From positions 2,161,001 to 2,225,000 of the forward strand of contig NZ_CP036276.1 in the NCBI RefSeq assembly GCF_007747995.1: a stretch of DNA of 64,000 nt, in the 5' to 3' direction. The stretch is from Symmachiella dynata (GTDB taxonomy: Bacteria > Planctomycetota > Planctomycetia > Planctomycetales > Planctomycetaceae). Shown here piece after piece: positions 1 through 64,000 of this stretch (within the stretch, counting starts at the first letter, position 1; each line of letters opens with the position of its first letter). The notes beneath the pieces were generated by a model. It was not told the DNA's origin, ran no database searches, and saw only the letters and a list, made by a program, of their open reading frames with translations. The translations under genes and the position numbers were made by a program.

Positions 1-599
1 AGGTGCATATGGATCCCCACTAATGACAAACGCCCGTCGGCCAACACCTTAGCCGCTAGCTCGCTGGCCCGCTCGATGTCGATGCCGAACTTGTTCCCCT
101 TCTTGCCGGTGGTTGTTTTGGCATGTGTCTTTGCGTCGATATTCGGATTCAAACGCAGTGCCACCGGAGCCACGACGCCCATGTCGCCTGCGACGGCAGC
201 GATCGCGTCGAGTTCCGCTTCGCTTTCGACGTTGAACATCAAGATGTTCGATTCCAGGCCAAAACGAATCTCTGCATCGGTTTTGCCCACCCCGGCAAAG
301 GCGACGCGCGTCGTATCGCCGCCCGCCTGTTGGACGCGATACAGTTCCCCGCCGGAAACAACGTCAAAACTGCTGCCTGCCTCGTTCATGAGCTTGAGGA
401 TGCTCAGATTAGAATTCGCCTTCACCGAATAGCAAATCACCGGTTCCGCGTCGGCAAATGCGATTTGGATTTCCCGCAGGTTCGACAGCAACGCATTCTG
501 GGAATAGACCCACAGCGGCGTCCCAAACTCAGCCGCTAGATCAGCGATCCGCACCTCTTCACAAAACAGTTCGCCGTCGCGATATTCAAAATGGTCCAT
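1..599 (-). CDS. lysA: Diaminopimelate decarboxylase, N-terminal part (runs off the window)
   Basis: Read on the minus strand from ATG at 599. It converts meso-diaminopimelate to lysine with pyridoxal phosphate in the cytoplasm, the last step of lysine synthesis. The visible 199 residues show the alanine-racemase-like barrel start. Lys60, in the motif VICYSVKAN, is the expected Schiff-base lysine, followed by the conserved [11 protein letters not shown] stretch. An in-frame stop lies four codons upstream, which fixes the start; the Shine-Dalgarno site is weak (GCGGGA). It follows asd by 81 bp on the same strand, so the two are probably co-transcribed. The C-terminal half, with the rest of the active site, lies outside the window. 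Confidence 0.93.
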
Positions 600-680
600 G
601 ATGTCCCGCTAGAAAAAAATGATGTCCCGCTCGCAAGATAGCGCAAACGGGTCTGGAAACCAGCTAAAAAACAGGCGACG

Positions 681-1706
681 TTATTTCGTGCCGGCTTTGG
701 AAAACCGGTGGGCGGCGATCAATTCGGCGATCTGAATCGCATTCGTAGCGGCCCCTTTGCGGAGGTTGTCGCTCACGCACCAAAAGCTGAGCCCGTTCTC
801 ATGCGAAATATCGCGGCGGATACGTCCCACAAAGACTTCGTCCTGATCGGTGCAGTTCGAGGGGAGCGGATATTGTCCGGTGGCGAGATCGTCGTTCACA
901 ACGATTCCCGGGAATTTCGCGAACAACTCCCGCGCTTCGGTGGGGGAAATAGGCCGCTCAGTCTCGACCGTAATCGATTCGCTATGGCAATTGGCGACCG
1001 GAATCCGCACGCAGGTGGGATTGATTTGGATCGACTCGTCCCCCAGGATTTTGCGGGTTTCGTAGACCATTTTCAGCTCTTCGCTGGTATAACCATCCGA
1101 CTTTTCGCTGCCAATCTGCGGAATGGCATTGAAGGCGATTGGGTGGGCGAAGGCCTGATAGGCGTAGTCGTCGCCTTCGAGGTGCGCCTTGGAACCGGCT
1201 ACCAAATCGAGGCTTCCCTGTGTGCCGGCACCGCTGACCGCTTGATACGTGCTGACAATCACGCGGCGGATGGGGGAGGCATCGTGCAGGGCTTTGAGGG
1301 CGACCACCATTTGTGTTGTGGAGCAATTCGGGCTGGCAATAATCCCCGTCGCATCCAGTGCCGCTTGCGGATTGACTTCGGGAATCACCAGCGCCACAGC
1401 GGGATCCATCCGCCAATAACCCGACTCGTCAATTACAGTCGCGCCTGCTTTGACCGCCGAAGGCAGGTATTCGGCCGCGATGTCGTCCGGCGTGCTGGCG
1501 ATCACGAGGTCGCAACCATCGAAACAATCATGCGTGAGTTCTTCGATCGTGTGCTGGCCGCCATTGAACGTCAACGTTTTCCCCGCGCTCCGCGCCGAGG
1601 CGAGGAACTTATAGCTTTTCGCGGGAAATTCACGTTCTTCCAACAGACGCAGCATAATCCGGCCTACAGCACCGGTCACACCGATTAAGGCCACCTTTTC
1701 AAACAC
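681..1706 (-). CDS. asd: Aspartate-semialdehyde dehydrogenase
   Basis: NADPH-dependent conversion of aspartyl-4-phosphate to aspartate-4-semialdehyde, the branch point to lysine/diaminopimelate, threonine and methionine. The 341-residue protein has the usual length. The N-terminal Rossmann motif is GVTGAVG (residues 9-15). The catalytic cysteine is Cys128 in SPNCSTTQ, and the substrate/catalytic histidine region is NCHSES near residue 241. The next gene on the same strand is lysA, which fits a short lysine operon transcribed away from the FRG gene. The asparagine-cysteine before the histidine replaces the commoner glycine; otherwise it is an ordinary family member. Confidence 0.95.
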   Translation of the reverse strand: MFEKVALIGVTGAVGRIMLRLLEEREFPAKSYKFLASARSAGKTLTFNGGQHTIEELTHDCFDGCDLVIASTPDDIAAEYLPSAVKAGATVIDESGYWRMDPAVALVIPEVNPQAALDATGIIASPNCSTTQMVVALKALHDASPIRRVIVSTYQAVSGAGTQGSLDLVAGSKAHLEGDDYAYQAFAHPIAFNAIPQIGSEKSDGYTSEELKMVYETRKILGDESIQINPTCVRIPVANCHSESITVETERPISPTEARELFAKFPGIVVNDDLATGQYPLPSNCTDQDEVFVGRIRRDISHENGLSFWCVSDNLRKGAATNAIQIAELIAAHRFSKAGTK

Positions 1707-1927
1707 GATTGAATACTCCTGAAAATTGTGCGGCAGTGGGAATCAGTGCCCACAGCCTCAAACTCAACGAAAGAAACGTCCTAACAATCCCGCTCGATGT
1801 GCGCACGACTTCCACGATTGCCACAGACGTCGCTGGGGAATTGCGTGCAAGTAAGCACAAACGTGCGGGATTCGATACTATATCGCGATTCGGGTGGTGG
1901 ATTCAATCATCGGCGGCGCGGGAGACG

Positions 1928-2950
1928 CTATCGGGGTTTTTGGTCACGAAGCTCCTTGGCAACATTGTCTAGCGTTGGCATAAGCCGGGACTTCGAGATA
2001 CGCTCCTTTCGTAGCAGATCTAGAAGCTGAGGTGCTTCGGAATAGGGCAAAGTTATTTTGAATAGATTGTCGAGTCCATCTACGTCCTGGATTTTGGGCC
2101 AGTTACCGGACCTAAGGAAGTGTTCGTCGGCCAGGGTATGGTGTACAAAAACCGCCTCTTGTGCATGCAGGAACGCATTTTGGCTACGTGGTGCTCGAAA
2201 AACCTGCGTTTTCGTTCTTAAGGCATCTCTGAAAGCCCATACAGCTAAACTTTTTTCGTCAGAATCATGATAGCTGTCGGATTTTTTGCTTACATTGGCC
2301 GGTATTGCAAAAAACGCTGCAATAAGGGGGTTTCTCGTCCAATCTAAAAGACGCGTTGGTAGCCCATGGTGTCGCGCGAGGGCGGCAGCAGCGTTGATCA
2401 CAGGGGGCTCAGGCCACCAGTCTTGGGAAAGATTAGATAAGTATTCCTCTCCGCTGATGACTTTGTTGTGATCAGGGACAGCTATTCCAAGCTCATCTGC
2501 GCCTTCTACGAACCGGTATACTATTTCCAGCTCAGTCGCGCAATGAAGTAAGTGTTCTGTTGCCCTAACGCTGTTGTTAAGAAAAACCGAATGTGCAAGG
2601 GGATCTACTCCTAGTGATTGACGCGATTTACTGTAATTAACCTTCTCTCGCAACTCGTTCTTGACTATTTCAAATAACGAGTCTTGAGGCGTGTTTTCAC
2701 GCCAAGCTAAGGGGAGCAGTTCCCAATTTTCATCTGACTGGCCGCGAAAGAGCCAAGAGTTAGAGTCTTCCCAGTTCTCATGTGATAACCGAAGTTGGTC
2801 CAAAAACTCTGATGCCGTCGAAATTCGGCGTTCTTTTTCAACGGCTACGCCGGTCGACATGCCGAGATTGGACTCTTGCGAAAGGCGTAGACCATTGCCA
2901 TCGTGGTTCACATCATCTGTCATTTCAGTCATTTTTTGGTCTCGTTTCAT
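1928..2950 (-). CDS. FRG domain-containing protein
   Basis: A 340-residue soluble protein carrying the FRG domain (named for its Phe-Arg-Gly motif), here LFRGQSD at residues 67-73. The second conserved block is ARHHGLPTRLLDWT at about 192-205. FRG proteins are of unknown biochemistry; they are patchily distributed and often found near phage and defence genes (family knowledge). No partner toxin, antitoxin or nuclease is adjacent: the neighbours are asd and, divergently, purD. The stretch looks more AT-rich than its housekeeping flanks, suggesting acquisition (inference). The start could be the first ATG (2950) or Met7 (2932); neither has a strong ribosome binding site. Confidence 0.82.
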   Translation of the reverse strand: MKRDQKMTEMTDDVNHDGNGLRLSQESNLGMSTGVAVEKERRISTASEFLDQLRLSHENWEDSNSWLFRGQSDENWELLPLAWRENTPQDSLFEIVKNELREKVNYSKSRQSLGVDPLAHSVFLNNSVRATEHLLHCATELEIVYRFVEGADELGIAVPDHNKVISGEEYLSNLSQDWWPEPPVINAAAALARHHGLPTRLLDWTRNPLIAAFFAIPANVSKKSDSYHDSDEKSLAVWAFRDALRTKTQVFRAPRSQNAFLHAQEAVFVHHTLADEHFLRSGNWPKIQDVDGLDNLFKITLPYSEAPQLLDLLRKERISKSRLMPTLDNVAKELRDQKPR

Positions 2951-3176
2951 GTGAGTCGGAGCAACTTAATATTTTCGCTCAAAGCAGTTCCAATGTCTAT
3001 TGCTACAGGGATTCGCCTAAGAGTCTTCAGGAAAAGGGTGGCCAAATTTCAGAAAAAGGCGAACTACTGCGATTCTTTTTATTTGAATTCAGTCCTACCG
3101 CCTCGATTGCTATACTGCCGGTTACGACAACATTTTTGAGTTTCGAGTTCGCGTTATCAGCGGAAGATCATTTGCA

Positions 3177-4448
3177 ATGAAAGTCTTAGTCGTCGGCCAA
3201 GGAGGACGGGAGCATGCCCTGGCATGGAAGTTGTCCCAGTCCCCTTCGGTCTCCAAAGTTTACTGTGCGCCGGGCAATGCCGGTACGGCCGCCGATGCGG
3301 TCAATATCGATATTTCCTCCGACGACATTCCGCGGTTGGTGCAATTCGCGCAAGCCGAGCAGATTGGTCTGACCGTTGTCGGCCCCGAAGCGCCGTTGAC
3401 TGCGGGGATTGTCGATGCGTTTCGCGCAGCGGGATTGACGGTGTTTGGCCCCTCGAAAGCGGCCGCTCAGTTGGAGGGGAGTAAGTCGTTCTCAAAGGAG
3501 TTGATGAAACGCGCCACCGTGCCGACCGCCCAATTCGCCGTTTTCAATTCGGCTGACGAAGCGGAAAGTTACATCAATGACCGTGAGGAAACCCCGTTGG
3601 TCGTCAAAGCCGACGGACTGGCTGCCGGCAAAGGGGTGGTGGTCTGTGCGAAAAAAGAAGAGGCCATCGACGCACTCAACCGTATCATGCGGGAAACCGA
3701 ATTCGGCGATGCCGGTCGCCGCGTCGTCATCGAAGAACGTCTCGACGGCTTGGAAGTGAGTATTCTGGCAATCGTCGACGGCAACACGATCATTCCGCTG
3801 GAAACCTCGCAAGACCACAAACCGGCCTACGACGACGATAAAGGTCCCAATACGGGCGGTATGGGCGCCTATAGCCCCACGCCGCTGGTTTCGCCGGAAT
3901 TGATGGATCAAATCATCACGCAAATCCTCGTGCCCACCGTCGACACGATGAAGAAGTCGGGCTGCGCGTTCAGCGGCATTTTATACGCCGGTTTGATGAT
4001 CACCAATCAAGGCCCCAAGGTGCTGGAGTACAACGTCCGCTTCGGCGACCCCGAAGCCCAACCGGTGCTGATGAGGCTAAAAACGGACTTGGCGGAAATC
4101 CTTTTAGCCGGAGCTCAGGGGCAGTTGAGCAAACTTCCCCCTCTGGAATGGGATGACCGTCCGGCCGTTTGTGTGGTGATGGCGTCCGAAGGGTACCCGG
4201 GCGATTACGAAAAGGGCCGAGTGATTCGCGGTCTGGACGCAGCCGCCGAGCTGGCCGACACCAAGGTTTTTCATGCCGGAACATCCTTGCAAGGCGAAGA
4301 GGTCGTCACCAATGGCGGCCGTGTGTTGGGCGTAACGGCTTTGGGCAACACCGTCGCCGACGCCAAGTTGAAGGCCTACCAAGCAGTCAAACGCATCCGC
4401 TGGGACGGCGCCTGGTGCCGGCATGACATCTCGGACAAAGCGCGGTGA
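3177..4448 (+). CDS. purD: Phosphoribosylamine--glycine ligase (GAR synthetase)
   Basis: Catalyses ATP-dependent joining of glycine to 5-phosphoribosylamine in de novo purine synthesis. It is 423 residues, the normal size. The N-terminal preATP-grasp motif is VVGQGGREHALAW (residues 5-17), followed by the ATP-grasp core with KADGLAAGKGV and, near residue 290, the metal-binding VRFGDPEAQP block. The start ATG has a purine-rich GCGGAAGA upstream. It is the first plus-strand gene and is divergent from the FRG gene. No other purine gene is visible nearby. Confidence 0.96.
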   Translation: MKVLVVGQGGREHALAWKLSQSPSVSKVYCAPGNAGTAADAVNIDISSDDIPRLVQFAQAEQIGLTVVGPEAPLTAGIVDAFRAAGLTVFGPSKAAAQLEGSKSFSKELMKRATVPTAQFAVFNSADEAESYINDREETPLVVKADGLAAGKGVVVCAKKEEAIDALNRIMRETEFGDAGRRVVIEERLDGLEVSILAIVDGNTIIPLETSQDHKPAYDDDKGPNTGGMGAYSPTPLVSPELMDQIITQILVPTVDTMKKSGCAFSGILYAGLMITNQGPKVLEYNVRFGDPEAQPVLMRLKTDLAEILLAGAQGQLSKLPPLEWDDRPAVCVVMASEGYPGDYEKGRVIRGLDAAAELADTKVFHAGTSLQGEEVVTNGGRVLGVTALGNTVADAKLKAYQAVKRIRWDGAWCRHDISDKAR

Positions 4449-4499
4449 AGCGAATCAAGATTTTCTCATGCTCGACGAAGGACATGAAGTGAGGTCCCT

Positions 4500-5066
4500 A
4501 TGAGCTACTTCAGTCCGAGTCCCGAAGTCATTTACTACACCTGGGCGGTGTTGTTGATACTCGCCTCAATTGGTGCGTGGTTATTGACGCTCTTTACGAT
4601 GCCCGGCAACTGGTTGATCGTGGCCTTGGCGGCTGCGTTTGCCTGGTTTTATCACTCGCCCGCTGCCCACGGGTTGTCGTGGTGGGTTGTCATTGGACTG
4701 GTCGCTTTGGCCGGGCTGGGGGAATTCGTCGAATTCGTAGCCGGTGCCGCCGGTGCTGCGAAAGAGGGGGGCAGCCGACGAGGGATGATTCTCGCCATCG
4801 CGGGTGCGGCGGTCGGCAGTATTGCCGGCGCCATTGTCGGCGTGCCGATTCCCATCGTGGGTTCGATTGTCGCCGCTCTGGGCGGAGGTGCTGCGGGCGC
4901 ATTCTGCGGGGCCTATCTTGGGGAATCGTGGAAAGGTGAAAAAAACCATTCCGAAACGCTAGCTGTCAGCAAAGCGGCCCTGATTGGGCGGATTTTGGGA
5001 ACAGTTGGGAAATTGATCGTGGGGGCAGCAATGGTTGCCGTTGTTTCGATCGATGCCTTGTTTTAG
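4500..5066 (+). CDS. DUF456 family membrane protein
   Basis: A 188-residue hydrophobic protein with about four to five membrane segments and glycine/alanine-rich helices (for example GGGAAGAFCGAYLGE), matching the DUF456 pattern of an N-terminal TM pair containing FTMPGNWLIV followed by a long Gly-rich segment. Function is not known for the family. It lies 51 bp after purD on the same strand and may be co-transcribed with it, although no functional link is evident. Confidence 0.8.
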   Translation: MSYFSPSPEVIYYTWAVLLILASIGAWLLTLFTMPGNWLIVALAAAFAWFYHSPAAHGLSWWVVIGLVALAGLGEFVEFVAGAAGAAKEGGSRRGMILAIAGAAVGSIAGAIVGVPIPIVGSIVAALGGGAAGAFCGAYLGESWKGEKNHSETLAVSKAALIGRILGTVGKLIVGAAMVAVVSIDALF

Positions 5067-5386
5067 TCACCAGCTAAAACGGATGCTTGTGTCCGTATAT
5101 GGCCGGAGTTTGCACGGATACCATTGGCGCAGCTGCAATTTCTTGTATCCTGATGTGTATCGAAAAATAAAAGTCTTTGCGTGCGGGTGCTGATGCATTG
5201 AGCCTGCAGATAAAACTTTCGACCCATTTGCCGGCGATATTCTCGCCAATCGAAGAAAGCTTCCCTGTTCGGGGTTTGTTTATTTCGCGAAATCTACCTA
5301 CCAACCGGTAGGTAGAGGTGTTGCGTCCAACAGTCATTTCAACGGGACACACTCACTTCTCACCATTTTCTTCGGAGAGCCAAAAG
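5067..5386 (+). other. Intergenic region upstream of the beta-helix/cytochrome unit
   Basis: Non-coding stretch of 320 bp between the DUF456 gene and the beta-helix gene. I see no gene in it. Its notable content is the pair of abutting palindromes at 5282-5315, listed separately. The purine-rich CGGAGAG at 5373-5379 is the likely ribosome binding site of the following gene. Confidence 0.6.
5282..5315. promoter_or_regulatory. Two abutting palindromes, probable operator
   Basis: A perfect 12-bp palindrome, ATTTCGCGAAAT (5282-5293), directly abuts an inverted repeat CTACCTACC / GGTAGGTAG with a 4-nt centre (5294-5315). The pair lies 72 bp upstream of the ATG at 5387. Nine-bp arms with so short a centre, and no following T-run, look more like protein-binding dyads than a terminator. 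The GGTAGGTAG arm resembles sites bound by TetR-type repressors (inference only; no regulator gene is adjacent). Confidence 0.5.
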
Positions 5387-6796
5387 ATGAAACTCAGTCA
5401 TTGGAGTGTTGCGCTATCGCTTTGCAGTTGCCTAGCTCTGATCGGGTGTGGACAACCACAGCCAACTGCTTCGAGCACGGGTGCGGCTGCCTCAGATAGC
5501 AGCGATTCGCAAGCGGACGAAACCAGCGTGGCCGCCGTTGACGATTCGACTGCTCCGGCCGCCAATGGCACCGAAGCATCGGAAGCAACCGATGAGGCAA
5601 CGGAGTCCGAAGCGGAAGTGGTCGTGATCGAACCGGGGCCCGACGCGCAAAAGGCCGCTCAAGAAGCGTTGATCTACGCCGAAGAGGGAGACGTGATCGA
5701 ATTCGCCGCAGGAGAATTCAATCTGACCAAGACGCTTTCACTGGATGACAAAAAGCACGTGACGATCCGCGGGCAGGGGATGGACAAGACGATCTTGAAC
5801 TTTGCCGACCAACAAAAAGGAACCGGCGGCGAAGGGATTTTAATCAAAAACGCAGACGACTTTACGATTGAAGATATCACGCTGCAGGACACGCCGGGCG
5901 ACGCGATCAAAGTCGATGGGGCTCACGGTCTCACCATGCGTCGCGTTAAGACATGGTGGTCCAATGGTCCGCACGCGGAAAACGGAGCCTATGGTCTGTA
6001 TCCGGTGTTGAGCGAAAACATCTTGATCGAAGATTGCGTCGCCGAATGTGCCTCGGATGCGGGGATCTATGTGGGGCAGTCGAAGAACATCATCGTCCGT
6101 CGCTGCCGCGCGGAAAAAAATGTGGCCGGCATCGAAATCGAAAACTGCATCGGTGCCGATGTTTATGAAAACGTCGCCACCAACAATACGGGCGGGTTGT
6201 TGGTTTTTTCTCTGCCTGGTCTAAAACTGAAAAACGGCAGTAAATGCCGCGTCTACAACAACAAACTCTACGACAATAACCACGACAATTTCGCCGCTCC
6301 CGGCAACATGGTCGCTACGGTGCCTCCGGGAACCGGGTTGTCGGTGATGGCGAATGATCAAGTCGAAATTTTCGGCAATGAGATCAAGAACCACAAAAGC
6401 ACCAACTGCTACATCATCAGTTTCTTCACCACGCAGCGGAAATTTGAAGACGCAGGGTATGACCCGTATCCCGAAGCAATTTCGGTTTACGACAACCAAT
6501 TCGAAAAGGGTGGTTACGATCCACAGAAGGCGTGGGCTGACGTGGTTGCCTTTTTCCCGGATGGCAAGTTGCCGGACATTGTCTATGACGGGATGGTCGA
6601 CGAGAAGAAAACCGTCGATGGAAAACTTCCCGAAGGAAAGCAGATCTTCATTGGTGATAACGGCGACTTTACATTCGCCAACATCGATTATCCCAAACTG
6701 ATGTCGGGCCAACCGCCGGAACTGGATTTCAAACTGGAAGCGTACTCAACCGAGCTGCCCAAGTTGCCGCCGGTGACGATCCCAGGAGTCAAGTAA
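5387..6796 (+). CDS. Parallel beta-helix repeat lipoprotein, partner of SO2930-type cytochrome
   Basis: The start is taken at ATG 5387 because CGGAGAG lies 7 nt upstream and a lipoprotein signal follows (MKLSHWSVALSLCSCLALIGC, lipobox Cys21). After a Ser/Asp/Glu-rich linker the protein runs as a right-handed parallel beta-helix (about residues 75-320, with repeated N-I-x-I and G-I-x-I strands such as SENILIEDCV and KNIIVRRCRAE). It should sit on the periplasmic face of a membrane. Its stop codon abuts the ATG of the next gene. A beta-helix family (TIGR03805) is known to be encoded next to the SO2930-type cytochrome family (TIGR03806), and this pair matches. The ligand is unknown. Confidence 0.82.
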   Translation: MKLSHWSVALSLCSCLALIGCGQPQPTASSTGAAASDSSDSQADETSVAAVDDSTAPAANGTEASEATDEATESEAEVVVIEPGPDAQKAAQEALIYAEEGDVIEFAAGEFNLTKTLSLDDKKHVTIRGQGMDKTILNFADQQKGTGGEGILIKNADDFTIEDITLQDTPGDAIKVDGAHGLTMRRVKTWWSNGPHAENGAYGLYPVLSENILIEDCVAECASDAGIYVGQSKNIIVRRCRAEKNVAGIEIENCIGADVYENVATNNTGGLLVFSLPGLKLKNGSKCRVYNNKLYDNNHDNFAAPGNMVATVPPGTGLSVMANDQVEIFGNEIKNHKSTNCYIISFFTTQRKFEDAGYDPYPEAISVYDNQFEKGGYDPQKAWADVVAFFPDGKLPDIVYDGMVDEKKTVDGKLPEGKQIFIGDNGDFTFANIDYPKLMSGQPPELDFKLEAYSTELPKLPPVTIPGVK

Positions 6797-8953
6797 ATGA
6801 TGTCGTCTCGACCACATTCCGCCAGCGCAGCCGGGCGTTGGCGGTTATGGCTCGTAGGGGGATGTCTGATCGCATGGATTGGTGGATGCGGGTCTAACCA
6901 AACGCCTCCGCCGTCCGGCGCTCAGGTCCAAGAGCCTGCGCAGGTCGAGAAAGTCGCTGCGAAACCGGCGGCCGTGGTGGCCGAGGTCAAGAAGACGCCG
7001 AAGAAGAAAAAACGCAAACGCAGAGAACGGCCCAAACCTTATCTGTCCGAATATGGTCTGTTCGAAGGCCCCATGGCGGAAATGAAACCAGCTGCGGGGG
7101 TGATGCCCTACGATCTCAACTCGGCACTGTTCTCCGACTATGCTTGGAAGTCCCGCTTTATCAAACTGCCCGAGGGGGAGAAGATCGAATACCGCGAGGG
7201 AACCGCTTTTGAGTTCCCTGTGGGCACGGTCATCGCCAAGACGTTTTACTTCCCCATCGACTTTAACGATCCCACGCAAGGGCGGCGGTTGATCGAAACG
7301 CGGATTTTGTTGTTGCGCGAATCGGGGTGGATCGGCGTGCCCTATCTGTGGAACGACGAACAGACCGATGCGGTCTCTGAAGTTGCTGGCGAGACGGTGA
7401 ATGTCTCTTGGAAACACTATGACGGCCAGGAGCGATCAAACCCCTACATCGTTCCCAACGCCAACGACTGCAAACGCTGCCACACGACAGGTGAATTGTT
7501 CGAGCCGATCGGGCCGCGTGCACGGTATTTGAACAAGGATTATGAGTATCCCGATGGCCCGGAAAACCAATTGGTGCATTGGACGCAGGCCGGCATTTTA
7601 ACCGGCGCTCCGGACGACCCGGCGCAGGCACCCAAGTCGGCTGCCTGGAAGGATGAACAATCCGGAACGGTCGCCGAACGGGCGCGGGCCTGGCTGGAGA
7701 TCAATTGCGCCCATTGCCACAGTTCAACCGGCCCAGCGCGGAACTCCGGACTGCACCTGCTGGCCAGCGTGACCGATCCTTACAAGTTGGGCGTCTACAA
7801 AACACCCGTTGCTGCCGGTCGCGGTTCGGGCGGACACAAATATGATATTGTCCCGGGCAATCCGGACGAATCGATCATGTTGTTTCGCTTGATGGCAACT
7901 CACCCCGGTATGGCGATGCCGGAATTCGGACGGTCGTTAGTCGAAGACGAATCGGTCGCGCTCATTCATCGCTGGATCGAGGAGATGCAAGTTCCCGAAG
8001 GATTCGATGTCAGCAACGGCATCGGCGAATTTGAAACGCTGACCGACGAACAACTCGCAACATTCGCGCAAGAAGTCGCGGAGCAGGGGGATGCGGCGCG
8101 GGGAGAAGAAGTCTTCCATCGCCAACGCGTGAATTGCTTCAAATGCCACACCATCGGCGGCGCGGGGGAACGTTTCGGCCCCGACTTATTGCAACCGCTG
8201 GGAGATAAGTCGCTCAACTATCTGATAGAAGCGCTGCTGCTGCCCAACAAGGCGATTCCCAAGGGCTTTGAAACAGTGAACGTGATCACGGACAGCGGAG
8301 ACACGTATGCCGGTATTGTGTTGGAGGAAAACGATAGCGAACTGGTGCTCCGCGATTTGACGCGGCCAGAGATTCGCATTCCCCAAAGCTCGATTGCGCA
8401 GCGTAATGCCGGCGTCTCCTTGATGCCGGCCAATGCCGTCTCGACATTGCCACGACAGGATGTGGTCGATCTGCTCCGCTTTCTAATGGAGTTAGGGCAA
8501 CCGGGCACATTCGAGGTCACGTCCGCCCCAGTGATCCGCAGTTGGCAGGTCCTCGATCCGCTCCCGAGCAACATCGCCCGCGTGGATGCCAATCGCTTTA
8601 TCGCCGACTTACCCGAGCGGCGCGACCTCACATGGGAAGCCGCCTATAGCCGCACAAACGGCGCCTTGGCACTGGAATCGGCAATGGCCGTTCCGCAATC
8701 CAGCCTCAGAATCGTACGCTGCCAGTTCGACGTGACCAAAGCAGGCAACGTCGCCGTCAAGTTAAACGCGGCCGACGGCCTGCGGGTCTGGTTAGACGGC
8801 GTCGCTGTCGATCCAGCGCAACTAGATTCTATGAACGTCGAGCCGGGCACGCGGGAGCTCACGTTCATGATCGACCTGGATCAGCGCAACGACAAAACGC
8901 TACGCTGCGAAATCCACCCCGCCGCCAAAAGCCCCGCAGCGGTACAATTGTAG
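6797..8953 (+). CDS. SO2930-family cytochrome c with extra PVC-type heme domain
   Basis: A 718-residue lipoprotein-like protein (lipobox IGGC, Cys31), with a Lys/Arg-rich linker at about 65-80. The SO2930 (TIGR03806) region contains CKRCH at 225-229 and CAHCH at 304-308. A third motif, CFKCH at 447-451, lies in a segment typical of the planctomycete heme-binding domain (TIGR02603), GEEVFHRQRVNCFKC followed by GERFGPDL. So two cytochrome modules appear fused, with three c-type hemes in all. A C-terminal region of about 150 residues looks like a beta-sandwich. It probably acts in periplasmic electron transfer, but donor and acceptor are unknown. The start ATG directly follows the previous stop, implying translational coupling. 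Confidence 0.85.
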   Translation: MMSSRPHSASAAGRWRLWLVGGCLIAWIGGCGSNQTPPPSGAQVQEPAQVEKVAAKPAAVVAEVKKTPKKKKRKRRERPKPYLSEYGLFEGPMAEMKPAAGVMPYDLNSALFSDYAWKSRFIKLPEGEKIEYREGTAFEFPVGTVIAKTFYFPIDFNDPTQGRRLIETRILLLRESGWIGVPYLWNDEQTDAVSEVAGETVNVSWKHYDGQERSNPYIVPNANDCKRCHTTGELFEPIGPRARYLNKDYEYPDGPENQLVHWTQAGILTGAPDDPAQAPKSAAWKDEQSGTVAERARAWLEINCAHCHSSTGPARNSGLHLLASVTDPYKLGVYKTPVAAGRGSGGHKYDIVPGNPDESIMLFRLMATHPGMAMPEFGRSLVEDESVALIHRWIEEMQVPEGFDVSNGIGEFETLTDEQLATFAQEVAEQGDAARGEEVFHRQRVNCFKCHTIGGAGERFGPDLLQPLGDKSLNYLIEALLLPNKAIPKGFETVNVITDSGDTYAGIVLEENDSELVLRDLTRPEIRIPQSSIAQRNAGVSLMPANAVSTLPRQDVVDLLRFLMELGQPGTFEVTSAPVIRSWQVLDPLPSNIARVDANRFIADLPERRDLTWEAAYSRTNGALALESAMAVPQSSLRIVRCQFDVTKAGNVAVKLNAADGLRVWLDGVAVDPAQLDSMNVEPGTRELTFMIDLDQRNDKTLRCEIHPAAKSPAAVQL

Positions 8954-9030
8954 GGTGCGTCGCGACGCACCTTTCGGTGTGGGACGATTGATTATCCCTG
9001 CGGACCAATACGCAGCACGCGTATTGATAA
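8954..9030. repeat. Palindromic intergenic element after the cytochrome gene
   Basis: A perfect 18-bp palindrome, GGTGCGTCGCGACGCACC (8954-8971), begins right after the TAG stop and is followed by CTTT, so it could help terminate transcription. About 35 bp on, a second hairpin has arms CAATACGC (9006-9013) and GCGTATTG (9019-9026). The two together look like a compact mobile or REP-like unit rather than a simple terminator. Confidence 0.55.
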
Positions 9031-9035
9031 AAGGA

Positions 9036-9204
9036 ATTAGCCACAGAGGCCACAGAGGGTTTCTTAAAAATTCCTCTCTGGACGGCGAGCGTTCACGGCT
9101 TGTGCGACGTGCGGAACGCACAATGCGACCGCAAGCGGTCGGTTTGGGAATTAGGGGGGTCGCGCCGAAAATCGGTGTTGCATCCGTGTTCAATCTGTGG
9201 CTAA
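9036..9204. repeat. MITE-like dispersed repeat, copy 1 (11-bp terminal inverted repeats)
   Basis: About 169 bp bounded by TTAGCCACAGA (9037-9047) and TCTGTGGCTAA (9194-9204), a perfect 11-bp inverted pair. It is closely similar along most of its length to 13766-13930. Both share the internal hairpin GACCGC-aag-CGGTC followed by GGTTTGGGAATTAGGGG and the terminal CATCCGTGTTCAATC. It encodes no protein. Non-autonomous mobility is inferred from the ends. Confidence 0.7.
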
Positions 9205-9216
9205 CCGACTAAGTGC

Positions 9217-10680
9217 TCACGGGGCGCCGAGTTCGTTTTCGCCTTTGGGTTCCATGCGGATTGTGATTTCGGTCGTTTCGCCCGGTTTGAGTTCAAGCTT
9301 TGTGAAGTGACGGCCCTCTTCTGTGGTGTATTCAAAGTGCGCGTGGGTGGCGGTCAGGCCGATGCTGCGGCTGCCCGGAAGATTGCGTAGGACGGCGATG
9401 CCGTCGGAATCGGTTTTTGCCTGGAAGTCGTTGCGACTCCAGACTGATTCCCAATTCCAATCTTTGCCCTGTCGTAGTGTTCGTAACATGTCTGTCGAGC
9501 GATAGCCGTAGCTCAAATTCACGCCGCCGGTTCGCAATAAGCGACGAAGAATTACGATCGTGACCTTGGCATTGGCTAATCGATTGCCAGCGGGATCGAC
9601 AATCATGACTTTGCATGTGGCCGATTTGGACATTTCGATTGTGGGGTGAATCGTCGGCTTGTTGAGGGAGAAGACTTGAGGCATCACCTGATTTTTGTCC
9701 GGGCGTTCTTTCTGTTTCCAGGGGACGATCGCGTCAATCTCGTCGGTCGTCGGCGATTTGGATAGCCAGCCGTCACACATGGCAACCAGTTGCACGATGT
9801 CACCGGGTGGGAGCGATACGAATTCGAATGATCCATCCGGTTTGATTTCCGTCTGATCAAACCAAAACCAAAGCTTCTGTCGATCGTGGGGGTTGGGTGG
9901 TTCTCCAGCCGTAATAAATGCACTGACCCTGCCGCCGATCACAGGTCGGGGGACGGCGGGGTCGAGTTTACCCTGCACCCGTGTCCCCACCTTGAGCGGC
10001 ACATTGCGCAAAAATACGCGGCCACCGTCTTCGGCACGGTCCAAAGTGATCAACTCGCTGAACATCGCCGGCCTTTCGGGAGGCAGCGCCACCAGTCGCA
10101 ACGAGACCTGTGCTGCATCGAATACGCGTGATAACAGGACCCCGCTTTTGGACATCCGCCATTCAGGATCGAGTGAAGCAGGGAGCCCGCTCTGGACGGC
10201 AAATAAGTGTTGCTTGATCGGCTCGTTGGTCTGGGCACCGATAGCTGTGACTGCAATGCGGTAGCCATCCTTGAGTCGGATTTCCGTAGGGTCATCTTGA
10301 ATGGCGTGGGCTTGTGTATAGACCACATGATCCGGATCATCCACCATCCAAAAGACTTGGCCGATTTCCAATTGTTCCCTAGCGAACTTGGGAATTTGGA
10401 TTGCTGCAATCCCATCGGCACCGGTTTTGACTTTGGGTTGCGTGCCAAAGCGTTCGGTTACCCATTCGTAGTATCCTTTGGGCTGGGCGAGCGCTCGAAA
10501 GCCCACGGGCATCACGATCGCTCCTGGGACCGGATTCCCCAACGCATCCACAACACGCACACGGCAGGTGACCCGTTCCAGTTTCTCGTTGACCGGTTTT
10601 TTGTCATCGTCGCAGACCGCAGTATGGGCAGTCATCAGCAGTAGTGAGACTGCACAAACCATAGAACACGTCTTCATCAT
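9217..10680 (-). CDS. Secreted carboxypeptidase-regulatory-like domain protein (paralog A)
   Basis: The start is placed at ATG 10680 (or the next codon, 10677), where a Sec signal peptide begins (MMKTCSMVCAVSLLLMTAHT, cleavage after AVC or nearby). The protein, about 487 residues, has Ig-like beta-sandwich segments typical of carboxypeptidase regulatory domains: VRVVDALGNPVPGAIVMPVG near the N-terminus and MIVDPAGNRLANAKVTIVI later. It ends in a segment rich in acidic and basic residues, ITIRMEPKGENELGAP. It is a tandem paralog of the gene at 10887-12347 and shares blocks such as DIVQL(V/I)A(M/V)CDGW and the same C-terminus. No catalytic motif is seen; it may be a surface or adhesion protein. 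Function is unknown. Confidence 0.7.
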   Translation of the reverse strand: MMKTCSMVCAVSLLLMTAHTAVCDDDKKPVNEKLERVTCRVRVVDALGNPVPGAIVMPVGFRALAQPKGYYEWVTERFGTQPKVKTGADGIAAIQIPKFAREQLEIGQVFWMVDDPDHVVYTQAHAIQDDPTEIRLKDGYRIAVTAIGAQTNEPIKQHLFAVQSGLPASLDPEWRMSKSGVLLSRVFDAAQVSLRLVALPPERPAMFSELITLDRAEDGGRVFLRNVPLKVGTRVQGKLDPAVPRPVIGGRVSAFITAGEPPNPHDRQKLWFWFDQTEIKPDGSFEFVSLPPGDIVQLVAMCDGWLSKSPTTDEIDAIVPWKQKERPDKNQVMPQVFSLNKPTIHPTIEMSKSATCKVMIVDPAGNRLANAKVTIVILRRLLRTGGVNLSYGYRSTDMLRTLRQGKDWNWESVWSRNDFQAKTDSDGIAVLRNLPGSRSIGLTATHAHFEYTTEEGRHFTKLELKPGETTEITIRMEPKGENELGAP

Positions 10681-10758
10681 GATGCGAAGTTTTCCAAATC
10701 GAGGAGGTTCGCGGCATTGATCCATTTTGCCCCGACTGTTGTCTTTTGGTCATCGGAT

Positions 10759-10860
10759 AAAAAAGATCTCACGCAAAGTCGCAAAGTTCGCCAAGGAATA
10801 ACAAAGCGGCGTCCCTCCGAAATCTTTGCGGTCTTCGCGGCTTTGCGTGAGTTTTTTTAA
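10759..10860. repeat. MITE-like inverted repeat between the paralogs
   Basis: The ends AAAAAAGATCTCACGCAAAG (10759 on) and CTTTGCGTGAGTTTTTTT (up to 10858) form a large inverted pair around about 60 bp. The palindrome of A-runs and ACTCACGCAAAG lies between the two paralogous genes. It could also act as a bidirectional terminator, since T-runs flank both arms. Confidence 0.6.
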
Positions 10861-10886
10861 TCCCCACCGACGTTTGGGCTACGTGC

Positions 10887-12347
10887 TTACGGGGCGCCGA
10901 GGATGTTTTCGCCTTTGGGTTCCATGCGGATCGTGATTTCAGTGGTTTCGCCCGGTTGCATGGCAACGTGGGTGGAGCGGCGGTTATTTTTGATGGGGTG
11001 GACAAATTTTGGGTGTTCGGCGAGGAGTCCGACATTGCTGTTGTTGGGTAGGTTGTCGATTTTGGCGATACCTTGTGCATTGGTCGTGGCTTGGAACGGG
11101 GACTTCCAATTTGTTAAGGGCGACACTCTTTCACCGCGTTCCAGTGCGCGGAGTAAGTCACTTAAGCGAAAGCCGAAGCCCAAAAGTGTGCCTCCGCCGC
11201 GCAGTAAGAGTTGATTCGGCCACATCAAAACTTCAGCGTCGGGCAGCGGTTTGCCTCCTGTGTCGAGCACGGTGATTTTACAGGCCACAGTGCGGTCCAT
11301 CGCGATTATGGGTTGGATCGTCTCCTCATCCAGTGCGAAGACGTGCGGGAGGACGCGATTTCCCATATGGCGGTCGTATTTCCAGGGGACGACCGTTTGG
11401 ATCTCTGCCTTGGTAGGCGTGCGGGAGACCCAGCCGTCGCACACGGCGATCAGTTGCACGATGTCGCCGCGAGGCAGCGATGCGAATTTAAAGGTTCCGT
11501 CTGGTTCGATGTCGACGTAGTCCGCCCACCACCACCATTCGAATTGCAGGTGCGGGTCCTCAACAATCGGGCCGGCGGAGATGTAGGCGATGACCTTGCC
11601 CGCCTTGATGGGACGAGGGATGGCATCATCAATTTTGCCTTGGACACGCACACCACGATGTAGCGGGATATTCCGTAAAAAAACGCGGCCGCCATTTTCA
11701 ACGCGGTCGAGGGCGAGTAATTCGCTATAGAGAGCCGGTCCGTCGTGTGGCAAGGCGATCAGCCGTAGTAGGAAATTCTCAGCATCGAACGTCCGCGATA
11801 ACAGCACGCCGCTTTTCGCTAGTTTCCATTCGGAGAAATCGAAATGCCGGTCGCCGTTCCTGTGGGCGAAAAGATGTTCTTTGATCGGCGCTTTTGTCTC
11901 CGCATCGATGGCAGTTGCGGCGATGCGGTAGCCGTCTTGCAGTTTAATCTTGGCAGGGGCGTCGTTGATATTGTGGTCGCCTCGATAGATGACGAAATCG
12001 CGATGATCGACTTGCCAAGTGACGAGGCCGACTTCAACCTTTTCCATCGCGAACTTCGGGACCCTAAAGGTCGCATTCCCATCGTCGTCGGTTTTGGCGC
12101 GGGGACGGGGACCCAAACGCGATTCTTTCCACCCCCAATGCGCCTGCGGCTCGCGACGCGGGCACAAAGCCCAGGGAGTGACAATCGCTCCGGACACCGG
12201 CTCGCCGTGGGAATCGACGACCAGCACCCGGCATGCAACGCGTTCGATGTCCGGCTGCTGCGGCGCTTGGGCATCATCACCAGCCGCGGATTGAGCCGCC
12301 GCGAGACACAGCAAGAGAGCAGGAACAATTGAGCGGAGAGCGACCAT
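10887..12347 (-). CDS. Secreted carboxypeptidase-regulatory-like domain protein (paralog B)
   Basis: A 486-residue protein with a Sec signal peptide (MVALRSIVPALLLCLAAAQS, then AAGDD). It has the same architecture as paralog A: an N-terminal beta-sandwich with CRVLVVDSHGEPVSGAIVTP, a central region with PRGDIVQLIAVCDGW, a second regulatory-like segment containing ITVLDTGGKPLPDAEVLM and the C-terminus TIRMEPKGENILGAP. The pair probably arose by duplication. No enzymatic motif is visible. The region upstream, before the IS110 element, is its presumed promoter. Confidence 0.7.
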   Translation of the reverse strand: MVALRSIVPALLLCLAAAQSAAGDDAQAPQQPDIERVACRVLVVDSHGEPVSGAIVTPWALCPRREPQAHWGWKESRLGPRPRAKTDDDGNATFRVPKFAMEKVEVGLVTWQVDHRDFVIYRGDHNINDAPAKIKLQDGYRIAATAIDAETKAPIKEHLFAHRNGDRHFDFSEWKLAKSGVLLSRTFDAENFLLRLIALPHDGPALYSELLALDRVENGGRVFLRNIPLHRGVRVQGKIDDAIPRPIKAGKVIAYISAGPIVEDPHLQFEWWWWADYVDIEPDGTFKFASLPRGDIVQLIAVCDGWVSRTPTKAEIQTVVPWKYDRHMGNRVLPHVFALDEETIQPIIAMDRTVACKITVLDTGGKPLPDAEVLMWPNQLLLRGGGTLLGFGFRLSDLLRALERGERVSPLTNWKSPFQATTNAQGIAKIDNLPNNSNVGLLAEHPKFVHPIKNNRRSTHVAMQPGETTEITIRMEPKGENILGAP

Positions 12348-12549
12348 GCCAGCGAGCCTTTCACGAATGGGGGTGTTCGCTGGTATGATCCTAGAGACGG
12401 TCGGTTTTGTCTATGATTTCTTGTGGATTACACCCCAAATTAGGCTTCGATCGGTATTTGTCTGCCGGTCTTTGAAAACACATCGACGCACAAACGCAGA
12501 CGGTTTTCGAGTTTCCTATGGTCTGGGCGTATTTGGATTAGCCACAGAG
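12348..12549. other. Promoter region of paralog B and left flank of IS110
   Basis: No gene. It holds the upstream region of the secreted paralog on the minus strand. At its right end lies TTAGCCACAGAG (12538-12549), the left tip of the dispersed repeat whose remainder resumes at 13766 beyond the IS110 element. Confidence 0.5.
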
Positions 12550-12575
12550 CGGCTGTGTTTGTTGTCAATTGTTTT

Positions 12576-13523
12576 TTAGGCATATTTGGGGTTCCACATC
12601 GAATTGTTTTTGACGAGCGTATTGAGGATGACGAGGAGTTTTCTCATGCAGGCGGTCATCATGATTTTGAACGGCTTGCCCTGGTCTGTAAGCCGTTTTG
12701 CAAAGTCTGCAATGATGGGATTGCAGCGTTTAGCATTGAAAGCGGCCATGTACAGGGCGTTGCGTACCGAGGCGCGTCCGCCGCGGATGGAGCGTTTGCC
12801 ATGAAAGCGTCCGCTATCACGATTGAACGGTGCCAAGCCAGCCAAGGCGGAAATTTCCTTGCGGTTGAGCAGCCCCAGTTCCGGGAGTTCGGCCAAGAGC
12901 GAGCAGACTGTGACCGTGCCGACGCCCGGAACGGAAGCGAGGATGTTGCCTTTGTCTTTCCAATGGTCGTCGGATTCGAGCAGTTCGGCGATCTGCTTGT
13001 CGAGGGTTTTGATTTGTTTGTTGAGCAACGTAATCATCTGTTGCATGCTTTTTTGAACGATCTTCGCGACGGGAAATTCCTGCCGGTTTGTTTCGGCCGT
13101 TCTGAGGTCGATCAGTTGTCGTCGTCGAGTGACGAGTTGCTGCAATTCCTCTTGTTTTTCGTGGTTTTCGGCAATCGTTCTGGGGCGGACGTGCTGCCCA
13201 AAGCGGGCGATGACGCGAGCGTCGATGCGGTCGGTCTTGGCCAGGATGCCGAGACCTTTGGCGAAGTCGCGAACCTGACGGGGGTTGACGACGGCGACGA
13301 GATGTCCGGCGGCAGCCAGTTCGGCGACGAGCCGTTGCTGATATCCGCCGGTGGCTTCGAGGACGATCAAACAGGTTTCCGGTTGGGGCAGGAGTTGATG
13401 CAAATGCTCAAGGTCCTGCGTGTCATAGGTGAGGGAGTGTTGTGTTTCCTGCGGAAGGAGACACAGATCGAAAGAGTTTTTGGCGACGTCGATGCCGACA
13501 AAGGAAGTAATAGAGCTGTCCAT
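12576..13523 (-). CDS. IS110-family transposase (DEDD recombinase)
   Basis: The start is placed at ATG 13523, which gives a normal 315-residue protein beginning MDSSITSFVGIDVAKNSFD; the longer frame upstream is non-coding IS sequence. Acidic residues of the RuvC-like DEDD domain are in GIDVAK, LEATGG and KTDRIDA. The C-terminal transposase-20 domain has the helix-hairpin-helix block SVPGVGTVT and the conserved SALAGLAPFNRDSGRFHGKR region, which carries the catalytic serine region. The frame is intact, so the element may still be active. Confidence 0.92.
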   Translation of the reverse strand: MDSSITSFVGIDVAKNSFDLCLLPQETQHSLTYDTQDLEHLHQLLPQPETCLIVLEATGGYQQRLVAELAAAGHLVAVVNPRQVRDFAKGLGILAKTDRIDARVIARFGQHVRPRTIAENHEKQEELQQLVTRRRQLIDLRTAETNRQEFPVAKIVQKSMQQMITLLNKQIKTLDKQIAELLESDDHWKDKGNILASVPGVGTVTVCSLLAELPELGLLNRKEISALAGLAPFNRDSGRFHGKRSIRGGRASVRNALYMAAFNAKRCNPIIADFAKRLTDQGKPFKIMMTACMRKLLVILNTLVKNNSMWNPKYA

Positions 13524-13765
13524 GGAGCGGTCCCTGTCTTGCAAATGCGAGCTCGATGCGACGCGAGGTTGCGATCGGCTCTTGCGGCTGTTCGGGCTAA
13601 AATCCACAGGCCGACGACGACCTCGCTCTGTGACGGTCTCTGGGGACCTGGGCACGATCGATCTGCCGCCGGCCGCCGTGGAAAAGCCTGCTTCGCTACG
13701 CTGCGCAGCCTTTTCCACGGCAATGTCCATTACATCAATTGTTTCAGTTAAATCCAACATACAAG
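13524..13765 (-). ncRNA. Probable IS110 bridge (seek) RNA region
   Basis: IS110-group elements encode a structured guide RNA in the non-coding end upstream of the transposase (established for the family). This 240-bp segment is non-coding and holds a strong hairpin with arms CCGTGGAAAAG (13676-13686) and CTTTTCCACGG (13710-13720). The loop assignments for target and donor are not resolved by eye. Confidence 0.45.
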
Positions 13766-13930
13766 GCCACAGAGTTCACAGAGGGTTTCTTACAAAAACC
13801 TCAAAGGACTGCGAGCGGTCATCGCTTGTGCGCAATGCGGAGCGCACAATGCGACCGCAAGCGGTCGGTTTGGGAATTAGGGGAGTCGCGCCGAAAATCT
13901 GTGTTTCATCCGTGTTCAATCTGTGGCTAA
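13766..13930. repeat. MITE-like dispersed repeat, copy 2, split by IS110
   Basis: Right-hand part of a second copy of the repeat at 9036-9204. It ends in the same TCTGTGGCTAA tip, and its left tip (TTAGCCACAGAG) is at 12538-12549, on the far side of IS110. The stretch carries the GACCGC-aag-CGGTC hairpin and the GGTTTGGGAATTAGGGG block. Confidence 0.7.
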
Positions 13931-14004
13931 GAAAATAACGGACACGCTGGGTTGAGGCTTCGTCTCGCTAAGTTCTCTGTGTCCTCTGAGACCTCTGTGG
14001 CTAA
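13931..14004. repeat. Further copy of the CTGTGGCTAA-ended repeat
   Basis: A short segment ending TCCTCTGAGACCTCTGTGGCTAAT, which carries the same tip as the repeats at 9036 and 13766 and abuts the latter. It probably is a shorter relative or a composite edge. It lies just downstream of the Tat protein's stop codon. Confidence 0.45.
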
Positions 14005-14016
14005 TATTGAATGCCC

Positions 14017-15312
14017 TTAACTCACCCAGAACAACGTTTTGTCCGGCACCTGGTACTCGACCGCTAGGTGCGGCGTTTCCAGTTTCTTGCTGTCTTGCGC
14101 CAGCGATTGCATGCCCGCTTCGACGAGGCCGCCGGTCAGGAGTGTGCGTTCGACGGGGTAGGGGGGCTTGCCGGTGAGGAAGGTCTTTTCGGCGTTGGAC
14201 ATCAGGGCGGCGGAGTAGACCACGTTGGGGTTGGGGGGCAGATAGAACAGCGTTGAGAGCGGATCTTTTTGGCCCTTCAACTTGGCGGCGAAGGTGAAGT
14301 CGTTCACCAAGCCGTTCATGAGTAGCATCGTGCCTTTCAGGCCGTCGGCGTATTCGAAACGGTAGGCGATCGGCTTTTTGACCCATTCCCGGATCTGAGC
14401 AGTGGTGGGGTAGCGATGACTGTAGGTCTCGGGTTGGGCCAAGGTTTGCGTGCGGGTCAGGCAGGCTTTGAACAGTTGGGGGTCCCAACCGCCCGCATTC
14501 CAGGGGCCGGCGTCCATCGCTTCCCAGACATCGTCGCCGCGGAGAGCCTGCATGGAGACCACTCCCGTTTCGCCTCCCTTGCGTCGCTCGGCCATGCACT
14601 GCATGACTTCCAGTGCGTGAAAGTCGTAGCTGTCCGTGCCGCCGATGGCGACCGACATAATCTCCTCGACCTCAGCGCCGTAAGGCATATCGATGGAGGG
14701 CATCCGCCATGTGACCGGCAACGAAGAACCGGCGAGGAATGGGATCTTCTGTTCGCGCGAGATGTCGACCATCTCTTTGGCCCAGTCCCAATTCCACGAC
14801 AGGTGCTTGTCGTTGAAAATGGGGACGACTTTTCCGTCTTCGGCAAAGACATCGGTGACCGCTTTGAAGAATTCGTAGCGGGGATATTTTGTTTGGCCAA
14901 CGTCGCTTTTGTCGTATTTGCCATGTTCGCCGATGATCAGCACAGCATCGACATCGAGTTTGTCTTTGCCGTTGCGCAGCGCTTCGGCAATGGTGGGCGT
15001 GATTTTGAAACCGAACTCTTTAGCGCGGCCGCGGCTGAGGTCGTTGTCGGGGAATTGATCGACGTAAGCGGTCACGACATCAAACGGCGGGTGATGCCAT
15101 TTGCCATTGATGGGATAACCGGTCAAAAACCGCTCCGCCATGTGCCAAGCATGGGAGTGAAACCGCCACTCAGTGGTAACGACGGCCAGCTTTTTCTTAG
15201 GCTTCGTCTCGTCCGCCTTAAGCGACCACGGCGAAAACGCCAAACCGGTTCCGGCGGCCAATGAACCAGCGAGAAAGCCACGGCGGGAGAGATTGTCATG
15301 GAGAGGATTCAT
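14017..15312 (-). CDS. Tat-exported conserved planctomycete protein of unknown function
   Basis: Starting at ATG 15312, with GGAG in the upstream region, the protein is 431 residues with a twin-arginine signal (SRRGFLAGSLAAGTGLAF, arginines 10-11). The mature part has KLAVVTTEWRFHSHAWHMAE, a segment with DVDAVLIIGEHGKYD and a C-terminal region rich in aromatic residues. It contains no catalytic motif I can assign; the family is common in planctomycetes. The first block resembles an oxidoreductase-like nucleotide fold, but no glycine-rich motif is present. Confidence 0.75.
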   Translation of the reverse strand: MNPLHDNLSRRGFLAGSLAAGTGLAFSPWSLKADETKPKKKLAVVTTEWRFHSHAWHMAERFLTGYPINGKWHHPPFDVVTAYVDQFPDNDLSRGRAKEFGFKITPTIAEALRNGKDKLDVDAVLIIGEHGKYDKSDVGQTKYPRYEFFKAVTDVFAEDGKVVPIFNDKHLSWNWDWAKEMVDISREQKIPFLAGSSLPVTWRMPSIDMPYGAEVEEIMSVAIGGTDSYDFHALEVMQCMAERRKGGETGVVSMQALRGDDVWEAMDAGPWNAGGWDPQLFKACLTRTQTLAQPETYSHRYPTTAQIREWVKKPIAYRFEYADGLKGTMLLMNGLVNDFTFAAKLKGQKDPLSTLFYLPPNPNVVYSAALMSNAEKTFLTGKPPYPVERTLLTGGLVEAGMQSLAQDSKKLETPHLAVEYQVPDKTLFWVS

Positions 15313-15349
15313 GGGGTGGGGCTCCGGTTTTTTTGGGTGGGATGGCTTC

Positions 15350-15389
15350 TTAGCCACGGATTAACACGGATGAGACACGGATAAAAAAA
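15350..15389. repeat. Left inverted end of a nested repeat block (AGCCACGGATTAACAC type)
   Basis: TTAGCCACGGATTAACACGG (15350-15369) followed by ATGAGACACGGATAAAAA. Its inverted counterpart lies at 17353-17393, and a further short copy at 17399-17411. Between the two ends lie both hairpin repeats, a small gene and the IS630 element. Confidence 0.6.
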
Positions 15390-15413
15390 CAAGACATTAC
15401 GTAATATTGAATC

Positions 15414-15488
15414 GTAGGTCATGTTGTGCATGACGATCCTTGAGCAAACGTTCGCCGTTCGCGATTTGTCATGCACAGCATGACCTAC
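15414..15488. repeat. REP-like hairpin repeat, copy A
   Basis: A 75-bp palindromic unit with arms GTAGGTCATGTTGTGCATGAC (15414-15434 region) and GTCATGCACAGCATGACCTAC (15468-15488), with one mismatch between arms and a loop with its own CGTTCGCCGTTCGCG motif. It matches copy B at 16022-16096 almost exactly, in the same orientation. Confidence 0.75.
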
Positions 15489-15527
15489 TGAGCACTGCTT
15501 CCGAAGTTCCAGCCATTTTTTCATTGG

Positions 15528-15818
15528 TCATTTGTCATAGGAATAGCTGAGATACCTGCCCTCTCCATCAAGGTTCACATACAAGATGCCCCACGACAGG
15601 AGCCTCGTGTATACCAAGACTTTTCCATTCTGTTGAACACTTCCTGGGGACCCAAGCATGCGGATCGTCTCTTCCTTCGTTGCATGGCGAGAGAGATTCT
15701 GGACAGCATAATATGCGTGTGGTGGTTGGTTAAAATTCCATATCCCAATCCCCAATATTGTCCCCAGCACAGCAATACCGATCAGAGTAGAACGTATGAA
15801 TGTGCGTTTCCAACTCAT
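15528..15818 (-). CDS. Small membrane-anchored hypothetical protein
   Basis: The start is taken at ATG 15818 (MSWKRTFIRSTLIGIAVLG), giving 96 residues; the longer frame to 15881 overlaps a repeat. It has one N-terminal TM segment (about residues 8-26). The C-terminal part, with EETIRMLGSPGSVQQNGK followed by VLVYTR, recalls the SmpA/BamE-type fold, in which a short helix and a Gly-Pro turn precede a beta-hairpin, but this is a weak resemblance. It is surrounded by palindromic repeats. Its function is unknown. Confidence 0.45.
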   Translation of the reverse strand: MSWKRTFIRSTLIGIAVLGTILGIGIWNFNQPPHAYYAVQNLSRHATKEETIRMLGSPGSVQQNGKVLVYTRLLSWGILYVNLDGEGRYLSYSYDK

Positions 15819-15854
15819 GGGCGCCCTTAGGCATAGGGACGTTGCTATTCTCTC

Positions 15855-15992
15855 GTTCCCAAACTCCGTTTGGGAACGCACGACTGCGAAGCTCCGCTTC
15901 GCTCGTTCCTTGGCAAACTCAGTCGTTCAACACGATTTACCGACCGAAGCAGAGCTTCGGTTGAGAGGGTTCCCAAGCGGAGCTTGGGAACC
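15855..15992. repeat. Cluster of short hairpins (GTTCCCAA...TTGGGAAC type)
   Basis: Two related hairpins, GTTCCCAAACTCCGTTTGGGAAC (15855-15877) written here as arms GTTCCCAAAC and GTTTGGGAAC, and the pair GGTTCCCAAGC / GCTTGGGAACC (15968-15992), flank smaller dyads (GAAGC-tcc-GCTTC; CCGAAGC-aga-GCTTCGG). No coding potential. The arrangement suggests a composite of REP-like units. Confidence 0.55.
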
Positions 15993-16021
15993 AGTGAATG
16001 GTTGCTTTTGGCAGGTCAGTC

Positions 16022-16096
16022 ATAGGTCATGCTGTGCATGACGATCCTTGTGCAAACGTTCGCCGTTCGCGATTTGTCATGCACAGCATGACCTAC
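16022..16096. repeat. REP-like hairpin repeat, copy B, interrupted by IS630
   Basis: The second copy of the 75-bp hairpin, with arms AGGTCATGCTGTGCATGAC and GTCATGCACAGCATGACCT. Its right tip, CCTAC, contains the TA (16094-16095) that became the IS630 target duplication. Confidence 0.75.
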
Positions 16097-17349
16097 TGGT
16101 CCGTCTATTCTAAAATGTCCATTATCTGCTATAAGTGTCATTCGTTGACTTTGAATTTCATACTGAACTCTAGGAGGCAAGGATGCCAGCTTCGAATCGG
16201 AAACGGGAAGTTTGTTTAAGTGAGACCGAACGTCGCGAAATGGAGCGTTTAGTTCGTAGTGGATCTGTACCCGCTGCCCAATTGCGGCGTGCGCGGATCT
16301 TGTTGATGGCTGATGAAGATCGACGCGGAGAAGACCGGAATCCAGATTGGTATATCGCCCAGACGGTCGGCTTGTCCGAAAAACAAGTAGGACGTGTACG
16401 GCAGAAATTTGTCGAAGATGGTTTGCTGCCAACCTTGAAACGCAAGCAGCGGACCACACCGCCGGTGTCCCCGAAGCTGGACGGCGCCGCAGAAGCCAAA
16501 TTGATCACGCTGTGTTGCAGCGATCCGCCGGAAGGACACCAGCGTTGGACTTTGAAATTGCTGGCAGACGAATTGGGGCGGTTGCAGGTTGTCACTTCCG
16601 TCTGCCCAGAGACCGTGCGCCGTTGTCTGAAAAAAATCGCCTCAAGCCCTGGCAAAGTAAACGCTTTTGTATCCCAGAACGGGACCGCCCGCGATTCGTG
16701 GCCCATCTGGAAAAAGTTCTTGACGTCTACTGCGAAACGTACAACGAAACGCATCCGTTGATTTGCATGGATGAAGCATCCAAGCAAATCGTCAGCGATG
16801 TCAATCCGGCTTTGCCGATGAGCCCCGGCTGCGTGCGACGGGAAGATCATCATTACCAGCGTCAAGGGGTGCGCGCCTTGTTTATGTTTTACAATCCTCT
16901 GGCCGGTTGGCGACGCGTCAGCAGCCGTGCGAGCCGGACACGCATCGACTGGGGCGAAGAAATCGCGCAGCTGTTGGAAGAGGATTATCCCCATGCCCAG
17001 CGCGTCACGCTGGTGTGCGACAATCTGAACACGCACGACATTGCAAGTCTGTACTGTGCCTTCGATGCAGAGCGAGCGCATCGCCTGGCGCGTCGTTTGC
17101 GAATCGTGCACACGCCGGTCAATGGCAGTTGGCTGAACATGGCCGAGATGGAGCTGAGCGTCTTGACGCGTCAATGCATCGGCCGTCGCTTCGACAGCGC
17201 AAAACAGATGACGGCAGAGATCGACGCTTGGCAGCGAAGACGCAACCGAATCGCCACACCAGCACGCTGGCGTTTCAAAACACGAGCAGCAAGAATTAAA
17301 CTGCAACACCTTTACCCACATACCTGACATTTTAGGATAGACGGACCAC
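16096..17349 (+). mobile_element. IS630-family insertion sequence with TA duplication
   Basis: The element is flanked by TA on both sides (16094-16095 and 17350-17351), the standard IS630 target duplication. Terminal inverted repeats are GGTCCGTCTATTCTAAAATG (16098 on) and CATTTTAGGATAGACGGACC (17328-17347), with one mismatch. It contains a transposase encoded in two overlapping frames. Total length about 1254 bp. Confidence 0.88.
16183..17327 (+). CDS. IS630-family transposase, expressed through a -1 frameshift
   Basis: ATG 16183 follows a strong AGGAGG (16172-16177). The first frame encodes an N-terminal helix-turn-helix part up to the run of seven A's at 16630-16636; a -1 shift there joins LKK to NRLKPWQSKRFCIP, the usual IS630 junction. 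The second frame supplies the DDE catalytic domain: Asp in CMDEASKQI, Asp in VCDNLNTH and Glu in NMAEMELSV, through to 17327. The domain order and the slip site argue for programmed frameshifting rather than decay. Coordinates here span both frames as one unit. Confidence 0.85.
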
Positions 17350-17352
17350 TAC

Positions 17353-17411
17353 TTTTACTTATCCGTGTTTTATCTGTGTTAATCCGTGGCTAATTAAAAT
17401 CCGTGGCTAAT
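17353..17411. repeat. Right inverted end(s) of the AGCCACGGATTAACAC-type block
   Basis: TTATCCGTGTTTTATCTGTG followed by TTAATCCGTGGCTAA (to 17393) is the reverse complement of the start of 15350-15389, and a second ATCCGTGGCTAAT follows at 17399-17411. Together with the left end it brackets the hairpins and IS630. Confidence 0.6.
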
Positions 17412-17423
17412 AGAACCGTACAA

Positions 17424-18866
17424 CTAAAACAATTCGGTCAGCGGATAACCGTTGGGGAGGGCGTCGTAAGGGCGGCCTTCGCGGTCGTGGAATTCAAGGT
17501 CGTCGATCCCCATGGCGTGGTAGACCGTCTTGGCGATGTGCGCGGGGGTGACGGGGCGGTCGGCGGGGAATTGGGCGAAGCGGTCGGTGGCGCCATAGAC
17601 TTGCCCTCCCGACATGCCGCCGCCGGCGAAGACGTTGCTTAGGCAGTGTGTCCAGTGATCACGGCCGGCGCCGGCGACGCCGCCGGAACGACGGTCGCCA
17701 ATTTTCGGCGTGCGGCCCATTTCGCTGCTGACCAGCAGTAGTGTTTCGTCCAAGAGTCCGCGATCGGACAGGTCTTCGATCAGTGCGGAAAAACCGCGAT
17801 CAAATTCCGGCAGCAGGTTCTCTTTCAAGCAGTTGAAGTTGTTGCCGTGTGTGTCCCAACTGCCGGCGCTTTTGCATTTTTTGTTCAGCGCCGTGTCCCC
17901 TTTCCAGAAGACGGTAATGAACGGCACTTCGGCTTCGACCAGTCGCCGCGCCAACAGCAGGCTCATACCATTGATGGTTTCGCCATAGCGCTCTCGCAGG
18001 GCGGCTGGTTCCGCGGCGACGTTGAACGCCTCGGTGGTGCTGGAGGAGAGCAGTAGATTCACGGCTCGTTTTTGTTGGTTGGACCAAGTTTTGGGGGAGG
18101 CGTTTGTTTCAAAATCGCGGCGGGCCGCATCGACCGTGTTGAGCAATTCACGGCGGTTGGTCAGCCGCTCGGGAGAGACATCCCCATCCAGGACCAGCGA
18201 GGGGGCATGGAACTGAAGCGGATTTTCATGGCTGCCGTTGATGTAGAGCGGATCGAATTCAGGACCAATCCGCGCGGCGAATTGTCCCGGCCGGGTGTAG
18301 GGTGCCCGGCTTGGTTTGTGGGGCAAGGTGATCGCGCTGGGGAGTTGCGGGCGAGCCGGTTTTTTGGCGGCGACGACCGAACCCATAAACGGCCAATCGT
18401 CTGCTACCGGTGTGCGGTTGTTTCCCAATGTTACGAAGGTGATGTCCGGCGCATGTCCCGTGAGATTGTGGTAGTACCCGGCGTGGTGGTCGTTGGTGTT
18501 CACCGTGGCGCCGACTGATCGGACGATGTTCAGATGGTGCGCTTGTTGCGCGAGCAGCGGCAGGTGTTCGCTGAGTTCAATACCGGGAGCGGTGGTGGCG
18601 ATCGGAGCGAAGGGGCCGCGATATTCGATCGGGGCTTTCGGTTTCAGATCCCACATGTCGATGTGCGAGGATCCGCCACAGAGGAAAAACAGGATCGTCG
18701 ATTTGGCCAGTTTGCGGCCTTGCGGCACATTTGCCGCTGCTGCCGGGGCGGTCGTTCCCCAGGCCGTTCCCGCCAATCCCATGCCGGAGGCGACCAGGAA
18801 TGAGCGTCTGGAGAGCGGCGTATTGATCCCTTTTGTTTGCAAAGCAGCAACGTGGGGTGAACTCAT
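17424..18866 (-). CDS. DUF1501 family protein (Tat-exported), copy 1
   Basis: 480 residues with a twin-arginine signal (SRRSFLVASGMGLAGTAWG, arginines 20-21). DUF1501 proteins have an alkaline-phosphatase/sulfatase-like fold and are expanded in planctomycetes; activity is not established. Here FLCGGSSHIDMWDLKPKAP is the start of the fold, and the end carries SSEMGRTPKIGDRRSG and GRDHW, where the family's metal-binding residues lie. It is a lone copy, not paired with a DUF1549/DUF1553 gene, and its downstream flank is the repeat block with IS630. Confidence 0.88.
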   Translation of the reverse strand: MSSPHVAALQTKGINTPLSRRSFLVASGMGLAGTAWGTTAPAAAANVPQGRKLAKSTILFFLCGGSSHIDMWDLKPKAPIEYRGPFAPIATTAPGIELSEHLPLLAQQAHHLNIVRSVGATVNTNDHHAGYYHNLTGHAPDITFVTLGNNRTPVADDWPFMGSVVAAKKPARPQLPSAITLPHKPSRAPYTRPGQFAARIGPEFDPLYINGSHENPLQFHAPSLVLDGDVSPERLTNRRELLNTVDAARRDFETNASPKTWSNQQKRAVNLLLSSSTTEAFNVAAEPAALRERYGETINGMSLLLARRLVEAEVPFITVFWKGDTALNKKCKSAGSWDTHGNNFNCLKENLLPEFDRGFSALIEDLSDRGLLDETLLLVSSEMGRTPKIGDRRSGGVAGAGRDHWTHCLSNVFAGGGMSGGQVYGATDRFAQFPADRPVTPAHIAKTVYHAMGIDDLEFHDREGRPYDALPNGYPLTELF

Positions 18867-19153
18867 GGGCAGGTCCTTAATTCAACCGTAGCGGCGGGCT
18901 TGTGGAGGAGGGAGGGGCGGATTGCCAATCCTTAAAAAGTATCGGCGATTCGCTATTCGATTGTACAGTCAACCGGCAGGCTGCGGTAGTGCGTTTGTCA
19001 GCGCGGGCAGGGATTGTGCGCCTAATAGCCCGCCTGAAAAAGGGGCCATGGGCGACTTGTTCGACCGTTCAAAGAGTGTGACCGGAAAATCACTGCTGGG
19101 CAAGCCTGCAATCGCACCCGACTCTCGTACGTTTTTGGTTTTTCAATGGGCTG
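18867..19153. other. Intergenic region with a degenerate CACTGCTGG palindrome
   Basis: No gene seen in 287 bp. At about 19094-19116 the sequence CACTGCTGGGCAAGCCTGCA followed by ATCGCACCCG is a degenerate copy of the palindrome in which IS4 has inserted at 30055-31558. The rest appears unstructured. Confidence 0.45.
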
Positions 19154-20635
19154 CTAACGGGCGGTTGGTGCCCGTTGTTGGGGAATCATCGCTTTAGGAA
19201 GTTTGATTCCGACCGCTTGGGGCCATTCCTTTGAGGGCACGTCCCATGGTTCCGCTCGTAACGGTTCTGTCAGTGGGGTGATCCAAGATTGGTGTTTCCA
19301 ACTCCGCTCTACTGTCAGTAGATCCAAATCCGGGTCGAATATCAGTTGCGGTTTGCGACCGTTTAGCGAGAGGATCGATACCGCATGGATCTCGACCTTT
19401 TGAAGGCCCGCTTTGGTGGCGCCCTCGGCCAAGAACCGGGCGACTGCCGCGGTCTGTTCGGGTGACTTGGCGATGTCCAACAATTGTCGCTGTGTCAGCA
19501 TCTTGCTCACAGGAATCTGGACGATTTTCCCTGTCACTCCGTCGGTGGCGTAAAAACGGATGAAGACATCCTTGTTGTGTAGCATCATCCGCCATGCAAA
19601 ATTTTGCCCCTCTTCGGTCCACAGCGCATTTCCCGGATACACATAGTGACGCAAGGGAAAGATCAGTTGCCACACAACAAAAATCCCGACAATGCCCAGT
19701 GTAGCGCGTTGCAGCAGCGATGGCGTATGGCTGGCGGTGATTGCAGCTTTGGGGATTTTCAGCGAGGGGCGCCGCAACAGTTTCCGCGGCCAGTCGGGGG
19801 CGAAAAAGATGGTGGTTAGCAGAATCATCGTCCAGGGAAAGATGTCGATTTTGAACAGCACCGAATTCATCAGGTGGAAGATGACCACCGCGAGATACGC
19901 GAACAATCGCGTCCGCCGCCATAGCAGCAAAGGCACGATTGTCAGGTCCAAGACCAGGCCCCCATAGCTCAAAGCCCAGGCCACCCAAGGTTGGGCGAGA
20001 TAGGGGCCGATGATCGGGATGTGCGTTTTTTGGGGAATCCAGATGCCCATCGGCATCGCCTGTAGCCAGTCGCCATTGAGTTTGGCAATCCCTCCATAGA
20101 AATAGGGCAGGGCGATGAGGAACATCAAACTCCAGCGGCACCAGTTGGGCAGGAACGGGCTGGCTTTGTCGGGAAACACTAAAGCATCGACCGAAAAAGA
20201 ACGATGTGCCGGAATCAAGATGAACAGAAAGGCGAGCAGACTCATTAAGTAGTAATGATTCTGGTAGAGCGCTGCTTCGGCCAACAGTGTGTATGTAAAA
20301 GTGACAAAGAATAATATCGCACTCAGACGATAAAATGCTCCGAGGCCGACACCCAACGCGGCCAATCCCATCAGCAGATGAATCCGCCACATGCCGGTGC
20401 CACCCAGCGCCTGGACCCATTCAAAACCAAAAAAACTGAGGTGATACGGTCGATTGGTGAAGTAATAGTCGATCCAGCCGGAAGTGAGGACCAGTCCAAT
20501 GTGCCACAACGCCATGCTGGCAAACGCGACTCGGAAGAAGACCACAGACGCGCTGTCGCACGGTTCCCACAACCGCTGCCGCCATGACGCGGATGGCTGT
20601 GAGGCTGTGGCATGTTGCTCATCCGCTTGCGTCAT
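19154..20635 (-). CDS. HTTM-domain membrane protein (vitamin K-dependent carboxylase-like)
   Basis: 493 residues with about seven to eight TM segments beginning near residue 30 (VVFFRVAFASMALWHIGLVL). The HTTM domain is related to gamma-carboxylases; family marks here include NRPYHLSFFGFEWVQ, the turn IALPYFYGGIAKLNGDWLQA and WTMILLTTIFFAPDWP. The C-terminal soluble part of about 140 residues follows a last TM segment and could be periplasmic. Whether it carboxylates glutamate is not shown; many HTTM proteins have unknown function. It ends 287 bp upstream of the DUF1501 gene on the same strand. Confidence 0.82.
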   Translation of the reverse strand: MTQADEQHATASQPSASWRQRLWEPCDSASVVFFRVAFASMALWHIGLVLTSGWIDYYFTNRPYHLSFFGFEWVQALGGTGMWRIHLLMGLAALGVGLGAFYRLSAILFFVTFTYTLLAEAALYQNHYYLMSLLAFLFILIPAHRSFSVDALVFPDKASPFLPNWCRWSLMFLIALPYFYGGIAKLNGDWLQAMPMGIWIPQKTHIPIIGPYLAQPWVAWALSYGGLVLDLTIVPLLLWRRTRLFAYLAVVIFHLMNSVLFKIDIFPWTMILLTTIFFAPDWPRKLLRRPSLKIPKAAITASHTPSLLQRATLGIVGIFVVWQLIFPLRHYVYPGNALWTEEGQNFAWRMMLHNKDVFIRFYATDGVTGKIVQIPVSKMLTQRQLLDIAKSPEQTAAVARFLAEGATKAGLQKVEIHAVSILSLNGRKPQLIFDPDLDLLTVERSWKHQSWITPLTEPLRAEPWDVPSKEWPQAVGIKLPKAMIPQQRAPTAR

Positions 20636-20965
20636 GGAATATTGCCTTTCTGATGTTCCGCCGTGATTCTGTGCCCCGCGAATTTGTCTTCAGGACCGCG
20701 GTCATCGTCGATAATTGTTTCAGCATATCACGTCTGTTGCCGGAATTCTTCTCTGCTCAGTTCTGAGTTGTTGCTCGACTGTCAGAATTGAGCCCTGAGA
20801 CTTGTTCCCCGAGATTATCGGTTCCTCGCATATATCAATGGATTTCTATATGATAGACTGAGTGCCGCAGCTAAAGTATTCAAGCTGCAGTGCGTCGTTG
20901 CTTGCTGCTGTCTTTCGTTGTTTCGATTTTACAACTGCCATTCGCGTCATTGGAGACGAGCCGCG
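20636..20965. other. Divergent intergenic region, HTTM gene to DUF1501 gene
   Basis: About 330 bp without a gene. It is AT-rich near 20828-20862 and contains TATGAT (20851-20856 region), a possible -10 element for the plus-strand DUF1501 gene, but no convincing -35 partner was found. A purine-rich GGAGACGAG (20952-20960) precedes the DUF1501 start. Confidence 0.4.
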
Positions 20966-22318
20966 ATGTTTCATCGTCGTGAACTTTTGCAAATTGGTTG
21001 TTCGTCATTCTTCGGACTCGGTCTGTCGCAAATTTTGCAACAGCGGTCCGTTGCAGCGACGGCGAAAGAGAGCCGCGTAAAATCTGTGGTGCTGGTGTTT
21101 TTGACCGGCGGCGGCAGTCACATCGATATGTTCGATCCCAAACCGGAATCTCCTGAAATCAAAGGAGAATTCGGGCCGATCGCCACCGCATTGCCGGGCA
21201 TTAATTTTTCCGACAAGATGCCGGGACTTGCGGAGCGGGCGGGGAAATTGGCGATCGTGCGATCGATGGCGCATGGCGATAACCGCCATCTCTCCGGAAC
21301 GCACAATATGCTGACCGGGGCCGTGCAACCATTCACCGGCAATTCAAATCAGGACAAATCACTGAAGCGGTCTGATTGGCCGTCCATTGGTTCGTCGGTT
21401 TCCTACTTGCGGCCGCGGGCGGATAAATTGCCGAGCCAAGTGACCTTGCCCAATCCGCTCATCGAAGGCGTGTTGGTCTGGCCGGGGCAGCATGCTGGAT
21501 TTCTAGGTCCCAAGTACGATCCGTTCGTGCTCAAGGATGATCCCAATAGTGAAAAGTATAAGGTCAATGGCCTGTCATTGATCGACGGGTTGGATGTCGG
21601 ACGGTTGAAGCACCGGCAACAGTTGCTGCAGACCATCGAAGGGACGCCGACAGGCGTGAGCACTTCGCCAGCAGGGCAAAAGTACGCCGGTGAACAGGAA
21701 TTGGCGATGTCGATGCTGACCTCCTCGAAGCTGAAACAGGCGCTGGACATCAATCTCGAACCCGCGGAGACGCGCGATCGTTATGGGCGGCATCAGTACG
21801 GCCAAACGTTGCTATTGGCCCGACGGTTAGTTGAGTTGGAGATGCCGGTCATTCAGTGCAACATGGGGAGAGTGCAATCGTGGGATACCCACGTGAACCA
21901 CTTCCCGCGGCTGAAGACTATGTTGCCGGCGCTCGATACGGGCGTGAGTGCTCTGTTGGACGATCTGAGCGAACGCGGGCTGTTGGATCAGACGTTGGTG
22001 ATCTGCGTCGGTGAATTCGGACGGACACCGCGGATATCGCCGCTGGCGGGACAATCGGTGCCGGGTCGCCATCACTGGGCGATGGGCTACACAGCCGTGT
22101 TTGCCGGTGGCGGCGTGCGTGGCGGGCAGGTGATTGGGAAATCGGATGCGATTGGCGCGTATCCGATGACGACTCCGTATCACCCCAACGATATTGGCGC
22201 GACAATCTTCACATCGTTGGGCATCGATCCGCACATCATGGTCCCCGATCGCGAGAACCGGCCGCGATATCTGAACGAGGGCAAAGTGATGGACGTGTTG
22301 TACACCGGAGCCACGTGA
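20966..22318 (+). CDS. DUF1501 family protein, copy 2
   Basis: The start is set at ATG 20966 (MFHRRELLQIGCSSFFGLG), preceded by GGAGACGAG; this leaves a Tat-type signal with HRREL. The 450-residue protein has the DUF1501 features: FLTGGGSHIDMFDPKPE, the SWDTHVNHFPRLKT segment, CVGEFGRTPRISP and GRHHW. It is oriented toward copy 3, from which it is separated by a 96-bp gap holding two GC-rich hairpins. Confidence 0.88.
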   Translation: MFHRRELLQIGCSSFFGLGLSQILQQRSVAATAKESRVKSVVLVFLTGGGSHIDMFDPKPESPEIKGEFGPIATALPGINFSDKMPGLAERAGKLAIVRSMAHGDNRHLSGTHNMLTGAVQPFTGNSNQDKSLKRSDWPSIGSSVSYLRPRADKLPSQVTLPNPLIEGVLVWPGQHAGFLGPKYDPFVLKDDPNSEKYKVNGLSLIDGLDVGRLKHRQQLLQTIEGTPTGVSTSPAGQKYAGEQELAMSMLTSSKLKQALDINLEPAETRDRYGRHQYGQTLLLARRLVELEMPVIQCNMGRVQSWDTHVNHFPRLKTMLPALDTGVSALLDDLSERGLLDQTLVICVGEFGRTPRISPLAGQSVPGRHHWAMGYTAVFAGGGVRGGQVIGKSDAIGAYPMTTPYHPNDIGATIFTSLGIDPHIMVPDRENRPRYLNEGKVMDVLYTGAT

Positions 22319-22327
22319 GCGCGGTGA

Positions 22328-22403
22328 CCCCCCGGCAGAGCCGGGGGCTGATGGGACGATTGTGGTGGGACACCGTCTTTTAGCCCCCGGCTCCGCCGGG
22401 GGG
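22328..22403. terminator. Paired GC-rich hairpins between convergent genes
   Basis: Arms CCCCCGGC-aga-GCCGGGGGCT (22328-22349) and AGCCCCCGGC-tcc-GCCGGGGGG (22382-22403) are also inverted with respect to each other, so a large stem is possible. The position between two convergent stop codons fits bidirectional termination. It has no long T-run, and it resembles a mobile REP-type repeat. Confidence 0.5.
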
Positions 22404-22414
22404 TGGTTTCAAGA

Positions 22415-23707
22415 TCACGCAAACAGTTGTTCCACCGGTTTGCCGCCATCAACGATTTTCATCGGGCGGCCGAGTGGGCTCATGTTTTCCTTGTCGGACT
22501 CGACGTTGAGCGACCGGCAAACGGTTTGCAGCAAGTCGGGAACCGTGACCGGTGTCTCCTCGACGGTGGATCCATCGTCGGACGTTTTACCGATGACCTG
22601 TCCCCCTTTGATACCGCCGCCGGCGATGGCCGCGTTGAAGGCACGGGGGTAGTGATCGCGACCGGTGTTGGCATTGATCTTGGGGGTCCGGCCGAATTCG
22701 CCGGCCCACACTACGAGGGTCTTGTCCAACATGCCGCGTTGTTTGAGGTCGTGGATCAAGGTCGCGAAACCGGGATCGACGTCGCTCGCGTTTTTCTTGA
22801 CTCGCTCGAAGTTATCTTTATGCGTGTCCCAGCCTCCGTGGCGAACTTCGACGAAGGTGACACCCGTTTCGACCAGTCGGCGTGCCAGCAGGCAGCCGCG
22901 TCCGAAGTTCGAATTGCCGTACGCTGCACGGATTTCGTTGGATTCGGACTCGAGATCGAAGACTTCGACGTCGGGGCTTAAGACCAGCTTCGACGCTTTG
23001 CCGTAGACCGTTCCGTGATCGGCGACGTTGGTCGCTCCGCCGCGACCGGCGAATTCGCCTTCCAGCCGTTTCATCAGCCCCAGTCGCTTGTTGTAGCGGG
23101 GGTGGGGAACGGTCGAGGTAACGTTTTGCGGCATCTCGCCTGCTGTATTCACTGCAAAGGGTTCGTAGTCGACGCCGAGGAACCCGGCTCCGGTATTATC
23201 GTTGCGGCCGCCGCCAACTGTGACGAATGACGGGAGAGCGGCGTCCAGATTGCCGATTTCTCGGGCGATGTTGGAGCCCAGTGCCGGATGTTTGACGCTG
23301 CCCGAGGGAACATAGCCGGTGTGCATTTGATAGGTCGCGCGGCGGTGATTGCCTTCTTTGTTGGTCATCGAGCGGATCAGCGCGATGTCTTGCATCATCG
23401 TGGCGGTTTTTTCCCAGCCGTTGGCAATTTGAATGCCCGGGACGGTCGTGTCGATCGCTTCGGTGGGGCCGCCGTTTTCTGCTTCCGGTTTGGGGTCGAA
23501 TGTTTCCAGATGGCTGGGACCGCCGGCCATCCAGAGCAGGATCATCGACATCCCCTGTTTGCGAAGTTCCTCCGCTTGCAGGCTCATGACATCGCGGAAG
23601 TTCAAGGCGCCGGCTGCCACTGCTCCAGCGGAGAGCGTTTGCAGAAACCCACGACGTGAAAATCCGTGGCGGGAAACATTGACCGATTGGTGATGGAACA
23701 AGTTCAT
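22415..23707 (-). CDS. DUF1501 family protein, copy 3 (partner of DUF1549 gene)
   Basis: 430 residues with a twin-arginine signal (SRRGFLQTLSAGAVAAGA, arginines 17-18). Family features: LLWMAGGPSHLETFDPKPEA, RHGGWDTHKDNFERVKK, WAGEFGRTPKINANTGRDHY. It lies 99 bp downstream of a DUF1549/DUF1553 gene on the same strand, the usual planctomycete pairing, so both are probably co-transcribed. Enzymatic activity is unknown; a role in handling extracellular polymers has been proposed for such pairs but is not supported by this sequence alone. Confidence 0.88.
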   Translation of the reverse strand: MNLFHHQSVNVSRHGFSRRGFLQTLSAGAVAAGALNFRDVMSLQAEELRKQGMSMILLWMAGGPSHLETFDPKPEAENGGPTEAIDTTVPGIQIANGWEKTATMMQDIALIRSMTNKEGNHRRATYQMHTGYVPSGSVKHPALGSNIAREIGNLDAALPSFVTVGGGRNDNTGAGFLGVDYEPFAVNTAGEMPQNVTSTVPHPRYNKRLGLMKRLEGEFAGRGGATNVADHGTVYGKASKLVLSPDVEVFDLESESNEIRAAYGNSNFGRGCLLARRLVETGVTFVEVRHGGWDTHKDNFERVKKNASDVDPGFATLIHDLKQRGMLDKTLVVWAGEFGRTPKINANTGRDHYPRAFNAAIAGGGIKGGQVIGKTSDDGSTVEETPVTVPDLLQTVCRSLNVESDKENMSPLGRPMKIVDGGKPVEQLFA

Positions 23708-23806
23708 GTCAGTCCACGCTCATCGATTGAGTAGAATTGGTGATTTGAATACTGCGAATCAAAGAAGCCTTCGTTGCCGAAAGCTGGTTGAGAAGACCAA
23801 GCAAGA

Positions 23807-25663
23807 TCAACGTTTGGTGCGGAACTCGGTCGAATTGATCAGGCTCCATAGAATGTCCTCAAACGCTGTGCCGCGTTCGCCGGTTTCGGCAATGTATTCG
23901 CGGCAAGTTGTCAATTCGGTTTCGGTCGGTTCGCGGGCCAGCACAAGCAGATATAGTTCGGCCAGCACGTCTACGTCGTCGGAATAGGTTTTCAGTAACT
24001 TGGCCAAGGGTGTATTGCCTTGAGCTTTCACACGGCTGTTCACGAGGGGTGAGTTCATCAGGAACAACGCTTGCGGGACAGTGCCGGTGAGGTCCGCCTG
24101 AGGTGTGGAAGGATCGTATCCGAATGTGAGGGCGAAGGCGGCGCGTGGTCCCGCCGGGCGACGATACCCGACAGGGCGGCGATTCGCATTCGCGGGGCCT
24201 TCGGCGAGGCCGAGCACGCGGGTCAGGGCACTGTAGAGTTGGTCGGAGCGCATCCGCATGGGAATGGCAGCGGCAAATTGCGGGTCTGCGCCGGAGGGAT
24301 CGACCGGACGAATGCGGCGTTGATACGCCTCGCTGTTGGTGATGGTCCTTAGCAGCCAACGGACGTCATAGCCGCTGCCGACAAAACCATCGCTGAGTGC
24401 GTCGAGAACTTCGGGGTAAGCGATGTCGCGATCCGGCCCCATGTCGTCGACCGGCATCGTGAATCCGGCTCCGAGGAGTTCTCCCCAGATGCGATTGACG
24501 AAGGCGCGGGCGAACCAAGGGTTGTCGCGAATCGTAACGTAGCGGGCCAGTATGTTTCGCCGGGCTTCGTCATCCAAACCAACTTCCGGCTTTTGTCCGG
24601 CCACAAAAAAGGCAGGATCGATGCGTGTCCCTTTGGAGGTGGGGTCATCTAAGTCCGGCATGTAATACTCGGAATTGCGACGCCGGTTATTAGCTTGAGG
24701 GAGGGGTAAGTTTTTGATTTCTTCGGCGGACAAACCTTTGTCGCCATTTTTGTCACCGAGTTTCAGCATTCTCCCAAAAACGCGGCTGAGTAGTTTCCGC
24801 CGTTTGACTTCATCCCTTGTGAGGATCCCGTCGCGGTTTTTGTCCAACTGACGAATCAATTTGCCAGGGTTTTGTTGGAATTGGCCAAGTCCGCGGCCAG
24901 GTCCCGCTCCATCCGGGCGATTGTACGAAACCACCTCAAAGGTTCGCGGTTTGGAGTCCTTGATCACTCGTACGCGAACGCGGGGGAAGAAAGCGGCCAA
25001 CTGGTGAAATTGTTCCCGCTTCCAGTCATCGGTGGGATGATCGTGGCAATTCGCACATTGAATTTGGATGCCCAGAAAAATCCGCGAGGCCTCGGCGGCG
25101 ATTTCTTCGGCGTTGCCCTGGTGGGCAAACATCAACGCGGTCTGGCCTTCTTCGCGGACACTTCCGGTGGCTGTGATTAACTCGCTGGTAATTTTGTCCC
25201 ACGAGACGCCGTTGCGCAGTTGCTCGGCCATCCATTTCTCGAAGGTACCAATCATCAATCGCGCCCGCTGGTCGGTGGCGCGGGAAAAAATGACATCCCG
25301 CCAGTACCGCGCCCAGTTGTTTGCGTATTCATCCGATTGCAGTAGTCGTTCAATCAACTCGGCCCGTTTTTCGGGATTGGGGTCGAGGCCGAACAGCGTA
25401 ATGTCGTTGGGTGTGGGCAGGGTGCCGGTCAAATCGAAAGTCACGCGACGGAGGAAATCCTCGTCGGAAGCGGTCGGAGCGATCTGCGATTCAGTCGCGG
25501 TCAGATCCTGCTGGATGATCTGATCGATTTGTTGGGTGACATCGACCGCCTTGCGGGCTTTGAAATTTTTAGCCTGCAGGTCGACAGGAAGCGTGGACAA
25601 TAACCCCGCTGCAAGTCCCAGTACAGCAACGCGTTGGACAAATGAGCGTGTGGAGAATTTCAT
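23807..25663 (-). CDS. DUF1549/DUF1553 protein with inserted EF-hands
   Basis: 618 residues with a Sec signal peptide (RVAVLGLAAGLLSTLPVDLQA). The DUF1549 domain spans about residues 45-245 and includes the c-type heme-like motif CANCH at 203-207. Two EF-hand calcium loops follow: DKNRDGILTRDE (273-284) and DKNGDKGLSAEE (304-315), on a basic linker. The DUF1553 domain occupies the rest, with FVNRIWGELLGAGFTMPVDD and the C-terminal EREPTETEL-type block. It precedes DUF1501 copy 3 by 99 bp. The EF-hands sit between the two DUFs and suggest calcium-dependent interdomain control (inference). Confidence 0.88.
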   Translation of the reverse strand: MKFSTRSFVQRVAVLGLAAGLLSTLPVDLQAKNFKARKAVDVTQQIDQIIQQDLTATESQIAPTASDEDFLRRVTFDLTGTLPTPNDITLFGLDPNPEKRAELIERLLQSDEYANNWARYWRDVIFSRATDQRARLMIGTFEKWMAEQLRNGVSWDKITSELITATGSVREEGQTALMFAHQGNAEEIAAEASRIFLGIQIQCANCHDHPTDDWKREQFHQLAAFFPRVRVRVIKDSKPRTFEVVSYNRPDGAGPGRGLGQFQQNPGKLIRQLDKNRDGILTRDEVKRRKLLSRVFGRMLKLGDKNGDKGLSAEEIKNLPLPQANNRRRNSEYYMPDLDDPTSKGTRIDPAFFVAGQKPEVGLDDEARRNILARYVTIRDNPWFARAFVNRIWGELLGAGFTMPVDDMGPDRDIAYPEVLDALSDGFVGSGYDVRWLLRTITNSEAYQRRIRPVDPSGADPQFAAAIPMRMRSDQLYSALTRVLGLAEGPANANRRPVGYRRPAGPRAAFALTFGYDPSTPQADLTGTVPQALFLMNSPLVNSRVKAQGNTPLAKLLKTYSDDVDVLAELYLLVLAREPTETELTTCREYIAETGERGTAFEDILWSLINSTEFRTKR

Positions 25664-26258
25664 AGATCGTTCCTCGACAGCCTTCGGGTAGATTGCGTAT
25701 CTGTGGACTATAAGCAGTCGCAGCTGCTAGATGGACTGGGAATAGTTGCAGCTTCAGAATGGCCCCATTTCATTAAGCTGCAGAAGCAAGGTTATCACTC
25801 TATAAACCCTGTCTGTACCGAAAAGTTTCGTGAAGATCGAATAAAATCTTCCTGAGTGCTACAAAAAAGCAAAATCAGGCTGTTCCCCCAAAATTTTACG
25901 ATTTTTGCTGGTCGCGTGAATCCGAATTCTCGGCAAAACGCGAATTTTTGAGGATTGAGCTGGCTGACTGTTTGCCGAATCGCGATGATTTGCTATGCTT
26001 TGTTGCTCAATTACGGCGAATTTGCGCCGAAAAATTGTGCCTCAATGAAGCGGAGACGGCCTGCGGGCGACGACTTCTTTTCATGTGGGGGCTATCCCAT
26101 TGCGGTGACCGTGCTCGTTTGGTGACCGTAGTTTGGGACTGAGATGACACTATAACGTTCGATTCTCGCAGATGTTTCTGTTGGGCAGCTCTTCAAAGAG
26201 AAGCCATGTTAGAAACACGAGAATTGGGGATTCAGCCAAAATCGCCGAGGAGGAATTT
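25664..26258. other. Intergenic region upstream of rpsU
   Basis: About 595 bp with no gene I can support. It is AT-rich in its centre (25840-25960). A possible promoter is TTGCCG, 16 bp, TATGCT (about 25972-25999). It lies divergent between the DUF1549 gene and rpsU. The frame at 25948-26142 (64 codons) has no recognisable content. Confidence 0.35.
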
Positions 26259-26450
26259 GTGGTCAAACTGCGCGTGAGAGACAAAGAGTCGATTCAGGAT
26301 GCGGTCCGCCGCTTTCGCAAGCTGGTGGAACATAGCGGCGTGAAAAAAGAGATGCGTCGCCGGGAATATTATGAAAAGCCGAGCGATGCGGCTCGCCGTG
26401 CCCGCCGCCGTGCGGAGCGTCGCGCGAAGATGAATCGCACAATGAGCTAG
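26259..26450 (+). CDS. rpsU: 30S ribosomal protein bS21 (GTG start)
   Basis: The start is GTG at 26259, with GAGGAGGA at 26247-26254, an unusually strong ribosome binding site for this window. The 63-residue product runs [19 protein letters not shown] and ends with an Arg/Lys-rich tail. It has the S21 block [14 protein letters not shown]. bS21 helps 16S rRNA 3'-end function during initiation. Two hairpins follow the gene: CCCCCCGC/GCGGGGGG (26459-26490) and AATCACTC/GAGTGATT (26504-26527). Confidence 0.93.
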
Positions 26451-26458
26451 TTCCCCGT

Positions 26459-26490
26459 CCCCCCGCGCCGAACTCAAGGTTTGCGGGGGG
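26459..26490 (+). terminator. Hairpin after rpsU
   Basis: Perfect 8-bp arms CCCCCCGC (26459-26466) and GCGGGGGG (26483-26490) nine nucleotides after the rpsU stop codon. No T-run follows, so it may be a stabilising or Rho-type terminator hairpin. A second hairpin, AATCACTC / GAGTGATT (26504-26527), follows. Confidence 0.5.
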
Positions 26491-26614
26491 CAAGTGCGGA
26501 AAAAATCACTCTGGGGCAGGAGTGATTGATGACAGCAGAGCGCGGCGCCGCTTTGTCTGCTGGTCTCGACATTGTCTGAGACAGGTCTGTAAGGCCGCCA
26601 AGTCGACCTTGGGC

Positions 26615-26769
26615 CACCGGTCTATCAGTGGTTTGGACACCGGTCTAACTGTGGAGCACCGGTCGTAGACGGGACAGCGCGGTCCCTCTCCAGCGAGCTA
26701 AAATTGATCGCTGGGCCAAATTAACCGGGCGGGCCAAATTCACCGGCTCGCTGGGCCAAAATGTACCGG
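26615..26769. repeat. Two short direct-repeat arrays (ACCGG core)
   Basis: The first array has CACCGGTC three times, at 26615, 26638 and 26657, with spacing 23 and 19 bp. The second has GGGCCAAATTaACCGG (26713), GGGCCAAATTcACCGG (26731) and GGGCCAAAatgtACCGG (26753). Both share ACCGG units about 20 bp apart. No coding frame uses them. The second array ends 12 bp before the stop codon of the next minus-strand gene. Confidence 0.5.
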
Positions 26770-26780
26770 CCGGCGGCGTG

Positions 26781-27125
26781 CTATTCTTCGGCTTCGGTCT
26801 CAGCTTTGACCGGTTCGGGAAGCGCTTCTTTGATCGGTTGCACGAAGTAGGTCCGCTTGGTTTTAGTGGCAAGTTGAGCTGCTTTTTCGTCGGCCGCCTT
26901 GCGTTGGTCGTAGGGGAAGCGAGCTTCTTCTTTGAGGCTGCTGCTGAACACGCCCCATACCAAGCGTTTGCGAATGACCGCTTTGACCTTGGTCCGTTTA
27001 CTGGCTTTGCGTTTGGTCGCCTTCTTTTTCTTCTTCTTTTTCGCGGGCGCTTTTTCTTCGCTATCGCCCATGGCTTCGGCGGCTTCGGCCTCTTTCCGCA
27101 AATCCAAACGACTCTTCCGTGCCAT
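26781..27125 (-). CDS. Conserved lysine-rich small planctomycete protein
   Basis: 114 residues. The N-terminal half is a lysine-rich low-complexity segment (KKKKKKKATKRKASKRTK); the C-terminal half is a conserved block with KRLVWGVFSSSLKEEARFPY and KTKRTYFVQPIKE, typical of proteins seen in many planctomycetes. Possible nucleic-acid binding is suggested by the charge, but there is no proven function. The start ATG at 27125 lies in clear non-coding surroundings. Distinct from rpsU, which is on the other strand. Confidence 0.68.
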   Translation of the reverse strand: MARKSRLDLRKEAEAAEAMGDSEEKAPAKKKKKKKATKRKASKRTKVKAVIRKRLVWGVFSSSLKEEARFPYDQRKAADEKAAQLATKTKRTYFVQPIKEALPEPVKAETEAEE

Positions 27126-27429
27126 GCGTCACGCTCTTTCTGCAATATTCGTCATCATACTGGGGTATTGCCCCGTCACCCCGGGTCGGCCATTTGTTCC
27201 GATCTGGAAGGCCATAACATAGCAACTTGCTTGCGACGAGGCCACACTCAGAGCGGTCTGGAGCCTCAGACAGGGGGAAAATCATTGTTTTTCGGGCAAG
27301 CCGCCTGGTTGCCCCACTCAGGACGCTACGCTGGCGGGGCAATGGCTGGTTGCTTATGATCGAGTTTCGAGCTTTCCAAGTGCTGCTTGCATTGATTTTC
27401 GCATCCTCCCCAGATTCCCGGAGTTGATC
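27126..27429. other. Divergent intergenic region before the TIM-barrel gene
   Basis: About 304 bp, no gene or strong hairpin recognised. It must hold the promoters of the lysine-rich protein (minus) and the TIM-barrel protein (plus). No clear -35/-10 pair seen. Confidence 0.35.
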
Positions 27430-28350
27430 ATGTCCGACTACCTCGATCGCCGCAATTTTCTGAGCCGTTCAGCCGCAACCCTGGCCGCATCGACCGCTGC
27501 GGGATCACTATTTGCTGCCGAGGGGGAATCGCAACCGGCGGCTAAGAAACGGCATCTTCTCAAAGCGGTCAAAATCGGCATGATTGGGGGAGACTTGTCG
27601 ATGTTGCAAAAATTCCAACTGCTCAAGGAGTTGGGATACGACGGCATCGAGTTGAACAGCCCCAACAGTTACGATCGTGACGAGGTCATTGCCGCACGCG
27701 ATCAGACGAAATTGCCGATTCACGGCGTCGTCGACTCGGTGCATTGGAAACAAACACTTTCCCATCCCGATCCGGAAGTGCGTCAGCACGGGCTGGAGGG
27801 ACTGAAAACCGCACTGCGGGACAGCCATTTCTTCGGCGGCACCTCGGTGCTGCTGGTGCCGGCTGTGGTGAACAAAGAGGTCAGTTACGCCGACGCTTAT
27901 AAGCGGTCCCAGGCGGAGATTCGCAAAGCGCTGCCGCTGGCTGAAGAATTGGGCATCAAGATTCTGTTCGAGAATGTCTGGAATGGATTTTTGCTGAGCC
28001 CGTTGGAGACGGCCCGCTACATTGATGAATTCGACAGTAACATGGTCGGTTCCTACTTCGATGTGGGCAATGTCGTCAATTTTGGTTGGCCTGAACAGTG
28101 GATTCGCATTCTGGGGAACCGGATTGTGAAATTGGACATCAAAGAGTACAGCCGCAAGCTCCGCGACAAATCAGGACCGGGCGCCGGTTTTCGAGTGAAA
28201 CTCGGCGAGGGCGACTGCGATTGGCCGGCCGTGATGGCGGCGCTGGATGATATCGGTTTTGAGGGTTGGGGAACGGCCGAAGTCCGCGGCGGAGACCGCG
28301 AGCGGTTGCAGGACATTGCTCAGCGGATGGATAACATTTACGGGATGTGA
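27430..28350 (+). CDS. Tat-exported sugar phosphate isomerase/epimerase-like protein
   Basis: The start is ATG 27430 (MSDYLDRRNFLSRSAATLAA); a TTG two codons upstream is less likely. The twin-arginine signal has arginines 7-8. The 306-residue protein is a xylose-isomerase-like TIM barrel: GMIGGDLSMLQKFQLLKELG starts it, ILFENVWNGF and YFDVGNVVNFGWPEQW carry metal-ligand positions, followed by KLDIKEY and GWGTAEVRGGD. Such proteins are numerous in planctomycetes; the substrate is unknown. Single gene, flanked by an SH3-like protein gene 325 bp downstream. Confidence 0.85.
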   Translation: MSDYLDRRNFLSRSAATLAASTAAGSLFAAEGESQPAAKKRHLLKAVKIGMIGGDLSMLQKFQLLKELGYDGIELNSPNSYDRDEVIAARDQTKLPIHGVVDSVHWKQTLSHPDPEVRQHGLEGLKTALRDSHFFGGTSVLLVPAVVNKEVSYADAYKRSQAEIRKALPLAEELGIKILFENVWNGFLLSPLETARYIDEFDSNMVGSYFDVGNVVNFGWPEQWIRILGNRIVKLDIKEYSRKLRDKSGPGAGFRVKLGEGDCDWPAVMAALDDIGFEGWGTAEVRGGDRERLQDIAQRMDNIYGM

Positions 28351-28674
28351 GGTCTGCGTTCGCTGTGCAGCTTCGATGCTGCTCCCCCTGCGGGTCTCTC
28401 TCAAGCGCCCGAGGGGTGATGCGGTTTATGTGTTTCTTGCGCCCAAAGTTTAGCTAAAAATCGTGGAATTCGATTTAAGACAAAGATTTTCTATCTTAAT
28501 CTTGAGTCGTTTGCCGATTTTCATTAGCAATCGCTTTTAATGTCTCTCCGACTGCCGGCGCGTTGAATTTCTTCATCGTGCATCTCACAACTGCCGGCGA
28601 CCGTACTGCTGCTACCCATCCCCGCCGATTTCACCTGTCGGCCGAGTTACCGTAATTCAAGGAGTTTCAGCAAA
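28351..28674. other. Intergenic region upstream of the SH3-like protein
   Basis: 324 bp with no gene. AT-rich between 28450 and 28560, consistent with a promoter. Nothing else recognised except the purine-rich AAGGAG at 28659-28664 just before the next ATG. Confidence 0.4.
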
Positions 28675-30000
28675 ATGCGGCTGACACTCGCTGCCATCAT
28701 CATTGCCACTTTGTTTCCGGCCATGCTCTGCGCGCAAGAACAGCGTACGCCTTACGAGGCGGAGATCCATGCGGACGACGTGTTTGTCCGCAGTGGAAAT
28801 AGCCGCAGCCATTACCCAACCGGCAAACTGGGGCAGGGAGATCGGGTCACCGTCCATCGCCGCGAACTGGGTGGCTGGCTGATGATTTCGCCTCCGAAGG
28901 GAAGTTTTGACTGGGTGGCCGCCGACACTGTTCAAATTGTGCAGCAACCTCGAGCCAATCAGCCGGCGCGGGGGGTGATTCGTGCTGAAAGAACCGTCGC
29001 ACGCATCGGCAGCGGGCTGGAGCCGGAGCGTCGCGACAATTGGCATGTGATGTTAACGCGCGGTAAGCGTGTCACGATCCTGGGTGAGAAAGTCTTCGAC
29101 ACACCCGAAGGGCCGCAACGGTGGTACAAAATTGAACCCCCCGCTGATGATCATCGTTGGATTCTGGGGCAGTTTGTCCAGTCCGTCGAACAAGGAGCGG
29201 GCCGTACTGATCCCTTCGAAGCCAATAACGGCGATTTGTCGCCGCCTGACATCGAGAAACAACGCAAACGTAAACGTGCGCAGCGGATGCTCGCCGAACA
29301 GCAAAAAGGGGCTGGCTACGACGATACGGCCCCGGCGGATCGAGGCGGACTGAAGGAACGCAAGATGGTGCGGATCGACAGTGGCCCGAAAAAAACGACC
29401 GATGTGGCCGATGCGGGAGGTGCGCGGACCGGTCCAACTTTAGCAGAGCTGGAAGACGACCGTATGCGGATGAAGCGGTTGGATGGCGTGTTTAACAACA
29501 TTGTCCGCAGCAAGACCAGTCAGTGGGACTTCCGCAGATTGGAACAAGACTACCAAAACCTGCAGCGTTCCGCGGCCGACAATGCGGTCCGCCGTCAGGT
29601 GGATTTGCGGTTGCGCAAGGTGGCGCAATATAAAAAGATCAAAGCGGAGCATGACGAGTTTGTCCGCTTGACCCGCGAGTCGGATGAACGCGAGGCGCGG
29701 ATTTTATCGATGCGGTCGCAACCTGCGGCGAGACCCGTCAAGCAGGAACAGCAGCGACGTTTTTCCGGTGCAGGAATTGTACAACGCTCCATCGGCGCCC
29801 CACGCGGCGCCCCGGTGCACGCCTTGGTCGCGCCGGATGGGCGCGTGTTGGCGTATCTGCAAGGGGCCAAGGGCGTGAATCTGGATCGCTATTTGGGCCG
29901 TGCGGTGGGCATCAACGGTCCGCGGACGCATCAACCGAAGTGGAACACCGATCACATTTTGGTCGAGAAACTCACGCCGGTGAATCTGAAACAACCCTAA
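28675..30000 (+). CDS. Secreted SH3-like domain protein
   Basis: 441 residues with a Sec signal peptide (MRLTLAAIIIATLFPAMLCA). Two bacterial SH3-like segments follow: about residues 30-90, including HADDVFVRSGNSRSHYPTGK and GGWLMISPP, and 95-170 with a repeat of the same pattern (RWYKIEPP). The middle and C-terminal part is long, basic and helical (DLRLRKVAQYKKIKAEHDEF), with a terminal beta-rich piece. AAGGAG lies upstream of the start. Such proteins bind cell-wall or surface polymers in general; the ligand here is unknown. Confidence 0.75.
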   Translation: MRLTLAAIIIATLFPAMLCAQEQRTPYEAEIHADDVFVRSGNSRSHYPTGKLGQGDRVTVHRRELGGWLMISPPKGSFDWVAADTVQIVQQPRANQPARGVIRAERTVARIGSGLEPERRDNWHVMLTRGKRVTILGEKVFDTPEGPQRWYKIEPPADDHRWILGQFVQSVEQGAGRTDPFEANNGDLSPPDIEKQRKRKRAQRMLAEQQKGAGYDDTAPADRGGLKERKMVRIDSGPKKTTDVADAGGARTGPTLAELEDDRMRMKRLDGVFNNIVRSKTSQWDFRRLEQDYQNLQRSAADNAVRRQVDLRLRKVAQYKKIKAEHDEFVRLTRESDEREARILSMRSQPAARPVKQEQQRRFSGAGIVQRSIGAPRGAPVHALVAPDGRVLAYLQGAKGVNLDRYLGRAVGINGPRTHQPKWNTDHILVEKLTPVNLKQP

Positions 30001-30070
30001 GCTGCGTCTCGCTTCGTCCTCTGAATAGCTCGTTGCAAACCATCTCACGGAAAACACTGCTGGACAAGCC

Positions 30071-31542
30071 CAATCCTGTTCGGCACGGAATTTGCGCCAT
30101 GGGCTTTGGTAGTCTTTCATAACTGCCAATTTGACGGAGAGGCGCCCTGTGGCCAGGAAGAAAGCGAAGCGGGTTTCCGATGCGGATTTGACCGGACTGA
30201 AATATCTGAAACGAATCTCTTCGCTGCTCAAACGCTTGCGGCCCGTCGGCTGCGAACGGGACAAAGCGGGCAATCGCGACTTGTTTTTTGATCAGTATTG
30301 CGGGTTGATACTGCTGTACATGTTCAACCCGATCGTCACTTCGCTGCGCGGCATGCAACAAACCAGCCAACTCAAAAAAGTGCAGCGCTTGCTGGGCTGC
30401 CAACGGGCTTCGCTGGGTTCGTTGTCCGAAGCGGCACGTGTGTTTGACCCGGAATTGCTGCGGGAAATCGCCGGTGAACTGCTCCAGCGCGCTCCGCAAC
30501 GCGCCGACTGCGACCCGCGGCTGAAAGACTTCGCGCAGACCTTGACCGCCGTCGACGGCAGCCTGCTGAAGAAGCTGCCGCAAATCACGCAGGCCTGTTT
30601 TGCCACCCGCAACGATCGCGGTTTTAAGCTGCACGCGCACTTTGAAATCCTCAAAGGCGTGCCTGTCAAATCGGCAGTCACCGACGCCAGCGGCCAAGGA
30701 CCGGCCAATGAAAAAAACGTGTTGCGCAGCCAATTGGAACCGGATCGCTGCTACGTGATCGATCGCGGTTACGAACAATTTTCGCTGTTCAACGCGATCG
30801 TCGATGTCGGCAGCAGCTACGTTTGCCGCATCCGCAACGACCGCGCGTTTACGGCTGACGAGGTTCGCGAACTGGACGAGGAGGCGCGGGCGGCGGGCGT
30901 GTTGGAAGACGCCATCGGCCAACTCGGTTCGCCCAAATCGCGACGGATTGAGCATCCGCAGCATCGCGTGCGGCGGGTGGTGATTCGCGCCGAAACGCAT
31001 CCCAAGCGAGGCGGACGCAAGCGGGCCGCTGCCACGCACGACGTCGTGCTGGTGACGAACTTGCTGGACGTGCCGGCGGAAATCATCGCGTTGATTTATC
31101 GCAGTCGCTGGATGATCGAATTGTACTTTCGGTTTTTGAAACATGTGCTGGGCTGCCGCAAGTTATTAAGCGACTGTGACAACGGAATCGAAATTCAAAC
31201 GTACTGTGCGATCATCGCTTGCCTGCTGATCAGCCTAGTGACCGGCCGCAAGCCGACGCTGCGGACGTATGAAATGCTTTGTTATTACTTCCAAGGTTTG
31301 GCGGATGAAGAAGAACTACTGGCCCACATAAACCGTTTGCCGCCGCACGCCACGACAAGCGTCTAACCCCACTCGCTCCGCGACTCCCCGCAGATGACGA
31401 GCCGCTCAACGCTGCGCTGAGACAACTCCCCACCCCACCAACCGCAGCCCTTGCAGCCACGCCCTCCCCCAAAAAACAAGCAAACACACCGCCACCTTGC
31501 CATCACGCCCAACAATAGCAACAATCGAGCCGAACAGGATTG
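30071..31542 (+). mobile_element. IS4-family insertion sequence with 9-bp target duplication
   Basis: Perfect 14-bp terminal inverted repeats CAATCCTGTTCGGC (30071-30084) and GCCGAACAGGATTG (31529-31542). Direct 9-bp repeats GGACAAGCC flank it at 30062-30070 and 31543-31551. Removing the element restores CACTGCTGGACAAGCCAGCAGTG, a perfect dyad (arms CACTGCTGG / CCAGCAGTG), so the element sits in the loop of a palindromic repeat. The intact transposase gene and clean duplication suggest a recent insertion. Confidence 0.9.
30131..31366 (+). CDS. IS4-family transposase
   Basis: 411 residues, intact. DDE residues: Asp in TLTAVDGSLL, Asp in CYVIDRGYEQF, and Glu in YRSRWMIELYFRFLKHVLG, which has the family's Y-(2)R-(3)E-(6)K (YREK) signature. 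The N-terminus is basic. Several start codons are possible in frame: ATG at 30131 is the first, but the next Met choices cannot be separated by ribosome binding site. The C-terminal segment ends with LLAHINRLPPHATTSV. Confidence 0.92.
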   Translation: MTERRPVARKKAKRVSDADLTGLKYLKRISSLLKRLRPVGCERDKAGNRDLFFDQYCGLILLYMFNPIVTSLRGMQQTSQLKKVQRLLGCQRASLGSLSEAARVFDPELLREIAGELLQRAPQRADCDPRLKDFAQTLTAVDGSLLKKLPQITQACFATRNDRGFKLHAHFEILKGVPVKSAVTDASGQGPANEKNVLRSQLEPDRCYVIDRGYEQFSLFNAIVDVGSSYVCRIRNDRAFTADEVRELDEEARAAGVLEDAIGQLGSPKSRRIEHPQHRVRRVVIRAETHPKRGGRKRAAATHDVVLVTNLLDVPAEIIALIYRSRWMIELYFRFLKHVLGCRKLLSDCDNGIEIQTYCAIIACLLISLVTGRKPTLRTYEMLCYYFQGLADEEELLAHINRLPPHATTSV

Positions 31543-31577
31543 GGACAAGCCAGCAGTGGCACCCGGCTTGGGGGATC

Positions 31578-32945
31578 TCATGGTGAGGCAGCTGTCTCTG
31601 GTGATTCCGGCTCCGGATTTTGTGTCTCGGGATCGGAACTGGGCGGAGGGGCAACGGCGATTGTTTTAGGGCCCTCGAAGCGCTTCCAGAAGACGACGAG
31701 CAGGATCAGGCAACTGGCGGCTGCTATGGCGAAGAGTAGGGGGTAGTTGCCGTCGAATCCGTCGTCGAGTTTTCCCGCCAGGAGCAGCCCTAAGGGCATG
31801 CCGATTCCCAACGTCACAAAGGCCAGGAAGTTTTGCGCACTGGCTCGCAAGTCGTGGCGGCATTGGGAATCGATGTAGAGTTGCGCGACGATGATCATGA
31901 AGACATGGCAAATTCCGTGCAGCGCCAGTCCGACCAGGATCAACGAATAGGCTCCGCCTGAGATGGAAAACAGGCCGTAGCGTAGAAACCAAGCTCCGAT
32001 GCCGACGGAGAAGGTGATCTTCATGCCCAGGCGTTTGAGAAATAATCCCAGCAAGAGCAGCGCGGGGAATTCGGAGATTTGCCCGATGAGCATTACCGCC
32101 GGGACCCATCCGTCCTCGATATCGCCGGTGGTCAAAAAGACGGGGACGACGAGGTTGTACATCGGAATCAGCAGCGCCATTAAAAAGCTGATGCCCATGA
32201 ATAATCGGAAGTCGCGTGAACGGAACATCTTGAGCATTTCCAACGGCGCAATGCCGTCGCGCTTCGTTCGCTCAGGCGGGGTGTGTGGCAAGAAGATGCA
32301 AAAGCTGCTCAGGGCAAATGAGAGCATGGCGGCGATGGAAAAACAATCGGAGGGTTGCGGTGCGGGAAGCCAGTCGCAGGCGGCGGCGATCGCGCTGCGC
32401 GGTGCATCGATTTTTGGGAATTGCGACAACCAACTGCCGAATTCATCCTGCATCAGCCACAGCGATAGGAATAATCCGGTCGACATCCAGCCGACAGTGC
32501 CCCACACACGGACTTTACCAAATTGCGCGTCCGGGTCGGTCAGGTGGCGAAATGTCAACGAACTGGCCAAGGCCCAGGTGGGGATATAGGCCACGGAATA
32601 AATGCCGCTCATCACGAGTAACGTGACGAAATTGTCCCCGGTCTGTTTATACGTTTCGGCGGCATGTGGGAATCCGACGAGCGTCAGTCCGCCGATGAAA
32701 TGGCTGACGGCGAGGTATTTTTCACTGGCCAGCCAACGGTCGGCGACCTGCCCGACCAGAAACGGGGCGACCCACAACCCCACAGCCGCCACGGCAAACA
32801 GCGAGGCCGTTTGGCTAGTTGAGAGTTGGATCGTCTGTTTCCAGTAGATGGGCAGATAGGTGAGCAACGTGCCGGAGATGCCCCACTCCAGCGCCCACAG
32901 CACGGAAAGCCGCCAGCGCAAGTGAAACCCCAACCGGCCGACCAT
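31578..32945 (-). CDS. MFS transporter, nucleoside permease-like
   Basis: 455 residues with 12 predicted membrane segments. The N-terminal ALEWGISGTLLTYLPIYWKQ, then VAPFLVGQVADRWLASEKYL, matches NupG-type permeases of the major facilitator superfamily, with the second domain starting about residue 245. A short polar tail (PPPSSDPETQNPEPESPETA) follows. Substrate is not known. It ends 36 bp from the IS4 right end, so the insertion might affect its terminator. It is on the same strand as the next MFS gene, 133 bp away. Confidence 0.8.
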   Translation of the reverse strand: MVGRLGFHLRWRLSVLWALEWGISGTLLTYLPIYWKQTIQLSTSQTASLFAVAAVGLWVAPFLVGQVADRWLASEKYLAVSHFIGGLTLVGFPHAAETYKQTGDNFVTLLVMSGIYSVAYIPTWALASSLTFRHLTDPDAQFGKVRVWGTVGWMSTGLFLSLWLMQDEFGSWLSQFPKIDAPRSAIAAACDWLPAPQPSDCFSIAAMLSFALSSFCIFLPHTPPERTKRDGIAPLEMLKMFRSRDFRLFMGISFLMALLIPMYNLVVPVFLTTGDIEDGWVPAVMLIGQISEFPALLLLGLFLKRLGMKITFSVGIGAWFLRYGLFSISGGAYSLILVGLALHGICHVFMIIVAQLYIDSQCRHDLRASAQNFLAFVTLGIGMPLGLLLAGKLDDGFDGNYPLLFAIAAASCLILLVVFWKRFEGPKTIAVAPPPSSDPETQNPEPESPETAASP

Positions 32946-33078
32946 GCGGTGTGACTCCGTGTGAAAGATGAATTGGGGCAGGAATTTTCTGCCCCCCGAT
33001 GGTTTTCATGTGAACCGGCACTGGCGGACTAGCCGCCAGCGGCATCCGTTACCGGTTGCTAACCGACACTGAAGTCTA

Positions 33079-34353
33079 TCACGGATTGGGTTCCAAGGCG
33101 GCGGCCCGGGCGACATCGGCTTCCATAACGTCCGGTTGGCCACTCCGAGGGGGATCGCGAAACATGACCGCAAACAGAACCATGATGACCCCGGCTGCGA
33201 TGGCGGGACCGGTCCACAATTGTTGCCAATTCACAACAGCTGCTTCCCCTTCGCCGGTGGTGAAAAAGACTTCGACAGCACCGGCGACTTGTGCGCCGAT
33301 CAGCATTCCCAGCCCCAATGTGAACAGAACGAGCATACCTTGTGCCTGGCTGCGGATCGCCTTGGGGGCGACGTTGTCGGTATAGATTTGTCCGGTGACG
33401 AAAAAGAAGTCGTAGCAAATCCCGTGTAGGACGATTCCGCCGATGAGCATCCAGACGACGCCATCATTGGCACCCAGTGCAAACAGTCCATAGCGAACCA
33501 CCCAAGCCAGCATGCCGACCAGCAACATTTTTTTAACGCCCAGCTTCGAGAAGAAGAGCGGCATGATGAGCATGAAGATCACTTCCGACAATTGGCCAAA
33601 CGACATTTTGAAAGCGGGATTCGCCAGTCCAGCGGTCGTAATGAATTTTGTCGCGAGCTGATAATAAAACGCGAGTGGAATGCAGATGAGAAACGAACTG
33701 ATCATGAAGATCAGGTAGGAAGGTTGTTTCAACAGCACCAACGCGTCGACACCGAGCAACTCACGTACGGTGATTTTTTGACCCGCGGCCGGCGGCGGGG
33801 TGTGCGGCAAAAAGAAACTGTAGATGCCCATAGTAAACGATGCGCCGGCGGCAATCTGAAACGGCATGATGCCTGTGTCCCAGCCACCTCCACTGATGAC
33901 AAATCCAGCGGCGATCCAGCCGAAGGTGCCGAACACGCGAATCAAGGGGAATTGTTTTTCCGAGTTGGTCATGTTTTGCATGGCGACGGAATTAGTCAGC
34001 GCCAGTGTGGGGAAATAGCAAAGCATATAACCAAACAAGGCGAGGTTGATCATCAATGGTGTTGCGGGGTTGGCTTCGTTCATGAGCGAGACGGCCAGCA
34101 TCATGAATCCGCCGCCGGCGAGATGCATCACGCCCAGCACGCGCTCCGAGGCAAAAAAGCGGTCGGCGATCATGCCCACGAAGAAGGGGGAAATGATGCC
34201 GGCGATGGGACCGACGCTGTAGGTCCAGGCGATTTCTCCACCGGCAAAACCGATCTTACCCAAATACAAATAGGCGGTGACGTACCAGGAACCCCAAATA
34301 AAGAATTGCAGGAACATCATTGCCGAAAGACGTGCACCGACCAGGGCGTGCAT
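33079..34353 (-). CDS. MFS transporter, nucleoside permease-like (second copy)
   Basis: The start is ATG 34353 ([25 protein letters not shown]), with GAGG 9 nt upstream. The longer frame is non-coding. 424 residues with 12 TM segments: [18 protein letters not shown] and the [20 protein letters not shown] block mirror the neighbouring MFS protein. The two transporters are related to each other in order and motif. Substrate unknown; the nucleoside link is by family resemblance. Confidence 0.8.
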
Positions 34354-34587
34354 GTGGATATCCTCGTATGTAGATCTAGTAGAGTCCGGGTATGGCGTCT
34401 CGCTCGGCCCGATACCTTTGCCGAAGTGCGCATCTTGCCACATAGATTCGCAGGACATAGAGCGCATTGCGGGACCGATGTTCAGATCATGTCGATCCTA
34501 CGGCCATCAAGCAAGCATGAATCGCAATTCGTCGCGAAAAAAATCGCGTGAATCTTGCTAGGTGGGGAGCGTGAGCGGAGTCGCGAT

Positions 34588-36705
34588 TCAGCGGACTTTA
34601 CCGGCTGGTTCACTAGCCAGGACGGCGGGAACGCGCATGAGACCTACGGGTTGGCCGTTACGGCCACCGCGATAGTCAAAGCCACGGTCCTGACCATTGA
34701 GTTGCCAGCGGACTTGGAATTCGTCTGTTTCGGCATTGTAGGCGGTCTGTCCCGCGACAATGTCCGCCTGGGGGCCGGTCAAGCTGAACAGCGTGACGTA
34801 GAGTACCTGTTTGCCGTGGGTTCGCAGTTCGACCGCAATATTGGGAGTCATTTCATTTGCAGCCAAACTGGTCCAACCTTGCAGTCGCGGCGTGGTTTGT
34901 CCTTTGATGAGCTGCATCTCCAAGCCATCGCCGGGGGCCAGCGGAAGGACATTGAGCGCGGTCTCGGATTCGGGTAGCGCGGCGGAAATGCCTCGTCCGG
35001 AAATCGGGTGGAAGTTTAAGTCCGGGTCGAAGTGAAAGCATTGTGCGAAATCGTGTGACTGTGGCGAGGTGAGGCGATCGATGACCGCCAGCCATTGACC
35101 GGGGCGAAGCACCAAGATGCGGCGCTGGTATGTGTCGAAGTCCTGGGTGCGGTCGACGGCCGCTTCGACAAAATAGGCCCCATCGAACTCGCCGCCGGCC
35201 ACGATGGCCGATCCAAACGCGTCTTTGCGTTCGCGACTGTAGTCGCGTCCGTCGATTTCGACCGTGTTATGCGCTCGGGTGCTTTCGACGTATCGGCGAT
35301 GCGGGTGATCATATTTGTAGGAAAACCGCCCGCTATCGATCAACAACGTCCGTCCCAACTCCGACCACTCAAAGGTCAAATCGTCGGCGTGTTTGTGTGT
35401 TCCCGAATGAAACGCGGCGGAGAAATGCAGATAGGAGGCTTCCCGCCAGGGGCGATGGTCCCAGGCATCGCGAAACATGGCGTAGCCCGACTTGGGAAAG
35501 ATGCGATAGTTTTCCGCCGGCGGAACGCCCTGGGTTCCCTGGCTGATGAGGTATTGCAGTTGAGGGTCATCGGGATACAGGATGCGGTCGACGGTCGGTG
35601 TGCGGTCACTGTCGCCGGCGCGGCATAGATCGCCGTTGGGGTGTGACATCCAGACAATGTTTTTTCTGGCGCGGTGGAATAGGTCCAGCAGATTCTGATC
35701 CTCGATCAAATCTTGCTCTTCCAACAAGCCGAGCGTATTGACCAAGGCGAGATGATAAAACGGCGAATGTTCGCGGTGGATGCCTTCTTCGGTGAAATGC
35801 TCGTGAAGCATTTTTTGAAGTCCGGCATTGGCGAACCGATGGAACTCACCAGCGCCATTGAGTTGTGGAACCGCTTTGGCCATGGCGAGTAAACCGACCA
35901 ATTGATAAAACCCGTGATTGGTCGTCCAGGTGATTTGCTCGGGGTCAATTAATTTCAGCCCATGCAGCCGCGCAGCAATGAATAATTCCAGCAGACGGTT
36001 GTCGTCGAGCAGGTTTTTGCGAAGGTTGGCGTCGATGAGTTTGCCCAAAAAAGCGGCGCGGCGTCCGATGGCCATATCGTACCAAGCGAGCGGATTTTCG
36101 GATTCGTTGAGGACGTGCTGTTCGATCCAGTCGAGGGCGATTCGATTGGCCATGACCAGGTAGTGGTCGCGGCCGGTTTGGTCGTAGGCCAGTAGCAACG
36201 GCTCAAGAGGATGCCAAGAGTTCAACCACATCCGCCAACTCGTGTCGTGATGCGGATCAGCGGCCCAATCCATGGGCGTTGCCAGTGAGTACGGCGCCCG
36301 TCGCCCGATTTTCCAACCTTCGCGGATCGTGCGGTCGGCGACTCTCACGATTTTCTGGGGGGACATCCGTGACAAGCCATGCGGCAACACCGGCCGTTCC
36401 GGGTGCTGGGCCTGGATTTGGCGGATTTCAGTGAGCGCTGCACTCCAGTCGTGTTGAGCAACCGCGTCGCCTACGGGCGGGCGTTGTGGCTGCGCGGTCT
36501 CTAGTAATTTGCGCAGCGCGTCGGTCTGTATTGTGGGGGATGTCGCGGTGATGTCGCGGGGGAGGCGTTTGGCAAACTCGGCGAATCTTTGCGCAGCGTT
36601 GGCTTTGTCATTGGTCTGCCGGGACAGAAAAATGATGACGAATACGCCAACGATCATCACCGTCACAGCGGCTACGGTTCGATAACGACGGATGCATCCT
36701 TGCAT
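34588..36705 (-). CDS. Heparinase II/III-like polysaccharide lyase, copy 1
   Basis: The start is set at ATG 36705 (MQGCIRRYRTVAAVTVMIVG), with AGGA 9 nt upstream; a GTG at 36729 gives a longer form. The 705-residue protein has an N-terminal TM or signal anchor, an alpha/alpha-toroid and a heparinase II/III beta-sandwich. Motifs in order: TTNHGFYQLVGLL near residue 263, EHSPFYHLALV near 313, HSGTHKHADDLTFEW near 435, and AHNTVEIDG near 478. Such enzymes cleave uronic-acid-containing polymers by beta-elimination. It is the last of three tandem paralogs and is 30 bp after copy 2. Confidence 0.9.
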   Translation of the reverse strand: MQGCIRRYRTVAAVTVMIVGVFVIIFLSRQTNDKANAAQRFAEFAKRLPRDITATSPTIQTDALRKLLETAQPQRPPVGDAVAQHDWSAALTEIRQIQAQHPERPVLPHGLSRMSPQKIVRVADRTIREGWKIGRRAPYSLATPMDWAADPHHDTSWRMWLNSWHPLEPLLLAYDQTGRDHYLVMANRIALDWIEQHVLNESENPLAWYDMAIGRRAAFLGKLIDANLRKNLLDDNRLLELFIAARLHGLKLIDPEQITWTTNHGFYQLVGLLAMAKAVPQLNGAGEFHRFANAGLQKMLHEHFTEEGIHREHSPFYHLALVNTLGLLEEQDLIEDQNLLDLFHRARKNIVWMSHPNGDLCRAGDSDRTPTVDRILYPDDPQLQYLISQGTQGVPPAENYRIFPKSGYAMFRDAWDHRPWREASYLHFSAAFHSGTHKHADDLTFEWSELGRTLLIDSGRFSYKYDHPHRRYVESTRAHNTVEIDGRDYSRERKDAFGSAIVAGGEFDGAYFVEAAVDRTQDFDTYQRRILVLRPGQWLAVIDRLTSPQSHDFAQCFHFDPDLNFHPISGRGISAALPESETALNVLPLAPGDGLEMQLIKGQTTPRLQGWTSLAANEMTPNIAVELRTHGKQVLYVTLFSLTGPQADIVAGQTAYNAETDEFQVRWQLNGQDRGFDYRGGRNGQPVGLMRVPAVLASEPAGKVR

Positions 36706-36734
36706 GTTGGTCGATCCTGATTGCGTCACATACG

Positions 36735-38861
36735 TTAGCGTGTGGTTGCGCCTGGTTTTTCGGCGGTCATGGCTGGGGGGCTGAGGAGTTTGAGCGAAAT
36801 ACCTGATTCGCCTTCGTGCAAATCAAAACCCTGGAACGCTCCGTTTGCCTGCCAGCGGACTTGGAGGTTGTGCGGATCTTGATCATCGGGGAGCTGAACA
36901 GGCTGTAGATTCGCCTGCGGCCCGGTCAGCGCGAGTACGGTGATATACCGCACGTCGTTGCCGCTTGTGCGGAGCTCCAGGGCGTAGTTGGGGGTCATAC
37001 GGTTGGCGGCCAGACTGGTCCAGCCTTGCATCCGCGGTTCGGTTTGGCCGCGGATCAGCGTGGCAGTCACCGCATCGCTGGGGGAAAGTGAAAGCACGTT
37101 GAGCACGGTCTTGCTGTTTGGCAAACGCGCGGCAACGCCTCCGGGGGAGGTGTGATGAAACATCAGTTCCGGGCCGAAGTGAAAACATTGCGCGAAATCG
37201 TGTGACTCTGGCGACGTGAGATGGTCGATGACGACCAACCAACGACCGGGGTGAAACACGAGGGTGCGTTTGTGGTGAGTTTTAAAGAATCGCGTGCGAT
37301 TGACTTCGGCGGTGACGAAGTAGGCCCCATCGCTTTCGCCGCCTGCGACGATCGCTGAGCCAAAGGCATCGTTTGTATAACGGCTGAAATTCCGGCCGTC
37401 GATTTCCACCGTATTGTGGGCCCGCGTGCTTTCAACGTATTGACGATTTGGATGATCGTATTTGTAGGAATAGCGACCACTGTCAATCAGTAGGCTGCGG
37501 CCCTGTTCGGACCATTCGAAGGTAAAATCATCGGCATGTTTGTGCGTCCGAGAATGAAAGGCGGCAGAGAAAAATAGATAGGGGGCTTCGCGCCAGGGCC
37601 GGTGCTCCCAAGACCCGCGGAAGACGGCGTATCCCGACTCCTTGAAGATCTGGTGATTGGTTGGCGGTTGGGTTCCTGATTTCCCTTTACTGAGGACGTA
37701 TTGCAACTGGGGATCGTCTGCATACATGATGCGCGCGGCAGCTTGGGTTTGGTCGCCGTCCCCGGCGCGAATCAAGTCGCCATGGGGATGGCACATCCAA
37801 ACTATGTTGCGTCTGGCGAGTTGGAATAATTTTAATGTCTCGTCATCGTCGATCAGCCCGCGTTCGATGAGCAAGCCGAGCGTATTGATTAAGGCGACGT
37901 GATAAAACGGCGAGTGTTCGAGGTGTATGCCTTCATCGCTGAAATGCTGGCTGATCAGTTTGCACAGCCCTTGTTTGGCAAACGGCTTGAATTCTTGCAC
38001 GCCACTTAATTCGGGCGTCGACATGCCCAGCGAGAGGAGTCCGACCAGTTGATAAATTCCGTGATTGGAATGCCAGGCGATTTTGTCCTCGCCGTGCAAT
38101 TCGGTAGCGTGTCGGCGGGCGGCTGTGAACAGTAGCAATAAACGTTCGTTGCTCAACACATCGGTGCGGAGGTTGGCATCGATCAGTTTTCCTAATAACA
38201 ACGCACGGCGGCCGATGGCCATGTCGTACCAAGTGAAAGCATTGCTGTTCTCTGCGACGATGTGTTGGTCGATCCAATCCAGAGCGATGCCGTTGGCGAA
38301 TTTCAGATAGCGCTTGTCGCCCGATTCGTCATAGGCGGCTAAAATCGGTTCGAGAACGCGCCAGGCGTTGAGCCACATCCGCCAGCCCCGGTCGTTGTGC
38401 GGGTTTGCGGCCCAGTCGATGGGTATGGCGACGGGGTAGGGCTCACGTTTGCCGAATCGCCATCCGCCTTGAATCACGCCGTCGGCGACGGTGATGATTT
38501 TTTCCGGGTCTCTCGGAGCCAGTCCGTGTGGAAAAACGGGTCGCTCCGGCGCCTGTTGGTGTAATTCCCGAATCCGCGCAACGGCTGCATCCAGTCCGTC
38601 ACGCTCGGCGATTTCAACAATCTCTTGCAGGGGAGGCTGTGTCGTATCGAGTACTTGGGACAATTGTTTGGCGAGAACCTGATTGGGTGTTTCCGTTTTG
38701 TCCGCGGATTTTGATGCGGCAGTATCGCGTCCCTGGGTGGTCGCCGGAACCTCACCGCTGGTCTGGTTGTGGACAAAGAAAACAACAGCGCCAACCAAAA
38801 CGGCCAGTCTTGCTATTGCGAGGCTGTTGAGTGTGTTGTGTTGAGTGATGCGCTTGGACAT
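36735..38861 (-). CDS. Heparinase II/III-like polysaccharide lyase, copy 2
   Basis: 708 residues from ATG 38861 (MSKRITQHNTLNSLAIARL). A TTG at 38918 that overlaps the previous stop by four bases would add 19 residues; neither has a good ribosome binding site. A signal-anchor helix (LAVLVGAVVFFVHN) comes first. The catalytic blocks are HSNHGIYQLVGLL, EHSPFYHVALI, HSRTHKHADDFTFEW and AHNTVEIDG, as in copies 1 and 3. It is close in sequence to copy 1 and less so to copy 3. It acts presumably in the periplasm or outside the cell. Confidence 0.9.
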   Translation of the reverse strand: MSKRITQHNTLNSLAIARLAVLVGAVVFFVHNQTSGEVPATTQGRDTAASKSADKTETPNQVLAKQLSQVLDTTQPPLQEIVEIAERDGLDAAVARIRELHQQAPERPVFPHGLAPRDPEKIITVADGVIQGGWRFGKREPYPVAIPIDWAANPHNDRGWRMWLNAWRVLEPILAAYDESGDKRYLKFANGIALDWIDQHIVAENSNAFTWYDMAIGRRALLLGKLIDANLRTDVLSNERLLLLFTAARRHATELHGEDKIAWHSNHGIYQLVGLLSLGMSTPELSGVQEFKPFAKQGLCKLISQHFSDEGIHLEHSPFYHVALINTLGLLIERGLIDDDETLKLFQLARRNIVWMCHPHGDLIRAGDGDQTQAAARIMYADDPQLQYVLSKGKSGTQPPTNHQIFKESGYAVFRGSWEHRPWREAPYLFFSAAFHSRTHKHADDFTFEWSEQGRSLLIDSGRYSYKYDHPNRQYVESTRAHNTVEIDGRNFSRYTNDAFGSAIVAGGESDGAYFVTAEVNRTRFFKTHHKRTLVFHPGRWLVVIDHLTSPESHDFAQCFHFGPELMFHHTSPGGVAARLPNSKTVLNVLSLSPSDAVTATLIRGQTEPRMQGWTSLAANRMTPNYALELRTSGNDVRYITVLALTGPQANLQPVQLPDDQDPHNLQVRWQANGAFQGFDLHEGESGISLKLLSPPAMTAEKPGATTR

Positions 38862-38914
38862 GACCGTCAGTTCTTTACGAGGGACTACTGGTGGCGGCGT
38901 TTTGCGTGCGGCGT

Positions 38915-41074
38915 TCAACGTACAATGGCGCCAGGCGCCCGGTTGGCTAGGGGAGGGCGGCTGAGCAGCGTCAGTTTTCCACCCGACTTCAAACGGCGAA
39001 AATCAAAGCCCGCTTCGCCATCGGGCAATTGCCAGCGGACGTGGATCGTGTCGGTTTTTTCGTGCAGCTGTGTGTTTCCCGGACGGAGATTGGCGCGGGG
39101 ATCGCCCAGCCAGAGCAGCGTGATAAAAGTTGCGTTGCGTCCGCGAGTCGTGAAGCCGGCGGCGTGATTCGGGATTAGTTCGCCGTAGTCCAAACTCGTC
39201 CAGCCCTGCAGACGTGGTTGGTGCTGACCGCGTATAAGGGTTTGCCGGAGCGTGGATTGACCGTACAGGGGGATAACTTGGAGTGACTTGTCTTGGACCG
39301 TTAATGGGGCAGTAAAACCAGTGGAGGCTTCGCTGACCTTTAGCTCGGGAGCGAAGTGGAACCATTGCGTGAACTGATGGGAATCGGGCGAGCGAAGTTG
39401 ATCGATCACTGCCAACCACTGCCCCGGTTGAAAAACGAGTATGCGGCGATGCTTGGTCTTGAAGAAACGTTTGCGGTCGACCTCGGCCTCGACAAAGTAG
39501 GCGCCGTCGGCGGTTCCGCCCGCGGTGATCGCCGAACCGAACGCATCGAGCCGATAACGGCTGAAGTCCTGGCCATCGATTTCCACAGTGTTGTGCGCGC
39601 GGGTGCTCATGACATATTGCCGCTGCGGGGATTTTTTGTCGTAGCGAAATTTCCCGCTATCGATGAGCAGTTCCTGCCCTAAGTCAGCCCACTCAAACGT
39701 GAAGTCGTCCGCTTGTTTGTGGGTCCGACTATGAAAACCGGCAGCAAAGAACAGATAGGAACCGTCCGTGTGTGGCGTTTGTTGCCAGTCGCTGCGAAAG
39801 GTGGCGTAACCTGATTTTTGATAAATCTGAAACGCTGTCTCGGGAGGCACGCCCCGTTGGCCGTGGCTGAGCACGAACTCGAGTTGCGGCGAGAGCGGGA
39901 AGAGGATCCGCTCGGCGGCTTGATTGGTATCGCCGTCACCGACGCGTGAAAGGTTTCCGTTGGGGTGCACGTAACTGATGATGTTGGCGCTGGCGGACGT
40001 AAATAGCTTTTGCAGCTGGGCATCGGCCATCAATCCGGTCTCCAGCAGATGCCAAAGGAAGTTTACGAGTTCAACGTGGTAGACCGGCGAATGTTCTTTG
40101 TGGATGCCTTCGGCGGTGAAATGTTTGTTGAAGAGTTTTTTGAGGCTTGTTTGTGCAAATGTGTGGCCGGCTGTCGCTCCGGACAATTCAGGAACAGCGC
40201 GAGTCAATGCGAGCAAGCCGGCGAGTTGCGCTAAGCCGTGGTTGCTGTGCCAGGCAATTTGCGATGCATCGGAGAGGTATTGCACATGGATGCGGGCGGC
40301 AACGAGCAGTTGGATTAGGTCAGCGTCTGTTATTTGAACGGCTGGATCGCCTAAGGCTGCATCGAGGATTTTTGCCAATTGCGCCGCACGGCGACCGGCG
40401 GCCATGTCGTACCAGGCAAAATTATGTTGTTTCGCATCGGTAATATGTTGTCGAGCCCAGTCGACGGCGATGCGTACAGGAAAGGCGAGGTAAGCGGGAT
40501 CGTTTTTGCGTTCGTACAACAACAGGTGCGGATCGAGAAAATGCCAGGCATTCAGCTGGAACCGCCATCCGCGATCATGAAACGGGTCGGCTTGCCAGTG
40601 AATGGGAAAGGACAGCGCGTACGGTGGATACTCTTTGAATGAGAAACCGTGTGCCACGCAAGCGGTTGCCAGGGTGTCGAGATGTTCAGTCGAATCGTTG
40701 AGCGTCTCTTGCGGGAAGACTTGAAGAAAACGTTGCCGCGGTCGTTGGCGATGCCGTGCGCGGAGTTGGTCCAATGCGGCGGCGACGCGATTCAAATCCG
40801 TTGCGCGAAAGATTGGTGCCAAATCTTTATTTTGAGTGTCGAGGACGTGATGCAACAGCCGTGCATTAGCGCGGTCGGCGGGGCCGGCTTTTACGATCCG
40901 GCGGTAGGACGCGAGTTCGTCGGCGACAATGGCGGGCGGATTCTCAGCGGCGACCGCTTCTTGAACGAAGTGCCCAGGTGTTGCCGGCAGCGGCACAATG
41001 ATCCATGCCGCCATCAGCAGCAGGAGAGCGCAATCGCGGCTGGACCTGCTCGAGATGTTAGAAATGGCAATCAA
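38915..41074 (-). CDS. Heparinase II/III-like polysaccharide lyase, copy 3
   Basis: 719 residues; the start is TTG 41074 (MIAISNISSRSSRDCALLLL), chosen because the next codons form a signal segment; the strongest alternative is the Met at residue 21. Motif blocks: HSNHGLAQLAGLL, EHSPVYHVELV, HSRTHKQADDFTFEW and AHNTVEIDG. The conserved HxHxD becomes HKQAD, where copies 1 and 2 have HKHAD, a substitution in the metal/active-site strand worth checking. It starts only 3 bp after the methyltransferase stop codon, so translation is probably coupled. Confidence 0.88.
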   Translation of the reverse strand: MIAISNISSRSSRDCALLLLMAAWIIVPLPATPGHFVQEAVAAENPPAIVADELASYRRIVKAGPADRANARLLHHVLDTQNKDLAPIFRATDLNRVAAALDQLRARHRQRPRQRFLQVFPQETLNDSTEHLDTLATACVAHGFSFKEYPPYALSFPIHWQADPFHDRGWRFQLNAWHFLDPHLLLYERKNDPAYLAFPVRIAVDWARQHITDAKQHNFAWYDMAAGRRAAQLAKILDAALGDPAVQITDADLIQLLVAARIHVQYLSDASQIAWHSNHGLAQLAGLLALTRAVPELSGATAGHTFAQTSLKKLFNKHFTAEGIHKEHSPVYHVELVNFLWHLLETGLMADAQLQKLFTSASANIISYVHPNGNLSRVGDGDTNQAAERILFPLSPQLEFVLSHGQRGVPPETAFQIYQKSGYATFRSDWQQTPHTDGSYLFFAAGFHSRTHKQADDFTFEWADLGQELLIDSGKFRYDKKSPQRQYVMSTRAHNTVEIDGQDFSRYRLDAFGSAITAGGTADGAYFVEAEVDRKRFFKTKHRRILVFQPGQWLAVIDQLRSPDSHQFTQWFHFAPELKVSEASTGFTAPLTVQDKSLQVIPLYGQSTLRQTLIRGQHQPRLQGWTSLDYGELIPNHAAGFTTRGRNATFITLLWLGDPRANLRPGNTQLHEKTDTIHVRWQLPDGEAGFDFRRLKSGGKLTLLSRPPLANRAPGAIVR

Positions 41075-41077
41075 CGT

Positions 41078-42154
41078 CTATTGTGATTTCGGAGGATATT
41101 TGGCGGAGAGTTTGCTGCCGCGAAGTGTGTGAGCGACGTGGCGGAGCAAGCGATAGGTCTTACCAACGGCACGATAGAAGGGGGAGTTCAGTAGGTCGAG
41201 GACCTCTTGAGCGGTCGTTTCGTCCATGGGACGGGACATCGGAAGTCGCTCCGCTGTCGCGCGCAAGAAGGCATCGTTGTGTTTGATTTCTTTGGTCGAG
41301 GTCGGCGCGTCAGATTTTGTGGGTGTGTGTTTATTCAAAATGACGTCGAAAAATTCCGTGGTCAGATCAAACTTGGGATAGCGCGACAACAGGTCGTTGA
41401 AGCGATCATAGAGAGTCTGGTCCAGGGGCCGCTGCGTGAGGTGCTCCCAAATGACGGTGAAACCTAACATCTCGAAGTAGTGCAGATATTGCGCGTAGGT
41501 GAGTGTATTGACCCAAGCGGGGCCTAATGGCTCTTGTCCCAACTGTTCGTAGAATTCGTAGAAGACCGAATCATCGAACAACAGGTGCGACCAAGGGAAA
41601 AAGACTTCGCGGTAGCGGTGCGAGGCGGTCGCGCCGCGGTGCAGGTTGGCCCGTAGATAGAATTTCCCACCGTCGACGAGCAGGTCACGGCAGGTTTGCA
41701 GGAGTGTATACGGGTGCTGGACGTGCTCCCAGACGACCAGCGAGACGATTCGGTCGAATGACTCGGGAGCTAAGTCGTGTCCTTCAGAGATGTCGGCATT
41801 GATGTACCGCAGGTTTTCACAGTCGAGATCTTTCCACGCACTTCGCACCTCAATGTCGACCCCGACGACGTCGCATTCATATTCCGTTGCGAGCACGTGC
41901 GAAAGGTACCCGTGGCCGCAGCCGACTTCTAAAACGCGTTGTCCCCGCATGCCGATCCGTTTATCGAGCTTTTCCGCCCAACGCCGGGCGCCATCTAATC
42001 GCGAAGAATCGGCCTTGGGCCGCGGCGCGGGGATGATTGGTTTGTCCTTGTATTCTTCATTGAGCTGTTGAAACAGTTCGAGGTTGAACTGTCGGATGCC
42101 CGGCTGGGGATTGAAGTTCCGCCCGATCGTTTGTTGCTCGGCCACAGCTGTCAT
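41078..42154 (-). CDS. Class I SAM-dependent methyltransferase
   Basis: The start is ATG 42154 (MTAVAEQQTIGRNFNPQPGI), with AAGGGA 9 nt upstream. 358 residues. The SAM-binding motif is VLEVGCGHGYLSHVL (about residues 79-93), followed by VVGVDIE and SFDRIVSLVVWEHVQHP. The context (first gene of the lyase unit, divergent from wecB) suggests it modifies a sugar or polymer, but the substrate is not visible. Confidence 0.88.
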   Translation of the reverse strand: MTAVAEQQTIGRNFNPQPGIRQFNLELFQQLNEEYKDKPIIPAPRPKADSSRLDGARRWAEKLDKRIGMRGQRVLEVGCGHGYLSHVLATEYECDVVGVDIEVRSAWKDLDCENLRYINADISEGHDLAPESFDRIVSLVVWEHVQHPYTLLQTCRDLLVDGGKFYLRANLHRGATASHRYREVFFPWSHLLFDDSVFYEFYEQLGQEPLGPAWVNTLTYAQYLHYFEMLGFTVIWEHLTQRPLDQTLYDRFNDLLSRYPKFDLTTEFFDVILNKHTPTKSDAPTSTKEIKHNDAFLRATAERLPMSRPMDETTAQEVLDLLNSPFYRAVGKTYRLLRHVAHTLRGSKLSAKYPPKSQ

Positions 42155-42576
42155 TCTGAGATTCCCTTTAGGTTCGCAGAGCCGCCGAGAGGCAGCACTG
42201 GGTGGTATGCGGCACGGTGACAAGGCATTTCGTGCGGTCCGGCCAATGGAAAAACCGAATCCGCAGTGCGGAGTCGCCATTCGCCGGCAAAATGAGCAAA
42301 AAACGGCGGCGGAGTATGCCAGCGACCCCGTTTTGAGTCAATCCCGCTTAGGTTGGCGCGGTGGTTTTATGCGGGGACTCGTTATTTCAAATCTGGCCTT
42401 GCCTTGATTCAACAACCCGTATAAATTCCCCGCCGCTTTATCTTGGATTGACGACCGGTTCAACGCATGGATGGGTTGAGATTAACTGCCGGTCGCCGGG
42501 ATCGAAGCGTCCACATCGCAAAAAAACTAATTTCGCGTGCTCATGCACGAGGTCCTTAAGGGGAAGGGATGCCTCT
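42155..42576. other. Divergent promoter region between lyase and export units
   Basis: 422 bp without a gene. A possible plus-strand promoter has TTGCCT (42399-42404), a 15-bp spacer, TATAAA (42420-42425). AAGGGGAAGGG lies at 42558-42568 before the wecB start. The region is the likely control point of both halves of the polysaccharide locus. Confidence 0.4.
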
Positions 42577-43731
42577 TTGAACCGTCTTCGCCCACTGCTT
42601 ATCGTCGGGACGCGCCCCGAAGCCATCAAGATGAGTCCCGTCATTAAGGAGTGTCGGGATCGCCCCCGCGAAATCGATGCGATCGTCTGTTCCACCGGAC
42701 AGCATCGTGAAATGCTCCAACAGGTGGCAGACTACTTTGAAATCAAAATTGATCTCGACCTGGGATTGATGCGGCCCAATCAAACGTTGGCCGGATTAAC
42801 AGCGCGGTGTCTGACCGGGCTGGAAGATGCGATCAACAAATACAATCCCGACTGCGTGGTCGCTCAGGGCGATACCACAACGGTGATGGCGGCCTCCTTA
42901 GCGGCGTTTTATCACCGGATTCCCTTTGTGCATGTTGAAGCTGGTCTACGGACGGGCGATCTTCAAGCGCCGTGGCCGGAAGAGATGAACCGCCGCGTGG
43001 CGGGGATTGTCGCCGATTTGCATTGTGCCCCCACGCAGCGTGCCGCCGATGCTCTGTTGAGCGAAGGGACGCGGCCTGACATTGTGCAGGTGAGTGGAAA
43101 CACAGTCATCGACGCTTTGTTGTGGACCGTCGCTCGCGAGCGCAACAACGCCGAGCAATGGGAAGAGAAATACGCATTTTTACAAGACCGGCGAATGGTG
43201 CTGATCACCGGTCATCGTCGCGAAAACTTTGGCGGCGGATTTGAAAACATTTGCCAAGCGATCTCGACCTTGGCGGCTGATTTCCCTGAGACGGATTTCG
43301 TTTATCCGGTGCACTTAAACCCCAACGTCCAGGCTCCCGTTAAGAGCGTACTGGGCGCGCTGAGCAATGTGCATCTGGTGGCACCGGCGCCGTATCCCGA
43401 GTTTGTGTGGTTGATGGATCGTTCGTCCGTCATCTTGACCGACTCCGGCGGCGTGCAGGAGGAAGCTCCTTCGCTGAAGAAACCGGTGTTGGTGATGCGG
43501 GATACGACCGAACGTCCCGAAGCTGTCGAAAGCGGCGCTGTGGAACTGGTGGGAACATCGATCGAAGCGATTACGCAGGGTGTCTCCACACTGCTGTCCG
43601 ATGCTGCGGAGTATTCCAAACGGCAGATCGATGACAACCCGTATGGCGATGGGCGGGCGGCGCGGCGGATTGTGGACGGCATGCTGGCCATGTCGTGGCA
43701 ATCGACACAAACACTGCGACGGGCAGGTTAA
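42577..43731 (+). CDS. wecB: UDP-N-acetylglucosamine 2-epimerase (non-hydrolysing)
   Basis: Interconverts UDP-GlcNAc and UDP-ManNAc in the cytoplasm. The start is TTG at 42577, preceded by AAGGGGAAGGG at 42558-42568; from here the protein is 384 residues, the usual size, and starts at the fold (NRLRPLLIVGTRPEAIKMSP). The conserved blocks are STGQHREML, HVEAGLRTGD (119-128), PEEMNR (134-139) and TDSGGVQEEAP. Upstream in-frame sequence has no family similarity. It pairs with wecC 75 bp downstream. Confidence 0.94.
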   Translation: MNRLRPLLIVGTRPEAIKMSPVIKECRDRPREIDAIVCSTGQHREMLQQVADYFEIKIDLDLGLMRPNQTLAGLTARCLTGLEDAINKYNPDCVVAQGDTTTVMAASLAAFYHRIPFVHVEAGLRTGDLQAPWPEEMNRRVAGIVADLHCAPTQRAADALLSEGTRPDIVQVSGNTVIDALLWTVARERNNAEQWEEKYAFLQDRRMVLITGHRRENFGGGFENICQAISTLAADFPETDFVYPVHLNPNVQAPVKSVLGALSNVHLVAPAPYPEFVWLMDRSSVILTDSGGVQEEAPSLKKPVLVMRDTTERPEAVESGAVELVGTSIEAITQGVSTLLSDAAEYSKRQIDDNPYGDGRAARRIVDGMLAMSWQSTQTLRRAG

Positions 43732-43806
43732 TAAAAGGTACGATCGACCATTGACGACAACTCGTGTCAAAAACTTTATACACCTCCGACTGAATGAGGG
43801 AATTTC

Positions 43807-45093
43807 GTGACTTCTGAATTGCAATCGCACAAAGATACGGACGCCGTTTCTGAGTCGCGCTCCGGCGGACAAGGACAGGGCTTGTTTCCCACCGCATCAG
43901 TGTGCGTGGTTGGGTTAGGATACATTGGATTACCGACAGCCAGCATTTTGGCCAGCAAGGGGTATCAAGTCGCCGGTGTGGATGTTCGCGAAGAGGTCGT
44001 GGAGACGATCAATCGTGGCGAAATTCATATCGAGGAACCGGATCTGGACGTGCTTGTCAAAGCGGTGGTAGCCAACAATCGGCTCAAGGCGATTCGCGAG
44101 CCGCAACCGGCAGATGTGTTTATCATTTGCGTACCCACACCATTCACCGGCGATCATAAACCGGATCTGTCGTATGTCGAAAAGGCATCCAAAGCGATTC
44201 GGCCGCATGTGCGTCCGGGCAATCTGATCATTCTAGAGTCGACGAGTCCTCCACGGACGACTGAAGATGTCGTTGCCAAGCATGCGGTACCCGATGGCAT
44301 GGTGGTCGGCAAAGATGTGTTCGTCGCGCATTGTCCGGAACGTGTTTTGCCGGGGCGGATTTTGATTGAAGCGGTGGAAAACGACCGTGTTATTGGCGGC
44401 ATGACACCTGCTTGCACGCAAAAAACGAAGAGTTTTTATCAGTCATTCGTCACCGGCGAAGTCATGGCGACGACAGCGGTGTCGGCCGAATTGACCAAAT
44501 TGGTGGAAAACTCGTTCCGCGATGTGAATATCGCGTTTGCCAATGAGTTGTCGATTTTGTGCGATCATTTTGATGTCGATACGTGGGAAATCATCGAGAT
44601 GGCAAACCGCCATCCGCGGGTGAATATTCTCAGCCCGGGGCCGGGTGTGGGTGGCCACTGCATCAGCGTCGACCCTTGGTTTTTAGTCGATGCCGCTCCG
44701 GAATTGACGAATTTGATCCGCACGGCTCGCGAAGTCAACGAGAGCAAACCGCAGCATGTGATTAACAAGGTTCTGGAATTGTCCGCGCGATTTACCAATC
44801 CGGTGATCGGTTGTCTGGGGCTGACTTACAAGTCGGATGTCGACGATCTGCGGGAAAGCCCGTCGCTGGATATCACACGCGCGTTGATGAACAGTGACGC
44901 GGGCGAGGTTCTGGCCTGCGATCCGCTGATTACTGAGGATCAGTTTTCGGAATTCCCGTTACACAGCTTGGATGAAGTGCTGAAACGGTCGACGTTGATC
45001 GTGCTGCTGACGGACCATCAACAGTTTCGCGAGATTTCGCCGGCGGTACTGCACGAAAAGGTTGTCGTCGATACGCGCGGAATTTGGCGATAA
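43807..45093 (+). CDS. wecC: UDP-N-acetyl-D-mannosamine dehydrogenase
   Basis: Oxidises UDP-ManNAc to UDP-ManNAcA with NAD, giving an N-acetylated uronic acid donor. 428 residues. The Rossmann motif is GLGYIGLP (36-43), Lys231 and Asn235 lie in AELTKLVENSFRD, and the catalytic cysteine is Cys285 in GVGGHCISVDP. The C-terminal UDP-binding domain has CLGLTYKSDVDDLRESPS. It follows wecB directly, which supports the pathway assignment; UDP-glucose dehydrogenase is a less likely alternative because of this partner. Confidence 0.93.
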   Translation: MTSELQSHKDTDAVSESRSGGQGQGLFPTASVCVVGLGYIGLPTASILASKGYQVAGVDVREEVVETINRGEIHIEEPDLDVLVKAVVANNRLKAIREPQPADVFIICVPTPFTGDHKPDLSYVEKASKAIRPHVRPGNLIILESTSPPRTTEDVVAKHAVPDGMVVGKDVFVAHCPERVLPGRILIEAVENDRVIGGMTPACTQKTKSFYQSFVTGEVMATTAVSAELTKLVENSFRDVNIAFANELSILCDHFDVDTWEIIEMANRHPRVNILSPGPGVGGHCISVDPWFLVDAAPELTNLIRTAREVNESKPQHVINKVLELSARFTNPVIGCLGLTYKSDVDDLRESPSLDITRALMNSDAGEVLACDPLITEDQFSEFPLHSLDEVLKRSTLIVLLTDHQQFREISPAVLHEKVVVDTRGIWR

Positions 45094-45213
45094 TCGCTGC
45101 CTGCGAGGCGGACGGTTCGCCGTTGACTCGGTTTTGCAAGTTGAACTATAAGCCGTCGCCCATCGAGTTGGATTGGCGACGGAAGCACGGATTTTCAGGG
45201 GAAACGGCAGGGC

Positions 45214-46050
45214 ATGGCGCAATCTATCATTGCATTTGATCCGCACTCAGGCACCTCGGTGCGGGCGTTGCCCAACAATTGCTTTCAATTGGCGCGGTTT
45301 TTAGCCAAGGTGCGGCTCACGCTGTGGGTCCGCGACCGTTGGCTGGGGCTGTGGTGGTGGCTGCTGCAACCGATGGCGATGGGCGCGACGTATGTGTTCA
45401 TGGTCCGGTATGCTTTTCCGGGCGGTGCTCGGCCCTTTCATGCCTTGTTTATCATGTGCGCGCTGTTGCCGTGGACCTGCTTTATTGCTGCCACCAATCA
45501 AGCCGGTGCGTCATTTGTCGGCAATAAGAATTTGCTGAAATCCTTCCGCTTTAATTACCTAGCGCTGCCGTTGGCAGAGGTGATGGCGGCCACGTTTCGG
45601 TTTGCCTGTTCGTTTATCGTGTTGGGCATATTGATGCTCTATTACCAGGTGGCGCCAACGTTGCATCTGTTGTGGATTCCGTTGTTACTGGCAGTGCAGT
45701 TCATCTTTATGTTGGGCGTGAGCAATCTCTTGGCGGTGAGCCAGGTGTTTATTCAAGACACGCCGAACGCTTGGCAGGTGGTGAGCCGGATCTGGTTTTA
45801 TGCGAGCCCGTCGTTATACGGATTGGATCGGATTTCGGAACGCATTCCTGCCGATTATCGTTACATCTACAACATCTATATTTTGAATCCGTTTGCCACG
45901 TTATTCACCGCCTATCGAGACGTTGTCATTTATGGTCGCCAGCCGGACTTGTGGATGCTGGGGTATGTCACACTGCTAGGAAGCGTGGTTTTGGCAGTGG
46001 CGATGTTATTGGTCAGGCGGTTGCATGGCGTGCTGCCGATGCATGTTTGA
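45214..46050 (+). CDS. ABC-2 type polysaccharide export permease
   Basis: 278 residues with six TM segments. The N-terminal amphipathic helix and TLWVRDRWLGLWWWLLQPMA are typical of Wzm/TagG/KpsM-type permeases, as is SLYGLDRISERIPADYRYIY in the last loop. It likely exports a polysaccharide or its lipid-linked form across the inner membrane with the next gene's ATPase, 26 bp downstream. ATG 45214 has purine-rich sequence upstream (AGGGGAAACGGCAGGG). Confidence 0.88.
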   Translation: MAQSIIAFDPHSGTSVRALPNNCFQLARFLAKVRLTLWVRDRWLGLWWWLLQPMAMGATYVFMVRYAFPGGARPFHALFIMCALLPWTCFIAATNQAGASFVGNKNLLKSFRFNYLALPLAEVMAATFRFACSFIVLGILMLYYQVAPTLHLLWIPLLLAVQFIFMLGVSNLLAVSQVFIQDTPNAWQVVSRIWFYASPSLYGLDRISERIPADYRYIYNIYILNPFATLFTAYRDVVIYGRQPDLWMLGYVTLLGSVVLAVAMLLVRRLHGVLPMHV

Positions 46051-46076
46051 GTGCGATTTAAGGATTTTTCGCTTCC

Positions 46077-46889
46077 ATGATTCACCTTAAGGATGTGGGC
46101 GTTCGCTGCGGGCGGACGGCTCACCGTGATCGAAATTTTAATCGTCTGCTCAAGCGGACTGCGGGACGGTTGCGCAATGTGTTTGCCAAACAACCGGTCG
46201 AAATCGCGTCGTCGATGACGTCGGAATTTTGGTCGCTGCGGGATGTCTCTTTCGATATCGGCCAAGGGGAGTCCGTGGGCATCGTCGGCACCAACGGCGC
46301 CGGTAAGTCGACTTTGTTGCGGGTCGTGGGTGGGATCTATCGTCCGACGACCGGGCAAGTGACTGTCAATGGAAAAATCACACCGCTGTTGGCGCTGCAA
46401 CATGGATTCAATTCTGAACTGACCGGCATGGAAAACCTGCGAATGGCAGGTATCTTGTTGGGACTAGAACCAGAACAGTTGGAAGAGTTGATTCCGAGCA
46501 TCATCGAATTTACGGAACTCGGAAACTTCATCGACAAACCGGTGCGGACTTATTCCTCCGGCATGCTGGCCCGGTTGGGGTTTGCCGTCTCAACGGCCGT
46601 TGTCCCCGACGTCCTCATTTTGGACGAAGTGATGGGTGTGGGGGATGGAGCGTTCCGCGAGCGTTGCAAAGAACGTTTGGTGACATTGATTGATGAAGCC
46701 AGAATCTTATTACTCTGTTCGCACAATATGAATTATCTAAAAGAACGCTGCGAGCGGGTGATCTGGATGAACCGCGGACAGGTCGAGCTGGATGGTCCCG
46801 TGGATACCGTCTTGGAGCGTTATCAAGAATTTCTGTCCCTAAAGGGCAACCGGGCCGCAGCCACGACGAAACTCAAACAAGCTGGATAA
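46077..46889 (+). CDS. ABC-type polysaccharide export ATPase
   Basis: 270 residues of the Wzt/TagH/RfbE type. Walker A GTNGAGKST (71-79), signature YSSGM (159-163) and Walker B VLILDE (179-184), then the H-loop SHN. The N-terminal region of about 45 residues has a basic stretch before the fold. It lacks the C-terminal carbohydrate-binding domain of long-chain Wzt proteins. It partners the permease gene upstream. Confidence 0.9.
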   Translation: MIHLKDVGVRCGRTAHRDRNFNRLLKRTAGRLRNVFAKQPVEIASSMTSEFWSLRDVSFDIGQGESVGIVGTNGAGKSTLLRVVGGIYRPTTGQVTVNGKITPLLALQHGFNSELTGMENLRMAGILLGLEPEQLEELIPSIIEFTELGNFIDKPVRTYSSGMLARLGFAVSTAVVPDVLILDEVMGVGDGAFRERCKERLVTLIDEARILLLCSHNMNYLKERCERVIWMNRGQVELDGPVDTVLERYQEFLSLKGNRAAATTKLKQAG

Positions 46890-46932
46890 AACAATCGCCA
46901 AAAGCGCGTCGTAGCGAGGATGACTGCTAGTT

Positions 46933-48771
46933 ATGGGAACGAATGGAAGTCAGATGGGCGGGGAGACAATCACAGTGAACGGACCACGCGCGGCAACCGA
47001 TGCAAACAACGGGACGTTAAAGCGACCGCTGCGGGTGATGCATGTCTTGTCGGTCAGTATTCCACACATCAATGGCTATGCGTTGCGTAGCAAATTTATT
47101 GTGGAGACTCAGGCCGAATCCGGACACGTGGAACCGTGTGTGGTGAGCTCTCCCTTTTATCCAGGACTGAAAGGGACGGCGCAGGATTCCGAGATTGAGG
47201 GGATCCCCTATTATCGAGTGGCCAGTCCGCAGGACAAAGGTCTATTCAGCCATCCGCGGCTGCTGCCGTTTGTGCTTTTGCATTGGTCAAAAAACGTCGT
47301 GAATTGGGCAATCCCGATGTTGCGTCGTCAACGCAAAGCCGGTTTACGAGTCACGAGGCATGTCACACGCTTCGTTCAGCGCGTGTCCAAACGTTGTTTA
47401 CGATACATGGTGCGTGTGGCTCGTTGTGCGCGGCGCGTTGTGGCGACTACGGCTAAACTTGTTGAAACAGCGACCGAACCGTTCGTTGGGAAACGCATTC
47501 TCCCGGCCGTACATTTGGTGTTGCGCGTTGGTATGGTGGCCACGTGGCTGGTGTCGCGGCCGTTTGTCTCGACAGCGCAGTTTGTGGGGCGTGAAGCTTA
47601 CAAACTCATCCGCTCTTCGGGGCGTTTTTTGAAATCGCTTGTACGTCCAAACCCAGAGTCGGCGGAGGCGGAGGGCGTGCCGTTGCGAACGCGGTTGATT
47701 CGAAAATTGCAGGACAAGGAAAAGTCGTTGTTGCTGGCGATGTTCGAACGGGAATTAGTCCGACTTTGCAAGCAGGTCCAACCGGACGTGATTCATGTGC
47801 ACAGCCCGTATTTTTGCGGAGTCCCAGCGGTGAAAGCAGGGAAACGCGTCGATATTCCTGTGGTGTATGAAGTCCGCGGGATTTGGGAAGAAAGCGGCGT
47901 TGCACAAGGCAATTTCGAACGCGACAGCGACATCTATCGCATGTGGCGTCGCGAAGAGACATGGGCCATGAAAAACGCCGATGCCGTGACCTGTATCTGC
48001 GATGAGCTGCGTAAAGACATCGTCAGCCGCGGTGTGGATCCACACCGCGTGTTTGTGGCGTCCAATGCGGTCGACTCGACGTTGTTTACGCCGGCGTCAC
48101 ATTCTGCGGCCACCGTCCGGGAGATTCCCGAATCGGTGCTTGAAGTGAAACAGCAGTTGAGCAAAGTCACAATGGGCTACATCGGTAGTATTCGCCCATT
48201 GGAAGGGGTCGACGGGCTTGTGCGGGGAGCCGCCGAGGTCATCCATCGCGGACATGACGTCACTTTGCTTGTCGTTGGTGGTGGCAAGGGGATCAATGAA
48301 CTCCAAGAATTGGCCGAGGAATTGGGCATCGGCGACCGGGCGGTCTTCACCGGCCAAGTGTCGCACGATGAAGTTCAGTTTTATTACGAATTGATCGACA
48401 TCTTTGTCATTAGCCGCCCCGCGAGTCGGGTTGCGAAACTTGTGACACCGCTCAAGCCGCTTGAGGCGATGGCGATGGAAAAACCGTTGATCGTTTCGGA
48501 CCTGCCCGCGCTGCGGGAATTGGTCAACGAGGGCGAGACCGGTTTGATTTATCGCGCTGAAGATTCCGGCGATTTGGCCGATCAGTGCGGCCGCTTGATT
48601 TCTGATGCAGCTCTGCGCGAGCGTTTAGCAAAAACCGCCCGAAATTGGGTTGTAAACGAGCGCAGTTGGAGTCAAACGATCATTCCGCAACTGCATGCCT
48701 ATGCCCATGTCGTTCCCGGATTTTCCGTTCCCCAACCGGTAGAGCAAGACGCGCCAGCTAAGGCTGCTTGA
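46933..48771 (+). CDS. GT4-type glycosyltransferase with basic internal insertion
   Basis: 612 residues. The N-terminal half is a GT-B domain (RVMHVLSVSIPHINGYALRS), but residues about 118-245 are a highly basic, Val/Arg-rich segment (RRQRKAGLRV, RFVQRVSKRCLRYMVRVARC) that is absent from ordinary GT4 enzymes. The fold resumes with PDVIHVHSPYFCGVPAVKAG, VVYEVRGIWEE, a C-terminal glycosyltransferase-1 domain with GYIGSIRPLEGVDGLV and KPLEAMAMEKPLIVSDLPAL. It ends the export unit. Donor and acceptor sugars are unknown. Confidence 0.86.
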   Translation: MGTNGSQMGGETITVNGPRAATDANNGTLKRPLRVMHVLSVSIPHINGYALRSKFIVETQAESGHVEPCVVSSPFYPGLKGTAQDSEIEGIPYYRVASPQDKGLFSHPRLLPFVLLHWSKNVVNWAIPMLRRQRKAGLRVTRHVTRFVQRVSKRCLRYMVRVARCARRVVATTAKLVETATEPFVGKRILPAVHLVLRVGMVATWLVSRPFVSTAQFVGREAYKLIRSSGRFLKSLVRPNPESAEAEGVPLRTRLIRKLQDKEKSLLLAMFERELVRLCKQVQPDVIHVHSPYFCGVPAVKAGKRVDIPVVYEVRGIWEESGVAQGNFERDSDIYRMWRREETWAMKNADAVTCICDELRKDIVSRGVDPHRVFVASNAVDSTLFTPASHSAATVREIPESVLEVKQQLSKVTMGYIGSIRPLEGVDGLVRGAAEVIHRGHDVTLLVVGGGKGINELQELAEELGIGDRAVFTGQVSHDEVQFYYELIDIFVISRPASRVAKLVTPLKPLEAMAMEKPLIVSDLPALRELVNEGETGLIYRAEDSGDLADQCGRLISDAALRERLAKTARNWVVNERSWSQTIIPQLHAYAHVVPGFSVPQPVEQDAPAKAA

Positions 48772-49497
48772 GCGGCCGTTGGTGGGAATTGCACAGACGT
48801 TCAGAGACGTTGAGAACCCTCCGTCTCTCAATGGGCCAGCGCCTTTCGAGCTACTTAACAAACCGTCACAGATAGCGCGATTCGTGGCGAATGTTAGAAG
48901 CCGTATCTTCGGACCGGTTTGACTACACCGGACAATGCGCTAACCGCGCGGCCAAACGTTACTGAGTGTGCGCTAGGCTATAAAGGCCCATCATCTCAAA
49001 ATCCGAATTGAATATTGCGGTTTCGGGTAATCCCGAAATCAAGAGAGATCGTTCGGATCGTCGCGAGCTGTGAAAACAGCAGCACGCAGTCGATCAGTCT
49101 CAGTCAACAATATCAAGTTGGTCCTTTCTTCAAGTTGGGCTAAGTAGATGCTTTGCAGGCTATCGGTCGATCCGGTAAAATGCAGCATGGTAGTCCAAAC
49201 AAGGATTGGTGAAGGAAGGACACCCCAGGCCAAGGTGCCCCACGTCGTGCGCCATTTGCCGGGTCAAAAAGCTCGCATGAGAACCCGCAATTCCAGTGGG
49301 TGATCTGCTTGTGTTTTCGATCGGTTTATGGACGCACCCTCATTAGCGAGGGGAGACAGCACGGTGCCGCTGCTGGACGCGCAGGGAAGTCAGCGCGACC
49401 GGTATCACTGTGGAATGTAGAAGCATTCCGCCACAGACGCGTAACGCATTGTGCTTTCACCGACGAACCAATCCTTAGAAGCATTTAGGCTGTATTC
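48772..49497. other. Gap of 726 bp without a supported gene
   Basis: Holds a perfect 7-bp hairpin TTTCGGG/CCCGAAA at 49021-49038, next to the end of a 64-codon minus-strand frame (49039-49233) that begins with TTG and lacks recognisable features. I do not support a gene there. The region 49260-49497 must hold the promoter of the next gene. Confidence 0.4.
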
Positions 49498-50901
49498 ATG
49501 ATGTTGCACCTTGGAAAGCGGTTTGCCGTTGCCGCGTTAATGTGCGTCATTTCCGCAGACGCCCTACGAGCGGAAGAAAAAACCACTGATACCAAACCCG
49601 AAGCGAAGGTCGCCAAAACCGCTGTCGTCGTTGATCCTCTGAATGTTCAGATTGACAAAGCGATCGAAACGACCAGTAAGCGGCAACTGACCGCTGGTGT
49701 GCATACACCGTGGCAGATCATGCACGGTGTCTTGGCGTTGCGGCACGATTTTCACTTAAAGAAAAGCCGCGACAGCAAGACGACCGAGACCATCAAAGCG
49801 ATTGACTGGATGGGCAGCGGCGCATTGCACGACGGGTTGACGCTGTTTGAACGAACACAATTTGGCGGCCGCGCACGACCGTTCACAAAGCCGTATGCTT
49901 TTGAAGGACACGCCAATCAATTCTTCGGCATTTTTGTGATGTCCGACTTGCCGAATGACTTTGCATTCAAGGCGGGCCCCAATGAAGTCTCGATCGATGA
50001 CATGATCGAAAACGCAAAAATGGAAGTGAAGGTCGGTCCGGAAATCACGTGGACCTTGTGGGCGCTGAGCCATTACCTCGACACAAACGCCCAGTGGCGG
50101 AATCGTTACGGCGAAGCTTGGAGCATCGAGCGGATGGTCCAGATTCAAACGCGGGAGTCGGTGATTTCGGCCCCCTGTGGCGGCACCCACGGCCTGTTCG
50201 CGTTGGCTTATGCCCGCAACAAGCATTTGGCGACCGGCGGCAAAATTCGCGGCGTGTGGATGGAAGCGGATCAAAAGATCCAACGCTTTATCGAAGAAGG
50301 CCGCGTGCTGCAAAACCGTGATGGTTCGTTTTCGACCGAGTACTTCCGAGGACGCGGATTCAGTAACGAATTCAACGACCGAATCGCCCACTCGGGTCAC
50401 ATGTTGGAATGGCTGATGATGGCCCTGCCGCAAAGCCGTTTGAAAGAGCCGTGGGTCCGCAACGGACTGAGCCGGTTGGCAAACGATCTGGTCGAGAATC
50501 GCAAGACGGCCGCTGAATGCGGCCCGCTGTACCATGCGTTGCATTCGCTGATCTTGTATCGCTTGCGGACACGTTCGCAGGAATACGGACCGGACAAGCC
50601 GACGTTGTTGGTCAAAATGGAAAAGAAAACCGACGAGTCGCAGAAGCCGGCTGACGAGGAAAAAACAGCGGCCAAACCGACCGAGGAGAAAGCCGCTGAC
50701 AAAAAATCGGCAGAGGCGAAGTCGGACAAGCCGGCAGCTCCCGCGACAGAAGTGTCTGAATCGAAAGTGACCCCGGTGGCCGCGGAAGCGCCGAAGGAAT
50801 CGACTCCGGCAGTGGTCATCGAGGCGCCCGTCACCGACGAGGTTGAGGAAGAATCCACCAGCGAAGCCAAATCGGAAGAACAACCGGCGAAAGCTAACTG
50901 A
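49498..50901 (+). CDS. Secreted conserved planctomycete protein, alpha-helical
   Basis: 467 residues. A Sec signal (MMLHLGKRFAVAALMCVISA) precedes a helical domain (about residues 50-375) with VHTPWQIMHGVLALRHDFHL, ETVSIDDMIENAKMEV-type blocks and CGGTHGLFALAYARNKHLAT. From about residue 380 the tail is low complexity (Glu, Ala, Lys, Pro). The helix-rich central part, with repeated Trp-containing segments, recalls terpene-cyclase or glycosidase alpha/alpha barrels, but no acidic catalytic motif is clear. A strong terminator hairpin lies 28 bp downstream. Confidence 0.68.
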   Translation: MMLHLGKRFAVAALMCVISADALRAEEKTTDTKPEAKVAKTAVVVDPLNVQIDKAIETTSKRQLTAGVHTPWQIMHGVLALRHDFHLKKSRDSKTTETIKAIDWMGSGALHDGLTLFERTQFGGRARPFTKPYAFEGHANQFFGIFVMSDLPNDFAFKAGPNEVSIDDMIENAKMEVKVGPEITWTLWALSHYLDTNAQWRNRYGEAWSIERMVQIQTRESVISAPCGGTHGLFALAYARNKHLATGGKIRGVWMEADQKIQRFIEEGRVLQNRDGSFSTEYFRGRGFSNEFNDRIAHSGHMLEWLMMALPQSRLKEPWVRNGLSRLANDLVENRKTAAECGPLYHALHSLILYRLRTRSQEYGPDKPTLLVKMEKKTDESQKPADEEKTAAKPTEEKAADKKSAEAKSDKPAAPATEVSESKVTPVAAEAPKESTPAVVIEAPVTDEVEEESTSEAKSEEQPAKAN

Positions 50902-50928
50902 CAGTAGCCACGAAAAACGCATTGAGAG

Positions 50929-50970
50929 CGCCGTTGTCGGATCGTCCGCCAACGGCGTTTTGTTTTTTCT
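50929..50970 (+). terminator. Rho-independent terminator
   Basis: Arms CGCCGTTG (50929-50936) and CAACGGCG (50950-50957) followed by TTTTGTTTTTT. It serves the secreted-protein gene ending at 50901 and lies between that gene and the convergent MarC gene. Confidence 0.75.
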
Positions 50971-51071
50971 ACAAGTAATTTCAAAACCCTCTGACGCGTC
51001 ACGTAATCTCTTGTATTATAGATTCCTGAACAGGCGCAACCGGGTTTTGAAACTGGTTCAAGGCAATGTCG

Positions 51072-51680
51072 CTACTGGGCAGCGAGGGCCAGCGTGATTC
51101 CCTCGATCAGTGATTCGGTGGCCAGTGCGGCGAGAATCATGCCCATCACGCGCACCAGGATCGCGGCTCCGTTGTTGCCGATGGCGCGATGAATGCGTTC
51201 CGCAGCCAAGAGCATTGCGCCGGTGATCGCCAGAACGAGCAGCATCGTCACGGCAGTTGCCGCCTGTTCGACGATTTCGAATTGGTCGTTGTCCGTGGCC
51301 AACGTCACCGCCATGATCGCGCCGGGACTAGCGATTGAAGGAATGGCCAGTGGGAAGACGGCGACATCGTGCGGCTCATCTTCTTCGGTTTTCTTGGGAG
51401 CAGCGCTGCCAAAGATCATCTGCAGCCCGAAGAGGAACAGGATCGCGCTGCCAGCGATTTGGAATGAGGGAAGGCTGATGCCCATGGCGTCCAGCAGCAA
51501 CTGTCCCACGATGATCGTAGCCAGCAGAATGATGGCTGAATAGGCGATGCAGCGCAAGGCAATACTCTTGCGTTGCTGGGCGGAGTATGCGGCTGTGACT
51601 CCTAGAAACAGGGAGAGGGTGCCGATCGGGTCGATTGTGGCCCACAGCATCATAAAATCGCGGATCAACTTTTCGCTCAT
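51072..51680 (-). CDS. MarC family integral membrane protein
   Basis: 202 residues with about six TM segments. The family marks are MMLWATIDPIGTLSLFLGVT near the N-terminus and IAGSAILFLFGLQMIFG; the MarC (UPF0056) family has no firmly established function. A polar loop contains KKTEEDEPHDVAVFPLAIPS. It is a single gene, convergent with the secreted protein on its left. Confidence 0.86.
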   Translation of the reverse strand: MSEKLIRDFMMLWATIDPIGTLSLFLGVTAAYSAQQRKSIALRCIAYSAIILLATIIVGQLLLDAMGISLPSFQIAGSAILFLFGLQMIFGSAAPKKTEEDEPHDVAVFPLAIPSIASPGAIMAVTLATDNDQFEIVEQAATAVTMLLVLAITGAMLLAAERIHRAIGNNGAAILVRVMGMILAALATESLIEGITLALAAQ

Positions 51681-52003
51681 GGGGACGATTCCCGCTTTCC
51701 GTGCTATTTGCTTTTCCTGGATTGGTTTCTAATTGACCGGATCGACATTCCGTTTCTTAATAGGAAACGTCGTGCACGACCGCAAGCGGTCGGTTTGGGG
51801 GGGCCCCACATATGTGCGGTGAATCGGTGCATTCGCAGTGTGCTCACTCTGAGCCATGAAAACGCGTGCAGTTGACGGTGAGGCTGTGGTGGGTGGGGTG
51901 ATGGTCGATGGCAAGGCGTGTAGAGTTGCAACGGCCGGGGCATTTCATCCACAATGCACCTTGGCTGCCGTATGGATTCACTTCACGTGCAACGAGGATG
52001 TCG
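51681..52003. other. Intergenic region with a fragment of the dispersed repeat
   Basis: About 323 bp. GACCGC-aag-CGGTC followed by GGTTTGGGG (51777-51800) matches the internal hairpin of the repeats at 9036 and 13766, so this is a shortened relative. The palindromes CACATATGTG (51807-51816 region) and GGGGCCCC follow. No gene seen before ATG 52004. Confidence 0.5.
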
Positions 52004-52318
52004 ATGTCTGCGGTTCAACATATGGTTCTGGTTCAATTCAAACCGGACGTGTCAGACGAATTGATTTCGGGAATTTATCGCCAACTCGCCGAATTGCAAA
52101 CCCTGATTCCGGGAATCACCGGTTTTAGTGGCGGACCGTATGCGAGCCCGGAAGGACTCAATGGCGATTATACGCACGGTTTTCTGGTGACCTTCGAAAG
52201 TCCGGCAGCGCGTGACATTTATTTGCCGCACCCGGAACACGAACGGGTCAAAGCGGCGATTTTGCCGCACGTGGTGGCTGTGGTGGCGTTTGATTATGAA
52301 GTTCGTGACTGGAGTTGA
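52004..52318 (+). CDS. Dabb-family stress-responsive alpha-beta barrel protein
   Basis: The start is ATG 52004 (MSAVQHMVLVQFKPDVSDEL), with GAGG at a spacing of 6; the upstream ATG 51998 overlaps that site. 104 residues forming one Dabb ferredoxin-like barrel, with the family marks HMVLVQFKP, GFLVTFESPAARDIYLPH and HEHERV-type PEHERVKAAILP. Such proteins are dimeric and of varied function. It is 65 bp upstream of the FG-GAP protein gene. Confidence 0.82.
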   Translation: MSAVQHMVLVQFKPDVSDELISGIYRQLAELQTLIPGITGFSGGPYASPEGLNGDYTHGFLVTFESPAARDIYLPHPEHERVKAAILPHVVAVVAFDYEVRDWS

Positions 52319-52379
52319 TGCAGGGCATCGTCGCGACACAGGTTTTCAGAATCTACAAACTAACAAACGAGAAACAATC

Positions 52380-53591
52380 ATGATGCGCATACGTTCTGGA
52401 TTAACCGTTATTGCAATTGTGGGAGCCCTGTGCAGTGCGGTCACAGGCGAGGAGATCCGTTGGAAGCGGATTCAACTCGACGATGTGTTTCGTTCCGAAG
52501 GCGTCGCTGCCGGTGATATTAACAAAGACGGCCTGATGGACGTGGCGGCGGGGGACGTCTGGTACGAAGCTCCCGACTGGACGGTGCGTCCGTTTCGCAA
52601 AGTGGGCGAGTACAATTTTGACGGCCACTACAGCGAGAGTTTTTCCAACGAAGTGATCGACGTTAACGGCGACGGTTGGCTGGATATTGTGATCGTTGGT
52701 TTTCCCGGCAAGCCGTTCAATTGGTACGAAAACCCAAAAGGCGATTATGACGGCCATTGGAAAGCGCATGAAATTTGGCACAGCGGATGCAATGAGTCGC
52801 CGCAATTTCGTGACCTGTATGGCAACGGCAAGCCCGTGTTGTTGGTTGGTTCGCAGCCGGAAAGCCAGTTGGGGTTTTTGCCGTTGCCTGCGTCGGATAA
52901 AGCGACGGAGAAGTGGGACTTTCATGCGGTCGGTCGACCGGGCGATCCTGGCAAGAATGGTTCGCACAGGTTTTATCACGGTCTGGGCGTGGGAGACGTG
53001 AATAACGACGGTCGCAACGACGTGATGATTCCACACGGTTGGTGGGAAGCCCCGGAAAACCGGGAACAACTTCCGTGGGAATTTCACGAGTGGTCACTCT
53101 CAGTGGATGGCAAAGGCGATTCGCTGCCGGCGGCCAATATGTACGCCTATGATTTTGATCTCGACGGCGACAATGACATCGTGATGAGTTCGCCGCACGC
53201 ACATGGCATTTGGTGGTTTGAAAACGTGGGCGGCAACGACGACCCGCAGTATAAGTACCACCTGATCGACGACTCGTATTCACAAACGCACGCGCTGGAG
53301 TTGGCGGATGTGAATGACGACGGACATCTGGACCTGATCACCGGCAAACGTTTCTATGCCCATAACGGACACGATCCGGGAGGCAAGGATCCGGTCGTGA
53401 TGTATTGGTATGAAGTCCAACGCAAACCCAACACGCCGCCCAAATTTATTCCGCACGAAATCAAAGCGGGCCGCGACACCGGGATCGGGACGCAGTTCAC
53501 CGTCAAGGATTTTAACGGCGACGGCACGCTGGATCTTATTTTGGGGAATAAAAAAGGGGTCAACGTGTTGTTGCAGGAACGCGGGAAATAA
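52380..53591 (+). CDS. Secreted FG-GAP/VCBS repeat protein
   Basis: The start is ATG 52380 or 52383 (MMRIRSGLTVIAIVGALCSA), with a Sec signal. The 403-residue protein has several FG-GAP-like beta-propeller units with calcium-type loops D-x-D/N-x-D-G: AAGDINKDGLMDVAAGD, VIDVNGDGWLDIVIVGF, GVGDVNNDGRNDVMIPHG, FDLDGDNDIVMSS and DFNGDGTLDLIL. It probably folds as an integrin-like propeller outside the membrane. Next on the other strand is the giant cytochrome, convergent at 10 bp. Confidence 0.82.
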   Translation: MMRIRSGLTVIAIVGALCSAVTGEEIRWKRIQLDDVFRSEGVAAGDINKDGLMDVAAGDVWYEAPDWTVRPFRKVGEYNFDGHYSESFSNEVIDVNGDGWLDIVIVGFPGKPFNWYENPKGDYDGHWKAHEIWHSGCNESPQFRDLYGNGKPVLLVGSQPESQLGFLPLPASDKATEKWDFHAVGRPGDPGKNGSHRFYHGLGVGDVNNDGRNDVMIPHGWWEAPENREQLPWEFHEWSLSVDGKGDSLPAANMYAYDFDLDGDNDIVMSSPHAHGIWWFENVGGNDDPQYKYHLIDDSYSQTHALELADVNDDGHLDLITGKRFYAHNGHDPGGKDPVVMYWYEVQRKPNTPPKFIPHEIKAGRDTGIGTQFTVKDFNGDGTLDLILGNKKGVNVLLQERGK

Positions 53592-53601
53592 CCCGTCGGC
53601 A

Positions 53602-56600
53602 TTACTGCTTGGGTTCGACCTGCGCGGTTTGTTGTAATAAGAATGCCAACAGGTCGTTGAAGTCCTGTTCGGAAAACGCTTTTGTCAGGCCTTCGGGCAT
53701 CAAAGAAGTGCGGGAGGTGAAGCGGTCATCGACCTCTTTTTGGGGGACGGTGAATTCTTCACCTTTGTTGTCGATGAGCACATAGACCGCACCTTCTTCG
53801 CGGCGGAGCAACCCGCTGACGACTTTACCGCTCTCGAGGGCCAACGTAGTCGTTTGGAAAGCCACGTCGACATTGCGGTTGGGGTCGAGCATATCTTCGA
53901 TCACACGGTCGGAACCTCGATTGCCGATGCCGTCGAGTTGCGGTCCGACAACCTTGCCGAGTGTGCCGATGCGGTGGCAGATCGAGCAGTTCTTTTCGAA
54001 GACCTGCCGGCCGCGAGTGGCGTCGCCCGCTTGCGCGGCGAACGATTTTTTGCGGTGTTGAATATCCTTCTCCAGTTCCGCAGCGGCGGGGGGCAGGTCG
54101 GCGGTCAATTCGTCGATTTGCGCCGTCAGATCGGCGGATTTCAAGGCGGCTAGGCTTTGTCGCACGCTTTGGTTTTGTAGCAATTGCGGTGGCGCGTGAC
54201 CTGCTTTGATCATGGTCAGTAGCGCTTCAGCTCCGGCGGCGTCGACGGCCAGCGCTTCGGCCATGGCTTCTTGAGGGCGACGGGCCAAAACGCGAATGGT
54301 TTCGGCCAATACTCTATTGATGGCAGCCGGGTCGCGACTCACGACGGTTTGGCAGATTTCGTTGCGTAGCGATTGCGGCATCGCCGGGTTGTTGATCGCC
54401 GAAACCAAGGCAGATACGCGGGTGTCGGGCGCGAGGGCAACGAGTGCGCGGGACATGTTCGCGCGGGCAGAGAAACCGGCGTCTTGGGATGCGACAATCG
54501 CCGCCAGACGCGGCTGCAGGTCTTGTAGTTGAAATTGCTCAATCAAACTCGCCGCCGCTGTTTGCCGGTCGGAGATGAGCGCTGGATCCAGGTGCGGTAA
54601 TTTGACGACCGGTGGCTGAAAACGTCCCGCCGCTAACCAGGCATAGCCTCCGCCATTGAGACCGTCGACGATTTCGAGGTACCCGCGCTGACCAGCATGT
54701 TTGGAGAGATCCCATTCCTCGCGGCGGGCTACATCGTGACGGGGCGGGAGGGCTTCGGCGATCAGTGAATCATCGTCGGCGCTGCGCAGCCGAACAAAAT
54801 TCTCGCGCTGGGCCGGTTTGTCCGGTACTCCCAGGTGACCACACAGGTAGAAACTGAGCTTTTCAGGAATCGCAAAGGTCGGGGAGCGGAGCACGCCGGT
54901 TGGTTGTTCGCCCCCGGCTTTGCTATCGATGAACTGGCCATCGCGTTTTCCATCCTCGGAGGGCAGGGTCCGTACGCCAAAGGCATCGGGGCTGCTGGCG
55001 AACTTGGCCAGTGGAGAAAATGTCCAGGTCGGTCCAGCGGCGAGGGTGGAATCCAACAGTTCGGTTGCAAGCTGTTCGCTCCAGGCTCGGATTTTGGGAC
55101 TGACAGCGACGCCGCGTTGCTTGAGACCGGCATTGAGTGAGGTTAATAATCGCAACTGTAGGTCGACGTTGTCGGCGAATTTCTCGCGGGCCAAACCAGC
55201 AATCTTGTCGATATCCTCGGGCGGGATATAGCGTGCGGCATGTTCGAGATACTTAGCGACATCGCCTTGCGGTGACGGATTTTCAGAGATGTACCGCAGC
55301 AGGAACGAACCGGCTTGCGGCGAGGGGATTGACAGGCAGAGCGGGGCAATGCTGTGTGGCTCGTCGCCGGTCAGTTTTTGGGGCAAACCGACAAGGCTAT
55401 CGGGGTCCCGCAATTGATTCCGCAGCGCCATCCGCAGAACATGTCGCAGATGATTGTCGGCTGCGGGAATGCTCGGCAGCACATCCAGCAGTGGGCGGAT
55501 GTTGTCGGGATTGGGGTGTTGTCCCAATGCATCGGCGGCGGCGCGTTGGACAAACGGGTCCTGGTCGCGCAGCCCCGCAAGGGCCAGCGCGTGGTCGGCC
55601 TCGGACCACTCGGCGATTTCACTGAGGACTTTCATTGCATGCACGCGGACTTCGCGTTGCGAGTCGTTGGCGGCGCTTTCAAGTTCCTTCTGCTGCAGTG
55701 ATCCGCGTCGGTGCAAGATCCACAAGGCGCGGCTGCGTAACATGGGATTCTTGGAAGTGCGGAATCGCTTGCGGACTGATGGAACGACCTGTGGAGAATC
55801 GTCGTCAGCCAGCGTGTTCATCGCCAGTGTGCGGCGTTTGAGATTGTCTTCACCCAGGGCGGTAATAAGTTCGTTGATGTTTGTCGTGAGTGGTTTCGTG
55901 GGTTTGGTCTTGGGGGCATCGTCGCCGGTGTAGGTGATTCGCCAAATGCGTCCACTTTCACGATCGCGCCCGGGGTGGTCCAGCGGGACTTCGTAGTGGC
56001 CGATGATGCGGTTGTAAAAGTCGGCGACGTAGAGCGCGCCATCCATGCCGAGTTGGACATCCACCGGGCGGAACCACGGGTCGGTGGTGGTGAGGAAATC
56101 AGGTTCTTCGTGGGCGAGGATCGTGGAGCCATGATAAACCAGCGAGTCACGATTCACGCGGCTGGTCATCACGTTGCCGGTGAAAATGTTGTTTTGAAAT
56201 TCCGGCGGAAAGTGGGGCGCATCGTAGATGGCGATACCTGCAATCGCTGTGGAGCCGTGGCCGTGCTCCATCATCGGCGGCACGAAGCCCAGTCCGTCAT
56301 CCGGCTTGCCGAAACTGGGGTAATAGGCGCCGCGGAGCATTTGATAAATCGGCTTGCTGTGGCAGTCGGCGGTGAACAGGTTGCCGAGTTCATCAATGAC
56401 CATGCCAAACGGATTGACCTGTCCCCAGGTGTAGTGTTCGATGCGTGAACCGTCCAACCGCATGCGGTAAGTGTTGCCGGAGTTCATGGTGATCGTATGT
56501 CCGTCCGCACCACTGACGGTTGTTTCGTTGTTAAAACCGTGACAGGCATACAGCCAGCCGTCGTAGCCGCGGCGAAAAGAATTGTTCAGTCCGTGGGTGT

Positions 56601-57162
56601 CGCGATCGTAGGACATGGGACCAAACAACTTTTCGCGTTTGTCGGCGCGGCCGTCGCCATCGGTGTCGCGGAGCCGCCAGATGTAGGGGATGCTGAACAC
56701 AATGGCGCCGTCTTTGTAGGGATAAACGCCGATCGGCACGTTGAGGTTGTCGGCAAAGGTAGTGATTTTGTCCGCGCGGCCGTCGCCATTGGTGTCCTCC
56801 AGGATCTTCACACTATCCCGGGCCTTGCGATCTTCCGGAGCAGGGTAGGGGTACTCGATCGTATTGGTGACCCACAATCGACCGCGGGCGTCAAAGGCCA
56901 TGTTGAGCGGCTTGGCGATGTCCGGCTCGGCGGCAAAGAGTTGGATTTCAAAACCGGGCGGGAGGGTAAACGTTGCTTGTTCGTCAGCGGGGGATAATTT
57001 CGGCGTTGGGCGAATGTTGGAGCGAAACGGGTCTTGCGCGTCGACAGACGAATGCAAAACTGCGCCGCTGATTACGAATGCGGTGAGGAGCATCAAGCAT
57101 TGTTTCGGCCGACGGACATGCTGCGAGCGGCACGCATTGGGGGGAGTCGCGAGTGGAGACAT
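53602..57162 (-). CDS. Giant PVC-type membrane-bound dehydrogenase/cytochrome
   Basis: The start is placed at ATG 57162 (MSPLATPPNACRSQHVRRPK), with AGGAAA upstream and a signal segment (LMLLTAFVISGAVLHSS) following; 1186 residues. Architecture: N-terminal beta-propeller of the planctomycete dehydrogenase family (TIGR02604, PPGFEIQLFAAEPDIAKPLN), HEAT-like repeats in the middle (about 440-680), a beta-sandwich, and a C-terminal heme-binding domain (TIGR02603) with CSICHR at about 1059. Such proteins are typical of planctomycetes; the substrate is unknown. It converges with the FG-GAP gene. The N-terminus of the longer frame is not supported. Confidence 0.88.
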   Translation of the reverse strand: MSPLATPPNACRSQHVRRPKQCLMLLTAFVISGAVLHSSVDAQDPFRSNIRPTPKLSPADEQATFTLPPGFEIQLFAAEPDIAKPLNMAFDARGRLWVTNTIEYPYPAPEDRKARDSVKILEDTNGDGRADKITTFADNLNVPIGVYPYKDGAIVFSIPYIWRLRDTDGDGRADKREKLFGPMSYDRDTHGLNNSFRRGYDGWLYACHGFNNETTVSGADGHTITMNSGNTYRMRLDGSRIEHYTWGQVNPFGMVIDELGNLFTADCHSKPIYQMLRGAYYPSFGKPDDGLGFVPPMMEHGHGSTAIAGIAIYDAPHFPPEFQNNIFTGNVMTSRVNRDSLVYHGSTILAHEEPDFLTTTDPWFRPVDVQLGMDGALYVADFYNRIIGHYEVPLDHPGRDRESGRIWRITYTGDDAPKTKPTKPLTTNINELITALGEDNLKRRTLAMNTLADDDSPQVVPSVRKRFRTSKNPMLRSRALWILHRRGSLQQKELESAANDSQREVRVHAMKVLSEIAEWSEADHALALAGLRDQDPFVQRAAADALGQHPNPDNIRPLLDVLPSIPAADNHLRHVLRMALRNQLRDPDSLVGLPQKLTGDEPHSIAPLCLSIPSPQAGSFLLRYISENPSPQGDVAKYLEHAARYIPPEDIDKIAGLAREKFADNVDLQLRLLTSLNAGLKQRGVAVSPKIRAWSEQLATELLDSTLAAGPTWTFSPLAKFASSPDAFGVRTLPSEDGKRDGQFIDSKAGGEQPTGVLRSPTFAIPEKLSFYLCGHLGVPDKPAQRENFVRLRSADDDSLIAEALPPRHDVARREEWDLSKHAGQRGYLEIVDGLNGGGYAWLAAGRFQPPVVKLPHLDPALISDRQTAAASLIEQFQLQDLQPRLAAIVASQDAGFSARANMSRALVALAPDTRVSALVSAINNPAMPQSLRNEICQTVVSRDPAAINRVLAETIRVLARRPQEAMAEALAVDAAGAEALLTMIKAGHAPPQLLQNQSVRQSLAALKSADLTAQIDELTADLPPAAAELEKDIQHRKKSFAAQAGDATRGRQVFEKNCSICHRIGTLGKVVGPQLDGIGNRGSDRVIEDMLDPNRNVDVAFQTTTLALESGKVVSGLLRREEGAVYVLIDNKGEEFTVPQKEVDDRFTSRTSLMPEGLTKAFSEQDFNDLLAFLLQQTAQVEPKQ

Positions 57163-57592
57163 CTTGCGTATTATTTCCTGAAGAAAAGAGGAACGTCGAA
57201 TTCTTTTCGGGAGGGAGGGTTTTGATAAGGAGAGTATTCGGGGCTCGATATCGTTTAGTAGAACGCAAACGATTGTGATGTTGCAAGTGGGCCGCTGAAC
57301 TGCTGACTTTGCCGAGTCGATTTGCGTCTGATTGGAATGACGTATTTTCTCGCTGGTGAGGAAGGCAACCATTCGCTATGGTGTTGAATAGCACCGCACT
57401 TCTTCCGTCGTCGCACGACACTGCCAACCAACGATGAATCGAGGCAGCCCGGGTTGAGAATCGTCTGTCTGCCCCCAGACGAACTCCCTGGGCTGCCGTC
57501 GGCACAGCCGCTTTGTGCGAGCTGCCGCTCGAGTTGTTGGGTACGCTCCCGTTGGTCGCTTTCCGTCATTGCGAAAGGGTTACAGGGACGCG
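57163..57592. other. Gap with a structured palindromic element
   Basis: 430 bp without a gene. Its main feature is 57443-57497: outer arms GGCAGCCC / GGGCTGCC enclosing CGTCTG / CAGACG. The remainder (57240-57440) is unremarkable. Confidence 0.45.
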
Positions 57593-58216
57593 CTAAGCTA
57601 CTGATGAGGTATGCGGTGGCTTCACAGGTCTCTGTGATTCAACATAGCGAATCGTCAGCCAAATACTCGGTACTGTGGTCCACAAACCGATTACCAGCAG
57701 TGACGGCCACTCTAACGCGACCGCATCCGCGAAAAGCGTAAACGTGCTGGCCATGGCATTGCTCCACATGCCGAAGCGTAAACAGGCCAATGGTTCGTAA
57801 AAAAACCTAAAAAAATACCGATCAAAAAACCCGTTGTTTGCCGGTTCGCTACCAGAGAGCAATTTGTTTAGAAACGTCACAGTCCAAAAAAGCCACGGTC
57901 CTGATCCGATACTAAACAACAGCACAGCAAACCCAAAACTTGTCTCCATTTCAGCGGGCGCGTTAAATGCTCCGCCGGGAACACGATGGAAGACAAACGG
58001 ATATGCGGCACCTATCACAGCACTGAGGGCGAGGCTAAAAACTAGAAATGCTTGACTGGGCCAAGTGGGGGAGGGCCGGACGGCGGATGGTGCATCGTCA
58101 CGTTGCACGGAGCACTGAAAATCAGGATCGATCGTCCCGTCGCGGCTGGTGCCGCAACACCAGCAGATCTCCCACTCTGATTCAATCGATTCAGCGCATT
58201 GCGGGCAGCTCCACAT
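57593..58216 (-). CDS. Zinc-ribbon membrane protein, hypothetical
   Basis: 207 residues. The N-terminus has a zinc-ribbon-like motif, MWSCPQCAESIESEWEICWC, with Cys pairs at 4/7 and 18/20-21, followed by a hydrophobic region with three to four TM segments (AFLVFSLALSAVIGAAYPFV; SLLVIGLWTTVPSIWLTI). The N-terminal ribbon resembles those of small membrane proteins of unknown function. Upstream of its start there is non-coding sequence and a decayed gene fragment. No function is assigned. Confidence 0.6.
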   Translation of the reverse strand: MWSCPQCAESIESEWEICWCCGTSRDGTIDPDFQCSVQRDDAPSAVRPSPTWPSQAFLVFSLALSAVIGAAYPFVFHRVPGGAFNAPAEMETSFGFAVLLFSIGSGPWLFWTVTFLNKLLSGSEPANNGFFDRYFFRFFYEPLACLRFGMWSNAMASTFTLFADAVALEWPSLLVIGLWTTVPSIWLTIRYVESQRPVKPPHTSSVA

Positions 58217-58373
58217 CGAGTGCTTTCGGGAGAAGAACCAAAGAATGACCTTGGGCGTGGACGTTTCGCACCGTGACCTGCCATGGTAACGGATCTCAGG
58301 GACGATGGGATCACCATTTCACGACACTTTTCCCGTGAAATTGAACGGTAAGCGTTCAGCTGCAGACGCCGCA

Positions 58374-58439
58374 TCAGTCGCTCAGTTCGCACAAGGCGCG
58401 GTAGCCCAGTTTGTGGATCAGGAGGTTTTTCAGGTCGCG
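58374..58439 (-). pseudogene. Decayed 3' fragment of the HExxH gene, with internal deletion
   Basis: On the minus strand this 66-bp stretch reads RDLKNLLIHKLGYRALCELSD and a stop. It matches two separate parts of the protein at 59367-60053: IKDFYLNNILIHELG and GYRASRELRD plus its stop, with about 29 residues missing between. The nucleotide match around the end is also strong (AGTTCGC, AGGCGCGGTAGCC). It abuts the stop codon of the gene at 58442-59236 and has no start. Confidence 0.7.
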
Positions 58440-58441
58440 TG

Positions 58442-59236
58442 TTACGTTTGCACTGAGTATCCAAAAATACCGGCAATGCTACCTTGATTCGTCAGTCCCA
58501 CTGCTAGACGAGGTAAGACGCAGCCATTAATTTCTGTTCCGTCCGGATAGGATTTCGTATCGAGATCCTGCAGAGCTTCCAGGTCGCCAATACGAACAAA
58601 ACTGGCACCACTCAGGTGTGGTGAATCCTTGAAGTAAGACATCATGCTCCGCCAAGGTGCCAGATAGGATTCAAGTTCCTCTCCTACGTAGCCGTCAGCG
58701 TCAGCCATCACTTCCGACCACCACACGCCTTGCTCAACTAATGGTTCGACGGTAATTGTCACCGGCGGAAATAAAGTACCGCGAAACTTCTCTCGAATGA
58801 ATTCTTCGGTGATCAAGCTCGGTACAGAATCGCCTCTATTCGCAGTGATGTAGAATTCGTTGAAGGGATCGCTGGACTCGGAACCCATGCCCACGTCGGC
58901 ACCCGAAATCGCCGCGTTGGCTTCGGCGGCGATACGCTGACACAACTCCCATTCGGCGGGATCGACGTCATGTACGACAGGATCATCTCGATCAGCTATG
59001 ACGCCACTGCCGTAAACGACAGTCGTTCGTGAAATGATGTTATTGGGCCATTTGGCGCCAGGTTTGCCAACGTCATAATTCTCAATGCACTCCCCAATTA
59101 CCGCTAACCGCTGCGGATCTTGGTCAAAGTGTGTGATCGGTTCGCTATCCACCTGAACACTCCCTATGATTCTAGGTGCGCACGCTTCGCGCTGCGAAAG
59201 GAATTGAATGATTCGGGCAATGCCGAACGTGAGCAC
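58442..59236 (-). CDS. Hypothetical protein, acidic, unknown fold
   Basis: 264 residues from GTG 59236 (MLTFGIARIIQFLSQREACA); no better start is visible. The protein is acidic, with conserved-looking blocks such as TVVYGSGVIADRDDPVVHDV, YVGEELESYLAPWRSMMSYF and a C-terminal hydrophobic end (GSIAGIFGYSV). I do not recognise a family. It has no signal peptide. Its stop codon abuts the decayed HExxH fragment, and the gene next upstream is the HExxH gene. Confidence 0.5.
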   Translation of the reverse strand: MLTFGIARIIQFLSQREACAPRIIGSVQVDSEPITHFDQDPQRLAVIGECIENYDVGKPGAKWPNNIISRTTVVYGSGVIADRDDPVVHDVDPAEWELCQRIAAEANAAISGADVGMGSESSDPFNEFYITANRGDSVPSLITEEFIREKFRGTLFPPVTITVEPLVEQGVWWSEVMADADGYVGEELESYLAPWRSMMSYFKDSPHLSGASFVRIGDLEALQDLDTKSYPDGTEINGCVLPRLAVGLTNQGSIAGIFGYSVQT

Positions 59237-59366
59237 GGCTAACGTTTATGCGCTGGAAACGGTAACGAAGGTCATCTGCGAGCGCAGTTTAAACCCCTGA
59301 ACTTTGGGAATCAACAAAAATGTTCGATTGGGTTGTTGAATTGCGTCGCTGGCAGTGCACAGCAGG

Positions 59367-60053
59367 TTAGTCGCGCAGTTCGCGCGAGGCGCGGTAGCCG
59401 TGTTCGATGGCGAACCAGTTGGCGTAGCGTTCGCGGGCTTCGAAATTGGTGTTGCGGTGGTCGTTGTGGTGGCCCAGTTCGTGGATCAGGATGTTGTTGA
59501 GATAAAAATCCTTGATCGCTGCTTCGGTCCAGGAGAGTCGCCACAGGTTGCCGTCGGGCGACCAGACGCCGCCGTGCATTTCGGTTTCGATCCGCTGTTG
59601 CGGAGTGGGAGGGCGGACGTAGGCTTCTTCCAACGTCTCATCGATGGGGTACAGATAGATTGCCACGCCCCATTGCATGCCGTAACAGGGAAAGAGGCTG
59701 CGTTTGCGTGTCATGCGGCTGAACTGCACGACTTCCAGTCCTTCGGTGAATTTCGCCGGCAACAATTCCAAGCGGGCGGCGACTTCTTCGGGGGTGACCG
59801 GATGCACGTATCCTTTGCCGGCGGGGTGCACGATATAGCGGGTCGACTCGCGACCGGTTGGTTCATGCCAGATTTCGGGGGCATTGAAGGCTTCAGCTCC
59901 GCGGCCGCACCGATTTCCCCGCATTTGCACACCGATGGTGATTTTGGCATCGGGTTTATGGACCTTACGCCGTGCCGCACGAATGCTTTGATTGACGCGA
60001 CGCGAATTTTGCTGATTGCGTTTTGTGTTTCGCATGGACGATTTCACCACCAA
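59367..60053 (-). CDS. HExxH motif protein, putative zinc metallopeptidase
   Basis: 228 residues from ATG 60053; the Met at 60035 is an alternative. The N-terminus is basic (RNTKRNQQNSRRVNQSIRAA). The C-terminal third has ILIHELGHHNDHRNTNFEA: the HExxH zinc motif (HELGH) followed 3 residues on by a second histidine, then YANWFAIEHGY, whose Glu may complete the site. No signal peptide or transmembrane segment. A truncated copy of its 3' end lies at 58374-58439. Substrate and physiological role are unknown. Confidence 0.62.
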   Translation of the reverse strand: MVVKSSMRNTKRNQQNSRRVNQSIRAARRKVHKPDAKITIGVQMRGNRCGRGAEAFNAPEIWHEPTGRESTRYIVHPAGKGYVHPVTPEEVAARLELLPAKFTEGLEVVQFSRMTRKRSLFPCYGMQWGVAIYLYPIDETLEEAYVRPPTPQQRIETEMHGGVWSPDGNLWRLSWTEAAIKDFYLNNILIHELGHHNDHRNTNFEARERYANWFAIEHGYRASRELRD

Positions 60054-60465
60054 GTGGCTGCCGGCGTATTCCTCCGCCGACCCACCATTTTGAGTTATGA
60101 GGGATCAACCTTTTACCTAATTCCATGCTAAAGGAGTTGAGGGGGAAACGACAGGTGTACAGCATAAGTGGTTTTCTCGTAGGTATTTGCGCATGCAAAT
60201 CGCGTCCGACATTTCCAGGGCGGACTTGAAACCGGTCAAAGTGGGGGACTTGCGATGTGGGCTAATGTGAACTCGGGATTCGAGTTGCGCAGCGCCAGAC
60301 ATGGGAAATTGCGTTTTCAGGCAATTTTCCGTGCCGGATTTGTTCACTGCGAATTTTTAAAGTGTTTCGCAGTAACGTTTTGCGGAGAATGCCCTGTGAA
60401 GGGATACCGGTCGAAGGGGCTGTACTGGCAGGCCGCCGTTCATGTGCCGGGGAGCGTGGGGGCGT
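60054..60465. other. Gap with hairpins downstream of the kinase gene
   Basis: 412 bp without a gene. Two hairpins follow the kinase stop codon in its direction of transcription: CTGCGAA / TTCGCAG (60348-60354 and 60366-60372) and GGAAATTGC / GCAATTTTCC (60304-60330, one bulge). A dyad ATTTGC-gcat-GCAAAT is at 60185-60200. The hairpins may terminate the kinase transcript; no T-run was seen. Confidence 0.4.
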
Positions 60466-63309
60466 TTAGCGGTCAGCTCCGGTGAATCCAATCGCCTTTA
60501 GTTCGCCGTCACCAACAGGGACAAGGAAATCGTCCAAGGAGGAATCCGTGGATTTGAAATCAAAGACCGCCGAAGTGCCCCCTTGGCGAAAAATGTCAGC
60601 ATCCTTGTCCTGGTCCTTGCGCGGCTGGTCCGACCAGTTTAAACCGTTCGTGGCACGTTTGTTCAAAAAATTGGTGAATTCGTAGTTTTGGTGGATGCGT
60701 ACGGCTGCCTCTTCGCACTCGATGAATGCGTTTCTCTCAATCGCAAATCCGGGAAAGGCGATTTGTTTCAAATCTTTGAATTGCACTCCGATACGGCATC
60801 GATGGAACGAATTGTTCGTGATCCGCAAACTGCTTTCGCTCAACGTGGGGTCACTGAGGTCGATGCCAATTTCGGTTTGATCAAAAATGCACTGCTCGAC
60901 TTCGATGTCATGCACCGCAGCAGCAAGTTCCAGTCCTACGCGCATGGGCCCCAGAAACCGGCAGCCGTAGAGGGTCATATTCGAGGGGGCGTCCTCTTGG
61001 GCTTTAGTGCGGGTGAGTTGTACGGCAATGCTGTCGGAAGACTTTGACTGAAATGTCAGGTCGGACAGGACAATTTCTTCATTGTGAAAGGCGCGCGGAG
61101 CATCTCCTAGAATCCCGATCTTCGTGTAGCCGCTGATTGACGAGCGTCTGATTTCGCAGCGGGGTAATACCCCCGCCATTTTGATAGCAACTTCAGAGCC
61201 GTTGGCATCGATATTGAAGCCTTCAAAGTGCAAAAAATTGACGTCCGTTTCTTTGGCGTTTCCGCCGATGACCGTGATAACTGGATCGGAACCGGTGGGG
61301 GCCAGAGTTGCCGTTCCGTCTTTGACCACGAAGTGCATACTGTGTGGATATTTTGGGGCCCCATTGCTGGAATTGTTGATGACGATCCGCTCTTCGAAGA
61401 CCTGGTCGGCCGTGACGGAAAAAAGGAAACGCGCGTCACGGTGCTGGCCTAGCGGCGTTTTTGCGGCGAACGCCAGAGCAGCGGAGAAGGTCTGGAAATC
61501 TCCTTGGGGGCCAATTGTCTTGCGGACAAAATTAGGACCGGCCGGAGGCTCAGGGACTAGTTGTTCGGGCCGCTTGCCAGTGTCTTTGTCGCCGGATGGT
61601 TTGTCCGTTGTTGCCGGTCCAAAGCCGAACATGATAATTGCCACGCCGATTAGCAATGTCGAGACACTGATCGCAATGGCCAATTTGGGGCGGCGACGCA
61701 TCAACGAAATTGAGCTATTGCGCAGTTGCGAAATGGTGGAAACGCTTTGAGACGTCTTGGAATCGCCCAGGACAGAAGACGTGGGGACCGCGGGGTCGGA
61801 TTTGATGACATTGGTTGTCGAAGAAACCGGTGCGGCCGTCTCGCGGCTGAAGTCAAACGCATCGCTTGCCGTTTCTTCATCGTCGGCCACCGTTGCGGCA
61901 GATTCTGTTGCGGCAGATTCGTGAGGCGACTTGGCTTTGGTTGATCGCTGTGCTGAGATGGTCTCTGCTGTTTTGGGATCTTGGAAATTCGCAATGGGAA
62001 TTTCCACAGTGACTGTGGAAGCTTCCGCTTCACTATCGGATAGCGACAGGTCACTGTCCGAATTGGACATGGCGGCCAAAAAGTCTGCCATCGCAGTGTC
62101 GTGAGTGCTTTGTGGCTGTGGGGCCTGTGGCTCCGCGGGAGAGGACGAATCGACCCTGCTGGGGGTATTTGTAGTGGGAGGCTTTTGGACGCGACGGCGA
62201 GAGGCGGACTTGGTGGACTTTGAAACGGCACTGTCCAGAGCAGCGGACTTCATCGTTTTCCAAGTGTCCCCACCATTTTTATTGAGCCAGCGTTTGCAGA
62301 CGGTTGCGACATCCCGCACGGTTTGGAACCGATCCTCGGGTTTCTTTTGCATCATTTTTTCCACGATCGCCACGAGATGCGGTGGAGTTTCGGGGCGTTC
62401 CGCTTTGAGTGATGCAGGCTCTTTCATTTGGTGGAACATCAGCCGCTGGGCCAATGTCCCATCCGGAAACGGCGGATGTCCGAGGAGCAGAAAGTACATC
62501 GTGCAGCCCAGGCTATAGATGTCGGCGCGCGTGTCGACTTTGTGGCTGTCGAGTGCTTGTTCGGGGGAAAGGTAATCAGCGGTCCCCAAGACCTTCTCAT
62601 CATATTGGAGGGTCAGTGGGTTCTCTTCCTCAGCGTGAAAAAAACGGGCCAAGCCGAGGTCCAGCATTTTGATCACGCCCCGCTCATCGACAAGCAGGTT
62701 TGCTGGTTTGATGTCGCGATGTATCAATCCGGCATCGTGGGCGTGTTCGAGACCAGCGGCGATTTGTCGTACGAATTCGACCGTCTGCACAAAATCGAGT
62801 GGGCCTTTTTGGGTGACCAACTCCTGCAAGCTTTGGCCGGCGACATATTCCATGACCAAGAAGTGCACGTTGCCTTCTTGGTTGACGTCATAAGCGCGGA
62901 CGATGTTGGGGTGATCCAAAGCGGCAACCGCTTGGGATTCGCGGTGGAAGCGTTCCAGATACGAGGCATCATCCACTCGGCTTTGGGGGAGTACTTTAAT
63001 CGCGACCTGCCGCCGCATCAGCGTGTGCTCAGCCAAATAGACCGAACTCATGCCGCCAGTGCCCAGCAGGGTTAACAAACGGTACTTGCCGAGAAAGAAA
63101 CCGCGGTGTTTGCCTTGCAGCAGTTTTTCCGCTTGCCAGCGCGTGATCAATTCCTCTTTGACCGCTTGAATGGCAATCAGCCGGGGGCGAGTTACGTCGA
63201 TGTCATTGGATTTCCATCGCGCTACGGCGGCGTCCAACTGATCGCCTTCGACCAGTCCGCTTTGCTTGAGCATTCCGATCAAGGCTTCGGCGGTAAGTAT
63301 CGTGGCCAT
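60466..63309 (-). CDS. Ser/Thr protein kinase with C-terminal beta-helix sensor domain
   Basis: 947 residues. A Hanks-type kinase domain spans about 75-345, preceded by about 70 residues without recognised domain. Lys105 (VAIKVL) and Glu124 complete the N-lobe, HRDIKPAN (197-204) the catalytic loop; DLG replaces the common DFG at 217-219. A Ser/Thr/Pro-rich linker (350-535) leads to one TM segment (541-563), so the C-terminal part is extracytoplasmic. This part is a right-handed parallel beta-helix (about 605-910). The layout fits a receptor kinase sensing a polymer or wall signal. The opposite-strand gene downstream is unrelated. Confidence 0.9.
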   Translation of the reverse strand: MATILTAEALIGMLKQSGLVEGDQLDAAVARWKSNDIDVTRPRLIAIQAVKEELITRWQAEKLLQGKHRGFFLGKYRLLTLLGTGGMSSVYLAEHTLMRRQVAIKVLPQSRVDDASYLERFHRESQAVAALDHPNIVRAYDVNQEGNVHFLVMEYVAGQSLQELVTQKGPLDFVQTVEFVRQIAAGLEHAHDAGLIHRDIKPANLLVDERGVIKMLDLGLARFFHAEEENPLTLQYDEKVLGTADYLSPEQALDSHKVDTRADIYSLGCTMYFLLLGHPPFPDGTLAQRLMFHQMKEPASLKAERPETPPHLVAIVEKMMQKKPEDRFQTVRDVATVCKRWLNKNGGDTWKTMKSAALDSAVSKSTKSASRRRVQKPPTTNTPSRVDSSSPAEPQAPQPQSTHDTAMADFLAAMSNSDSDLSLSDSEAEASTVTVEIPIANFQDPKTAETISAQRSTKAKSPHESAATESAATVADDEETASDAFDFSRETAAPVSSTTNVIKSDPAVPTSSVLGDSKTSQSVSTISQLRNSSISLMRRRPKLAIAISVSTLLIGVAIIMFGFGPATTDKPSGDKDTGKRPEQLVPEPPAGPNFVRKTIGPQGDFQTFSAALAFAAKTPLGQHRDARFLFSVTADQVFEERIVINNSSNGAPKYPHSMHFVVKDGTATLAPTGSDPVITVIGGNAKETDVNFLHFEGFNIDANGSEVAIKMAGVLPRCEIRRSSISGYTKIGILGDAPRAFHNEEIVLSDLTFQSKSSDSIAVQLTRTKAQEDAPSNMTLYGCRFLGPMRVGLELAAAVHDIEVEQCIFDQTEIGIDLSDPTLSESSLRITNNSFHRCRIGVQFKDLKQIAFPGFAIERNAFIECEEAAVRIHQNYEFTNFLNKRATNGLNWSDQPRKDQDKDADIFRQGGTSAVFDFKSTDSSLDDFLVPVGDGELKAIGFTGADR

Positions 63310-63565
63310 ATCAAATCGTGAGGAAGTTTGTGGGCCCTGGATTGGCGCACGACTCGAACGCTACGTCCCGGCTGCCAAGCCAGCACGTTCAAGTTTAGTG
63401 GACGCCCGCATATACATCCAAAGTACCAATCCACAGACGTTGATGCTAGAGAGAACTGCACTTTTGCGGGGGAACTGCCTATACTTCGAGCGGGAAAGTG
63501 ACGCTGTGGAACGGATTGTGCGGCGTGAAATAAAGTAGGGCTTGGATTCAAATGAAGTAGGAATC

Positions 63566-64000
63566 ATGACGGATATCAAACAAAAGACCACAGCTCCAGC
63601 CGGTGAACATTCCAGGAGAGTGGTCGGCACCGTCGGGCTGTATTTGGGGGTGGCCTTGTTGGGGCTGTTATTGATTCACGCCACGTATGGGATTTCCTGG
63701 TCGATGCCCCGTTCTTGGTATCGTGATCAACCGTTGTGGGGTGCCCTGTCGTTTACATTGATCGGCATCGGTTGGTGGCTGTTGCGACAGCGCCCGGCGT
63801 CGGAAACTGTCTGGACGCCCTCCAAACCGGGACTACGTTTCAACAACGTGACGTTGTATACCCGCGTCGGCTGTCATCTCTGCGATGATTCGCTGGAGTT
63901 GTTAGAAGGCTATCGATCCTATTTGCCGCCCATCGAAGAAGTTGACATCGACGCCGACCCGCAACTGCAGGGACAATTTGATACGTGTGTTCCGGTTGTG
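63566..64000 (+). CDS. Glutaredoxin-like membrane protein, N-terminal part
   Basis: The reading frame from ATG 63566 is open to the window edge. A TAGGA lies 4 nt upstream. Two TM segments (GTVGLYLGVALLGLLLIHAT; GALSFTLIGIGWWLL) come first, and then a thioredoxin/glutaredoxin-fold domain begins with VTLYTRVGCHLCDDSLELLE, carrying the redox motif CHLC. The family (DUF836-like) is of thiol-disulphide type. The end of the domain is outside the window, so activity and full length cannot be judged. Confidence 0.8.
   Translation, partial: MTDIKQKTTAPAGEHSRRVVGTVGLYLGVALLGLLLIHATYGISWSMPRSWYRDQPLWGALSFTLIGIGWWLLRQRPASETVWTPSKPGLRFNNVTLYTRVGCHLCDDSLELLEGYRSYLPPIEEVDIDADPQLQGQFDTCVPVV

Follow-up and report, generated by a model that had tools for sequence, protein, structure and literature searches.

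The locus described here raises the question whether three heparinase III-like lyases, encoded divergently from genes for a uronic acid donor and for an ABC exporter, act on the very polymer that their neighbours would make. It lies in a stretch of 64,000 nucleotides (G000:C1:2161001-2225000, hereafter the window) within a 7.77-Mb single-contig genome, whose DUF1501 and PSCyt2/PSD1 gene content we take to be that of a planctomycete. A preliminary description of this DNA had placed the three lyases opposite a wecB/wecC/ABC unit; all of these genes were found, with their coordinates and their divergent orientation as described. The reading that we favour, at a probability of roughly 0.55, is that of a surface-polysaccharide locus equipped with its own lyases, which act on its ManNAcA polymer.

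Gene content of the locus and its conservation within the genus

In the minus-strand unit, a methyltransferase gene precedes three heparinase III-like genes; the successive gaps measure 3, -4 and 5 bases, the negative value being the overlap of the lyase 3 and lyase 2 genes. The class I SAM methyltransferase (41078..42154, minus strand; Methyltransf_11/23/25), the start of which was set at Met43 of the longest frame, is followed by lyase 3 (P0003; 38915..41074, minus strand), lyase 2 (P0002; 36735..38918, minus strand) and lyase 1 (P0001; 34588..36729, minus strand). The divergent intergenic region of 422 bp (42155..42576) separates this unit from the plus-strand unit, which comprises wecB, wecC, a Wzm/Wzt-type ABC pair and a family-4 glycosyltransferase. 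Scans of 42155-42576 for promoters, terminators and repeats gave no signal usefully above chance. The methyltransferase that opens the lyase unit, the glycosyltransferase that closes the export unit and the secreted protein encoded after it had been omitted by the preliminary description.

The wecB gene (42577..43731, plus strand), predicted to encode a UDP-GlcNAc 2-epimerase, lies in a frame extending from 42361 to 43731, and its probable start is the TTG at 42577, preceded by AGGGGAAGGGA. The product scored 451.9 bits against TIGR00236 (cut-off 210), and that of wecC (43807..45093, plus strand), a predicted UDP-ManNAc dehydrogenase, scored 531 bits against PRK11064 (cut-off 459). Both proteins thus pass curated cut-offs, and the supply of UDP-ManNAcA by WecB and WecC, as predicted earlier, is supported at family level. 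The same level of support was obtained for polymer export by the ABC pair. The ATPase (46077..46889, plus strand) is of the Wzt/TarH type, lacks a C-terminal sugar-binding domain and closely resembles TarH, TagH and Wzt (E about 1e-50, down to 1.6e-56). For the putative Wzm/TarG-type ABC-2 permease (45214..46050, plus strand), phmmer gave an alignment with TarG at E 1.5e-4 and a weak one with Wzm (6m96) at E 0.012, whereas no Pfam match, including to ABC2_membrane, was obtained even at E 5.

The glycosyltransferase (46933..48771, plus strand) is TIGR04063-like and is the only one in the locus. After a gap of 726 bases follows the gene of a secreted protein (49498..50901, plus strand) that gave no Pfam match and whose counterparts adjoin the ABC/glycosyltransferase block in two relatives of the same genus, G001 (95%) and G002 (73%). 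Pfam scans detected no OPX or PCP export parts among the locus genes; Poly_export (OPX) proteins are encoded elsewhere in the genome. The single glycosyltransferase and the lack of an OPX gene in the locus count against the favoured reading.

In G001, a second species of the genus, the whole region is collinear and 88-99% identical on both sides, including lyases 2 and 3 (91% each), the methyltransferase (88%) and the intergenic region (about 90%), so that the arrangement does not represent a chance run of open reading frames. Lyase 1 has been lost there through an internal deletion; the remnant, which is scattered over three frames, comprises a few initial codons and roughly 190 terminal ones, and the part carrying the active-site residues is gone. 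G002 harbours the permease-ATPase-glycosyltransferase-P0010 block (59-75%) and wecB-wecC (83%) at separate loci, with no lyase and no close counterpart of the methyltransferase. This implies that the three modules are separable and that lyases are not required wherever wecBC or the exporter occurs. A fixed cassette shared by the genus was ruled out by the different positions of the G002 block and wecBC.

Fold and active site of the three lyases

Each of the three proteins carries the domain pair Hepar_II_III_N (PF16889) and Hepar_II_III_C (PF07940) as well as a hydrophobic N-terminal segment, which makes it likely that they are secreted or membrane-anchored. The AlphaFold model of lyase 2 (pLDDT 86) found its best fold match in the heparin-sulfate lyase HepC of Pedobacter (PL12; Z 41), followed by PL17 alginate lyases (Z about 30); a further match, over 536 residues, was human dermatan sulfate epimerase (Z 25.5). 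N285, Y339 and H459 of lyase 2 align with Asn240, Tyr294 and His424 of HepC, which we take to be the catalytic residues of that enzyme. This Asn/Tyr/His triad is retained in all three lyases and invariant in 25 homologues. The three proteins have not been filed as HepC, since they score 48-77 bits against the NCBIfam HepC equivalogs, below the cut-offs of 600 and 700.

In the tree, the triplet is monophyletic (100/99) and stands apart from all other lyases, which shows that the trio arose by tandem duplication within the lineage. A phage origin of the lyases was considered and rejected, as just two distant phage matches were found (about 23% identity).

Association of the lyase subfamily with wecB in other genomes

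Patterns built from the three lyases were used to scan a genome collection of 84,980 species and retrieved five further members of the subfamily, all from alphaproteobacteria; the subfamily is therefore rare. In Brevundimonas lutea, two such lyases flank wecB and wecC, one on each side. This finding prompted a survey of 199 Caulobacteraceae genomes. Subfamily lyases numbered seven, distributed over three genomes, and each had a wecB-type gene no more than 14 kb away, at a chance of 0.4-2% per lyase. By comparison, none of the 20 other heparinase-like genes in the same genomes has a wecB-type gene within 20 kb, a count in which some neighbours could be hidden by breaks in draft assemblies. With Brevundimonas left out, the association still holds for both remaining genomes against 0/20 (Fisher 0.004).

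Two of the Caulobacteraceae lyase loci are complete ABC capsule-type loci. That of G160 contains wecB, wecC, an OPX export protein, an ABC ATPase and a TIGR04063-type glycosyltransferase (35% to that of the window), encoded in overlap with a lyase gene, as well as another glycosyltransferase-lyase pair (37%). The G178 locus comprises a glycosyltransferase-lyase pair of the same type, methyltransferases, OPX, an ABC-2 permease, wecC, wecB and a second lyase. G629, which came from an independent sample of the class, has a wecB-type gene together with two lyases, one of which is flanked by a methyltransferase on either side. Taken together, these three loci show that the components of the window's locus (wecB, wecC, ABC exporter, the glycosyltransferase type, methyltransferase and several lyases) are found again in a distant phylum. 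Judging from the tree, the presence of more than one lyase was reached independently. The association of the lyases with wecB in Caulobacteraceae supports their action on the ManNAc-uronate polymer of their own locus.

The pattern has limits. The lyase clade comprises 18 sequences, and three of its ten loci fall outside the polysaccharide type, namely those of Hellea, Chelativorans and another Caulobacterales bacterium. A single glycosyltransferase gene adjoins the Hellea lyase. On account of these three exceptions within the clade, an extension of the association to the whole Hepar_II_III family was rejected. Outside the clade, distant heparinase-like genes of the phylum occur partly in wecB/wecC-type loci (L123, L124) and partly elsewhere. 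In addition, the Caulobacteraceae homologues have no hydrophobic N-terminal segment, so that their site of action may differ from that of the window lyases. The suggested tie between lyases and the make-and-export unit is thus borne out as a recurrent pairing, but not as an obligatory one, given the split loci without lyases in G002 and the loss of lyase 1 in G001.

Proposed function, alternatives and known systems

These observations led us to propose the following route. WecB and WecC would provide UDP-ManNAcA, from which the glycosyltransferase, together with enzymes encoded elsewhere, would build a ManNAcA-containing polymer; the Wzm/Wzt pair would export it, and the methyltransferase might cap or decorate it. 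The three PL12-like enzymes, if secreted or membrane-anchored, would meet the polymer outside the cytoplasm and cleave it by beta-elimination at 4-linked N-acetyl-mannosaminuronate residues, a reaction which the geometry of O-4-linked ManNAcA permits. Such cutting might serve to clear stalled chains, to set chain length or to release the polymer. More tentatively, and with less than even confidence, we consider that this distinct PL12-like subfamily may have a dedicated role in the wecBC/ABC polysaccharide systems of different phyla and act specifically on ManNAcA polymers, either as lyases or as polymer C5-epimerases, a specificity for which we found no characterised enzyme; its two to three copies would be kept because of several linkages or methylation states.

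The preliminary description had held it plausible that this is a system that makes and trims one acidic polymer. The link of this lyase type to wecB/wecC and ABC exporters in independent genomes speaks for that idea, whereas the trimming part is less settled, as a polymer C5-epimerase would be compatible with the fold as well. Enzymes of that kind would convert D-ManNAcA to L-GulNAcA within the polymer through the kind of proton abstraction that dermatan sulfate epimerase also employs; the human representative of the latter is among the fold matches. The Caulobacteraceae homologues, with neither signal nor membrane segment and with genes overlapping those of glycosyltransferases, point in the same direction: a lyase in the cytoplasm would break the polymer down before it reached the ABC exporter, which an epimerase would not, and if these homologues are indeed cytoplasmic, epimerisation fits them better than a senseless cutting prior to export. 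For the window, however, epimerisation, although a serious rival, is the less probable reading, since the lyase HepC is matched far better (Z 41 versus 25.5), the aligned triad is a lyase triad and the window copies carry N-terminal hydrophobic segments.

We likewise give little credence to the view that the lyases serve for feeding on outside polysaccharides and adjoin the wecBC/export unit by coincidence. PL12 and PL17 relatives of known activity are catabolic, two genes of Nuc_H_symport-family MFS transporters come next on the same strand, and some lyases of the clade occur apart from polysaccharide loci. Nevertheless, a Pfam scan of the flanking genes detected no sulfatase, SusCD or uronate-metabolism gene, and the fact that such lyases are strongly associated with wecB-type genes elsewhere argues against such a role. 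It is no more probable that another polymer made by the strain is the target of the lyases and that they came to their present place through the shuffling of polysaccharide-locus genes. A candidate source would be the second polysaccharide locus near 494 kb, with a wecB-type gene, glycosyltransferases and a heparinase-like gene of its own, and modules have been shuffled among loci in the genus, as seen from the separation of wecBC and exporter in G002; the full synteny with G001 and the recurrence of the lyase-wecB pairing elsewhere stand against it. Action on the locus's own ManNAcA polymer therefore remains the preferred reading.

Heparinase-like genes within synthesis loci are common in annotations. 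In the literature searched, we found neither an experimental account of a heparinase-like gene paired with wecB and wecC nor a PL12-type enzyme that cuts ManNAcA-containing polymers. What is new here is a defined subfamily with a measured wecB association, its three-copy planctomycete version and the prediction of a substrate. A small subfamily tied to UDP-ManNAcA genes predicts its substrate and bears on whether such enzymes cut, release or epimerise the acidic polymer of their own cell. Tools for the cutting of ManNAcA-containing polymers could also be derived from it.

The layout had been thought not to be described, which did not hold, as public records already show heparinase-like genes together with wecB and wecC. 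Plasmid p90204 of Paracoccus fistulariae carries heparinase II/III, wecB, wecC and glycosyltransferases in succession; in contrast to the window, it has a single lyase (about 23% identical) flanked by transposases, and no ABC polysaccharide exporter was found within the stretch examined. Related arrangements are present on Cytobacillus and Manganitrophus plasmids. A Vi-antigen lyase (VexL) was not used as a precedent, since none was found in the literature searched. In the K17 capsule locus of Vibrio parahaemolyticus, wecB, wecC and hepC occur together and all are duplicated (PMC7829505), a likeness to the window by gene name.

Among characterised enzymes, HepC of Pedobacter heparinus and Bacteroides (PL12) has in common with the window lyases the two-domain fold, the Asn/Tyr/His triad and both Pfam domains, but the identity is 17% and the window lyases sit in a biosynthetic and not in a degradative locus. 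Human dermatan sulfate epimerase 1 (6hzn) shares the fold and modifies uronate in a polymer under synthesis; its identity to the window lyases is 11%, and its substrate is an animal glycosaminoglycan. The best functional parallel is the alginate lyase AlgL of Pseudomonas, a PL5 enzyme of a synthase-dependent system. AlgL is periplasmic, its gene accompanies those that make and export its substrate alginate (PMC8829089, PMC5099689), and it clears the periplasm of alginate (PMC8829089). As proposed for the window, a uronate lyase is encoded beside genes for synthesis and export; unlike AlgL, the window enzymes are three PL12-like paralogues in a divergent unit beside an ABC-dependent system, and the parallel is one of function and not of homology.

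Lyase and exporter genes within the genus

The sister species (G001) retains two of the lyases intact, together with a remnant of the third that carries an internal deletion (L052:18262-18882). A pair of Nuc_H_symport-family MFS genes (31578-32945 and 33079-34467) lies downstream of the lyases on the same strand, beginning 120 bp past lyase 1, and both genes are 97-98% conserved in G001 despite the loss of lyase 1 there. A DDE_Tnp_1 transposase gene of the window (30131-31366) was not found at the corresponding place in that genome. In the congener G002, the exporter/glycosyltransferase block (L061:6708-12246) and wecB-wecC (L059:13986-16532) occupy separate loci, the latter adjoined by genes which, named by eye, are lpxD/lpxI-like and polysaccharide deacetylase-like. 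A secreted protein without a Pfam match (49498-50901) adjoins the ABC/glycosyltransferase block in three species.

Other genes of the window genome

A fourth heparinase-like gene lies in a second polysaccharide locus (L054, G000:C1:484000-503999), alongside glycosyltransferases and a wecB-type gene. The window also encodes a protein with HTTM and vitamin K-dependent gamma-carboxylase lumenal domains (19154-20635).

Subfamily lyases in distant polysaccharide loci

The third lyase of the Caulobacteraceae genome G160 is adjoined by a wecB-type epimerase, a PLP sugar aminotransferase and a UDP-GlcNAc 3-dehydrogenase-like gene (L104:8771-14008, contig C46), neighbours that would fit a diacetamido-uronic acid pathway. 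The N-terminal hydrophobic segment is absent from the same-subfamily lyases in the polysaccharide loci of Caulobacteraceae and of the independently sampled genome G629 (L100-L104 in G160 and G178, L112 in G629, and L048), and the genes of three of these lyases overlap with a TIGR04063-type glycosyltransferase gene at its end. These features suggest a cytoplasmic role for the Caulobacteraceae and G629 lyases, perhaps that of an epimerase.
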